Shown piece by piece: positions 1 through 64,000 of a stretch of DNA of 64,000 nucleotides. The stretch covers positions 29,760,001 through 29,824,000 of the forward strand of contig OX359246.1 in NCBI GenBank assembly GCA_947179485.1. Reading direction: 5' to 3'. Below the pieces are notes generated by a model, which saw only the letters and a list, made by a program, of their open reading frames with translations, searched no databases and had not been told where the DNA came from. Position 1 is the stretch's first letter, and each line of letters starts with the position of its first letter. Source of the DNA: Allacma fusca (lineage: Eukaryota > Arthropoda > Collembola > Symphypleona > Sminthuridae). The position numbers were made by a program, and so were the translations under genes.

Positions 1-362
1 TTCACAGTTGTATAGCACGGTAATGGAAGGATTTTTTGTAGTGCATATATGTATGTGAATTTCGCCACATTCCTACTTGGGATCCGAATAAAATTTTGTA
101 TACCTGGTCCAATGTCCCAGCTAGAACAAAAGTTCTGCCAATCTGGCCCTGGTTTGCGCTGGAAATCGCGCAGAATTTGTAAATTCTAACTGGTCGATAA
201 AGGTCCAACTTAAATTTTCCAATGCTAAATCCCACACGAAGTTAAAAAATATTAAGATTTCACGCTATTTGTACGTTGATTTAAATCATTGGTTTTTATT
301 TTTTAAAACCGTGTGGTTTGAGCCATGGTTTAAATTATTTGGTTTAATCTAAACCAACCCTG
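1..362. repeat. Right end of a hAT-like non-autonomous element (left end outside window)
   Basis: The segment ends in CCAACCCTG at 354-362, the inverse of a CAGGGTTGG-type hAT terminus, and is followed by ATTTAAAA as a possible 8-bp target duplication. Its last 100 bases are rich in GATTTAAATC/GGTTTAAA palindromes, like the complete CAGGGT element at 32,167-33,236. Bases 60-210 resemble the interior of the element at 7,946-8,739 (shared words such as ATCTGGCC and TGCGCTG in the same order). The open frame here is not considered a gene. Confidence 0.45.
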
Positions 363-589
363 ATTTAAAATTCTAAAAATTGAAACGGAATCCGCAATCA
401 GTGATAGGGTATTATGTCATTACCAGTGGAAACCACCCTTCCGTGAAAGTACAATTCCGTAGACCAAACTAATCATTCTATTTATGGATATATCTCGCTA
501 ATATGGCAAACACCAAAGAATGATTTTGCTAAGTTTCAGAATCATTCAAACATTTCAAGGACATTAACAGTTTGTCAAACAGTCGTAAA

Positions 590-919
590 TAGTGATGCTA
601 ATGGTCTGGTCCAATCCAAATTTTATGATACTTTTCTGGTCTGAACTTTGGAACAGACCAGATCAAAAACTGTTGTCCAGAAGGCCATTAATATTTATTA
701 TATTTTATTGAGCGAAATTTTGGTTTTATTCCCAAAAAATGTCATTTTTAACGCGCTCGATAGGATTTTTGTTAATTTATTAATTTTTATTTTGCTAACT
801 TCTAGGGACAGAACCATGCTCCTGTGATCTGAACTGGTCCAAATGTTGGATTAGACCGGACCAGTTTAATAAGGAACCATTATTTTTATATGGTATTTAC
901 CAGACCATTGGAATCACTA
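590..919. mobile_element. Small inverted-repeat element (MITE-like), TAGTGAT termini
   Basis: The ends TAGTGATGCTAATGGTCTGG (590-609) and the inverse of a near-identical sequence ending at 919 form an imperfect inverted repeat of about 20 bp, followed inside by GGTCCAA/TTGGATTAGACC-type inverted words. There is no coding potential. A target duplication is not convincing (GTCGTAAA against TTCGATGA, 4 of 8), so the superfamily is uncertain; hAT is a guess. Confidence 0.5.
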
Positions 920-2399
920 TTCGATGAATTGACAACTGTTCACCCTGCCCCTGCCTGTCGAAATCCTGCCAATGTCTGTTTATAAAAAATCTGCCACCAT
1001 CCGTAGCTAATTGATCCACTATTCCCAAAGCATACTACCCAACTCGAAAAGTCACCCCTATTCGCAATCTGAAAGACTTCCTCTTCCCAAACCAAAATAA
1101 ATTGTGCGGAACTCTAAAATATATGCAGATATTGTAAATAAATAAAAAATCATGTGTCTGTGTTCAGCACTAACATGCATGAAGCTCAAAAGTAATGTGG
1201 AAGGTAACTAGCTTTAGGCATATCGATAGCTGTTTTGTAATTATAATCGTATTCTAGACTCGGTTCATATTGAATGAGGACTACGTGTTCATATTTGATA
1301 TTAACGGTTTCACGACATCTATTAATTGATATTGTAACAACCTGGAATTGCAAACGCTTTATGAAAACCATTTTTGAAAAGCTTTTCAACAGTAAAAATG
1401 AAGTATCGGTTTTTGATACCGTAAACGAAAACGCTAAAGTAGTATTTTGGCTAAACGAAAAGGAAACATGCCAATACATACCGTGCGTATCATCATTTTA
1501 AAATTATTTAAAATCATGTTGAACGAAAACGTAAACCAAAACACACCGAAATATTACGGCAGTTTTCGGTTTTGCTTACGCCCTACTCGTCAAACCTATG
1601 TCGCGCTCTCGTTCCGGTGCAATCAGGTTTAGTGAAGAGCTTACAAGCAAAATGGATTTAAACGCAATGGACTTATAATGAATGAAGTTTACAACAATTA
1701 TACGTTTTATCAGTCCTTTCACAGTAATATACATAGTAATTACTACTGTAAAAAATTATAGACAAACCTTTCCACAAAATCAGTTCAAGAAAATTAAATC
1801 ATACGGCATTAAAACTTGCCTAAAACAAATGTAAAAAAATAGTTTTAATGAATGGACGACAACGGGTTTGCTAGGAATCTGGCCGAAATGTTCTAATGAC
1901 TTTTTGAACTTGTAGATAAATTGATTCCATTACGAACGTGCATCCATTGATATTTTACTAGGGGCCTCACGCCAACCAAAAAACGCGTGCATAAAAACTC
2001 CAGTCAACATTAAAACGAAGAATAATTCATTACTCAAAAGTGAAAAAAACTTTCTCCTCAAATTCTTCGACCAATTTTCATAAAATTAAAGAATCAGTTG
2101 TAATCATTTGAAAGAAATTATTTAATTCAAAAACCTACACACTAAAACGAAAACAGCAATTTTTAGTTGTCCAACCCTGGTAACGACGTCCATAAAAGTT
2201 TTCCACAATGTGACACCTAGTGACTGCACCATATGTCGGAGACGTGTGCATTGTCATTGTCATATCTTGTTTAGAGACCTTGTTTAGGTCAACAGATGAC
2301 CACATCAACTGACTTTTGACTAATTAAATGTTGTGCCAGGGTAAACACGTTGAACTTTGTGATGTCGTTGGTACGACATTTATTGTGAAGACGAACGAG
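920..2399. other. Non-coding stretch, nothing recognised
   Basis: AT-rich DNA without a supportable gene. Between about 1,360 and 1,570 there are repeated AACGAAAACG / CGGTTTTTGAT words that look like the internal repeats of a decayed foldback element. A related set of CGTTTTCG words occurs at 4,330-4,480. No clear ends were found for either. Confidence 0.4.
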
Positions 2400-4985
2400 C
2401 ATATAGACAAATAGAAGATGACAATATACATAAAACTTCGATTCACTCAGCCCCTAACAATTAGGGAAAACGGATGAAAATAAGATTCCGCGTTGTATAC
2501 ACAGTGTAGGTCGTATATAATTATTTGACATACTCTTCATAGTGCAAACACAGGTCTGATTTTTAAAAAATTGCACAATACAAACCTTAACATCACTAGT
2601 TCCAGTTGGTTTAATTTTGAATGAATTCAAGAAGGCTGTGAAAATAGCACGACGTGTATCTATAGATGATTCAATTATTTTTAAAACAATGTTCATTTAG
2701 AACTTGCAATTTAAATTTTTACATTTCACCCACAAAGCTGTATTGTGGCATTATTACAGTACTCACAGATTTTAGAGATAAATACTGGGAGCTCAATAAT
2801 TAAACTGTTACCCCAATTTCTCAGAACTTGGAAAACTGAAGCCTTATGATTTTACTTCAGTACAAACAAAATTAATGTAGACAAAGGAGCAGAGAATGTT
2901 TGTCACATTAGTATTTGTGTACGGTTGATTACAAATATTTTGCAAAGCCTCGATAAAAGAAAGCTCATACATAGACTACGTGTCGCTGCTTTTATAGTGT
3001 CTATATTTACGACACATAAAAAAACGCATGAATTAGTAAAACGATTCCCAGGTCCAGGTCTCTCAAGAATGTCATAAATAATTATACAAAGCTTATTGTT
3101 AGTAGGCGGGTCGCTTTTTGAGGAGAGGATTCATGTATATCAACAAGGACTGGAGTTAAAGCGTTAACGTTTAATTACCCTGATTACGACTACTCCTGAA
3201 TGTGGAATAGGTTAGTATGATCGATTAAAAAACTGTCTTTAGTCTTCAATTATTTTTATTAAATATTCTTTACAATCTCGGTATGTACATATTTCAGCTA
3301 ATGAAAAGTTGTTATGATTCTAACGAACATAAGAACAACGTTACTCTACCCTTGAACATTGTTTGGTTGTTTCTGGTTAACTGAACTGGGGGAGAACAAC
3401 CTTGGATTGGAATTAATATTAGAGTAAGTGTCAAATATCTTGAGCGGGGAAACCTAAATTCAATATTAAATTGAGCAGAAGCTATCAGAAATACAGAAAA
3501 CTTAGCGTTTATTGATTATCTAGCAAAATGGGTTATATAAACAGAAGAATCCTGTAAGGTAGGAGTAGTAATTAACCATCATGCGAAATGACACTTATTT
3601 TGTCTTATCGAATGGTACCATTACAAAACATTTTTGAATTTATAACATATAATATCAGGAAGGAATTATTATTTGTAGGGGCAAAGTGAAACAAGGTTTG
3701 CAATTGTGATCGTCTCGTTGTCTGGTTGTGTCCGTGTCATATTTCTTAAAGTAGCACGAATGGGATCCGCTCTTTTTTCTTGCTTGTTTACCAATGATCT
3801 GGCCATTGTCTAAAAAATGTCAACATTTAACGCGTTTCAAATCTCATTGGGATTCTGTATTACCAGTGGACAAGAAGAGATATATAAGAACGGACAATTC
3901 ATCATTTAAACATCTCACAATTACTCCTTTTAGTTTTTTATGTACGTTCTTTGCTTCTCCATTTTCCCCAGAAATGCTTCAAATCTTCTCCATGGCACAA
4001 TAACTAGATTGTCACCTTGTTTAACCTTTCAGAAACTGACCATAGGTTATAACCGCAAATTTCCTTCGTTCTGGTGAAGGCGTAAGCCAATTCCTTGGGA
4101 ATTATACAATTTTATTCTATTTACAATTAGAATCCCATTCACCTCACGTCTGCTTTTGTATCTAATAATATGCGGGATGCTTGTAGCATTTATTATACAG
4201 ATTATTGATAACTACATTTGTATGCATGTTTTCAAACACCGTAATTATTATTACGCAAATTTCATTAGAAGGAAAAACGTAGAGCAATTCGACATTAGCT
4301 GTATTTTAGTTATGTAATAATCAAAAATAACCGTATTTTTTTTCGTTTACGTGACCGTTTTCGCTTTCATGAAAATACGATTATCGTTTGTGTTTGCTTA
4401 ACCGAATTATTTTAATTTCGGCTTCCGTTTCCGTTTCCCAAAAACAGTTTGTTCATTTTGTTCGGTTAACGACGTTCTTCGATAAAGTTTTCCATGGCTA
4501 ATAATGTCGCAGAAAACAATGAATGCAGGAAAGTGCCGTCCAATTGCTGTACTATGAAATAGTGTAAGGAATGAAGGACATTACATTTTGAAGATTTATG
4601 GAAATATGCTACAATTGGATCACCAACACTCAAGGGTGGATTAAAAATTATTTATACCCTGGTCATGACAGGATGGGCCACCTCGTAAAACCTCCTTTGC
4701 TTATACTAGTGAAAAAAAAATGAATAAAATAAAATAGCAAAATGAACAAATTAATATACGCTAGAATTTATTAATCGAAAATTCACCGTGTTAAATTGAA
4801 TTCCACGTGATACTGAGGGAGGCCAGTCTTTATGTACTGACCTGGAAGTAGCACATTAATAAACCCGGGAATTGAGTTGAATTAATAGTAAATAAAAACT
4901 GTTTTTGATCGAATTTTTTGCTGAGAATTCCTCAATACCTCAAAACTAATAAACTAACAATAATAGAGCACTGGAACAACCAAAT
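2400..4985. repeat. Duplicated 3'-flank block of receptor copy 1 (copy A1)
   Basis: Non-coding DNA downstream of receptor copy 1, with diverged copies at 12,640-13,800, 18,380-20,200 and 20,460-23,260. Shared landmarks are the word GATAAATACTGGGAGCTCA (about 2,778, 12,962 and, with one change, 18,622), the ACTACTCCTGAA word near 3,190, 19,670 and 20,625, and the stretch around CACCTCGTAAAAC at 4,680 and 22,970. This shows that whole units, not only exons, were duplicated. No gene is supported. Confidence 0.65.
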
Positions 4986-7115
4986 TCATCGTACTGTTTC
5001 ACTTTGGATTATCAGCATTGAAAATGTGAGAATTTGACCTGCGAGCTGTAAATAAGTAATCCGCAAAATAAAATAATTTTGAACCAAACTAAAACATTCT
5101 TTCATATGCAATATCTCTGTAAACAGAACAAAATTGTAGTTTTGTTAATCTGCACTTACTCTACCGCTGGTCGCTGGGGTGATACACAAAAAGTGACCAG
5201 TACAACTACCGTGAACTCCTTCGGAAATATCCTTCAGAATTACACGCAGCTTGTAAAGTGGAATTTCCAGAAGTAATTTGCCTCTTAAGATTTTGGCCAT
5301 CCTTTTGCACTGTCAAAATTAAAATTCGGCATGTAATACCTCAATCCTTAATGCATTGTTGGGATTATAGTATCAGTTCATGCATAATGCTAAATTTTAG
5401 TTCAGTTCATTTCACATTTAGTTATGGACTTATACTCATTATTCAGATTTGGTTGTCTTTAGCAATTGGTATTGTATTTGTACGGGAAATGATTGAATTT
5501 TTCAAAACCCAATAATTTTAAGATATAATAATTTTAGTAATCTATCCGCACTCAAAAATAAGGTACGCAAATAAGGCATTAAAAGTGACTGTGGACAAAT
5601 ATGTTGGGTACGGCATTTTGCACTAATTAAAGTTCATTTAAGAATTCGTGCTACCAACACTCATTGTTCAAATTTTGTTACACGTGTATAGTCGTAATTC
5701 GGTTGGTTAATTCTTTAAGGATACACAGGGTATTATGACATGCCAAAACTCAATGTTGTCTCACTACATGTGGGGATTTATTCTTTATGAAAAATTTAGA
5801 AGGAATTTACCAAGATGCAAACATCCGTTGGGGCTTTATAGATAACAATCAGGTCAAAAATGGATAGCAGCATGCAGAATCTGGTGTAAATGTCCACATC
5901 CTGTCCCGTTAACCCCAAAGTGTCGATATATTCCCGAGAAGAGAGTGAGTAGAAAGTTATGCAAGCAATGTAGATCATAAGATTCCACCAGGAAAAGTAA
6001 ACGTTTTTTGTTCGCTGAACTTCTTTGAAACTCTCGTACAGTTTTAAGAACTGTGAATACAAAATACAGACTCAATAGCATCAGTTGTAGTATGTACGTA
6101 CATGCAAACGTAATTTTAAATCGTATTTCCAGTGTCCATTGAAATTTGACCGTTACCTCTGTCGAAGTCAAAACATCGCCCTCAGCTTTGATGAGCATCA
6201 TAAACTCCTTTGTGATCAGATAAGAAAATGTGAAAACAGGAACTCCGATCACATCTGCCAAGAATATAAATGCAGTAGAGTACATTTGCAAAAATATCAC
6301 ATAAATCTGTCCTGCAAACTTTAGTCCAGCATGATTCATCACGAAAGAAGGAAAATAACGAGGGACGAAAGCGGCACTATTTTCCAGAATTAACTTAAAA
6401 TCCCAAATTGGGGCTTCGAACGGCAACGTACAATACCACCACAAAACTACAAGTAAGCACAGCTTCCACATTAAGTAACTTTTTATTATCTGTAAATATA
6501 TCAATTAATCATTTCATAAATAACTGTTTAATTTTTGAAGATTGTTTTGTAAATTGTCATAAAATATGTTCAACTTACGCTATCATGACCCCTTGTACTC
6601 ATTTTCCTTAAGCAGTAATTATGTTGAAGCTCATGTACGAAATTGATCACTGCAGTTTGGTTCACCCAATTGTAGTAGAACTGAGACAAGGGAACTGCAT
6701 AGAGAGATATACTGTTCATTAAAGTGATGAAGGTCAGTATATTTGCTCCTGAGGCTCTTGTAGCATAAATTCCATCTTTGATATCCAGAAACATTTTCCA
6801 GGAAAAATTTAGTTGTATCAGAAATACAAGAATCTGCATATGGTTTATATTTTAACAAATTTGTGGTATTAATATAAAGTGTTTCATTCATCAATCGCTG
6901 ACTCACTTGATGACGTAAATAAAATGATAACTGCATTTGCTAACCTTTTTGAACAGAGAGGATCCCACGACTTCATACTGATTATCCCTTTCGTTCCAAC
7001 GTAATTTAAATGAGGAAATGCCGACAAATGAAGTAAAATTAATTACGATTGCAAATACAGTGATGAGAGGATTTGCAGGGTGGAAATTCAGCAAGCCTTT
7101 TAGCTCATACGACAT
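4986..7115 (-). CDS. Gustatory-receptor-like chemoreceptor, copy 1 (intact, six exons)
   Basis: Predicted multi-pass membrane protein of 401 aa, the usual size of arthropod gustatory receptors, which act as ligand-gated cation channels in sensory neurons. Exons on the minus strand are 7115-6945, 6833-6579, 6489-6157, 6050-5811, 5309-5160 and 5045-4986; all introns are phase 0 with GT-AG ends, mostly 89-114 bp, with intron 4 about 500 bp. The start is the ATG at 7115, conserved in all three copies; upstream in-frame codons are not conserved. Hydrophobic segments lie in every exon. The last exon ends in LTFSMLIIQSETVR, which resembles the TM7 TYxxVLxQ signature of the Gr family, and the preceding exon supplies the GHF..TP part typical just before TM7. 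Family assignment rests on topology, the TM7 signature and the exon pattern, not on a database match. Ligand unknown. Confidence 0.8.
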
Positions 7116-7945
7116 GATTGGTAGGTCCTTAAGGCAGTAAAAATACGCCAAGTGAGAGATTTAACTAAAAAGTCACTGAAAGTATTCTGCCAAGATTAAA
7201 AATTTCTTGAATCATAAGTTTAAAATAAAAATAATTTCCTCTGTATTTGAGTCCACAAAATGTAATGAAAACAAACCTGCGAACCTCACATTTACCCAGA
7301 AGTTTAGGAGACTGCAAAATTAGCACCTTCACATGGAAGTTAATAAAACACCGTCTTGACAAATGGACTCGTGCGTAAGCATTTAGATCTTATCTTATTT
7401 TAGTTTTTGGCTTTCAACCAAAATTTCAAAAGGAACAACAGGTACGTTTAAATCATAAACATGAACAAATAATTTATATCAGTAATTGTTACAAAAACCA
7501 GATGAGATAAATCCAGGAAAGTCTCTACTTAAATAAATATTTTCTGACATCAGTCTCCAAGAAAAGTTTGAACGTGACTTATTCGTTCGCTTCTGTGCGT
7601 ACAATATCACGTAAATGAGAAGCCTGTCTGCCACATTAGTTCTTTAATGGTGAATTCTCGAATGCTTTCCAAAGCTTCAAAAGAACATGATATTTATACG
7701 TATTCGGCCATTTATGTAGTATCCGTAAGTCTACATGAAACACAACATTTTTTGTAGCAACTGTAATGAATCAAAAACTATTTACAGGTTATTGACGAAT
7801 GTCGGAAATAATTATAAAGACTTAGTGGTCAACGCTGCTGATGGAATATGTATATATGAAGATAAATTAACTAGAGATAGAATTGAAAATTTATCAGTTA
7901 ATTAGACCCAAATCCGGGAGCTCGTAACCAAAGTATATTATGTGC
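7116..7945. repeat. 5'-flank block of receptor copy 1
   Basis: Non-coding. It shares landmarks with the 5' flanks of copies 2 and 3, for example TTTCTGACATCA near 7,541, 16,257 and 25,617, and the CTTAGTGG(T/G)CAACxCTG word near 7,825, 16,573 and 25,862. It probably holds the promoter of copy 1, but no individual site can be defended. Confidence 0.5.
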
Positions 7946-8739
7946 CAAAGGTGTCCGCCTATCCTACATATAGGCCTATTTGTAGGCTATTTATAGGGTG
8001 CTAGGATTTTATTAAAGAGGCTTGTAGGCAAAATAGGGTGCAAGAGTATACACTTAAAATCTAGCCTACAAAATAGGTAGGCTCAGCCGTCGTAGAATTA
8101 TAGGCATATATGTAGGCTATTGAAGCATCTCATCTTCATTTAATGGCATATGGAATGGACAAAATGATAATTAAAGAATAGTCGGCGCCTGGTACTTGCA
8201 AATTGTTTTATGGAGTGGTTCAAGGATGAAAAGTACGTGCTATCTGGCCTTGATATGCGCTGAAACCTCACCGAAATCATAACTTCTAAATATTCCGTAA
8301 AGTGGGAACTTAAGGAAATCTTAATTGTGACATCCTTTTTGACCAATATTGTAAAATTTGCGTACTATTTCCATGCGTAAACCAAATCAAGATCCATACT
8401 ATTTTTCTCTTAAAGTTTTGGTCAAGGTGTCTAAACTTAAACTATTTTATTTCAACCCCATTTACTTGAGACAGGATTTTAAATTTATTAGAGTAGAATG
8501 GTCTTAAATAGTCTGTCAGTTATGAAAAGCACATAAGATTTAGGAAGGGCGCAGAATTCGTTGAGCTAATTTTTTAGCGAAATGTAGGCTAATATGTAGG
8601 TTTGCTGGACCCCATATAGGAAGGATGTAGGATAGGCTGATCTATTCGGCGGTTAAAATGTATGGCATATATGTAGGCTCGGTTCAAATTTTATAAATAG
8701 GAAGGATATAGGATAGGCTGAGCCATTTGGACACCTTTG
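7946..8739. mobile_element. Non-autonomous hAT element, CAAAGGTG termini
   Basis: The terminal inverted repeat CAAAGGTGTCC / GGACACCTTTG is bounded by TTATGTGC (7938-7945) and GTATGTGC (8740-8747), a 7-of-8 match to an 8-bp target duplication. Both ends carry many repeats of TAGGCxxATxTGTAGGC and its inverse. There is no transposase. The same family occurs at 56,676-57,661 with a perfect duplication. The 8-bp duplication is the hallmark of the hAT superfamily. Confidence 0.85.
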
Positions 8740-11542
8740 GTATGTGCAATTAAATATGCGTAGCTTTGCAATGACTTTTGGCATCACCAATTGTGAGCTG
8801 GTATGAAGGGGCAGCGAAATGTGAAACTCCAGAAATGTTTGACCAATGAAATTCATCTATGAATCCTTCGAAGATTTATGCATGGAGAATATCGGTGTAC
8901 CAAGATTGAACAAAACCGAATGATGGGTTAAGAGTTTTCGAAAACCTTAACGTAACTTGGAAACAGTTTGATTGAGTGAGCTTATTTAGTAGTTTTTGCC
9001 GGCAATGCGCATGGACACACTAGCAATCTTGAACAAAATCGAAAAACTGGTTCCCTCGTTTACAAAAAAATTGAGCTGGGCTGACCCACTGGTATTAAAA
9101 TTCGATTGCCGATACAGAATTACACAGCACCGATGTTCAAACGTACAGACGTTACAAATTCGTAAGGGCAATATCGCTGTCCCGAAAAACCGACTTGACT
9201 CCCAGACGTATTCTCATTACTTATTCTTTAACATTCCCCATCAATTATTTCAGCTAATGAATGTTTGGTTGTGTTCTGTTATTGGTAAACAATATTACTT
9301 TATCCTTGTACATTTTGTTTGTTTCTGGTTAATTAAAATCTAGGAAATAAACTTCCATGGAGACATGAATATCTTGAATGAGTATGTTTCTGAGTAATTA
9401 AAATGTGACGAAGCAACGTGGAGTGGAATTAATACTAGAGTGAGTCTTTCCGGAAGAGTTAAATATTTTCGTATCATATACTTTTCAGGAATACGGCAAG
9501 CTCATTAAGTTTTAATTGTCAACCTAACCAGGCTAAATTGGTTATAAGAGGATTCATGTATGAAATGAGTAAGACTTAATTAACCAGCAGGGAAACTGAA
9601 GAACATTTACGAAAGCTCAGAGTTTATTTTAAAGTCAACAAAAATCAATCATACGGTTCTATTTGTACTTATTTGGAAAATAATTTATTCAAGCATAAAT
9701 GTTGTAATGAAATGTTTGTTTCTCAAGAACATATCAGTATATGCAAGAAGTCAGTACAGAATTGGGGCAAGTTGACGGAAGTACCAACATCCGAGGAAGA
9801 CCGTATCTTAAGTACATATAAGTGTTTGGATTTTAGATGTCATTATCAGGTCTATGTTTCTATTTCCCTATTTCTCGCTTAAAGGGGTCGGTATTGTTTA
9901 TTATTTAAAAAATTTTGCAGTCCTTTTTTCCAGTACAAATGTTTTATACTTAAATTTATTGTACCATTTAAACGTATCTACATACATTGGTCTGCGACGA
10001 TTATGTAACCTGCCAGACTAGAGCAATGAGAGGAATTAATTATTGGAGGGTCACGTTTATATTACTTGTTCAAGATTGTTTGTGAGGCGTGTAGTTGAGT
10101 TTGAGAGGAGAGGGATGAAACAGCATGTGAATATGCTGATATGAATGAAAACAAACGACTTATTGGCATTAGGGCTTACAAGCACATGAACAATTTACGA
10201 TTATATATTACATTTATATTATATATTCTATTTACCATGTCGCCAGCATGATTATGACTTTGTCATAGTATGTCGTTTGTGAGAATCCCATTTTAGCAAT
10301 GGAATACCATACGTTGGAATGACTCCTTTTTACTACATAAATCATGTCCAGGTTCTCGATATTACACATCGTTGCTGAAGAGGCAAAATGCTTTTGTACA
10401 GCACTTAGAGAATGTTGCTTCTTCAACAACGATCAACGATATTTAAGATACGCCGAAGACCGATTCAATTTAATTTTCAGATAATTACTAACTCGGATAC
10501 TAAAAATATCATATTAATCTACATTACTTCATAAACAGTCAAAATAGCTGATCATTGGTAGTCAGACACTTGAAATATAATTATTGTACTCGACTGAACT
10601 ATTTCAGAAACAGTTTACATGTTTTATTTTTTTTATGTTCAAACGTACGTTCGTTGACTTTATATAAGGGCAATGACACCGCTTTTAAAAAATGTTTTAG
10701 AGTTGTTATGTATTTTCAGTTGCGTTTCCGGTTAATTAAAATGTAGCAAGAAACCTTCGAAAGGGGATATGAATGAGTATATCTTTAGTATGTTTCTGAA
10801 TTATTGAAATTTGACGACGGAACGTGGAGTAAAAATAATACTATAGTGAGTCTTCCAGAAATAATTAAAAATGTTTCAGTATCATATTTATTAGGAATAT
10901 TGCAATATCATTATCTTTTAATTATCAAGCAAAACAGGTTAAATTAGTCATATGAGGAGTCATGTATGATAAGAGTAAGAATTAATTAATCATCATGCAA
11001 ACTGACGTAAATTTAAACTCACATAAGCACAAAACGTTTATATTTCAGTCAACAAGAATCAATCATGCACGGTTCTACTTTTTTAGGCAGAATGAAATGA
11101 ATTTCTTCGTACTAGTGTCTCTGTTTGGTATCGAGAAATCCCGAGGTTCCGGTACCGGTTTTGTGTCAACGATTTAATGAACCGCTAAATTTTGGCCCTG
11201 TTTCGGGTACAAAAATTAAAACCATTATTTGGGTATTAAATGAAACGTACTGTACAAACATACTTTAAAATACAGTATTTTGTATTCTACTTCAGGTATT
11301 TTATTTTGTATTTTGTCAACGAAGACCACATAGTTTGCATAGTCTGCCGGTTTTTAATCCGTAGCGTCAGAATCGAAGAATAGGCTTTAACATTCAATAC
11401 ACGGCTGTATTAATATTACATTTGGTACAACCAGCGTAAATTGAATTGCAAAACGTTTGGGAACAAGTATATTCCCAGATGTGTGTTGCAAATATATGTT
11501 TTGCTGAGCAAAAAAATACTTCTGATCCTTTGAAACTATACA
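8740..11542. repeat. Two diverged copies of the receptor 5'-flank block (B1, B2)
   Basis: Non-coding. B1 (about 8,750-9,880) and B2 (about 10,500-11,080) share the motif AAACGTACAGACGTTACAAA or variants, a TTTCAGxTAATGAAxG word, a GTGGAxTxxAATACTAGAGTGAGT word and a CAATCATACGGTTCTA-like word with each other and with blocks at 16,350-17,640, 26,000-26,735 and 44,750-45,420. Open frames here are not conserved between copies, so no gene is called. Two B blocks lie in the interval between receptor copies 1 and 2. Confidence 0.6.
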
Positions 11543-11550
11543 GTGTGTAA

Positions 11551-12442
11551 TAGGCATGTTCATTACGATAAGACGATACGATATTCTCGTTAATATCGTC
11601 CATTTTTGAGGAACGATCTTGGACGATAAATATCGTTCTGTCCAAACGATTTATCGTAATATTACGATATCGTTTGCTCTAGCGTTGTGCGCAAAAACTA
11701 CACAGTTCTATGGTCTCCAAAACGCTGGAAAATGCATAAACTCATGCATGCCTTTGTTACTGTTAACAGAAAAGCAGTTAGCACTCGTCAGTGCAGTAGA
11801 GCATCTCCCCGTGGGATATTTCAGGGCCGTGGCCGCCCGTGGCCCGTAAATTTTAAACCGTACCCGCCCGACCCGAAATAGAAGTTCAACGACAAAGCTT
11901 ACAAAAAAAAGTCCGTAGCCCGCCCGTAAATATTAGTTCACATTAAAAATTCTTAGCTAGACCCACAACAAAATGCTCAATCAATTTTGCTGTCACAATC
12001 TTGTACCCGTTTAAATGACCGTAGCCCGTCAAGCGTAATAATTGTTACCCGTATTCTCCCAAAACACGTGCGGGCCGGGTTTTTTACGGGCTTACAAATT
12101 TTAACCGCCCGAGATGCTCTACAGTGCAGTAGCGCTATCCTCGTTTTGAGTGAACTTGTACGTCTTGTATCTATGGTCCATATTTCCAAAATGTCTAAAC
12201 GAACTCGTTCTTTAATGCATACTCTGAGTAGTGCAAACTGTTAAATTGAACTTTGATTTTCAATTTGTAAATGTAATAAGCTTCACTAAATTGTAATTAA
12301 TTTTTTATACATGAACTCATTTAATTCATTCAAAATTACCATTTATCGTTAATATCGTTCCTCAAAAACCGTATCGTGTATTTTTGACACAACGATAACG
12401 ATACGAACGATATTTTAAAAACGAACGATATGAACATGCCTA
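11551..12442. mobile_element. Non-autonomous hAT element, TAGGCATGTTCAT termini (host of a nested insertion)
   Basis: The ends TAGGCATGTTCAT and ATGAACATGCCTA are inverted repeats flanked by perfect 8-bp duplications GTGTGTAA (11543-11550 and 12443-12450). The subterminal regions are dense in ATATCGTTC / GAACGATAT palindromic words. It contains no transposase and is interrupted at 11,797-12,121 by another hAT element. Confidence 0.92.
11797..12121. mobile_element. Nested 325-bp hAT element, TAGAGCATCTC termini
   Basis: The inverted termini TAGAGCATCTC / GAGATGCTCTA are bounded by perfect 8-bp duplications CAGTGCAG (11789-11796 and 12122-12129). The subterminal DNA is unusually GC-rich for this window, with GCCCGT/ACGGGC words. 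Read from its right end it matches the sequence at 30,041-30,170 closely, so both belong to one family. It lies inside the element at 11,551-12,442 and therefore inserted later. Confidence 0.93.
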
Positions 12443-12450
12443 GTGTGTAA

Positions 12451-13809
12451 GCAATCTAATGAGAGCTTTATTTCCTTTAATATTTCGTAACATCTTGAGG
12501 TCCTTGCGGAGTAATGACCAATGATTGAATGCCAATTACTCCCAAGCGGAGTAATTTAAAAGTGGCTAGACTTTATCTTAAGTCATTCAAGCCAAGTCAA
12601 GTCCTGTGAAGCCTAGTGCAGCATTGGTCAGCCCTTAAAAAGTTGGGCGGACGGATAAAAATAATCTTCCACATTGTGTGTATTGTTAATATAGTATAAA
12701 TATCATAAATCCGTGACGTGCTATTCACATAACAATGTAAATACATGTATTACAAAAATTTGCACAAAACAAACCGTAACATCATATATATCAATTAGTT
12801 GAGTTTCGAAATAATTTAAGGATTCGGCAAAAATAACACGACGTGCGTATATGAATCGATTATTCTTGAAAATATGATAATTTAGTATTTGTAATTTAAA
12901 CTTCTACGTATCTCCCACAAAGTTTTATTGCAACATTATTACTGAACGCAGAGAATGTAGAGATAAATACTGGGAGCTCACAATCAGTTTAATTCAGTTA
13001 ATTTAATTCTTACGGAAATTTGAAAGAAAACTTGGAAATCTAAAGATAAAACATTATAGTACTTCAGTGCGTTAACAATTCACGTAAATGAGCAGTGTGC
13101 CTATTTTATATGTCACATTAGTATCTATGAGTGGCTAATTCCAAAGTATTTGCAAAGCCACGATAAAAGCGACCTCTTATACTATTTGTCGGTGCTTTGA
13201 TAGTGCCCCACATTCAGGCAGGATTAGGTAGTACCTACATGCATACTTGTGGAGATCAGTTCATCTGGATAAGAATTTAAATTATCTTGGTGGCAGATCC
13301 GCAGGAGAAATTAATTATTTAATAAAAACAATTCAATCCGCCAGACAGATAGAATAGCACAAAATCCCGAAATTAACTTGCTTGAGTCCCTGATTTTGAA
13401 AACCAAAAGTGAAATCGAGCAGTGGGATTCACGAAAGAGACAAAATTTTACAGACAACGTCGTGGGTGATGCTACGGAAGTCAGAATTGGATCAATCAGT
13501 ATTGCAATAAAATTTAATGTTGATAGGGTGATCATTTAAATAATGCCTTAGGAATTCAACGCACCTATATACTCACGGGTTGATTAAAAATATTTTAATA
13601 CGCCAGAATTCCAAATCTTAACTGAGTTTCACATGTTACTGCAATAGACCATTCTTTATGTACTAACCTGGAAATAGCACGTAAAAAAGCCAAGAATTGA
13701 ATTAGCAATATTTAAAAACTGGTTCCGATCGAATTTTTTGATAAGAATTCATCACTAATTACCTCAAAATTAATAAACTAACAATAAATGAACACTGGAA
13801 CAACAAAAT
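12451..13809. repeat. Duplicated 3'-flank block of receptor copy 2 (A2)
   Basis: Non-coding. It shares the landmarks of block A1 (GATAAATACTGGGAGCTCA at about 12,962, a GGTGCTTTxATAGTG word near 13,191 and a CTTTATGTACT word near 13,654). The start of the stretch (12,530-12,660) has CAAGTCAAGTC words resembling the internal repeats of the hAT element at 21,650. No gene supported. Confidence 0.55.
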
Positions 13810-15730
13810 TCATCGAACTATTTCACTTTTGATTATCAGCATTGAAAATGTGAGAATTTGGCATGCGAGCTGCAAATATATAACCAACCACTTAATACAT
13901 TTTTAAATTCAATTAAATAGATTTTTCACATGCAGTAATATCTATCTGTAATCAGAAACACATATAGTCTGAAGTAGATAATAGTAGCTAATCGGCACTT
14001 ACTCTACCAGTGACCGCTGGGGTGAGAAACAAAAAGTGACCGCTACAACTACCGTTAACTCCGTCAGAAATATCCTTCAGAATTAAGCGTAGCTTGTAAA
14101 TTGGAATTTCCAGAAGTAGGCTGCCTCTTAAGATTTTAGTAATTTTTCCGCACTGCCAAAAATTAAACAAATAACGAAATTAACCTAATTGTAAGCACAC
14201 GTCTGGGGTACGCAAAATTATTGCACTATTAAAAGTTCAGTTGGGAATATCTGTAAGTCCTCCCAATATTCGGTGTTCAAATTATGTTTCACGTGTGTAT
14301 AAATGTAAATCGATTTCTTAATTATTTAAGGATACACAGGGTACTGTGTCATGTCAAAACTCAACGGTGCCTCAATACATGTGGGGATAATTTCTTTTTG
14401 AAAAATTTAGAAGGAATTTACCAAAATGCAAACATCCGCTGGGGCTTTATACGCAACAATAAAATCAAAAATGGATGTCAGAAAGGAGTATCTGATGTAA
14501 ATGTCCACATTCTGTCCCGTTAATCCCAATGAGTCGATACATATCCGGCTGGACAGTGAGTAAAAACTGATGGAAGCCATAAAAGACATAAGAGCCCACC
14601 AAGAAAAGTAAACGTTCTTCGTACGCTGAACTTCTTTGAAACTCTCGTACAATTTTAAAAGCTGTAAGTATAAAATACAGGCTTCATAATCTCAGTTGTA
14701 GTATGTACATGCAAACGTAATTTTAAATTTATTTCCAGCATCCATTAAAATTTGACCGTTACCTCTGCCGACGTCAGATTATCGCCCTCAGCTTTGATGA
14801 GCAACATGAACTCCTTTGTGATCAGATATGAAATTGAGTGAATAGGAACTCCGATCAAATCTGACAAGAATATAAATACAGTGGAGTAAATTTGCATAAA
14901 TATCACATAAATCTGTCCTGCAAATTTTAGGCCAACCAGATTCATCATAAAAAAAGGAAAATAATAAGGGACAAAATCGGCACTATTTTCCAGAATTAAC
15001 TTCAATTCCCAAATTGCCGCTCCGAATGGCAACAAAGCATAGTACAAAAAAGCTGAAAGTAAGCTGAGCTTCCACAGGAATTAAATGCTTAGTATCTGTA
15101 AATATTACATCAATCAATCATTTCATAAATAACTTTAATTTTTGAAGATTGTTTTGTAAATTTTTATACAATTTTTGTAATTTTCAACTTACAACGGAAC
15201 GATCACTTGTGCCCATTCTCCGTAGGCAGTAACTATGTTGGAGCTCGTGAACGAAACGGACCACTGCAGTTCGATTCACCCAATTGTAGTAAAACTGACA
15301 GATTGAAAGTGAATAAAGAATTATGTTGTTGGCTAAAGCACTGAAAGCCAGAATATTTGCTCCAGAGGCTCTTGTAGCGGAAATTGCATCTTTGATATCC
15401 AGAAACATTTTCCAGCAAAACGTTAGTTGTATCAGAAATATCAAAATCTGCAAATGATTTACATTTAAACAAAAACATTGTTTGAATGTAAAGTGTATCA
15501 TTTACCAATCGCTGACTCACATAAATATACAAGCTAAAATGATGACTGCACTTGCTAACCTTTTTTAACCGAGAACACCCCACCACTTCATACTGATAAT
15601 GCCTTTCGTTCCAGCGTAATTTGAATGTGGAAATGCCAATAGATGATGTAAAATTAATAACGAACGCGAATACAGTGATCAGAGGGTTTGCAGGCGGTAA
15701 CTTTATGAGTTCCGTTAGCTTATACAGCAT
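13810..15730 (-). pseudogene. Gustatory-receptor-like chemoreceptor, copy 2 (one nonsense codon)
   Basis: Same six-exon structure as copy 1: 15730-15560, 15447-15193, 15095-14763, 14661-14422, 14152-14003 and 13869-13810, with exon lengths identical to the other copies and intact splice sites. The only disabling change seen is a TAA at 15083-15081, codon 5 of exon 3 (about residue 147), where copy 3 has TAC (Tyr) in the same context. Translation would stop after the second hydrophobic exon. The rest stays in frame to a TGA at the conserved position. The TM7 exon has diverged (Gly to Cys, Gln to Lys, Thr to Ile), which fits relaxed constraint. A very recent pseudogene, a segregating null allele or a sequencing error are all possible. 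Confidence 0.8.
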
Positions 15731-17656
15731 GGTTAACAATTCGCTGAAAGAATTCTGAAAAGATGAAGAACGTTTTAACTACATGATTTTGAAAACAGAT
15801 TTATTTCCTGTGTATCTGGATGCACAAAATATAAAGAAAATAAACTTGAAATTGACAATTGGTCAAGTTTTCAAGAATTCCAGTAGGCGACGAAAATAAA
15901 GCCTTGACACCGATAATTAAATACTGTCATGAAAAAATAGAATCATGTTTGTAAGCATTTATAACAATGTTATGTTAACTGTTATTTTAATTTAGTTTTT
16001 ACCTTTCAACCAAAATTTCAGACGGAACGTCAGGTACATTTAAATCACAAACCTACACATTAATTCAAACCAATAATTGTTACAGAATTCAAACAGAAAT
16101 AAATACAAAAATTTAATTTTTCACATTTATATTGGTTTCAGTGGAATCCATTTTTATTATTAATAGCAAGATTTCGAACAACAACAGTTGTTGTTCACAA
16201 AGTTGTTTTATCACAGTTACTGTGCTAAAAACAAATTTAAGTACTTAAAGAAATATTTTCTGACATCATTCTACAAGAAAAGCTGCAAATTTTAACGTAG
16301 TTTATTCGTTTACTTCTCTGCATACACAATCACGTAAGCGAGGTGTGTTTCTCACGTTAGTAGTTACTTCTGGATGGTCGATTCCCAAATGCTTTCCAAA
16401 GCCTCAAAAGATTGTCTTACTTGTAAGCATTAGTGCAATAATGTAGTATACTAAATGGGTATACCCATGTTTATGTTGACGTGAAACAGAGCTTGTTTGT
16501 AAACACTAAAGTGAATCGAAAATTAATCAAAGGGAACTAGCGAATGTCGAAAATAATAACTATTATAAAAGCTTAGTGGTCAACTCTGTTCCGGGAATAT
16601 AAATTACGATAAATCAGTAAGGAATGGAATTGAAAATTCAGAAGTTAATTACACCCGATTCCGGCTACTCCTAACTAAAGTAGTATGAGTAATTAAATAT
16701 TCGTCGCTCTGCAACGATTTATGGCATCACTAAATGGAAGTTGGTGTGAGGAGGCAACGCTAGTACTGTGTAACTCCAGAAAGTTTTAACTAATTAAATT
16801 CATTTATGTATTCTTCAGACATTTAGAGAGTTTATTTTGTAGTTATTGCAGGCATTGCGCATGGAGTCACAATTTTGAAAGTTTAAACAAAATCGGAAAA
16901 TGGGTTTCTTCGCTTACAATAAAAATATGTAACTCCGAGACGGTTTGGCCGATTGAGTTCGTTTATTAATGCATCCCAAGTTTTTGCGTGGTAATAATTA
17001 CGCTTACCGTTTACATAAAATTTAATGACGGATTAATGAGTTATTACATTCCTGCCCGTGAAAACCCGGGTAACTTCAAAACGGTTTGACCTATTCATTC
17101 AAGCACAAACTGACCTAACCGTTGTATCTTGAGACAATGTGTACAGGAGAATGAGTGTAAGGTGTGGCCAAATGCTTCCGGTACAAGGAGATTTCCGTAA
17201 TTACAGATGTGCAAACGTACAGACGTTACAAACTTATAAGGGCACAATAGCGCTGCCCATAAAAACTGTCTTGACACCCTGACGTATTTTCATTAAATAT
17301 TAAATAGGATCCCCCGTCAAATATTTCAGGTAATGAAAGTTTGGTTTGATTTTGTTATTGATGAACAAAAGAGGAGTATCATTGTACCCTTGTAAATTGT
17401 ATGTACGTGGAATGAAGTTAATACTGGAGTGAGTGTCTTTGCGGAAGAGTGAAAAATACTTCAGTATTTATCAGGAATATGGCAAGCTCATTTCCTTTTA
17501 ATGCTCAAGCAAAACGAATTAAATTTGTTTTAAGAGGTGTCAGGTATAGTAAGAGTAAGAATTAATTAATCATCATGCGAGCGGACATATGTATATTTTA
17601 ACTTACATAAGCGCAGAAATTTTCAAGCAATAAATGTTTTACTCCTGGTTGTATAG
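15731..17656. repeat. 5'-flank block of receptor copy 2
   Basis: Non-coding, homologous to the flank blocks near 7,400-11,080 and 25,200-26,735. It includes the motif CAAACGTACAGACGTTACAA at about 17,211-17,230 followed by CTTATAAGGGC. Regulatory function is possible but unproven; the similarity is equally explained by unit duplication. Confidence 0.55.
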
Positions 17657-17740
17657 AATACTGATTATGCCTTTCGTTCCAGCGTAGTTTAAATGTGGAA
17701 GTGCCGATTGATGATGTAAAATTAATAATGAACGCAAATA
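17657..17740 (-). pseudogene. Relic of receptor exon 1
   Basis: On the minus strand this 84-bp segment encodes the second half of exon 1 of the receptor family (INFTSSIG and STFKLRWNER motifs) without a stop. It is closest to copy 2. No other exon is next to it, and block-A-type flank DNA follows. It is a stranded exon from an additional, lost receptor copy. Confidence 0.8.
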
Positions 17741-20700
17741 GAAGCATATGGAAATAAAACTATGGATAAATGCACAAACAGTAATGATTATATTTGCCGG
17801 TGATAAAACACATCACTGCAGCGAACCTCTTTGTTACAGGAAAAAACATACTGGGTAATTAACCATACAAGGGAAAATGTAATAGTAATCAAGTACTATC
17901 TGTACTGTAGTGTATATAAAGTACTTAATAACTAATTATTAAAAAGTATTTGGACAATCAAGGTGCTTAAGTATTGGAATATTTTGCTTTGACTGAAAAC
18001 AGGTTATTAGACCGAAAGGGCATGAATATGTTTTTATTTAATGTGTTAGCACATGGCAATGCTGCAATTTCCTTTTTATTTTTATACACATGACCAACAA
18101 ATATATTATAATGAGTAAGCTCCCTTTTGGGAAATCCAGTGGCTTGAATGGTAATATGATCTTAATTTTCCTAAAATTTGAGCCGAAATTAAGTAAAAAC
18201 CTGGGTTCACTATGAAGATTATATGAATATAATAATATTAATATAATTATATGAATGTAATATTTCGTACTTCAGTTGGTTCTTTAACTGTTGAAATTAA
18301 AACTAAATATTGTAGTGTGTTTTGCAATCCGAATCAAGTTAGAAATGTAATTCTGTAAATTGTAATATCCAAATGGTAGGTAAACCATATACATCAAATT
18401 TTAAGTAACAGAAATGATTTTTTTGTAACCCTGAAATCAAAATGTTTTTCGAATGAATTCAAGAAGACAGCGAAAAAAACAAGACGTACATATGCATGTA
18501 CATACATAGACGAATAAAGTATTCTCCAAAAATAATCATTTAGAACTTGTGATTTAAGTTATTGCATTTCATCCACACAAGCTTTATGGCAACATCATTT
18601 CAGAGCGCACAGGATGTAAAAATAAATACTGGAAGCTCAGTAATTAAATGTTTACAGCAATTTGAAAGAAAACCCGGAAATCTAAATGTAAAACCTTTTA
18701 TGATTTTACTTCAGTGGATACAAAATTCACGCAAATGAGTTGTGTTCTTGTCACAGTAGTTTTTACGGATGGTTCATTCCAAATGATTTGCAAATTAAGT
18801 CTCGATAAAGAAAGCTCATATACTACTTGTCGGTGCTTTTATATACTGTCCATATTTAATATCCCATTCACATTCAGATTTATTAACGCGCTGAGAGCAT
18901 AACATTACATGTTTTTTTTCATGTTGAACACCGAACTTAATTAATGTGTCAGATTAAAAACCGTTATTTATTTGCATTGCATTATTAAATCGGGGGTTAG
19001 CATTACATACAATTGATCTGTACTCATTTTGTAACAACTGATCTCGCAGAAAGTTTTCAAAAACGATTGGTGTACAGATCTCTTGAATGTGTTTATTTTT
19101 TTTTCTGAAAGATATGGTCAGTAATTTATTTTGCTACTACTTTTTTTTCGTACATTCACATTCAAATATAATTAGTAAGATTGTTACAACAAAAACACAG
19201 AGGTCTTAGTAAACATCCACATATGAAATTGAATGTGTGTAGTAGTGAGTTCCAGTACTGTCTTTCACTACAGTACACGTAAATGATTTTTCAGCAAACG
19301 AGTTTTACTTTACAGTGGTCGAAGTTTAATTTTTTGCTTAGGTGTAATGTTTTCACAGAACATGCCCCTAATTCCAAAGTTACCCTTACCCTGAAGAATG
19401 TGTTTAGTTAATTTTATAAGAATTTTAGCTGGAATAGTTTTCTCTTTCCTGTGTTAGCATCCAGCTCATTTTTTCTAAGATATTACATGAGAAGATATGA
19501 AACAACGCTTGAATTAGTAAAACGGTTCCCAGATCATTGACTAACGTCACAAATAAATAATTACAAAAAGCTTATTGTTGTAAGCAAGACGCTTGTCAGG
19601 GATTCAGGTATATCAACAAGGTGCGGAGATAAAACGCCAGCATTTAATCACCCTGATTTTGACGAGATACTCCTGAATATGGAATAGGGTAGTGTGATCA
19701 ATTAAAACAATGTTTAGTCTCCAAGTATTGTTATTAAATATTCTTTACTTTCTACGTGAATGTTTCAGCTAATGAAAAGTTTTTAAAATTCTTTAGTATA
19801 CGAGTATTAAAACAATATTGCTCTATATCTTGTACATACGGCTGTTTCTGTTTATTGGAAATGAGAGCAACCTTGGAATTGATTTAATACGAGAGTGAAT
19901 ATCAAATGTCTTGAAAAGGGGAAATTATTTTCAATATTAAATTTTGCGAAAATATGCCTAGCTCAGCTTCTTTTAATTAACTAGCAAAATGGGTTAACAT
20001 AAACACAAGATTCCTGTAAGGTAGGAATAATAATTAACCAGCATGCGAACTGCCATTCATTTTGAGTTATGGAATCAAATTATACCAGAAAGTATTTTCG
20101 AATTTAATCACATAATATCAGGAAAATAGTATTGTAGGGGCGCATTGAAACAAGGTTCGAAATTGTGAGCGTCTCATTGTCTAGCTCTCTACATGTCTGT
20201 CTCAACGAAACTGTCGAAACGCAGTGTCACCAGACTAATCAAACGTTTAACTACGACACATTGGCTAATAAGTCGGAATCGTGTTGGTTTAAGTATCAAA
20301 AGATCTGGTCATGAATATGCCCCAAGTAAATTAAATGAGGTCACATAAAATTACATCACTCTTATTTAGTTTGTCTTCAAGTAATCAGTATTTTTTTGAA
20401 ACACTGTAGTTTTTAAATATTTTTATTTTTCAAATATATATGAAAAAATATTTGTAATAACTTAAACAATGCTATGAACTAGTAAGACGGTTCCCTATCA
20501 TTGACTAACATCATACATGAATAATTACACAAAGATTGTTGTTAGTAAGCATGACGCTTGTCGAGGATTCACGAATATCAACAAGTAATGGGGTTAAAAC
20601 GTTAACATTTAATTACCCTGATTACGACTACTCCTGAATATGATACATGGTAGTATGATAAACTAAAAAACTGTATTTATTCTCAAAGTATTTTTATTAA

Positions 20701-21649
20701 ACATTTACATTCTCGGTACATATTTTAACTAATGGAAAGTTGTTATGGTTTTCTAGTTGACGAATACTTTAGGACAATATTACTCTACTTCTTGTACGTT
20801 GTATAGTTGTTTCTGGTTAATTAAAATGTGGAGGACAACCTTGGATCGGCATTAATACTAGATTGAGTGTCAAATGTCCTGAAAACGGGAAATGATTTTC
20901 AATATTAGATTTAGCAGAAATATGGCTAGCTCAGTTTCTTATAATTAACTAGCAAAATGGGTGACATAAGTTAGAATCTAAAAATAAGTAGGATACAAGG
21001 TGTGTGAATGTTTTGCCCAGCTTTGGTCACCGGACTAATCAAACGTTTTACTACTGACACATTATCTAATAAGTCGGAATCATATTGGTTTCAGCATCAT
21101 CATATCTGGTCATCCATCTGGACTCACTTCAGTTTTGAAATATTTTTATTTTTTATATTTCCTAACGCGGCACTTTTTTCTGGCTTGTTTACCACAGATC
21201 TGACCGTTCACTAAAAAATGCATTTAACATGCAAAAAACATTTAACACGTAGCAGGGGAGGATTCTGAGTTACTTTCGAACAAGATGAGATATAAGTATA
21301 AGAACGGACAACTCGTCATTTAAATGTACCTCAATGACTCCGTTATACGTACATATAAAGGCAATGGTAAAAAATGGATGAACGGAAGTATCGTCCAATT
21401 TCTGTACTTCCAGCTTTGAATAACGTTTTTACAAGAATACTTGTTATAAATTAAACAAAAAATTGATGGAGTGACGCAGGTAGATTCGCATTTACACATT
21501 ATTCATAAATAATCATTAGATATGGTAGGAATGAAGGTATCTATACATTTTGAAGATTTACGATAATCCTTCGATACAATCACAATGGGATCACCTGTAC
21601 TCACGGGTGGATTAAAAAATAATGTTTACCCTGGACCTAAGCTTCAAAA
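17741..21649. repeat. Two tandem A-type flank blocks (A3, A4)
   Basis: Non-coding. The region 19,480-20,200 and the region 20,460-21,400 are clear duplicates of each other and of 3,030-3,990: all carry an AAGCTTATTGTT/AAGATTGTTGTT word followed by TCAACAAG, ACTACTCCTGAATATG and TTTTTATTAAA-type landmarks. The interval 18,380-18,890 matches 2,420-3,000. AT-rich DNA at 17,760-18,380 and 18,900-19,480 shows nothing recognisable. No gene is supported. Confidence 0.55.
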
Positions 21650-22885
21650 CAGTGCTGCGGACAAGTTCAAGTAATACTTGAGTTTTCAAGTCAAGTTCAA
21701 GTTCGGGTCAAGTTCAAGTATGCAAATTTTTTTACTTGAATCTGTCGGGTCAAGTTCAAGTACGTACTCGGCTTGACCATGACATTTTAAGACAAGTCAG
21801 GTTCGAGTACAAGTAAGGGAAATTTACTTGAACCTCAAGTCAAGTTCAGGGTCAAGTAATGGAAAGAAAAAACTTGACCATGAACTTGAGATTTCATGGT
21901 CAAGTTCAAGTAATTTTATATTGCGCATGCCATAAAGGACCGACGCAATTTCAAAATCACAACCCAATTTCATGTTGTGTTTAGGGTATTTTGTTTGCAC
22001 ATGTCATAAATCAAGCGACAAAATTCAAAATCAAAGTCCGTTTTATGAAGGTCTTGTTAACCAGACGTTGTTCATTGTTAGTTGTTGCAGCGACCTCTCC
22101 ATGAAACGAAAGAATTATCTTAATAATTCAGATTGTTGCTTAGAATTATTAGTTTCAACTTGTGCAAATAAATTTCAATATAAAATGAGCTTGAATGACC
22201 CTTTACAAAAAGTGTTTAATAAATAAGTAAAAACTAGTTTATTAAATATTAAATTAAGAGTACTGGTAATGCTCAAATAGGTATATGTATACATACATAT
22301 ATAAACATTAAATAAAACTTGACACCATGTAAAACTCGTCAGATATTCAGTGAAAGTCCGTTATAAGGGCTCAGCTTATAAGGAATGTATCGATATCAGG
22401 GATGCATTTGTTTGACCCCAACTTTCGTTTACACAATGCTTTAGACATTTTATAATGGAAAATTCTTTATAAATTGTAGTCAATTATATCGATCTTTTAC
22501 TGTATTCAATATGCGCTCAAAGTTGTCCTCGAATTGTTTTAAATAAACAATTTTACTAAAATTGTTATCTGAATGATTTGCCAAAACAAGTTCGACAAGT
22601 TATTGTGGCCATGTTTTAATTTTTGTGGTACTTAACTTGAATTATCAAGTTCAAGTCGCGTTCAAGTCATGGTGAAGTCAAGTTCAAGTCAAGTTTGGAA
22701 CTTTAACAACTTGATCAAGTTCAGGTCTTATAAAAGTTACTTGATTACTTGAACTTGACAAGTCGAGTAATTACAGGAACGCGAGTTATCAAGTTCAGGT
22801 TGTGTCTTGAAAGTTACTTGACGTTTCGTGGTCAAGTCAAGTTCATGGTCAAGTTTTGAAATTACTTGACCCGATCGCAGCACTG
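21650..22885. mobile_element. Non-autonomous hAT element, CAGTGCTGCG termini
   Basis: The inverted termini CAGTGCTGCG / CGCAGCACTG are flanked by perfect 8-bp duplications CTTCAAAA (21642-21649 and 22886-22893). About 250 bp at each end are almost entirely CAAGTTCAAGT / ACTTGAACTTG repeats, an imperfect giant palindrome. The middle (about 21,920-22,600) is ordinary AT-rich DNA with no recognisable transposase. Homologous DNA at about 4,660 lacks the element, so it arrived after the receptor units duplicated. Confidence 0.95.
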
Positions 22886-22893
22886 CTTCAAAA

Positions 22894-23260
22894 CATTTTT
22901 TGAGTGTTTCCCCGTGCAATTTGAGGGCTCTAATTAAATTTTTACCCAGGTCTAGCCAGGTTAGGTCACCTCGTAAAACAACCCTTGTTTATACTACTGA
23001 AAAACATTAATGAATAAAATAAAATAACAATTTCAATATGAACAATTATTTACGCTAGAATTCGCTATTCGCAAATTCGCAGTGTTGACCAAAGTTTCAG
23101 GCGTTAGTGCGCGAGACCTGTCTTTACGCACTGACCTAGGAATAGCACGTAATAAAGCCATGAATTTAATAGATTTTGACCAATTTATTTTATGAAAATT
23201 CATAAATAATTACCTCAACGCTAACAAACCAGCAATAATAGCACATTGGAACAACTAAGT
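22894..23260. repeat. 3'-flank block of receptor copy 3
   Basis: Continuation of block A4 beyond the hAT insertion. It matches 4,670-4,985 and 13,570-13,809 (GTAAAAC, CTGACCT and AATAGCACGTAA words). It probably contains the receptor 3' UTR. No separate gene is seen. Confidence 0.5.
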
Positions 23261-25175
23261 TCATCGAACTGTTTCACTTTGGATTACTAGCATTGTAAAT
23301 GTGAGAATTTGGCCTGCGAGCTATAAATAAAAATACATACCCAAAAATATAAAACAATTTTTAATTCAATTAAATCAATTTTGTGTGACTAGAAAAAAAA
23401 TTAGTCTTAAGCAGAAAAAAGTAAAGAATCTGCACTTACTCTACCGCTGACCGCTGGGGTGATACTTAAAAAGTGACCGCTAGAACTACCGTGAACTCCG
23501 TCAGATATATCCTTCAGGATTACACGCAGCTTGTAAATTGGAATCTCTAGAAGTAGGTTGCCTCTTAAGATTTTAGTAATCTTTCCACACTGCACAAAAA
23601 TAAAGACCTGCAAATAACGCATTAAACCTGATTGTGACCACAAGCGTGAGGTACGGCAAAATATTGCAATATTAAAATTTCATTTGGGATTTAGTCCTAA
23701 GAAACTCCTCGTTCAAATTATATCACAAGTGTGCATAGATATATTTCGATTTGTGAATTCTTGGAAGGATAAAAAAGGTATTGCGTCATGTCAAAACTCA
23801 ATGTTATCTCAATACAAGCGGGGATTCATTCTTTTTGAAAAATTTAGAAGGAATTTACCAAAATGCATACATCCGCTGGGGCTTTGTACATAATAATTAG
23901 GTCAAAGAAGGATAGCAGAAAACCAAATCTGGTAAAAATGTCCACATCCTGTCCCGTTAATCCCAATGAGTCGATATATTTCCGAGATGACAGGGAGTAG
24001 AAAGTGATACAAACGATGTAAAGCATAAGAGTCCACCAAGAAAGGTAAACGTTCTTTGTCCGCTGAACTTCTTTGAAACTCTCGTACAGTTTTAAAAACT
24101 GCATAAAAAAATACAGGCTTCATAAGATCCGTTCTAGCGTATGCAAACGTAATTTTAAATCCTAATTCCAGAGTCCATGAAAATTTGACCGTTACCTCTT
24201 TGGACGTCAGATTATCGCCCTCAGCTTTGATGAGCAACATGAACTCCTTTGTGATTAGATATGAAAATGTGAAAACAGGAACTCCGATCACATCTGCCAA
24301 GAATATAAATACAATAGAGTACATTTGCAAAAATATCACATAAATCTGTCCCGCAAACTTTAGGCCAGCATGATTCAGCACAAAAGAAGGAAAATAAAGT
24401 GGGACGAAAGCGGCACTATTTTCCAGAATTAACTTCAATTCCCAAAAGGGCGCTCCAAACAGCAACGTAACATAACGCAATAAAGCTACGAGTAAGCTGA
24501 TCTTCCACAGGAAGTAAATGCTTAGTATCTGCAATTTTTTACACTAATTAATCATCTCATCAATAACTGTTTAATGTTCTGGGATTGTTTTTTAAATTTT
24601 CAATTCAAAGCAAATTTAAAAAGTATTTTTTTTGCTTACACCACCACGACCTGTTGTACTCAATTTTCTTAAGCAATAATTATGTTGAAGCTCATGTACG
24701 AAACTGATCACTGCAGCTCGATTCACCCAATTGTAGTAGAACTGACATATGGAAAGAGAATAAAGACTTATGTTGTTGGCTAAAGCAATAAAAGCCAGGA
24801 TATTTGCTCCAGAGGCTCTTGTTGAAGAAGTTGCATCCTTAATATCCATACACATTTTCCAGCAAAGCGTTATTTGTATCAGAAGTAGCAAAGTCTGCAG
24901 ATGATTTAAATTTAAACAAAATTGTGGTATTATTGTAAAGTTTATCATATCTCAATCACTGAATCTCATAAAGACGAACTAAAATGATAACTGCGTTTGC
25001 TAACCTTTTTGACCAGAGAGCATCCCACGACTTCATACTGATTACCCCTTTCGTTCCAGCGTAATTTAAATGTGGAAATGCCGATACATGATGTAAAATT
25101 AATAACCAATGCAAATACAGTGATCAGAGGGTTTGCAGGTGGTAACTTTACGAGTTCGTTCAGCTCATACAGCAT
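23261..25175 (-). CDS. Gustatory-receptor-like chemoreceptor, copy 3 (intact, six exons)
   Basis: Exons 25175-25005, 24894-24640, 24528-24196, 24098-23859, 23589-23440 and 23320-23261 have the same lengths and phases as copies 1 and 2 and encode 401 aa with no internal stop. The strongest conservation with copies 1 and 2 is in exon 1 (STFKLRWNER, PANPLITVFA), exon 2 (RASGANILAF, QFYYNWVNR), exon 3 (LKLILENSA, GLKFAGQIYVIF, LITKEFMLLIKAEGD) and exon 4 (LYESFKEVQRTKNVY, LGLTGQDVDI). Exon 5 carries ILKDISDGVHGSSSGHF and exon 6 LTFTMLVIQSETVR, the Gr-like TM7 end. The start ATG at 25175 aligns with those of the other copies. A role in taste or contact chemosensation is inferred from the family; the ligand cannot be told. 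Confidence 0.82.
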
Positions 25176-26740
25176 GATAAATTGGTAGGTCCAAAAGACA
25201 AGAAACAATAGGCGCAGCCAGAGATTAAACTAAAAAATTCGCTGAAAATTTCTGAAAGGATGAAAAACTTCTTAAAAACATGAATTTGAATACAGATTAA
25301 TTTCCTGTGTATCTGGATGTACAAAGTATAAAGAAAATAAACTTGGAATTGACAATTGGTCAAGTTTTCACGAATTCAAGTAGGCGACGAAAATAAAGCC
25401 TTGACACGGATAATTAAATACTATCATAAAAAATAGAATCATGATAGTAAGTGTTTGTAGAACTTGTTATTTAAATTTAGTTTTTACCTTTCAACCGAAA
25501 TTTCAGACTGAAGGACAAGTACACTTAAATTACACACCTACACATTAATTCAAATCAGTAATGTTTACAGAATTCAGTGCAAAAAGAAATACAGAAAATT
25601 CAATGCAAAGAAATGTTTCCTGACATCAATCTACAAGATTTTTTTTCTTCTATGCATGCACAATCACGTAAATCAGGTGTGTTTGTCACGTTAGTACTTC
25701 TGTGAATGTTTCCCAAATGCTTTCCAAAGCTTCGAAATAGTGTTGTTTAAATGCATTAGTGCATTTATATATAACAAGTCTTTAAGTTATTTTTTGTAGA
25801 AACTGAAGTAGATAAAAAGTTAATCAAAGGTTATTGACGAATTCCAAAATAGTCACAAAAGCTTAGTGGGCAACGCTGCTCGGGGAATATACATTGCGAC
25901 AAATGAGCAAGACATAGAATTGAAAATGCTGAAGTTAATTCGACCCGATTCCGGGTATGTACTCGTTAAGAGAATTGTATGAATAATTTAATATTCGGCA
26001 CTTTGCAACGATTTATGACATCACTAAATGGAAATTGGTGCGAGAGGGCACCGCTAGAACTGTGTAACTCCAGAAAGATTTGACAAAGTGAATTTATTTA
26101 TGAATTTTTCAAGGATATATGCCTGCAGACTATACAGATAATAAGATTGAACAAAATCCAATAACGGCAACTGAATTTTCGAAAAACCCGAGTACTTCGA
26201 AAAAATTTGATCAAGTGAAATTATTTTGTAGTTATTGCTCATGGAGATACAATTGAAAAAATCGTAAAGCTGGTTCCTTCGTTTACAATAAAACTGTAAC
26301 TCCGAGACGATTTGGCCCCTGTTTACACAAAATCTAATGAGGAATGTTTGGTTATTATAGCGCTGTACACGGAATTACAGAGCGCAGATGTGCAAACGTA
26401 CAGACATTATACAAGCGTATGTATAAAGGCGCTAGCGCTGCCCAGAAAAACTGTTTAGACTCCCTGGCGTATTTTCATTAAATATAAATAATCTTTAATA
26501 TTCCCCGTCAAATATTTCAGGTAATGAAAGATTGGTTTGATTATGTTATTTATAAATACACAAGTAATATTATTGTAACCTTGTATATTGTTTGTTTGTG
26601 AAGTGGAATTAATGCTGGAATGAGTCTTTCGCAACAAATAATCAACATTTCTCAGGAATATGGCCAGCTCATTACCTTTTAATGATTGCTCAAAACAGAT
26701 TAAATTACATTTAAGAGGAGTCACGCATAGTAAGAGAAGA
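25176..26740. repeat. 5'-flank block of receptor copy 3
   Basis: Non-coding, homologous to the flanks of copies 1 and 2. It carries TGCAAACGTACAGACATTAT at about 26,391 and TTTCAGGTAATGAAAG near 26,515. It ends abruptly near 26,735, where similarity to the other blocks stops and the transposon-rich region starts. Confidence 0.55.
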
Positions 26741-27497
26741 ATTTGAAATTACACGAGACTTACCTGGAAGTTAAAGTTTGATTATAATTATGTCGTCTCC
26801 TGTTGTCCCCTCTGTAAAAGGAAACTTACAATTCACCGTTTGTACCATATGAAAAGGCTCATGCATGTGTGTGTACCCTATCGATAGATATTTTCAAGCT
26901 AAACACATTGGTTACCGCCTGTCTTGAATGCCCAATATGAAGCGAGAGAAGTTTTGAACCTTACTTTAAGTATTGATTAAATTACCTCTGGGCATAATTT
27001 TATTTTTGTTAATGTTAAACCGGACAGATTACATAGACATGAAAAGATACTGGCTAATTGTAAGTACACAAATTTCTCTTGATGGTTAATTTGCAGTAAA
27101 GTTAGAAGTAAGCGTTTTTTCAACTGATATTATTTTACATATGTTACAATTTTCATTTGAAATTTATTGCTTCAGGGAATTTTCAGCTAGACCTTGTTAT
27201 AAATTAATTCCAGCTGGACAAAATACAATTGTTGTAATCGAAAATTAATGCGTTAAAATTAATCTACAAGTTTTGATTTTACATTACAAAATTAAGTTAA
27301 AATGAACAAAAACGTCAATTTCAATAATTTAAAACTGGATTACGTGATAACATCATAGAACAAAACTGTTTCCACAAAAGGCTTATATCTGGCGACCACT
27401 AACAGTTGATACTTAAGACCAGAAACCTTGTTAGCTGCAGACACCGGTGTTTCGTCCTATTTGGGACTCTTAAAGAAAACGTCAATCCTTTCCATGT
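26741..27497. other. Non-coding stretch, nothing recognised
   Basis: AT-rich DNA between the receptor array and a transposase relic. Neither transposon ends nor conserved exons were found. Confidence 0.4.
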
Positions 27498-28852
27498 GTG
27501 TCAAGAGTTCGCACAAATTTAGAAGAAGATCTGGAGTTCATTAGGGATCAGCATATTACAGAAGCTGACACAACAGTAGCTTTGTCATTAGTAAAAAGGT
27601 GTGCTAAACTGACTTGTCACCATATTGTTACAGACGATTACGAGTGCATTGAAAATGCTGGTGATTTTAATAATGTAACAAAATCATGTTATCAATATTT
27701 ACACGCCTGCAGAGAATAGAATTGGAAATGTTATGTTAAAAGCCATACATTATATTTGAAAATTTAAAAAGATAATGCCGAAGATCTTTCATATGTTGAC
27801 GACGACGGCGCTATTGTCAGACAAGTTTATGACAACGACGAATATGTCTCGACGAATCGAAAAGCTACAATGTTGAAATGTATTCAGGAACATCCTGGGT
27901 GGAGTTGGAAAACCATTTCGTCGAGATTTCCAACGCTTATGCACCAGTCTTACCAACAAATTTGGCAAAAACAAGTAGAAGAAGGGGGACAAAATGGAAA
28001 AACTTCGCCAACTTGATAGCATGGTTTACGATAATTTCCAGAAGCTCGCGAATCCGAGTCATGCAAAATTGTACATGACTTGGATATACGACGTTGGGGA
28101 ATTTAGGTTTCCCGTGTAATCCTGAATTTTGAATTTAAAGAGTCCGCGACCTGGCTCCTAAACTTTAAACGAAGGCATGGTATTGGGTCTCAGAAAATCC
28201 AGCGAGTTGTTAAGAAGCGTGAGGTTGTGGCACAATCCAAAATAGAGTCGTAAAGTGATGATTATCGGCAGCAAATGAAGAACGTCTCTTTTGAAGAATT
28301 TTGAAGAATTTTGAACCAAATTTTTTATGGTCCATTAATCAAGTCAGAGTAGAATACGAACTCATTGGTACGCAACCATTGCCTTTCAAACGACAGAGAG
28401 TGACACATTGGTTTGGGTTTTCACCAAAAATCGAGCAACGCACTCCTACACTATACAGTCTATAATGCGTTTGGCCGGTGAAATAGTTGGGGATTTTTAT
28501 GCTTGCCTTCAAGAAACAGAGAGAAAAAATGAGCCCCGGCGTAGAGGCATCCATAATACCAACACCAAATTTGACAGTAACATTTAGCGCTTCCGGCAAA
28601 CTGACAAAGTCGCACGTGGAACACTTTTTGGAGAAAGTTATAAAACCAAAAGTATTCCAAGACTTTCTTTTCACATTTGATCACTGGTCAGCACAGTTGG
28701 ACCCCATATTATACTCCAGCAGATTTGGAGTCAATGGTGTACGTACTTGTACAACTGTGGTAGTTCCCAAAAAATGCACCTCGAAACGTCAGGCCCTTGA
28801 CACTGGTGTCAACAGGAAAATAAAGTCACTCATACGGGAAATGTATAATTAA
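27498..28852 (+). pseudogene. Decayed Tc5/pogo/jerky-like transposase relic
   Basis: Pieces of a DDE-type transposase in shifting frames. A first helix-turn-helix-like part reads ATMLKCIQEHPGWSWKTISS (about 27,867-27,926) followed by a QIWQKQVEEGG piece. A CENP-B/Tc5-type DNA-binding part follows near 28,139 (ATWLLNFKRRHG, KIQRVVKKREV). A catalytic-core part lies at 28,330-28,480 (VEYELIGTQPLPFKRQRV) and a C-terminal core at 28,490-28,850 (FSASGKLTKSHVEHFLEKV, then FTFDHWSAQLDP, where FxxDxW holds the second catalytic Asp, and VVPKKCTS). At least four frameshifts or stops break it. The order of parts fits the jerky/Tigger/Tc5 type, recognised from memory of that family. The N-terminal 73-codon frame at 27,498 is not recognised. 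Confidence 0.7.
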
Positions 28853-28888
28853 ACCACTCTCCACGAAAAAATGAATGTCGACTCGCGG

Positions 28889-29574
28889 TCAGAAATAGTG
28901 TACTGAATATTGAACGGGACTGTCAAAAGCAAGCGTTGTAGATATTTTCTTCTTTTTCCTTCTTGCAGATTGTATATGAATACAGCTGTCATCATCAGGT
29001 GGTGTAGAGATTACCTTTTTCTTTCTTCTAACCGTTTTAACCTGAACGGTGCTTTCGCTTTCTGGAATTAGGGTTGCTAAACTCTTCTTCCGTTTCACAA
29101 GTTTCACATGAAGAGAAGAAGTTTCACTTTCTTGAGGTGTGATATCAGTAACAATCGGTTGCTTCTCCCGGGTATTGCGTTCTTCGTGAGATTTTCATGC
29201 GAACTGTTGTACTAGTGGAATTGCTGCTTATTGCGGGGATCCTTTCTCTTTTGCTGGATTTTCTTGCTCTTCATTGATCCTGCACAAGGTGTTACTACGT
29301 CAAGCCGATTATCTGTATTACGTAATGCTTTCTCCGCGTCAGCCAGCGCCTTTTTTAGCTCAAGTTCTTCCGGGTCAATTATGTGGTCGCAATAAGGGAC
29401 TATCCCTACATTCCATTGCATGATATTCATGAAAAAAGTCAAAGAAGGCAACGTGGCGACAATCCCTACACAGCAGAAAAGAGGGTGGAGTTTCACATAT
29501 GGTGACGTCAAGGGGGAAGATGAGAAATTTGTCATCCATTCCCTACACTTGTAAACAAGTGTCTTTCTTCCCAT
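28889..29574 (-). CDS. Unrecognised lysine-rich ORF pair
   Basis: Two minus-strand open stretches: 29574-29212 (ATG start, 120 codons, MGRKTLVYKCREW at the start, ending in a basic KSKKIQQKRKDPRN tail) and about 29190-28889 in another frame. The second contains three imperfect repeats of about 25 residues built on VKLVKRKK, VKTVRRKKK and IQSARRKKKK, separated by acidic/Ser-Thr spacers. The two could be exons of one gene or one frame broken by an indel. The repeats look like nuclear-localisation-type basic clusters. No family is recognised. The position between a pogo relic and a hAT suggests transposon cargo, but this is only context. Confidence 0.3.
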
Positions 29575-30040
29575 TGTTTGCGACTCTAATTATTACTAAT
29601 TAATTTAAGTTAAAAGAAATCGACAATTATTAGTTTTATCTTCCTTTCAAAATTCGTATGCATTATTTCAGTCGTATACCTTCAGAATAATCCAATACGG
29701 AGCAGCTTTTGTTTAAGTTTACTCAAGTTATTTAACAATAAGAATACAGGGAGCTCAGCTAAAGAATCTTCCACGGTGACGTCACGCGTTCGACTTTTTT
29801 TCGCGCGGTTTGCTCTTATGGGGATTGTCGCTACCATATATTCTACTAGCACTGCACAGCCAGCTATCGCTGGCTTCGAAAGTCTTCATAATTTGTTGGT
29901 TCAGTCACATATAACGTGATTCACAAATAACTGACTGTGCAATAAATATATCCGGATAATGAGATGCATAAACAGCTATCTGCTTCGCCAATGGAAAATA
30001 CAAAAACGCCAATTGTAAGTACATGAATATTACATTCCGT
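29575..30040. other. Non-coding stretch with a short inverted repeat
   Basis: Contains GGGGATTGTCGCTACC at about 29,820, the inverse of a near-identical word GTGGCGACAATCCCTAC at about 29,452. It may be an end of the element that carries the lysine-rich ORFs. No gene seen. Confidence 0.3.
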
Positions 30041-30200
30041 TAGAGCATCTCGGGCGGTTGAAATTTGCGGGTAAGACCGTAAAAAGCCCGGCCCGCCCGG
30101 GCTTTGGGCGGGTACGGGTAAAACTTATTACACCTGACGGGCTACGGGCGGGTACGGTCTTTTCAATGCGGTTGAAAAAGACCGTGAAAGCCCGTAAAAG
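30041..30200. mobile_element. Terminus of a TAGAGCATCTC-family hAT element
   Basis: It starts with TAGAGCATCTCGGGCGG and continues with GCCCG/CGGGC-rich subterminal repeats that match the right end of the complete 325-bp element at 11,797-12,121 over about 130 bp. The opposite terminus was not found between here and 34 kb, so the element is truncated or rearranged. It may have belonged to the hAT transposase that follows, but this cannot be shown. Confidence 0.7.
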
Positions 30201-30645
30201 CCCGTGGAAAAATTCATGTGTGGTGAATGCTGGATCAGGGGTTGTAAAAGTACATTTGCTTGAATACATAACACGATTTTGGAACGTTTGTAATTTTATC
30301 TTTAAAAAAGACTTGACATCCCATGTCAACGGATGAAAATGCAGGAAACAGTCGGAAGATTGCAAGTTTGGAAATCATTTAAACACGTACTAGTTGAATA
30401 TAGGTTTCCATAAATTATGTGAATGCAATGAGTTCAGGGACATTTTAGCAGGCAATCGCGCTAGGTAGGTACGCCAACTCTGGCCAAACATAATTGTAAG
30501 AATTTATTTTCATTTATTTTACATTTTCAATTTTAATGTTATATTTACATTATTACGCCTGCACACATTAACCCATCAATATGGAGCATAAACTATTTGA
30601 AACAGAAATCTTGTTAAAATCTTTTTTTAAATAAATACTTTATCT
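30201..30645. other. Non-coding stretch, nothing recognised
   Basis: AT-rich DNA between a hAT end and the hAT transposase relic. The C-terminal dimerisation part of a hAT transposase would be expected here on the minus strand but was not found. Confidence 0.35.
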
Positions 30646-33312
30646 TTAGTAAAACCAATTATTGGAGATAAATGAGCTAATGTTTGCATCATTATATAAC
30701 GAAAGGGTGAAAATAAATGATAAATAATGTGTGTGACAAACTCGGTCGTAAATGGATAATTTCTTTGCTGCTTTTAATTGGTTTGAATCATCGGAATCCT
30801 GGGAACCAGTAGATGGTTCGTGTTCGTAATTGACTTCCGTCTGTTTGGTGTTTTTCAAAATTTTTAAGGCTGCTTGGCAGGCTAGGTTTATAATACGTGC
30901 CAGACATCTCACTCTCTGATCGTCACAGTTCCATTCAACTTCCTGTAAATTTTTAAAATTATGATGTAAATTATTACGACGATGTTATTATTATAACTTA
31001 ATTTGAAAAACAATTCTACCCGTCATTTTATAACTATGAATATCTCGCTGGCTAAATGCAATAAATAGTAAAGCTACTATACACATTGTGAAACCAGTTT
31101 AAATAATTAAATTGAAATATAAACTATTATTTACCGGCCGTAGCATTTTTGCGAGTTCCTTTAACATCGTATTCATATTTGAAGTGTTGTCGCTCGTTAT
31201 GGCGAGGAGCATAGTAGTAATACCATAGGACACCAAAACGTCGTAGACAGATTTGGCTAAATTTGCCCCTTTGTGGGATCCCTTCAATATGTCAAAATCC
31301 AGAACTACTTGCTGGTAATTCCAATCCGAATCAATGTAAGTTGCCAAGATGCCATGAAAGGATTTTCCACACCTTGATGACCAGCAGTCAACTACCAGTG
31401 AAATAGATCCGGATTGAGACTGGTATCAAGATTAAACGTCACACTATATGTAGCAAGTTCTCCAAACCAAATTGATATGTAGTTATCAGAAATAGTACCT
31501 GAAGTTTCCGTTTAATCTCGGCCCGTTTATCTTCGTACATGGCTTGTATTTTGGCTTTAATTGTTTCACGCTGAGGCATCTTTACCGGGGGTTGTTTTTG
31601 CAAAAGAAACCAATGCTCTAAATGAATCTTTCTCAACTATGCTGAAGGGCTGATTTGTCATAATGATAAACTCGCCAAGTCGGGACATAAAATCTTTTTC
31701 CGATGCTCCCTGCAAAATTATTTAAAAAATAACAAATGAGACAATTTTCATTCAGTTTAAAATATTTTTTGTATAACATGATATTTATTTATTGATATAC
31801 GATGACGTTGCAATTACTTTGCTAAATGCAGCTAATATCGGATTCTTGAAATCACCATACTTTTCCTTTTGGAAATAGCTTAGCTTGTCAGTGTGCTGGC
31901 TTTTTAAATGTTTCATTAAATTTCCAATACTAGATCGCGGTTCTTTTTTGAAACTTTTTCTGTAAATATTAAATTTATGGAAATCTGTTTTTTACAATTA
32001 TTACCAGTAGTAAATCTACAGTTACATGAGGACACCATAAATATAAGAGAATTAATAGTCTACTAATATACATATTTCCACTTACTTGCAATAGTTACAC
32101 GTGTATTTATCAGTCTCCCTGCAATAAGTAAAATGGTTGTGTGCTACTGATTTTTTCACCGGCTTACAGGGTGGCTTGATTTAAATCACTTGATTTTTTT
32201 CAAATAAATCATTGATTTAAAACAAAATTGACTCTTCAACTTTTACGGTTAGGTAAAATTTATTTTACGTCTCCAAACGTTGTAAAATGTGCATTTTTTT
32301 GATTTTACAAATTTTTGGTATAAAACCATTTTGGATTTTGATAATTTTCAGAATAATTTGGGCACGTTGATATATTGATTATCTGTCAAGCTGTCAAAGT
32401 GCCATAAAATTTGGATATGAATGAGTTTTGAAGTATTGTATAATACAGATACTAGAGCTTCTGCTGGGGACAATTGTTATGCCCCACAGAAGATTCCGCC
32501 TCGTTTCAAAATCCAGGGAAATAACACGGAGACAATATTTATATTCCAAAATTGTCTCGTCCCTAACAGAAACTCAGTAACTACAAAAACATTCCAATAT
32601 CCAATCTTTCTAAAAGAGTACCGTTTAAAGTGGCAAAATTTGACTGTGAATTTTGCATTTTTTAAATGTTACTCTTGTGCGGAGATATATTCACACGACT
32701 TGTTTAAACGGTATATTCCCAATTTGCAAATAATTTTTCTGTCCCAACATACTCTACCATCCCATCCCGAAACACTGTATATGCACACACTGTGCACATT
32801 TTATATAATTACATATATATAAATATATTTATGTATACATAAATCAATAAAAATCCAAATGAGACAGCTGGTATCTGTCCTACACAGTGTTTGGCTTCAA
32901 AGACAACTTAATTCCAAATTGTTACAATATAAAAAATACTGTTTATCTTTGGAATTGGCCTTTAACCAGCTTTTTATTTCACATTAGGTAGCTGACTTGC
33001 CTTTGTAATTTTCTCTCAATACATTTGATTGATTGTTCAAGTTTCATTGGTGTCAACAGTGCACAATATTATTAGGAATATTAAAATCCAAAAATTTGTA
33101 TGGAAATTTTATCGTACTATAAAATTTTGAATTTAAATCATCAAATATTGATTTAAATCAAAACAATCCGATTTAAATCAAATAAATCAGATTTATTTGA
33201 TTTTTTTCAAAAAAATCAAAAAAATCAGCAACCCTGCCGGCTTATGAGCTTGTATTGAGTCATCTGCACTTTGATTTAATTCGTCAATGCTTTTTGCTCC
33301 TTCTTCACTCAT
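30646..33312 (-). pseudogene. hAT transposase with BED finger, broken by insertion and frameshift
   Basis: Minus-strand, multi-exon. Exon 1 starts at ATG 33312 (MSEEGAKSIDELNQ), is split by a 1.07-kb hAT insertion at 32,167-33,236 and resumes with HNHFTY, TDKYTCNYC, ending at donor 32,096. Exon 2 (31959-31818) completes a BED zinc finger (CxxC, then MKHLKSQH). Exon 3 (31709-31499) holds SRLGEFIIMTNQPFSIVEKD and, after a one-base frameshift, PPVKMPQRETIKAKIQAMY. Exon 4 (31419-31135) holds the hAT core: VVDCWSS with the first catalytic Asp, LKGSHKGANLAKSVYDVL and AITSDNTSNM with the second. Exon 5 begins at 30942 (RCLARIINLACQAAL, where Arg replaces the usual His). The hATC dimerisation domain is missing. 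Dead element of the hAT superfamily; motif order is clear. Confidence 0.85.
32167..33236. mobile_element. Non-autonomous hAT element, CAGGGTTGC-type termini, inside a transposase exon
   Basis: The ends CAGGGTGGCTTGATTT and the inverse of CAGGGTTGCTGATTT are bounded by perfect 8-bp duplications CCGGCTTA (32159-32166 and 33237-33244). The subterminal parts are runs of GATTTAAATC palindromes. Internal open frames are not recognised. Removing it with one duplication copy rejoins exon 1 of the hAT transposase in frame, which proves the insertion. Related termini end at 362. Confidence 0.93.
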
Positions 33313-33489
33313 GTTGAAAACTTAGTTTTAATTGATTATTAGAGTTAATATAATTATCAAATAGAACCCCATTGAACTATACACTCACATTGATAATAAC
33401 TATAAAAGCCTGGTTGGCGGTTTTCCAAGCTTCAGCTTTGCCCGACGTTACTATTCTACCCAAACCACGTGTCCTTTGCATCCGGAATG

Positions 33490-33796
33490 AAAGGTTTTAT
33501 TCACGTGAAATTTGAATTTTATTCGCGGAAATAAATACCTGCAAATTACCAGAAATGTCAAGGTCAGGTTCAAGTATTTCATATACTGCGACCCGAACTT
33601 GAACCCGATAAAGTGTTCAGGTATTTTATTTAACCCGAACCTGACGGGTACCTGCCCCAATTTTCAGGTGCGGATCTTGCAACTACCCGCACTCGACCCG
33701 ATAATCGGGTACTTCAATTTAGTTAACCCGAACCCGACCCGAACCTGACCCGACGGGTATTTTTCAGGTACTACCTGATACTTGCAAGCAGCTCTG
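33490..33796. repeat. Solo hAT-like terminus rich in ACCCGAACCCGACCC words
   Basis: Dense ACCCGA / TCGGGT words lead up to GCAAGCAGCTCTG, the inverse of a CAGAGCTGC-type terminus, at 33,796. A receptor-intron fragment starts at the next base. No matching left end was found. It could be the 5' end of the adjacent hAT transposase element or an unrelated truncated element. Confidence 0.55.
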
Positions 33797-33848
33797 TTTC
33801 ACATGCAGTAATATATATCTGTTTTCAGAAACACATATAGTCTGAAGT
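33797..33848 (-). pseudogene. Intron-5 fragment of a lost receptor copy
   Basis: About 52 bp nearly identical (around three mismatches) to 13,925-13,976, which is intron 5 of receptor copy 2. It shares CACATGCAGTAATAT and AGAAACACATATAGTCTGAA in the same orientation. It is sandwiched between a hAT end and the 8.2-kb element. It is too long and specific for chance and marks the former 3' part of a further receptor unit. Confidence 0.8.
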
Positions 33849-33849
33849 G

Positions 33850-34483
33850 GGTAAGTTCACATGTATCCTGTAAAGGTAAAACTGGGCGTACGGGAAATGT
33901 GACCATAGTGGTCTTGAGCATGAAGTATGCCATAATGCATGTGTTTGTGGTGTTGCTTGCCGGCTACTACCCGGTTGACGGGAGATATCGGGAAAATACC
34001 CGGTTTTCGGGAGATCCGGAATATCTTCGGAGCTACACGTCCGATTTCCGTAATGTAAAGTGATCGGGATCTAGAAATGAATGCTGCTTAGTAGTTTTGA
34101 ACGATTTTTGAAATTTCAAAAAACTAGGTATAAAATTTTGAAAAATAATTTTCAAAATTTTGAAATTTAATAAAAATTTTTGCAGAGTGAACAAATGTGT
34201 CGGGTAAACTGGATGTGTTTGTGCACTACGGTATAAAAGTACATGTTAGTCTCAGTGTGCCCCACAAATTGTATCCAACAAATTGTGATTTAGCACTTTG
34301 TGAACCAATAATTAGGTACAAAACATAAACAATGCATTTCCTGCGTAAAAACACTACATTGCATAACTAAATTGTACGTTGGAATGCATCCATACAAATT
34401 ATTTATTTTTTAAATTTAACATAATAAACTGGAGACATTATTCAATGGTAAATAAAATAATGTAATGATAAAAGAAATAACGT
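33850..34483 (+). repeat. Left terminal inverted repeat of the 8.2-kb element
   Basis: 634 bp matching the inverse of 41,407-42,035 at an estimated 96-97 percent with a few small indels (hand comparison). It includes a CCGGTTTTCGGGAGATCCGG-like GC island and a palindromic AAATTTTGAAAATTATTTTC region. It ends inside at AAAGAAATAACGT. Confidence 0.9.
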
Positions 34484-34559
34484 TACACAATGTAAAAGTG
34501 CTGTGAATACAAAAATATGTTATAAGCTTCAAAGCAGTTCTAGTATCTTGAACCATTTT

Positions 34560-37500
34560 TTGTACTCCTTTTTGTATGTTTGCAAATACCACATCTGGTT
34601 GCGTTGTTCCGTTTTCGGACACCGGAACGATAGGTGCAAACAAATAAGGAATGTAAAGTTCAGAACCGGGCTTCTTTGTTTGTACGTAAGATTTGTCTAT
34701 TTGCTTCGCAAATATTATTTTAAGTGACTGATCGCTTCGAACATTGTAACCACAGCTGGGTCCAATGCATCGACAATATGAAAATACTCCTCATGAAAGG
34801 CACACAAGAATGACAATTTGAAAAGGCGTCATTTTACGAATTTAACAATGCTAGTTAAGAGTATTAGAGTAGAACCAATGATTTATATTATAACAAACAT
34901 TGTGGTTTTATACCCGAGAGCAGTAAATACAAGTAATGAAAGTAAGTCATGTTAACTGTTTTTATTACTCATCTTGTCCAAACAAGGTAGAAGTTAATTC
35001 CAGCATGGTTTTTACTTTTATTATTTATTTTTTGGGCAGTAATATCACACTTAAACTGTTGTTTGTATACTGTTCTAACAAAGAACTGTCATGTAAACGA
35101 TTACAGAATGTTAATTTTAAAAGTGAAACACTATTTCAAAGCGCTAGTATAAATAACACTTGTGATAGAAAATGCTTGCTCCAAATAGTGATGACAGTGC
35201 ATAACCCAAATTTTCACTCGATGGAAAACAATTCATTAGTCATGTATAAAACCTATTAAGATTTTCGAGTAAAAGAGAAAGTGTGAAACTTGTATACACT
35301 ACTTATCTATTCTGGGAGGGAGACAAGTCACTGGCAAATGCAGTACCCAATGTTTGGTGCAATGAAGTATTCCAGATGTAAAAATACTAATTTTTACATA
35401 CGAAATACATGCATTGAAAATGTATAAATGACTGTTTCCAGTTTATGTATTTCTGGTTCGAGATGTTCCTGCAGCAAATGAATGCAACATCAGTTAGTAC
35501 TTGTAATTACCGGTTACCAACAATGACGGCCAAATTTAGTTGTACAGAAGTGAGTGCAACGTTCAGGAAAGATCGTCGTAAATATTCACATCATTTAATT
35601 CAGAGCTGCTCCAGCAGAACGTCCACGATTTGGTTACACGTGATCCATGATATCAGTTTCCCCTTTTGAATTTATTCCAGAAATTGAATTTAGTAATAAT
35701 GGGTAGGACAAGCAAGACATTATGCCGCAATCCCTTTGTCAAGAAAGGCCACTCGAAAACACAAGGACAAAATCTATTATTCGTTGAACAACGCGAATTG
35801 TTACAGCAACATTACCCAAGCATAACTGTCAGTTTATACGATCAATATTGCGTTGGTTGCTACAAATCTGTTTTAAAATGGCTACCACTAGGAGCAAGTG
35901 ATACTTCCCCAGCAGGCCAGATTGATCAACACGAATCTATTCAGGGACCTGGGTTAAGTGTTGCAGGCACTGGTGAGGAAAAATCTCCTCCTCGAAAGTT
36001 ACCGAAAATCTTACAAATTCTTTGCCCCTGCGTGTAGTATTGCAGGGACTGTGTCTCAACCCGAAGCAGCACAGGGAAGTGCGGACGCTTGTTTAGGATA
36101 CCGAAAGTTCCTGAAACTGCATCATCGTCCTTAGAAAGTTTGGAGGACCTTCCAGAAGACTCTTCGCATCCTGCAACGTCAGCTTCAAGCTCTTACATTG
36201 ACTCGGAAATCCAGGTAAAAAAGCTAACCACAAAACTCACCTCTTTACTTCAGACTCCCATAAAGAAAGGAAGTACTCATCACGGTTACAAATTACAAGA
36301 AAAGTATGCAAAATTGGAGGACCATCTCAAGCAACGATTCAAGAAAGTAGCGAAAGCCGACCTGCAGCTTACACCGAAACGAACATGTTCTGCTTGCGAG
36401 GAGCTGTTCCTGGACCTTGCAAAGGTATTCCCTTATCTTAAAACTAGAAGAGAAAAGTATCTCAACCTAACATCTGTACCAAAGTTATTCACCATTGAAG
36501 AAATTGAACAGACGTTTCTATGCACAACATACGAATCCCGCAAAGCTAAAGAATACAAAACTAAATACGGGGCTTTTTTTGCCCCGCATCTTAATTTGAC
36601 TGGAGATCGACTTCCACGGCACGTGGTAGCTGCAGTAGTTGCTTTCTATTTAGACGATCGAAATAGCAGAAATTTGCCTGGGATGCGGCAGACAGTAATG
36701 GTGAGAAATGAAGAAGGAATTCGAGAGGCCCAGAATAAGAGACTCGTTTATATGAACCTCACGGATCTTCACGAAGAATTTAAAAAAGCCTACCCGAAAA
36801 TCACGGTTGGACGTACAAAAGTTTCACTACTTCGGCCCCGTCAGTGTGTGTGGCCCGGTCGTCGTGGTCATCACAACACCTGTGTATGTATAATTCACAA
36901 GAACTTTAAGTTACTTTGCACGGCTCTTGGTTTAATTCAGACGACATCAATAAATCTTAGCTAAATTCTTTGTGATCCAGCTACACCGGAGTGTTATCTA
37001 CGATTTTGTTGTTTCTGTCTAATTGAAAGTAAACTTACTAATCTGACGGCAGGATGCGGAGAGGATAACATTGAGTTCTATCAATGGGAGTCTATTGATC
37101 GAACCGAAATACGGAGGTATTCAGAAAGTTTAGATGTGTTTACGTCTACTTTGCAAGAGCAACTAACAAAATTTGCTGCCCACGATTTCATCGCAAGAAA
37201 ACAAGGTGAACACGTAGCTGTACTGAAGCAGAATATATCTGAAGAATATAATAGAGCCATCTGTCATGTGGATTTCGCCATTAATTATTCATTTGTTCAT
37301 TAGGATGACGTCCAATCCACTCACTGGAACCCCGTCCAAGCAACGATAAATCCTTTTGTCTTGTATTACCGAAGTACGTTTAAATCATACGTCGTAGTAA
37401 GCGACCATATGGAGCACAACACAACTGCATTCCATGCATTTCTCCGCAAAGTTATTCCCATGATCAAGCAAGACTTTCCTCACATCACAACGCTGCACTT

Positions 37501-37658
37501 TGTGTCGGATGGAAGCGGAGCCCAATATAAAAATTTCAAGTTGCTTGCAAATATTGTTCAATTCAAGGAGGAGTTCGGTTATAATGTTACTTGGACGTAC
37601 ATGGCTACCGCTCATGAAAAATCAGTGTGTGATGGAATATCTGCTGTTGTAAAACGTG
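34560..37658 (+). repeat. Tandem unit 1 of 3,099 bp inside the transposon
   Basis: Repeated immediately at 37,659-40,757. The unit starts within a non-coding part and ends within the transposase frame. Both boundaries and the junction share the 6-bp word TTGTAC (34,560, 37,659, 40,758), the signature of a microhomology- or replication-slippage-mediated duplication. Only one base difference was noticed between the units (A at 37,170, C at 40,269; Lys to Thr). Confidence 0.93.
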
Positions 37659-37732
37659 TTGTACTCCTTTTTGTATGTTTGCAAATACCACATCTGGTTG
37701 CGTTGTTCCGTTTTCGGACACCGGAACGATAG
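35699..37732 (+). pseudogene. Transposase-like gene, first copy (three in-frame stops, 3' end lost)
   Basis: From the ATG at 35,699 the frame is identical to the second copy, including TAG at 36,035, TAA at 36,962 and TAG at 37,301. At 37,659 the tandem junction replaces the 3' third of the gene by the start of the next unit, so the frame runs only a further 25 codons to 37,732. It lacks everything after VVKRVV and is certainly defective even if the stops were read through. Confidence 0.85.
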
Positions 37733-40700
37733 GTGCAAACAAATAAGGAATGTAAAGTTCAGAACCGGGCTTCTTTGTTTGTACGTAAGATTTGTCTATT
37801 TGCTTCGCAAATATTATTTTAAGTGACTGATCGCTTCGAACATTGTAACCACAGCTGGGTCCAATGCATCGACAATATGAAAATACTCCTCATGAAAGGC
37901 ACACAAGAATGACAATTTGAAAAGGCGTCATTTTACGAATTTAACAATGCTAGTTAAGAGTATTAGAGTAGAACCAATGATTTATATTATAACAAACATT
38001 GTGGTTTTATACCCGAGAGCAGTAAATACAAGTAATGAAAGTAAGTCATGTTAACTGTTTTTATTACTCATCTTGTCCAAACAAGGTAGAAGTTAATTCC
38101 AGCATGGTTTTTACTTTTATTATTTATTTTTTGGGCAGTAATATCACACTTAAACTGTTGTTTGTATACTGTTCTAACAAAGAACTGTCATGTAAACGAT
38201 TACAGAATGTTAATTTTAAAAGTGAAACACTATTTCAAAGCGCTAGTATAAATAACACTTGTGATAGAAAATGCTTGCTCCAAATAGTGATGACAGTGCA
38301 TAACCCAAATTTTCACTCGATGGAAAACAATTCATTAGTCATGTATAAAACCTATTAAGATTTTCGAGTAAAAGAGAAAGTGTGAAACTTGTATACACTA
38401 CTTATCTATTCTGGGAGGGAGACAAGTCACTGGCAAATGCAGTACCCAATGTTTGGTGCAATGAAGTATTCCAGATGTAAAAATACTAATTTTTACATAC
38501 GAAATACATGCATTGAAAATGTATAAATGACTGTTTCCAGTTTATGTATTTCTGGTTCGAGATGTTCCTGCAGCAAATGAATGCAACATCAGTTAGTACT
38601 TGTAATTACCGGTTACCAACAATGACGGCCAAATTTAGTTGTACAGAAGTGAGTGCAACGTTCAGGAAAGATCGTCGTAAATATTCACATCATTTAATTC
38701 AGAGCTGCTCCAGCAGAACGTCCACGATTTGGTTACACGTGATCCATGATATCAGTTTCCCCTTTTGAATTTATTCCAGAAATTGAATTTAGTAATAATG
38801 GGTAGGACAAGCAAGACATTATGCCGCAATCCCTTTGTCAAGAAAGGCCACTCGAAAACACAAGGACAAAATCTATTATTCGTTGAACAACGCGAATTGT
38901 TACAGCAACATTACCCAAGCATAACTGTCAGTTTATACGATCAATATTGCGTTGGTTGCTACAAATCTGTTTTAAAATGGCTACCACTAGGAGCAAGTGA
39001 TACTTCCCCAGCAGGCCAGATTGATCAACACGAATCTATTCAGGGACCTGGGTTAAGTGTTGCAGGCACTGGTGAGGAAAAATCTCCTCCTCGAAAGTTA
39101 CCGAAAATCTTACAAATTCTTTGCCCCTGCGTGTAGTATTGCAGGGACTGTGTCTCAACCCGAAGCAGCACAGGGAAGTGCGGACGCTTGTTTAGGATAC
39201 CGAAAGTTCCTGAAACTGCATCATCGTCCTTAGAAAGTTTGGAGGACCTTCCAGAAGACTCTTCGCATCCTGCAACGTCAGCTTCAAGCTCTTACATTGA
39301 CTCGGAAATCCAGGTAAAAAAGCTAACCACAAAACTCACCTCTTTACTTCAGACTCCCATAAAGAAAGGAAGTACTCATCACGGTTACAAATTACAAGAA
39401 AAGTATGCAAAATTGGAGGACCATCTCAAGCAACGATTCAAGAAAGTAGCGAAAGCCGACCTGCAGCTTACACCGAAACGAACATGTTCTGCTTGCGAGG
39501 AGCTGTTCCTGGACCTTGCAAAGGTATTCCCTTATCTTAAAACTAGAAGAGAAAAGTATCTCAACCTAACATCTGTACCAAAGTTATTCACCATTGAAGA
39601 AATTGAACAGACGTTTCTATGCACAACATACGAATCCCGCAAAGCTAAAGAATACAAAACTAAATACGGGGCTTTTTTTGCCCCGCATCTTAATTTGACT
39701 GGAGATCGACTTCCACGGCACGTGGTAGCTGCAGTAGTTGCTTTCTATTTAGACGATCGAAATAGCAGAAATTTGCCTGGGATGCGGCAGACAGTAATGG
39801 TGAGAAATGAAGAAGGAATTCGAGAGGCCCAGAATAAGAGACTCGTTTATATGAACCTCACGGATCTTCACGAAGAATTTAAAAAAGCCTACCCGAAAAT
39901 CACGGTTGGACGTACAAAAGTTTCACTACTTCGGCCCCGTCAGTGTGTGTGGCCCGGTCGTCGTGGTCATCACAACACCTGTGTATGTATAATTCACAAG
40001 AACTTTAAGTTACTTTGCACGGCTCTTGGTTTAATTCAGACGACATCAATAAATCTTAGCTAAATTCTTTGTGATCCAGCTACACCGGAGTGTTATCTAC
40101 GATTTTGTTGTTTCTGTCTAATTGAAAGTAAACTTACTAATCTGACGGCAGGATGCGGAGAGGATAACATTGAGTTCTATCAATGGGAGTCTATTGATCG
40201 AACCGAAATACGGAGGTATTCAGAAAGTTTAGATGTGTTTACGTCTACTTTGCAAGAGCAACTAACAACATTTGCTGCCCACGATTTCATCGCAAGAAAA
40301 CAAGGTGAACACGTAGCTGTACTGAAGCAGAATATATCTGAAGAATATAATAGAGCCATCTGTCATGTGGATTTCGCCATTAATTATTCATTTGTTCATT
40401 AGGATGACGTCCAATCCACTCACTGGAACCCCGTCCAAGCAACGATAAATCCTTTTGTCTTGTATTACCGAAGTACGTTTAAATCATACGTCGTAGTAAG
40501 CGACCATATGGAGCACAACACAACTGCATTCCATGCATTTCTCCGCAAAGTTATTCCCATGATCAAGCAAGACTTTCCTCACATCACAACGCTGCACTTT
40601 GTGTCGGATGGAAGCGGAGCCCAATATAAAAATTTCAAGTTGCTTGCAAATATTGTTCAATTCAAGGAGGAGTTCGGTTATAATGTTACTTGGACGTACA

Positions 40701-40757
40701 TGGCTACCGCTCATGAAAAATCAGTGTGTGATGGAATATCTGCTGTTGTAAAACGTG
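37659..40757 (+). repeat. Tandem unit 2 of 3,099 bp inside the transposon
   Basis: Second copy of the unit, running into the only complete 3' end of the coding frame. An open frame at 34,936-35,259 (107 codons in frame, repeated at 38,035-38,358) and one at 35,445-35,669 lie upstream of the transposase frame in both units. They show no recognisable domain and are probably chance frames. Confidence 0.9.
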
Positions 40758-41452
40758 TTGTACGACTGGAGAGCCTGAAACCTGGAGTTTTTATTCGTAA
40801 TGTTGATGAAATAGTAACCTACTGTCAGAGGTACTGGATTGAAAAAACCACAATGGATGTTGTCCTTGTTCGGGTAGAAGAAGTCATGTCAATACATGAA
40901 GAGCTGGAACACAGGTATTCGAAGGCAGTGAGGTTAGTCGGGATCAAAGAAATGCACTCTTTGCAGCCAACCGATGAAAATGAATTTATTGTGAAAAGGT
41001 ACTCGTCTTCACCAACTTATGAAATATTTCGTCCAGTCCCAACTGCTTCCAGTGTGACATCGCACCCCAACATTGGCGTGGGTAACTACGTCGCCTTTCT
41101 GGTTCTTTTCAACTTCCAGGTGGAAGTAGTCGACGACATGGAGTCATTTCCCGAGGAGGTTGTCATCCGTTGCATGAGAAGATTTGGACGTCAAAATAGT
41201 TTCAAGTGGACTGAAATTGAAACAGTTAAAAGAATTCCGCTGAGACTTGTTATCCGAAAAGTCAACGCCCCCTCGTCTTCATCCACCGGAAGAGTTTACA
41301 AGTTAGAAAATTTAGAGTACACATCCATTGAGGCGTCCACTGCATTATTACTTAAACAACTTACCTCTAAACAACCATTAACACATAAGTTGCAGTACCT
41401 TGTTAGACGTTATTTCTTTTATCATTACATTATTTTATTTACCATTGATTAA
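38798..41452 (+). pseudogene. Transposase-like gene of unassigned family, full length, three in-frame stops
   Basis: One reading frame of 885 codons from ATG 38,798 to TAA 41,452, interrupted only by TAG 39,134, TAA 40,061 and TAG 40,400; no frameshift. Parts in order: an N-terminal CxxC (DQYCVGCYKSVLKW), a Ser-rich linker, a CxxC before a helical region (RTCSACEELFLDLAKVFP), then AAVVAFYLDDRNSRNLPG and YMNLTDLHEEFKKAYP, a CVCIIHKNFKLL Cys-His motif, a four-Cys cluster (CDPATPECYLRFCCFC), HVDFAINYS, HFVSDGSGAQYKNFKLLANI and AHEKSVCDGISAVVKR. The Asp residues in VDFA and VSDG and the final DG are candidate RNase-H-type catalytic acids. The last 46 bases lie in the right inverted repeat. Expression would need readthrough or correction of the three stops. 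Confidence 0.75.
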
Positions 41453-42035
41453 TGTCTCCAGTTTATTATGTTAAATTTAAAAAATAAATAATTTGTATGG
41501 ATGCATTCCAACATACAATTTAGTTATGCAATGTAGTGTTTTTATGCAGGAAATGCATTGTTTATAATGTTTTGTACCTAATTATTGGTTCACAATGTGC
41601 TAAATCACGAGTTGTTGGATACAGCGGGGCACACGAGACTAACATGTACTTTTATACCGTAGTGCACAAACACATCCAGGTTACCCGACACATTTGTTCA
41701 CTCTGCAAAAATTTTTATTAAATTTCAAAATTTTGAAAATTATTTTTCAAAATTTTATAAGTTTTTTGAAATTTCAAAAATCGTTCAAAACTACTAAGCA
41801 GTATTCATTTCTAGACCCCGATCACTTTACATTACGGAAATCGGACGTGTAGCTCCGAAGATATTCCGGATCTCCCGAAAACCGGGTATTTTCCCGATAT
41901 CTCCCATCAACCGGGTAGTAGCCGGCAAGTAACACCACAAACACATGCATTATGGCATACTTCATGCTCAAGACCACTATGGTCACATTTCCCGTACGCC
42001 CAGTTTTACCTTTACAGGATACATGTGAACTTACC
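41407..42035 (-). repeat. Right terminal inverted repeat of the 8.2-kb element
   Basis: Inverse of the left repeat, differing by scattered substitutions and small indels. It contains the end of the transposase frame including its stop codon, so the left repeat also carries an inverted copy of that gene tail. Confidence 0.9.
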
Positions 42036-42639
42036 AATTGAAAGAAAAAAGGTGAAAAAATGAGAAAATATATAAGTACCAACAAGTATATTTTCATTCC
42101 ACCAAGAACATAGTGGGTATTACTGGAAGAATAACTAGTGCTGACTTTTAGGAATCAGAAACCAGGGCAACCATATTCAAAAAACGTTCTTGTATCAAAT
42201 GTTCTCAATTTCCTTTGCAAGCTCACCAACCCATGTTACAACTGTTGTGGTCGTCGTGCGATGACCCCTGTCATCGTCCGAAGCGATGGGTATTGATCGG
42301 ATTTTTGTTGAAAGACGGGAAGATTTTCCCCAGGAAAATAATATTTCTGGTAGAAAAAATCTCATAGGGAAGGGATTTTTTTTCGCGTACAGGGATTTTT
42401 TAATTCGTTGACCTTTATTTTGATAGGGATTTTTAATTTTTTTTGTGGATTGTTTTGAGGGATTTGAAGTCTTGTAGAAAAAATATTTTTGCCAACAGGG
42501 ATTTTTTTTCAGCAAGGATTTATGAAATCGTTCAGGACCTCCCTGCATAGACATAAAATTCAGCAGGGAAATTCTGGAATGATCTACCAGTGAGATTTAC
42601 AAAAATCTGACCTTTGGCGACGGGTTGTTTCCAATTCCT
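42036..42639. other. Non-coding stretch with AGGGATTTTT words
   Basis: No gene is supported. Between 42,360 and 42,550 the word AGGGATTTTTT recurs at least five times, which makes a long lysine/asparagine-rich minus-strand open frame (42,554-42,195) by composition; it is not believed to be a protein. It ends with GGACCTCCCTG near 42,545, possibly a transposon terminus without a partner. Confidence 0.4.
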
Positions 42640-42930
42640 CAAATTCTGATTCACCCCAAGTTTTGGTTCGATTATGTTACCAAGTTTCGTTCTGGTGAAA
42701 TCAAAACATACTTGGTGAAACCTGCGCGATTTCTTATTGTCAGCACTAGTTTCTCAAAAATTAACACCAAGTTTGTTTCTGTCGGAGTCAAAACCTACTT
42801 GGCGAAACCTGCGTGATTCCTTGTTGTCAGCGCCAGTTTCTCAAAAATTAGTACCACCTACGTTGCAGGTACATTTGAAACATACTATGTACAACTTTCA
42901 TGATTGTCACCACCAGTTTGTGTTCAATTA
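42640..42930. repeat. Short tandem repeat array, ~87-bp period, about three units
   Basis: CTTGGTGAAACCTGCG (42,711) recurs as CTTGGCGAAACCTGCG (42,798), and the words GTCAGCxCxAGTTTCTCAAAAATTA recur with the same spacing. A third, more diverged unit follows to about 42,930. Non-coding. Confidence 0.7.
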
Positions 42931-42940
42931 ATACCAATTA

Positions 42941-43671
42941 CAGTAAAACCTGTATATAATGGCCGTTCATATAATGGATTCCTGTTAATAGTGGACACAT
43001 TTTCCTTCCCGGTGCCACTTCCTATCCTTTAACATAGGAAACTCCTTCCATATAATGGTTTTCTATATAGTGGAAACCTGCTCATAGTGGACTAATGATC
43101 ATACCCATTCAGTTAAAAATGCAGCTTGAAGGACCTGTATATAGTGGTCAACCAGTCAGAACGAAGGGATACAACTCGCGCGAACCCGAACCAATACCAC
43201 AGCTGCTTGAGTTTAACTCAATTAAAGGCATTTGGACTACGTTTTTAAGTATTTGCAGCGGTTTCGTGTTGTATGTATATCTATGTACTACATACTATGC
43301 TTATTTATATATTAGGTCCATTGTGTTTAAGTACCTTGTTTCTTATCAGTGCTTTGCTATTGTGATTATTTTAAATTAATTACTAGTGGCTTTCATGCAA
43401 CATAATATAATTATTAGTTGCGTTGCAAGAAATTAAATAATTTAGTAATGAGAGTTATCTTGCTGAAAAGCTAAAAATGGCCAAAAAATTAGCGAATATT
43501 TAAAAAAAAGTGTAAAATAACTGATTTTCAATAACGTTTAGTTAAACTTTGTCGGATTCGTGCCTGTATGTGTATGTATGTATACAGTGACCCCTTATTA
43601 TATAGTGGTCCCTGTCTATAGTGGACAAATTTTGGCGTCCCTAGGAAAACCATTTTATACAGGTTTTACTG
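42941..43671. mobile_element. Non-autonomous pogo/mariner-like element with TA target duplication
   Basis: The inverted termini CAGTAAAACCTGTATATAAT and the inverse of CAGTAAAACCTGTATAAAAT are bounded by TA (42939-42940 and 43672-43673). Subterminal repeats of ATATAGTGG / ATAATGG fill both ends. No transposase is inside. CAGT termini with TA duplication fit the pogo branch of Tc1/mariner, so the transposase relic at 27.5 kb is of a class that could have moved it; a direct link is not shown. Confidence 0.88.
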
Positions 43672-43673
43672 TA

Positions 43674-44163
43674 CATGTCTGGCATTTCTTTCATTCATCC
43701 AAAACCCCACTCCAAACCAAAGAACCAGTCTTCATAACGTGTTCTTTAACGTTGTCATTTTGCGGTTGAGTTAATAACTGGTACAATGGATTTATAACAT
43801 GGTACAGCCTACAATGAATTCCGCAACTTGTACCATGTATTTCCCTGTTGTATCCCGGTGGAAATTCCATATAATATACCCGATAAAATCGCATTTTAAA
43901 TTCCTACATACCAGGTAGAAAAGTTTAAAATTAACAATAGTCAGTCAATAAAGTAGTTAGTTTTTGCAACTTTGATAAAGAATAAGTTGTAACTAAAAAT
44001 TAGATTTTTCCTAAACACATGTCTCAGGGAACAATATTATGTTTTGATCCTTCAAAACGATATTTTATACTTAAGCACACTAAACGTCCCTGACGATGAG
44101 CGTTTTGTGTACACTGGAATTTCATGTTGGATTTCTAGTTTTGTTTTTCAGTAAATGAGGGAG
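43674..44163. other. Non-coding stretch, nothing recognised
   Basis: No conserved frame or repeat end seen. Confidence 0.35.
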
Positions 44164-44171
44164 CCTCAAAT

Positions 44172-44397
44172 ACCTGTGACTTGACTAGCTTTTCCATGAA
44201 GTCATGCAAGTCAAGTCTAGTCAAGTCCTGTGTTTTTGGAAGTTGTCCTAGTCTATTCTAGTCAAGTCTCAAAATATTAACACCAAGCGTAGTCTAGTCA
44301 AGTCTATTCTTTCACGCGTATTTTGGCTCCTAGTCTAGTCAAGTCTAGACTTTCCTAGTCAAGTCTGACTAGACTAGGGCAGCAGTGTCTCAGATGA
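44172..44397. mobile_element. Decayed hAT-like element with AGTCAAGTCTAGTC repeats
   Basis: About 226 bp of repeated CTAGTCAAGTC / GACTTGACTAG words ending in AGGGCAGCAGTG. The flanks CCTCAAAT (44164-44171) and TCTCAGAT (44398-44405) match at 6 of 8 positions and may be an old 8-bp duplication. The repeat style resembles the element at 21,650-22,885. Confidence 0.5.
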
Positions 44398-44405
44398 CTT
44401 GACGG

Positions 44406-44749
44406 GTATCTTCCAGTTACTGATAATTGTAATCCCGGTTTTTCTCTTTAGTTCCTCCTCAAATGCCAAGACTTCGAAGTGTTTAATATTTCAGGCACAG
44501 CTCTTCCAGCGTTAATCAACATCCAACTCTCATACCTCCCACTCTGCGAGGAACATGGCACTGGGCTCTGAAGCCATTCCCCAATGATGGAAGTTAGGTA
44601 CTTACAGCGCAGGACAACTCTGGTTGCACCGTAAACACTATATTCCATAATTTATGATTATAGCGAATGTTGGGCTCTTACATACTACATAGGGATGGAT
44701 ACATATGTACTTATGTATGTCCTGCACAATGATATTTCTGTTATACAGG
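44406..44749. other. Non-coding stretch, nothing recognised
   Basis: No supportable gene. Confidence 0.3.
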
Positions 44750-45420
44750 CTACTTGAAACGGATTCTTGAGTTTTCTTGTAGTTACACAGAATTGTAGAG
44801 CACGGAAGTGAAAACGTACAGACGTTATAAACTTATAAGGGATTATAATTAAAACCCGTCTGACGTATTTTCATTAAATATTTACAATATTCTCTGTCAA
44901 ATGTGAATGAATAAACATGCAATTTTATTTTACCCTTGAGCATTGTGTGTATGTGGAGTGACTAGAGTGGTATTAGAGAGCGTTTTTCAGGAACATTAAA
45001 AAATATTTCAGTACCATACTTATCTAGAATATGGCAGGACCAATATCTTTAAATTGTCTAGCAGAGTAGGTTGAAGTAGTTATAAGTGGTGTCATGTACG
45101 ATAAGAGTAAGAATTATTTAGTCATTATGGAATCTGATTTTAATTTAACTTTCATAAGTACAAAAGAAATTAATTTTTGACTCCCGGTTATTTACAATAA
45201 GTTGTACTGAAATTGATTTCACAATCAACGAGAATCAAGCATTGTATGGTTCCACGTTTTGAGTTAGCAAAGAACATAATTTCTTCAGCATAATGGAATA
45301 ACTGATTCGCAAGAACGTATCAGTACAGTAAGTCAGTATAGAGTCGGGGCACGTTTACGGGATTGCCAATATCCGAGGAAGAGTGCATCTTACGTGATCT
45401 TCAGATCTGTGTTGTTTCCT
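44750..45420. repeat. Orphan receptor 5'-flank block (B-type)
   Basis: It carries the same landmarks in the same order as the blocks upstream of receptor copies 1-3: AAACGTACAGACGTTATAAA at about 44,812 followed by CTTATAAGGG, GACGTATTTTCATTAAATAT, a GAATAxGGCA word and CCAATATCCGAGGAAGA (matching CCAACATCCGAGGAAGA near 9,783). There is no receptor gene to its left, where one would be expected by the order in the other units. Confidence 0.7.
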
Positions 45421-48400
45421 AATTCTTGCATAGGGATGTCATCATTGTTTAAAATGTTGCATTTGTTGCTAGTTTTTGCATTTAAAAAGGTTAATGCGTA
45501 AATTTATTGTAATTTGCGAAAGTGTCGAAAACTCGCACACATTATGCGCATTACCTGGAAAGATATCAAGCACAACTAAAGAAATGCAGCTTAATATGCG
45601 AAAGTAACGAAGATTCAAAGAAGGAAAAATCTTTTATAGTGCCTTTTTCCCATTGGAGATTTGGTCGGCAATAAACTATTTTTTAGCAGTAGACTCTGTG
45701 AGTGTTAGAAATGACAACTCATGCATCGTTGTTTAAAATTATGAAATTAAGGAATATTAAATTAATATGGAGGACTTTCACTGTTGAGAATTAGTGAAGA
45801 AATGTTTTACCGCAAATTAATTATCCAGGACTGCCAGTAAGGGCATGCGGGTATGTGCCTATTTAAATACGAACATGCTGCTGACATCTCATAGCAAAAT
45901 TCGTTTGCATGTGGTTAAACAATTGCTAAATAGACAAAAGTTATTAATTACGAGCTTTTGGTTTTAATGATCTCACTAAGTCAATAGTAGCTTCGGTATT
46001 TTTGTTTTACTCAAGCCGTGCCTCGCATTTGTTAATCCCACCGTGGCGATATTCAATATTTAAGTAACATTTAAGGTAGTGTTCCTTGAAAAACGTAATA
46101 CATTACCTATGTCAAACAGCGCCAAAAATTATTAAGGAAACGATTGTTCAATATTAAGTTGCAATCCGCTGTCCAACAAAAATCACTTTGCGATAAACGC
46201 AAAGTGAAAAGTGAGGAGCTCAAAATAATTCTCAAAATAAGCTCATTACCATTACATTTAAAGTGAAAAGAGCAAATTTTCATACAGTATCACGTTGAAG
46301 TACAGTGGTGAGACCCAAATGGAATTTGTAAGAGCATTATCTCGTTTTTACCATTCTTTGTTACCCTCGATCGTGTGTGATACCATATTAAAACAACAAT
46401 AAATTATTATACTTTTTCACATTTGCAACACTACGATACAGCCACTCATTTACCAGCCAGTTCAACGCTATTAGTAACTACGGCTTATTCAGACATTGTA
46501 TTATTTATAATTTGTGTTGTGCTTTTAAAACCGACCTATTCTTTCCGGGATTTCCGCAATTTTGAGTTTATCCGGCGATTATTGTGGAACGTAAACTGCA
46601 AAATTCAGTGTGAAAAGTTACTGCTTTGGATTTTGCAATAATTGCAAAGAAGAACGGTGGAACAAAAACTTTTCTTTAAACAAATGAAAAGTGAAAATTG
46701 AGGAGTGAAGAGCGCTTGGTGAAGTAGGCCCCTGGTGAAGAATTTAGTTGAAAATGTGAGGGTCACAACATTCCCATAGTGCCAAATGCTTTTTGTATTC
46801 AGTTGTGAGGTTAGGGTGATGGTGCATCTTAACCATCGATAATGATGCGGTACAGATATCAGACTTGGTATCGATTCTTATACTGTTTTCACAGATAAGA
46901 GTTGTCATTGCCCAGATTCGCTCCGAAAAAATAATTCGACCCTCCAGAAACAGATAACCTGTTACAGACTTGTTTCATACGACTTTCTGATCAAGTTACC
47001 ATTCAGTCGAGGAAAATCATCTCACGGGATCAAATGTGCCTCAATTATATGTATGTCATGTTAAGCAAGAATAGAACAACGAAAAGTGTTTTACTTGTGC
47101 TAATAGTTTTATTGCTACTCTTTAAAGCAATTTCTAAATTCTCTCACATTTAGTTTTCCTATTTTTGTCTTTGAAAGTTGATAATAATAAGACTTAATCC
47201 CCATAACATTTTCAATACCCGCAGCCTCTCAATAACTTTTAGGCTCGCCGGACCGTCCATGAAAAAATGACGAGATCCGAAATTCCTGTTTTCCACAGTT
47301 TTCTCACTTTCACTCTTGAAGCTGAATTTATTCCACATTGCTCAGGTTCTTTTCCGATGTAAATTCACGTCCACCATTCTCAACGTAGAGACCCATCAAA
47401 ATAGCTCCAGAGAAAGTCCTTAAATGTCTCTACAAAGCTGTGCCAAAACACTGTTTAAAAACAAATTGTGGAAAAATAAACAAATTTAAATTCTAAAAAA
47501 TTAATTTGAATAATTCTGGAAAACATCGACTTTGCTTGACGTTTTCAAACTCTGTGACCTCAAATATATAACCATGTCAATGAAGTAAATTTTAGGAAAT
47601 CTGGAAAACAATTTGCCTCCAACAAGCAGTTTCAAATATTTTATGAGTCCACACCCTTATGTGTGCTAGAGGATTTAAAAATGACTATGGTCACCCTGTA
47701 TGTTATCGTGAACCAAAAGATTATTTTCGACACCGTGACGCAAGTCTGAATGAAACTTACCAAGTTCGGACATGTTAAAAATGAAACGTGTGTTTTGTTT
47801 AAAAAAATAATGGTAACATATCGGATTCTCCATAAATCCTTATCTTCACTTCGACCATGCTTTTAGTATTTCCTGCTGAAACAAAATGTTGTCGAATGTG
47901 CTCCTACTTTTTGAACTGACGGGGGTAGGGAAATTTAGGGGGAGGGCTCCACGCTCTACAAAAGTGATACATCTGACAGCATTAATTACTTCAATTAGTA
48001 CATTTATATTCTGAAAGCGACCCGTTTCCCGGAAACCTCTTTCAAATGAAACTTCCATACATGATGCAATCAAGTCTACAACATTCCAATTAGGAAACGA
48101 TCAAAGAGTAAATTGCATATCCATTGCCTCATGTATGTATACATATTCTGATTTATTCTGTAGATTAAAGTTTACAAACCCATTCCAAGAATATCAAAAA
48201 ACTTGTGACTTATTCATAATTACTTACACACATATATATAAGATACACATTTCAATCAATTCTCCAACACTCTGCACATTATAAGTATAATTACATGTGC
48301 ACTTTCCAGTGCGCAATCATTTCCCCAAGAAAGCTTGTATACGGAAAATATAAGCATAGAACTTACATATGAGGGAGGAACACTCAAAGAACTAGACGGA

Positions 48401-48438
48401 GGTAACGCTCAAAACATCTACAATCACACAAGCTTATC
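45421..48438. other. Non-coding stretch before the membrane-protein cluster
   Basis: No gene recognised. Near 46,690-46,735 the sequence GAGCGCTTGGTGAAGTAGG then CCCCTG is the inverse of a CAGGGGCCTACTTCACC-type hAT terminus, but no left end was found. Part of the 3' UTR of the gene ending at 48,439 probably lies here; an AATAAA on the minus strand occurs near 48,153. Confidence 0.4.
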
Positions 48439-49757
48439 TTAAATCTCATACGCTTCCCCCATGTCATGTTTGCAAATTTCCAGCTCACTCCGATGAATGC
48501 TCACAACCCAAATAAAGAACGCCTGACACCCTGCCCCAACGACATAAGGGATAACCGAGAATGTATTTTGATAGGAGGAAATATAGTTGAAAAAGTAGTC
48601 ACCCGCCGGAAGGATAATGTACAGGGAAAGTGAAAAGCAGGCGTAATTGATCCAGTTAGTGAGGTAGTCGGTATTTCCCTGGAATCACAAGTATAAGTAA
48701 GCTCTCAATTATTGGCTTAAGCCTAAAAATTCATTACACTACATACTAGTCCCTATGACCCCACAATTTTCCTCATCCCTAAAAAATAACCCACGTATAT
48801 ACTCCCTACTAAATACATAGATACTTATACAGAACATACATACTTGTCCGTTGATAAGTGTGGATCCATTTCGTGGGAACTAATTGCAAATGCAACGCAT
48901 CAATAATTCATTCCTATCATGGACTCTTTCCCAAACACTAAAAGCTACATTGCATCAGATCATGCTCTATTCTTCGGTTGAGAGACCACACTGTCCATAA
49001 TAGCTAAAGAACATGCCCAATAACAATGGTCAAAATTGATGGAATTGCCTTATTGAAAAATAAATGAAAACATTTCAAAAACTCAAAAGAGGGAGGGTCA
49101 CTATTATTTTAGGGTCAAAGGATTAAGAAGCACTCACTCACTATCCCTGCCCTGAAGATCCTAACTCTTAACTATCTCCTGCATAAATACATATTTCCAG
49201 ATTATTATTTTTATTGGATCTTAGCAAAAATACTCTCAGATCAACTTACCCCATACGCTCCTATCAGTAGACAAACGCCCATTGCAGCGCCCATAATAAG
49301 CATCATTAGAATTAAAACAATGACGAGGAATCCAAGGATAACTGGAAAGAAACATTTATTGTAAACAAATATCATTACTTCCCCCATATATATCTCCAAT
49401 GGATATATTTATATTTAGCAACAAATAAATTCCAAGTATTTAATTTCCAATTTCAAAAATTATTTTCCATACTTTCGAGTCCCGACTCTGGGGACATCCC
49501 TGTAAAGCTCCCGACTACGACAAAATGAAAAAACGATAAAGTTGCAAGGAAGAACTCAACCTATACAAAAGGACATTACAAAAATTCACAAATTAACATC
49601 TCTTAATTCAATGACAGGGGAAAAATAAATTTTAAAAGGGAAGGAGTTTATTTGGACTCGACTCATTTAAACTTACGGTCTGGATCCAGCCAATGATTTT
49701 CGTCCATAATTTTGCCTCACAGCAGCAAATCTTCCGGCCTATGGGCTGATACTCCAT
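48439..49757 (-). CDS. Small four-pass membrane protein, family member 1 (166 aa)
   Basis: Four exons: 49757-49677, 49560-49473, 49341-49250 and 48678-48439, intron phases 0, 1, 0. Exon 1 (MEYQPIGRKICCCEAKLWTK, then IIGWIQT) carries the family signature. Hydrophobic segments: VEFFLATLSFFHFVVVGSF (exon 2), ILGFLVIVLILMMLIMGAAM (exon 3), and two in exon 4 (YACFSLSLYIILPAG and VVGAGCQAFFIWVVSIH). The C-terminus after the last helix is short and charged. The first extracellular loop is 13 codons shorter than in members 2 and 3. The three adjacent cysteines could be palmitoylated. The topology is MARVEL/DUF4728-like, but no such match is claimed. Function unknown. Confidence 0.8.
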
Positions 49758-51738
49758 AATTGATTTGGCAAGGGTTCCCTCCGTGTTGGGACACTACACA
49801 AAAAAAACACTACCAGGACCAAATTGCACACATCCAGGAATATTTGTTTACAAATTGGGCTTCCCTATTACTGCTGTTCCCTATACGTATGTACGTATGT
49901 GTAATTGAGGCTTCCAGCCTTATTCCTATCCCTCGGATATATACAGGTATATTTCCTGCTTATGTTTTCCTCTCCGAGGGAAAACGACTGGAAAAACAAA
50001 CCCGTCCCGAAATAAAATTGGAGCTTGTACTCCCTAACGCTCCCACAATGCTACTAAATCCTCCGACTGATTTGAGTGTTTAAAATATCCTTGCCCTTGT
50101 TTTTCTCCAGGTCCATGATGACGGAAACGATGTGACTCATTCATTATACGGGTATTACTTCCTTGGATGGAATTCATTTTTTTGTCACCCCTTGCATTAA
50201 ACTCCCAAATAAACTCATTCTCTCTCTCTCACACACACACACACACATAGTACACACAAGTCAAACGGATCCTCCTGCCTTAGTGAGCTGTCAAGGGTAG
50301 GGTCTAAATATTAGGAGCACATAAGCTTAATTATGTACACACATCCCGTCTTCTCACATATCTTTGGGAGCAACCTCTGGAATTGTTTATGTGTACGGAA
50401 ATTTTCCCCATGTAGAGAAAAGTGCCTCGTTTATATCTAGGTACCTATACAAAGCCATTAAAACTTTTTGTCCCCAGTAGTTATGAGGACTGTGTAGTGC
50501 CAGCAAATTGAAAATAGCTGACCGGCCCCATAGCCAGCCTGATATGCGTGATTCAGATTCCAAACTATGATTGTCCTATAGTTTGCTCATATTGCCCTGT
50601 TCTGGGGTGCTGGAGCTTTAGTCGTGCAAAATACTGGAGAAATGCGATTCTACAATTTGGTATTTTTCATGCCCTAAAACTTTTCCTTGTTTTCCGGTTT
50701 GTTCATACTACTACTCTCATAGTATAGTTAAGGAATGAACCCTCCCACGCGAGAAAATTATTTATCGTGATAGCATTACCATATAGTCCAATCTGCCTAT
50801 AGACCTTAGATATAATTACAGATAAATACAGGGAAAGGTCCCCAGTAATTATACATTATGGGATGTGCTTATGATCTCCATAGGAATATATATTTTATAC
50901 AATGTAATTATGTATTTATATCTACACATATCTACATATGTATTTTCGTAAATAAATTTAACCCATTATTTCCATTCTTTCTCAACACAACAAGCTCCTG
51001 CACATTGAATATGTACACAGCATGGAGCTCAAGTCCCCTATCATATAATTGATGCGTGGTTCTGTCTTGATTCCCTCGATTAGCCCAGTAATGAAATGAA
51101 CTTTGGCACGCACAAATAATTATGACTCCTTTTAGTAATATATGATAATCATAACAACATGAAAAAGAGCGTTTAATCTTGCCAAAAGCGGTCCAAGTTG
51201 TACATTCAAATATATACATTAACAAAACATTTAATGTACAGTTTGTACATATATGAGTGTGTGTGTGTGTATGTGTGTGTGTGTCTGTGTCTGTGTGCAC
51301 TCTCATTATATAAAAGAGCCCCTGATTATTATTACATGAAAAGAATTTTTCCTCCACAGTGACACAAATATTTGAGCACAATCCCCTTAATTATAGAATT
51401 TTCTCTCTCTTTTTTTCTCTCCCTGTGAAAGCATTAGATATCATTAGAAGATCTAAATCATGTAGAGTATTTTTTAGGTGCTATTATTATTATTATTATA
51501 AAGGGAGTGCACACAGCTTACAAAGGATTAAATATATTGCTACAACCATTTCGGTGTTTTTTTAATAACAAGTTGTTTTTTTTTTTAAAACGTTAGAATG
51601 GTAAGAGTTAATTACATTTTCTGAGATTGTGTTTTTTTATTTTCCGGGAATATTTTTGTTTTCCTGGGATGTTATTCTTTTGTGGAGGATATTATTTTGA
51701 ACACGCGCTGGGAAGGGGGGGGGGGTTTTGGTGAAGTC
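49758..51738. other. Intergenic region with microsatellites
   Basis: No gene. Simple repeats: a CT run followed by CA at 50,221-50,246, TG repeats at about 51,257-51,296, TTA repeats at about 51,483-51,500 and a pure G run of about 12 near 51,714-51,725. The left part is the presumed promoter of the 48.4-kb gene and the right part the 3' UTR of the next one, with AATAAA on the minus strand at 51,636-51,641. Confidence 0.5.
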
Positions 51739-54553
51739 TTAAATAGCGTAAGTCTTGTGGTATCTTGAAAACCCTCTCTCCTGGTCAAACTGGATCTCCT
51801 TCATGTGAATGCCCACAACCCCAATGCAGAATCCTTGGATGAGGAGACTCATGATGAAGACATAAATGTACTTGAGGAACTCGGTATATGTCCCTGCAAA
51901 TCCTTCCGCAAGGCTAACCATGAATGAAATGACCAGATGCATGACCGCGAAAAAAATCCAGGCTTGCAAATACGCCGGTTTCCTCTATATGTGTATTTTT
52001 TTGGGGGGAGGGGAGGGGAGAAAAAAAAGTCATAAATGCATTAGATCGATAGAGTAGTAAATGTTAAGAAAAAATAAAATGTAAAGAATAGAAATGACAT
52101 TGACAAAAATCTGCATGAGCCCTGGATAACTTCCACATCGAAAATCCGGGAGAGCCGGAGTCTATATCTGTAATTTTCTCTACTCGTAATTTTAATATCC
52201 GGAGTTTTGTGAGTTGGATTTAAAATCTTACCCCGTAAGATCCTTTGAGCAGCAGGACTCCCATAACCACTCCAATGAGAGCCATCATTAAGTATACGAA
52301 GAGTGCGGTGGCTGGAAGGTTTCCATACAAACAAACAAATAAAAGTTACTTGTCTTATGTGTATCTACATATGTAAGGCTTGGAATAAATCCTTAAGCTC
52401 AATAAAGTAAGCAGAGCGTCATAAAACTCTGTGCAGTCTTGACGTCAGAGAGGAAATAAAAAGGACAATATTTAGAGGCTCAGTTGTACATATCCATAAA
52501 TAACCCGAGTATAGACTCTTCCCCTTAATCCCATTTCCTTGTAAGAGCCTAGTGTCCCTGGCTTTGGAGCTATTATTGTTACAGGTCCTTACATTTAATT
52601 TTGTATTGTACATAATTTCTCCTAACAATTTTTTTTTAAATAATTTTTAGCAGTGCATCCCAAATTAAGGTCAAATTTTGTTCTTCCAGAGATATCCGTC
52701 CTTACAAGCAGTAAAAGTCTTCGGATGGCAATTATACACTATTTGCAAAATTTCTGTAGAATCTCAATTTGACTTCATAAGCCCCTTTTGCACATGCTCA
52801 CATTTGCTTCTCCCCATTAGCCATTATAGCCCAGGATTTAATTATTTTACATGAGGTCGTCACACATACATATGTAATTATACGTATCTATGTATGTTTG
52901 TAGAGCTCATGTGAGAAATTGTACAAGCCTGTAATTGCTTTGGCATAAAGCATTAATTATATGTACATATCGTCCTCGAAGTGACAAAATAGGCAAGTTG
53001 TATTTTTGATGAGAAGCAAAATGATCTACATCTACATTTAATATCATATAGGTACATATCCTTTTGCTTAATAACAAAATCAACCGAGTGAAAGATCCTT
53101 AAAAGCAAAACGGACCATATACAATTATCAAATAAAGCCAAACTATCAGCAATAATTAAATGCACATTGCAAAACACAGTAGGCATGGGTCAATTGGGTC
53201 AAGTATTTCATTTTGCTTTTCCCTTGAATTTAATATGGTCCGATTTACTTTTAGTAATTAGATTTAATGCAATAGGTCCGATTTGCATGGAGTGAGATTT
53301 CCCGCCCACTGACTCAATTTTGCCTCCTCAATACCGACCCTCTAATTCCATGAGATTAATTCTAAACAAATTTGGAGTGCATCCTTCCAGAGGAGGCAAA
53401 ATGGCCGAGTAAATTCATTTTCAATTAAACACAAAATTTCGACATGGAGATTTACTAAAGACAAAATTGTCTACTAACAGATAAAAATACTTGAACATTT
53501 TGCTTTTAGTAAAACTGCACGGGGACTGGTTTCTTTTTAGTAAAACTTTGAACGTAGATCATATATTTCTTTCAGGGAAATAGCACGTAGACCATTTTGC
53601 TTGTAATAAAACTGCACGTTGATCATTTTGCTGTGAGAAAAACTGCATGTAAAACAGATTGCTTTTAGTAAAACTTGATAATTTTTCCTCCAGACAAACT
53701 GCACACAGACTATATTGCTTGTAATAAAACTGCACGTAGATCATTTTGCTTTCAAACAAACTGGAATACGGTAGTACAGGGTTTGCCTGTACTAGTTAAA
53801 CTGCGACATTATAATTTGAATCAAAAATCCATCCAGTTCACTCTGCCCCTTCACCGATGATAAACATGCTAAATTAACAATACTATCCAAGCTTATTGCT
53901 CCGCAATGTGACGTACTTGCCAGCTGGTAGAGTCTCATCTGTTCAATTTTGTCGGGATGAGGAGACTGGTTGGCAGCAGAAGAAGCCACAGAAAGGCCAG
54001 TTAGGAAAATGAATAGGATGACGGCTGATGAGAAATTGACAACCTGGAATCAGTAATAATTACACTCTAATAATTAAATGGTCTCAGCAGTATCCAATAA
54101 AATTAACTATCTTTATGACATAGACCATTAAGATATATGCAAGTGTCTCGGGTCCATCCTGTTCAATGTAAATTCATCGGAACTGGATAAGCATCACAAA
54201 CATGTGTTACTTATTCCTCTAGACCTGAAAATACAGTGGGATGTCCCTTTATAAAAGAACCCCTTAAAAGAACATTTATTCAAATGTATCAAATCTATTG
54301 ACATATTTCTCATTGTCACAGGGTTCTGCTGCGTAGAAATGCTCCTGCCCGAATCGTTCCTACAAAAACGGAGTCTTCCACACGTCCTTTCTTTTCCCTG
54401 ATTGTCAGTCGTAAACAATTATCAAGATTAGAAATTCATGTGTGAGATATTTGACAGATTTGAGAACCTTACCGTTTGAAACCAGCCGATGACCTTCGTC
54501 CACCCACCAGCCCCACAGCAGCAGATGATAATTCTCTGTGACGAGTCCTCCAT
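51739..54553 (-). CDS. Small four-pass membrane protein, family member 2 (177 aa)
   Basis: Exons 54553-54473, 54043-53917, 52311-52232 and 51984-51739, intron phases 0, 1, 0. Exon 1 has MEDSSQRIIICCCGAGGWTK then VIGWFQT. Exon 2 gives NFSSAVILFIFLTGLSVASS and a hydrophilic loop (HPDKIEQMRLYQLA). Exon 3 is VYLMMALIGVVMGVLLLKGSYG. Exon 4 has AWIFFAVMHLVISFMVSLAE and YVFIMSLLIQGFCIGVVGIH, then a KEIQFDQERGFSRYHK cytoplasmic-type tail. Exon 1 is exactly as long as in member 1 and exon 2 as long as in member 3, supporting tandem origin. Intron 2 is 1.6 kb and contains a 31-bp minisatellite. Role unknown. Confidence 0.82.
53496..53762. repeat. 31-bp minisatellite in intron 2 of family member 2
   Basis: About eight degenerate units with the core CATTTTGCTTxTAxTAAAAC followed by TGCACGTAGAT. 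Unit starts were seen near 53,496, 53,527, 53,560, 53,593, 53,624, 53,655, 53,686, 53,711 and 53,742. Non-coding. Confidence 0.85.
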
Positions 54554-56675
54554 GCTCCGTCGTTCGCAAAGTACATTCGAATCGTTGGGTATGTATTTAC
54601 AAGGAATTTAACCTATATACGTCTCATGCACACTGTCAGTAATGATTCCAATCCTTAAGATCTAGAAATGAGGAAAGGATACAATGTCAGGGACTAAAGT
54701 AAAGTACAGTCAATTGCGTTTGCTGAGAGAGATTCGAAAGAGTTGGGAGACGTCGGGAAGGCTCGAGAGCTCTCGGGGATATTAGACTTGCCCGGTTTAT
54801 TCCCAATCCTTTTGCCTGCTATACAATGTGCTCAGTATATCTATCTATAATTATATGTACCCATGGAAACTATATACACTGCCTTACAGGAATTTCCCCG
54901 ATCTCTATATCCTTCAAGATTCTCCCTGTAAAAGGTAAAGTTTGGTCTTAGGATATATTTCCAGTTTGGAGTTTTGATATGTCGTGTAGTTACAGGGGAG
55001 ACTTCCCAAGCGAATCGATTTCCTCGAAGAATGCATACAAGTTCAAGGCAAGCTCTATGTCTATATTGTGTTTTGACAAACAGCCATATATCCGGATGAG
55101 ATTCTACGTTTTAATAAAACGATTCTACTTTTTCCCAAAATTACCAGAACTTCGTGGGAAAATGTTTTTCGGAGAGAAATTCCCCCAGCTCTGTGCAAAT
55201 TATTATTTCCAGACGTAATAAAATACAAATTTTTATATCAATATTTGGCATCAATTCTTGTATACAAAATTATTTTATCGTTTTGGGGATTTTGTAGACT
55301 AAATTTTAAAATGTTACATTGCAATCGGTAACCTATGCTTTTCAAACACCTGTGAACACACTCAGTCCTGTGGAAATGCTGCTTTTTAAAATTCATCAGA
55401 TAATTTGTGGTTTATAATTTTTGTTGGTAATTAATGACCGGGTGATGTTTATTTATTACCAGGACCAGAAATCAAAAATTGGGATTTTAGTGCAATACAC
55501 TCGTGCTTGAACTAAGACGGGGATAATAAAAAAGCTTAAATAAAGAACTTTCTCTCTAAGGACAAATAATTTGGGCAAATTTCCATTTAACACTATGTCA
55601 ATTTTTCTTGTTCAAAAATCTTGCCAGTGTGAAAGAGTCAAAGTTCCCTCGTCCTGAGTATCAGCTCTTGTAGATGTATAGTACTATTAGTAGAAGAGCA
55701 TTCTGTATGTTGCACATGCAAATCTTCCTTGAGTAGATACAAATACCTAATAAGAATTTTCACGCTGGGAAGGAATTGAGAAGGTGCTGGTTTGTATCCA
55801 GCTGTTTCACACAGTTTATTTATCTTAGAATTCCTGGTGAGTTGGGAAAAGACAACTTATTGTTTTGGTTACTCAAGTTTGGTGATCATCAGCCATTCCC
55901 CTAAGTTTTGTTGTCTGAGAGTTCATTTCTCTTTACCCAAGAGCCACAAAAGTGAAGGAAATAAAGGAGTCTGTGAACCCTTTCTGGGAATTTTTGCGAG
56001 AGTAATTACTCTGTAGTATTGGAAATTCTTGAGAAAAATAAATGATCTTATTTTAATTTGAAAAGTTTCCAAATCTGAAAGTTTTTTCAACTTCAAATTG
56101 AAATTCATGTTTTGGGAGGTTTCTGAACGGAGCGAGCTTTTTTTCGTGATTTGACTAGACGTTTGATTAGGAGGGATTCATAGGGAGCACTCAAGGATCA
56201 AGTTGAAAAGTTTTTGGATTTTATTTAGTGGCTCGTATACACACATGTATGCACCTTAACATATCCACCTATCAACAGATATGTACATACACATCAGCAA
56301 CCCCAGCCTTTACTTCCCAATCACTTTGTCTAAAAAGCACAGAAAGTTTCGAGGTTAAATCACCTCCAACTATAACTCCTGTCAATTTCAGTCACGGAAC
56401 CTCCCACCATTCCAAATCTTGCGGCTTCAGCGGCGCCTACATAAGTCGTTAAAAAAACCTTATAAAAAATCCATCATATAAAAAAAAAATTTATATGGAA
56501 ACTACCTCCACCCACATTGTATCACTAGAAGTAATTTTCCTAGAAATTACTGTCAACGAGCGTTCGTTCATTTTGAGGCAATGCCTTCCGTGACGTACAC
56601 CTTTACATGAAAAATGTCTAAACCTATAATTATTAGGAAAAAATAGAATTATTGAAATTTCTCTACGCTATTGAG
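54554..56675. other. Intergenic stretch, nothing recognised
   Basis: Presumed promoter region of family member 2 at its left edge. No exon with the family signatures or other conserved frame was found up to the hAT element. Confidence 0.45.
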
Positions 56676-57661
56676 CAAAGGTGGGCGCCTCCCCTACATG
56701 TAGGGCCTACAAGTAGGCAAAATATAGGCTGCAAAAAAATTCCCATGTTAATTGTAGGCATTATAGGATAGGGGGATAAATTGTTGTGTAGAATGCCTAT
56801 AAAATGTGTTGGGCATAATAACTTATCCATATAAATGTAGGCTAAATGTAGGCACACATTTTACATTCATTTATATGTTAGGTTGATGTACGCACTATGC
56901 TGTGGACATTTGCTACTGTTTAAATAGTACTTCCTTAAATTTTTCTCTAAAATTCCTGAAAAAGTAGGAAATTATTGTTTCTAACTGCAGTCATAAGTTA
57001 AAAATTTAATTTTCACGTAGTATTCAAATTAGTTATCCTCAGGGTGCATGAATGGGGTAATGTGCATTTTCTAAGGAAAAGAACACTTCAAAAGTCCTGC
57101 AGTACGTTCCCTAATAGTGATAAATAATGTTATTATGTTTGTTTGCGATAAAGTTTTCCCAGGTGATGTCAAGGGCGGAGGGGAACTGCAAATGCGTCTA
57201 TTAGCGCTATCATACATACTATACATAACTCTTATTGTTAGTGTAGGTACTTTAATTATGTATGATATACCTAAGTTTGGGATAAATTAATAAAACGTAT
57301 AACGCCGGGAGAACTCCAATTTGACATAGGGGAAATCCTTGTGTAGGGAGACAACTCAGGCGTTCCTATATCAGCATAGATTTCCTATAGACTGTTACAT
57401 ATTACTCATAGGCGCAAATATAGGCTAAAATTATGTAGGCGTAAATGTAGGCTGTGGATTTTTTCAAGAATATGTAGGCGTATATGTAGGCTATAGTTAA
57501 CTTTTTTTTAAAATGGGCATATAGGTAGGTTTGCGAATAATCCTTCCATATATGTCGGTATAATTATTTTAGCGACACTAATGTAGGCATAATGTAGGTA
57601 GGATCGTGCATTAAAAATATATGTAGGATATAGGCGAGGCAAACTATTTTGCCCACCTTTG
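56676..57661. mobile_element. Non-autonomous hAT element, CAAAGGTGGGC termini
   Basis: The inverted termini CAAAGGTGGGC / GCCCACCTTTG are flanked by perfect 8-bp duplications CTATTGAG (56668-56675 and 57662-57669). Long subterminal tracts of TAGGCxxAxATGTAGGC words mirror those in the element at 7,946-8,739, of which it is a sister copy. No transposase inside; the internal frames are by-products of the repeats. Confidence 0.95.
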
Positions 57662-57669
57662 CTATTGAG

Positions 57670-58849
57670 TAAAATAAATGAAGGAAAAAAGTAAGAAAGT
57701 AAAAGAAAAATATAGGAATTTTCTAACAATAAGCAGAGCATTTATTGCAATCACAGATCCAAATGAATTTACATCTATTTGATTAGCACCAATCATATAT
57801 CATAGTGTAATATAGTTAGCGTCCTATTTTTTTTTATTTGTCCTAAAGGGTCTATTGGCAGTAACCGCAATTAGTTCTATAATAAATTCTATATTATTAA
57901 AATTATATATTTTAGTAGATGAGTATATAGTAATTAGTCAACCCTGGTGAAAGCAGTTCTAAATGTAACAAGTCAGGTTCGCATTTCTACATTTAATGAC
58001 CCTTGTGCTATGTAATTACATATGTATGTATATGTCTACAGTGAATACATAATAGATCTCTTTTATATAATTATATTTTTATATTATTTTAATTATAATT
58101 ATTATTATTGTTATTATTATTATAGGAAACTGCTATTTTTTTATACTGAGGATGAGATATAGATTCATATCACAAATCCCTAAATTATAGCAAATATGTA
58201 TAATTTCATAGGAAGCTTCAAGTATATATGCAATGCTATTGCTGTATACACTTGGTCACATGAGGAATGTGTGTCATCTAACTTTTTGGCATAAAATGTT
58301 ACATTCAGGTATATATGTTTTTTTTGTATTGTATCTAATTATTTATATATGTAATATATAGCCAGGTATTGCAAGTTCCTCCGTAATTCCGTATATAAGA
58401 GTCTAAATTGTCTAAATACTATTGGTTTGTACATGAGAGGTACATTTTTTCTCTAGAGACTAAGTGTGTATATGGCCTGAGGTTATAATCTGATATTAGG
58501 TAAAATTATTCTATAGTTTGATGGTAAATATATAAACGGCTCATAGGATTAATATCCTAATGGATATAATTTTCCTGTCGTAACTTTACATAAAATTAGT
58601 AAATTTTTTAGCGGGATTTTTTCTTGTTGTCGTTGAAACATTCTTTTTTACAAGACAAATATCATCGATGCAATTGGATTTACATTGATTCGTATAATTG
58701 TTTATGAAGATGAATTGTAATAATTATTATGTAATTAGTAAGTACATATTTCGATGAGTGTATATAATTAAATACATTTATATATCTATAATTATTAATA
58801 TTATTATTATTGAACCCTATAATTATATGTATAGTGTGAGCGACTGATT
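57670..58849. other. AT-rich intergenic stretch with TTA repeats
   Basis: Very AT-rich, with a TTATTATTATTAT-type tract at about 58,085-58,125. It includes the presumed 3' UTR of the next gene. No other gene. Confidence 0.45.
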
Positions 58850-60668
58850 TTAGCAAGACCTGCTCGCATCCGTTTTTTCCTGAACGCTCCCGTCCTCCTT
58901 CGTATCCTCAGTCCCTTCCAAATGATGGCCCCGGAGCTCTTGCTCATGAATCCTCACTACCCAAACGCAAAAGCTCTGGATGGCAAATGCTACAATTACG
59001 GTGAAAATCCAGCGGAATCTCTCCATCGTATTCTCCTGCTTAAGGCTCGCCACCCCGGCATTGATTAGCCACACGAGTGTGAATACCACTGTGAGGAATA
59101 CCCATATCTTCAGCAAGCACGGCCTTTTCTGTAAAATATCCCCATACAAAAAAAAAATATTATTTTGTTACAGCTTGTAAATAATTACATGATATGGATT
59201 TTTGTGTAGATACAAAAAATCCATAAAATTTCCAACCAGAATAAAATCATTATTATTGACAATTACAAACAGAATTTATGGGACTAATCTGGAAAGATGT
59301 TATTCGTAAATAAGAATATGAAAAATATCACAAAAAAGTACACTTACGCAGTATGAACCTTTAAGTAAGAGGTAGGACAGGAATATCCCAAATAAACTCT
59401 CAAAAAGTATCACCCAACCGTTTGCATACAGATCCGAGCCTTTTGAAGAGGAAGTACAATTATTTTGAAATTAGTAATTTTTCTGGGGTTCCTTTTTTCA
59501 AATGGAATTCTTTGATAGAGAGAGATTAGAGAGAGTGTGTGCTCTACAATAGTAGTGCAGTATGTATATATTATGTTAACGGCATGAATAGCAAAATATT
59601 ATTATGGAGAAATGCCTGTCGTAAACGGAACACCATTGTTAGCTTAGGCTGTGTATAATATAATTGTGGTTTATATTTATTTCCGTACAATTCAATAAGT
59701 TTGGATGTAACTTACTATCAAAATTCTGTGCTTTGACTCCGTATCTCTCCATCATGGATATGACAATATCCTTCCCTTTCTTTTCCCAAGGTATGAGCGT
59801 CAGGACGACTAGGAGTGTGAAAACGTGGAAGATGCTGGAAACCTTAGGAAATCACAAACATTTCAACAATAACAAACATGTAGAATTACTGTTATTTCCT
59901 GGGCTCAAGTCAAAATGGCCTTCACTCAAACAAGATAGTCCACAATTCCACATGTCCAAGCCACCCAAAATGATAAACCAAATTTTTATTTAAATAAATC
60001 AAAATCATTTGAATAATTATTAATTACTGTCCATTTCACTCCTCCCTCTTAACTCGACTCAATAAAAAAGTCTCCACTTCATTTTTGTTATAAATAAAAA
60101 ATCCACCTGTACATTTCCCCTGCTTGCAGTACCTTCACACCTATACATCTGTCTATATTATTACATCCACAAATTTTGTCAATACTGCTCCACATTCCAG
60201 TTAAAATTTAACAAACACTAAAAAATTTAAAATAAAAACTTTCGAAACAATTTCTAAAAATGTGGCACTCAAAATCTTCACTTGAAAAATTTCTGTCTAC
60301 TTTCTCCTTAAATTCTCCTTTCTTTTTTTACTTTAAAAAGCTTTATGTTTTGCGTAAAAACCGATCACAGATGTTTAGTATTGCTCCTTGGCCATGAAAA
60401 AAAAATCCTATGTACTTATGAATTCGACATACATTCATCTGTTGAGGATTCATATTTATAGATATCAATTCACATACATACATACATACATACATACATG
60501 TGTACGAGTATCTATGTATGTATGTATGAATGGAATGATGTATACATTATACAAGGTATATGACTCAAAGGTAAAATATATTGACAGATTTGTACTTACA
60601 AAATAAAACCACCCAATGGACTTGGTCCAGACACCCGCCCCACAGCAACAAATCTCTTGTTCAGGCAT
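58850..60668 (-). CDS. Small four-pass membrane protein, family member 3 (188 aa)
   Basis: Exons 60668-60600, 59842-59716, 59439-59348 and 59128-58850, intron phases 0, 1, 0. Starts MPEQEICCCGAGVWTK then SIGWFYF. Exon 2 gives SSIFHVFTLLVVLTL and a loop with ISMMERYGVKAQNFD. Exon 3 is GWVILFESLFGIFLSYLLLK then GSYC. Exon 4 has IWVFLTVVFTLVWLINAGVA and FTVIVAFAIQSFCVWVVRIH, followed by the longest tail of the family, rich in Glu, Asp and Lys (HLEGTEDTKEDGSVQEKTD). The ATG is chosen because it lies four or five residues before ICCC, as in member 4; the longer upstream frame is not shared. Intron 1 holds a CATA microsatellite. Confidence 0.82.
60472..60532. repeat. CATA/TATG microsatellite
   Basis: Repeated CATA, a short spacer, then repeated TATG, so that the array can fold on itself. 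It lies in intron 1 of family member 3. A TC-repeat follows upstream of the gene at about 60,754-60,790. Confidence 0.8.
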
Positions 60669-60754
60669 TTCAAGACACACGAACACTAATGCACGAGCTT
60701 AAAAAAGGTTACGGAATGTTACCAATAAAATACTTGTTACTTTCTGATACTTTC

Positions 60755-60789
<35 letters not shown>

Positions 60790-61884
60790 ATTCCTCTCAA
60801 TGGCTAGGTAATTATATGTATATATGTTTTTCACGAGAGGAGATAGAGAGAAGACTTGGTGCATGCAAACCCTCTAATCTACCTTTCCCTACTGTATTAG
60901 GACTTCAGTAAGGGGGAAAGTCAGAGTCAACATTTTTCGCAGTGGAAGAGTTTCTGGGCTCTGCGCGCGGGATCTTTCCCGTATCCTTTCACCAGAAGCC
61001 TGAAAAGGCTGGAGAGGAGAAGGAGATGAAACTTTCCCTAAACCATACAAAATATAGTTGGTTTATAGTAGATACAGAACTAGTACATACGAAAAAAGAG
61101 CCCACTCTTTTTATACACAGGTCTGGAGGAGGAAAGCTCTATGGAGAGATAAATTGGAGCATTGCTCTCCTTTCCCCTTCTATACTTCGGGACTTTTGTC
61201 AGGGAAGAATTTTATATAGGACGATCCCTTCCCTATATAAAACATCCATGGAAGGTCCCTACTTGGGAACCAGGGAATGTTTGCCCTACTTTCCAAATTA
61301 ACCCACTGACAAGAAGATGAGCACATTCATTCGAACCATTTCAAAGGGACGCTATACCCCCACACCAGTCATATCATCAAAACTTATGGAAAAGTTAAAG
61401 TTACATGAGTCTCCGTGTTTTATGAGGTCTTTCGGCAAAATTTCGGGGTACACTTTTGTTACCATTCCTATTTTCTTCTCCCATGGACAGTCAGCAAGCC
61501 TATCGTATAGTAATAAATCCCTTTACAAGAGCATGCTCTCTCACTGCAGGGCGCGGGAATATGCTCCAAGACATAATTATTAAGTTTTGGATGTTCAGCC
61601 CATGTTAAGACATTTAAATAATTAGTAATTTAATAGTAAAAACGTAATTTTTTGCTGGACACTTTTTGAGGCAGTTCATAATTAAAATGAATCCTATACG
61701 TGTCAGTTTAAATTTTATTCTTTTCAAATTGAAGGTATCACAAGCGGTAGTATTTACCTATCTATATGGATATAAGTGCACAGGGACAATCAGGACTGGC
61801 CAAAAAGGTAATAATTGTAAATGCAGTTTTGTTCAAGCGCTTAGAGCTATTCTGGTCATTCCCTCCTTCGTTCTTTTAATCCTA
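60669..61884. other. Intergenic stretch, presumed promoter of member 3 and 3' UTR of member 4
   Basis: Contains a TC microsatellite at about 60,754-60,790. The plus-strand frame at 60,942-61,301 shows no domain. Minus-strand AATAAA occurs near 61,715, consistent with the 3' end of member 4. Confidence 0.45.
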
Positions 61885-62765
61885 CTAAAAGTTATCGGTG
61901 AAGTCATCCTGCCCGGTCCTCATCTCTTTCTCGTGGAGGCTGACAACCCAAATACAGAAACCTTGTATGATCAGGCCCATCAGGATGAAAATTATATTTT
62001 GGAAAATCTCAAGACCCTTATTGAGCAAAATAACTTGGATGATGGCCATCAGGGCCACCACAGTGAGGACTGTGGCAAATGTGTAGATCCAGACCTTGAG
62101 GAGACGGGGCTTAGCCTGTTTTTAAAACGTATAATTACAAAATATTGAATTGGGCATAATTACGTACTTTGTAATTTAGAATAGTTACTATAATAATTAT
62201 TGTAATTTATTTATTTTATTTATTATTATCAAATAAATATTTTACTTACCTTGTAAGAACCAATGAGCAAAACCAGGGAGAAAGGGATTGGCAGGAAAGC
62301 TAGGAAGGTCAAAATCCAGCCCATAATGTAAAGGTTGTCCGGATCATCTAAAAAGGAAAAAAGTTGATGAATTGTTTGGTGTTAATTAATTGAAGGAAGT
62401 AATTAATTATAATAAAAGGGAGTATCCATTTCAAATATGCGGGGGTGTGTTTACGTCAGGACTTATATTACGCACCGATTTTAAAAAAATAGTCGATGCC
62501 CAAGGTCTCCAAAATGGTTGCAATAAATGTATTCCCATCCCCCTCCCAAATTGAGGACTGGAGGAGAGTAACAAAAAGAGTGATGAAATTCACCAGAGCA
62601 TATACCTGAAAGAGGGATTTTGAATGTGGGCTTTAAAATTTGGATTAGTTACTTTTAAATGGTATTTTCTATATAGTTAAGGACAAGGGAACTTACAAGA
62701 TCAAACCAGCCGATAAACCGGGTCCAAGTCCGTGCCCCACAACAGCAAATACTGCCTTTCGGCAT
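61885..62765 (-). CDS. Small four-pass membrane protein, family member 4 (175 aa)
   Basis: Exons 62765-62697, 62605-62476, 62347-62250 and 62115-61885, intron phases 0, 1, 0. Starts MPKGSICCCGARTWTRFIGW. Exon 2 gives YALVNFITLFVTLLQSS and a loop ending GIDYFFKI. Exon 3 is GWILTFLAFLPIPFSLVLLI then GSYK. Exon 4 has VWIYTFATVLTVVALMAIIQ and FILMGLIIQGFCIWVVSLH, ending in a short tail with EKEMRTGQDD. Exon 1 is the same length as in member 3 (69 bp), against 81 bp in members 1 and 2, so the cluster splits into two pairs. A long plus-strand open frame over exon 4 (61,666-62,148) is its shadow. Confidence 0.84.
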
Positions 62766-64000
62766 TCTTAAAACAGGGATGTCCTCACGTGTGTGAGCGG
62801 ACGGGGGGAAGAAGCAACACGTCCCAGGAAGTATAAATATGTAATGTTCTTCTCTTAAGACTATCACTTATAATTAATAATGGACCAAGTGCCAAGATAC
62901 ACTTCATCCCTGACTCACTCTCTGCCTGGAATAGTAATGCGGGAGGAAGATCTCTGCCTCCAGCTGTAAAATTATTTTCTCTAAAGGTTGCGCCGATGCT
63001 CTTCTATATTGTTACTTTTCCTTGGGAAAGAGGAGCCCTTTCTGTATGTATGTGGCTCCTTTTACATTTTCCTCCACAGCACTAGTGAAAGGAAAGGAGT
63101 ATCTATCTTTTACGGGATGAAGAGCAATGCTGGAGAACTCTCTGACTGAGCTGGTCTTCTACATATGAAGGGGCTGGCGCCAGTTTTTTTCTGGCTCAAA
63201 TATGATTCTAGGAATGAAAACCCGGATTTCTCAATTTTTCTCCCTATATTTTGTGTCCAGTTTTTGAGGGAAATAACCCGGACCTGATTTATGCATTTAT
63301 TGTCTTTGCTTATGGCCGAACATTATTCCGACGTTTATATCTCCACGATGCGCATTTGTTTTTTTTGGACTGTCTAGCTTCATCCAATTCTGAATATTTT
63401 ACTCAACTGGGGCCAAATATCCAGGATTCAGAATCCTTGCTTTTACTTTATGCATAGTGACAGATATGTTTTCAAAATGTTCTTATTGTGAGTATTTATT
63501 TCCGTCCCATTAATATCCCATGAGTGCTCAATTAACACTCGTGGGTTTTTTGATATAATATTTTAGAGAAACTTGAGGGTGAACTTTGAAAATTATTAAA
63601 ATTGTAAGCAATTTTGAAAAAACAACCCTTGATCTTGTAAAGTGATATTTAAAACCTTATGTTTTCGTCGTATGTGTCATTGGATTGGATTAAAATTAAA
63701 TTTCCCTGAGACGATATGTAATTTGAGATTTTGAGGAATTTTAGGAATAATTTCGTTGGGATTTCTATAAATTTTTATAATAATTTGAATAAAAATCTGG
63801 ATTTGTTTGCAGGACGAGTAGAGCCTTGGAACAGTTTTTCGGCGTGCGTATTTCGTTCCGCTGAACTCATCCACACCTGACATTGGGGCCAGGAGGTGAA
63901 AATTATCTTCTCAAATGAGTTTAGAATAAAATTTAGAGGATGTGAGGGAGCAATATACAGTAGAGCATGTACACTCTGGAGCTGAAGTGCTATCCCAGAA
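62766..64000. other. Upstream region of family member 4, no further gene seen
   Basis: Non-coding to the end of the window; no additional exon with the ICCC signature was found. Confidence 0.4.

Follow-up and report, generated by a model that had tools for sequence, protein, structure and literature searches.

A single forward-strand frame runs from an ATG at 38798 to a TAA at 41450 to 41452 in the 64-kb window, the whole stretch of DNA that was analyzed. Its translation gives 884 codons plus the terminal TAA, or 885 residues and stops. The frame (38798 to 41452), which we annotate as a transposase-like gene, is interrupted by a TAG at 39134 to 39136 (stop 1, which according to a splice-site scan may be intronic), a TAA at 40061 to 40063 (stop 2), and a TAG at 40400 to 40402 (stop 3), the last of which falls between HVDFAINYSFVH and DDVQSTHW in the translation. 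A sequence-only reading of this DNA had reported the 885-codon frame, its in-frame TAG, TAA, and TAG, and the lack of TGA among them, and we reproduced all of this at the same positions. Its description of the 2.65 kb as free of indels holds for frameshifts, of which none is seen; in-frame or compensated indels lie outside what the frame shows.

Three stops in 884 codons compare with 44 to 58 in each of the other five frames and with about 48 expected from the stretch's own dinucleotide composition (P of ~1e-17). In a scan for frames of at least 400 codons with at most three stops, the 20 longest listed all lay in this frame or in its tandem copy. Cut at the stops and the candidate splice sites, borders that were chosen after the data had been seen, the frame has no stop in segments of 91, 208, and 349 codons, two stops in a segment of 201 codons, and one in a segment of 33. 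The few stops, set against the 44 to 58 elsewhere, mean that the frame is a real gene, past or present. Its ATG has an A at -3 and a G at +4, and an AATAAA on the same strand (41483 to 41488) starts 31 bp after the terminal TAA.

The gene is flanked on both sides by inverted repeats, as in a terminal inverted repeat (TIR) DNA transposon. Self-comparison and alignment of the two arms placed the left TIR, which starts with GGTAAGTTCACATG, at 33850 to 34494 on the forward strand and the right TIR at 41396 to 42035 on the reverse strand; the gene's final 18 codons and the AATAAA fall within the right arm. The arms are ~645 bp long and 96% identical, with 13 mismatches and 6 gap events, and their outermost 105 bp are identical. 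With up to three mismatches allowed, the 64-kb window has no match to the first 27 bases other than at the element's two ends. The sequence-only reading did not mention these TIRs, which fit its description of the frame as transposase-like. No target-site duplication was found directly at the matched ends, which are flanked by AGTG and AATT. The tetranucleotide TGAA lies 3 bp outside both matched ends, the one match among 16 offsets tried.

Several other features lie in the same window. A 124-aa open frame on the reverse strand (34416 to 34790), at the element's left end, has no Pfam match. Just outside the right end, 42679 to 42905 contains an 87-bp unit twice in head-to-tail order (83% alike), and a weaker 28-nt match occupies the position of a third copy. 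Further upstream, large blocks are repeated at 72 to 86% identity (3000 to 7300, 12700 to 17600, and 18500 to 27000; for example, 13732 to 15731 matches 23182 to 25176 at 81%, and 5531 to 7283 matches 23570 to 25348 at 80%). The reverse-strand open frames in these blocks appear hydrophobic and receptor-like by eye, those scanned have no Pfam match, and the blocks are possibly a tandem cluster of chemoreceptor-like genes. A fragment at 28487 to 28852 resembles a transposase relic (DDE_1 match below the curated cutoff, E value of 0.014), and another at 31099 to 31425, with no Pfam match, looks hAT-like by eye only. Rfam and tRNA scans of the 64-kb window gave no matches.

A tandem duplication inside the element

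The duplication, which had gone unnoticed in the sequence-only reading, emerged from self-comparison on the forward strand. Unit 1 (34560 to 37664) consists of upstream DNA and a copy of the transposase-like gene that starts with an ATG at 35699, includes the same three stops, and is missing its 3' part; unit 2 spans 37659 to 40763. The duplicated part comprises the first three quarters of the frame and the DNA upstream of it. The units differ at one position in 3,105 bp (37170 A, 40269 C) and are thus 99.97% identical; both begin with the hexanucleotide TTGTAC, and the second also ends with it. Subtracting the duplicated 3,099 bp leaves an element of 5,087 bp. The near-perfect copying of the same stops means that they count as one observation and not two. 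With the stops common to both units and a single base difference in 3,105, the stops are probably older than the duplication.

Could the stops or the duplication be errors of assembly or base calling? Two 99.97% identical units joined at a 6-bp match are a possible product of misassembly. However, both units carry identical stops, so either the same errors must have arisen in both or one unit must itself be an artifact, and we regard such errors as a very unlikely origin of what is seen here.

The encoded protein and its candidate relatives

The label transposase-like rests on the architecture of the element and on motifs known from other proteins. The N-terminal C-x-NP...GH...C-x2-C, the CVC-x-IH-x-N, and the DFAxNY...xDDVQSxHW motifs resemble those of a widespread, uncharacterized family of transposase-like proteins in animals, as do SDGxxxQYKN and H-x-K-x-x-CDG. 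Profile searches with the four pieces between the stops gave nothing convincing (best E values of 0.12 in Pfam, 0.089 in NCBIfam, and 0.025 in PHROGs), and among PDB sequences there was no match at an E value of 1 or below for 40403 to 41449 or for 39137 to 40060. The piece at 40403 to 41449 had no relative among the viral contigs and genome contigs searched and no tblastn match among phages and plasmids. Degenerate patterns for motifs of such animal proteins hit 40 loci in viral contigs and 6 bacterial loci in genome contigs; tblastn of the four pieces against the 40 viral loci gave a best E value of 2, and none of the 40 translations appeared related by eye. A second degenerate motif pattern matched no stretch.

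AlphaFold, run without an alignment, returned two poor models with mean pLDDT values of 34.6 and 47.5. Residues 105 to 234 of the longer model are predicted to form three strands followed by a helix and two further strand-helix pairs, which is at most a hint of an RNase H-like core. Eukaryotic DDD/E cut-and-paste transposons with TIRs likewise combine inverted ends with one large gene, and our protein has two motifs with a candidate Asp, DFAINYS and HFVSDG. The Asp of the second stands directly after a predicted strand in both poor models, and that of the first precedes a short strand by two residues in the longer model and falls outside any strand in the shorter one. In contrast to the DDD/E group, the element shows no confirmed profile, sequence, or fold match and no clear target-site duplication.

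Two known superfamilies were compared as well. Kolobok ends follow a 5'-RR and YY-3' rule (PMC9587614), and the GG...CC ends of our element would fit that rule. However, provided that the TIR match extends exactly to the element's borders, the flanking AGTG and AATT differ from the TTAA duplication of Kolobok. Kolobok transposases carry a C/DxxH motif between the second D and the last E; no (C/D)xxH follows VSDG in 40403 to 41449, although the residues taken as catalytic here are only candidates. The amoebozoan examples of Sola2-type elements have 4-bp, AT-rich duplications, an 888-aa transposase, and ends of 12 to 21 bp (PMC3627910). The 884 codons and the tentative 4-bp TGAA found here are similar, whereas the ends of ~645 bp contrast with 12 to 21 bp and TGAA is unlike the AT-rich duplications (PMC3627910). 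In the literature searched, which included PMC3627910, PMC5199201, and PMC9587614, we recognized no paper describing this family.

Three stops, none of them TGA

Why does a gene with so few stops have any? One possible answer is that some or all of the protein continues to be produced, with stop 1 removed by splicing and stops 2 and 3 spliced out or read through. The frame shows no frameshift, and in-frame splice candidates exist for all three stops. Our scan found five in-frame GT-AG excisions for stop 1, two for stop 2, and two for stop 3, counts that may be at chance level. Two donor-like GGTRAG sites lie in the gene, at 39072 and at 39800. From the first, a possible 102-nt intron (39072 to 39173, forward strand; CTG/GTGAGG to CACAG/GG, with slashes at the junctions) keeps the frame and removes stop 1, and four alternative acceptors pair with this donor in the scan. 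The excised stretch, with one stop in 33 codons, is too short to tell coding from noncoding DNA.

From the second donor, excision of 39800 to 40402 would remove stops 2 and 3 and end exactly at TTCATTAG/GAT. We rejected this intron as implausible: the interval is open in frame (two stops in 201 codons versus 10.9 expected; P of 0.001) and contains the Cys-rich and DFAINYS motifs. Because it is open in frame, 39800 to 40402 is very likely coding. The candidates for stop 3 that start from a donor at 40305 would remove coding-like sequence as well. Readthrough, which the sequence-only reading had listed among its explanations, found no positive sign for three stops scattered in this way. Taken together, we consider continued production of the protein very unlikely. 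A more specific version, in which the frameshift-free transposase gene with the same TAG and TAA stops belongs to an amplifying, tandem-duplicated element that obtains its full protein through splicing or readthrough only, seems to us highly improbable.

A second answer, also raised by the sequence-only reading, is that TAA and TAG encode Gln in the element itself or in the lineage from which it came. It had noted that all three stops could be single C-to-T changes of Gln codons. This is true by definition, since a single C-to-T change of CAA or CAG yields TAA or TAG in every case; the argument reduces to the lack of TGA and adds nothing beyond it. It had also expected random decay to produce a TGA. 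We enumerated each single stop-making change in the present sense codons under three transition/transversion weights, and the TGA share of such random changes is 27 to 28%. Three random changes would therefore avoid TGA with a probability of 0.38 to 0.39, and two with a probability of 0.52 to 0.54. The probability that three random changes would all hit Gln codons is far lower (0.001 to 0.015), and the decay reading would have to be revised if relatives carried Gln at each of these positions.

What else would speak for such a code? Animal transposase-like relatives presumably have a Gln before DE or DD at the position of stop 3, and if only TGA is read as a stop, the frame stays open as far as 42028, and the 192 codons that begin at 41450 lack TGA. 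From the composition of the window, 3.8 TGA codons would be expected there (P of ~0.02 by our own arithmetic). However, the same 192 codons hold seven TAA or TAG codons (including the terminal TAA), as noncoding DNA would, compared with three in the preceding 884. In a code with TAA and TAG as Gln, neither codon would terminate and both would be frequent among Gln codons; here the gene ends in a TAA shortly before the AATAAA, and 37 CAA or CAG codons stand against 3 internal TAA or TAG codons, or 3 of 40 if these are read as Gln. The fit is poor, and we consider recoding extremely improbable. Nothing in the sequence indicates an unusual genetic code.

Probable decay of a transposon with long inverted ends

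Very probably, the locus is an ordinary TIR transposon, decayed and partly duplicated, whose transposase-like gene has acquired nonsense mutations and whose duplication is recent or artifactual. Very recent C-to-T damage was among the possibilities named in the sequence-only reading, and recent inactivation of a transposase-like gene agrees with the long TIRs, the gene that runs from ATG to TAA, the nearby AATAAA, and the otherwise open frame. We hypothesize that a cut-and-paste DNA transposon of ~5.1 kb (without the duplication) resided in a eukaryotic, probably animal, genome, with inverted ends of ~645 bp around one transposase-like gene (ATG at 38798, TAA at 41450). While active, the element would have been mobilized by the transposase binding to its ends. 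After its last transposition, ordinary substitution would have introduced two or three nonsense mutations into the gene, the number depending on whether stop 1 is intronic instead. Later, the 3,099-bp stretch would have been duplicated in tandem via the 6-bp match, or by the assembly, and the element would now be inert unless the transposase of another copy serves it.

The two ends provide a clock for this decay, on the assumption that they were identical at insertion. Scaled to the gene, the 13 substitutions between the TIRs would correspond to about 27 substitutions and 1.4 stops, with probabilities of 0.17 for at least three stops and 0.41 for at least two. On the same basis, the gene should hold about 12 indels under free decay, given the six gaps, and no frameshift is seen (P of ~4e-6, or ~3e-4 by our own arithmetic if only four of the gaps are independent). 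The sequence-only reading had argued that random decay should also bring frameshifts, and with arms that differ by six gap events the lack of any in 2.65 kb favors it on this point. The absence of frameshifts is the sole result at odds with simple free decay. Possible reasons are a clustering of the gaps in the inner part of the repeats, older differences between the ends, or selection that acted on the gene until recently; the mismatch in indels thus suggests that part of the TIR difference may predate the last move or that selection on the gene ended only recently.

A long frame broken by TAA and TAG only resembles recoding, and its meaning here is mostly that of a caution. In this gene, more than one in three sets of two or three random nonsense mutations would lack TGA, and one event may look like two when a near-identical tandem copy is present. 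Beyond this, the element may serve as an example of a TIR family with very long ends.
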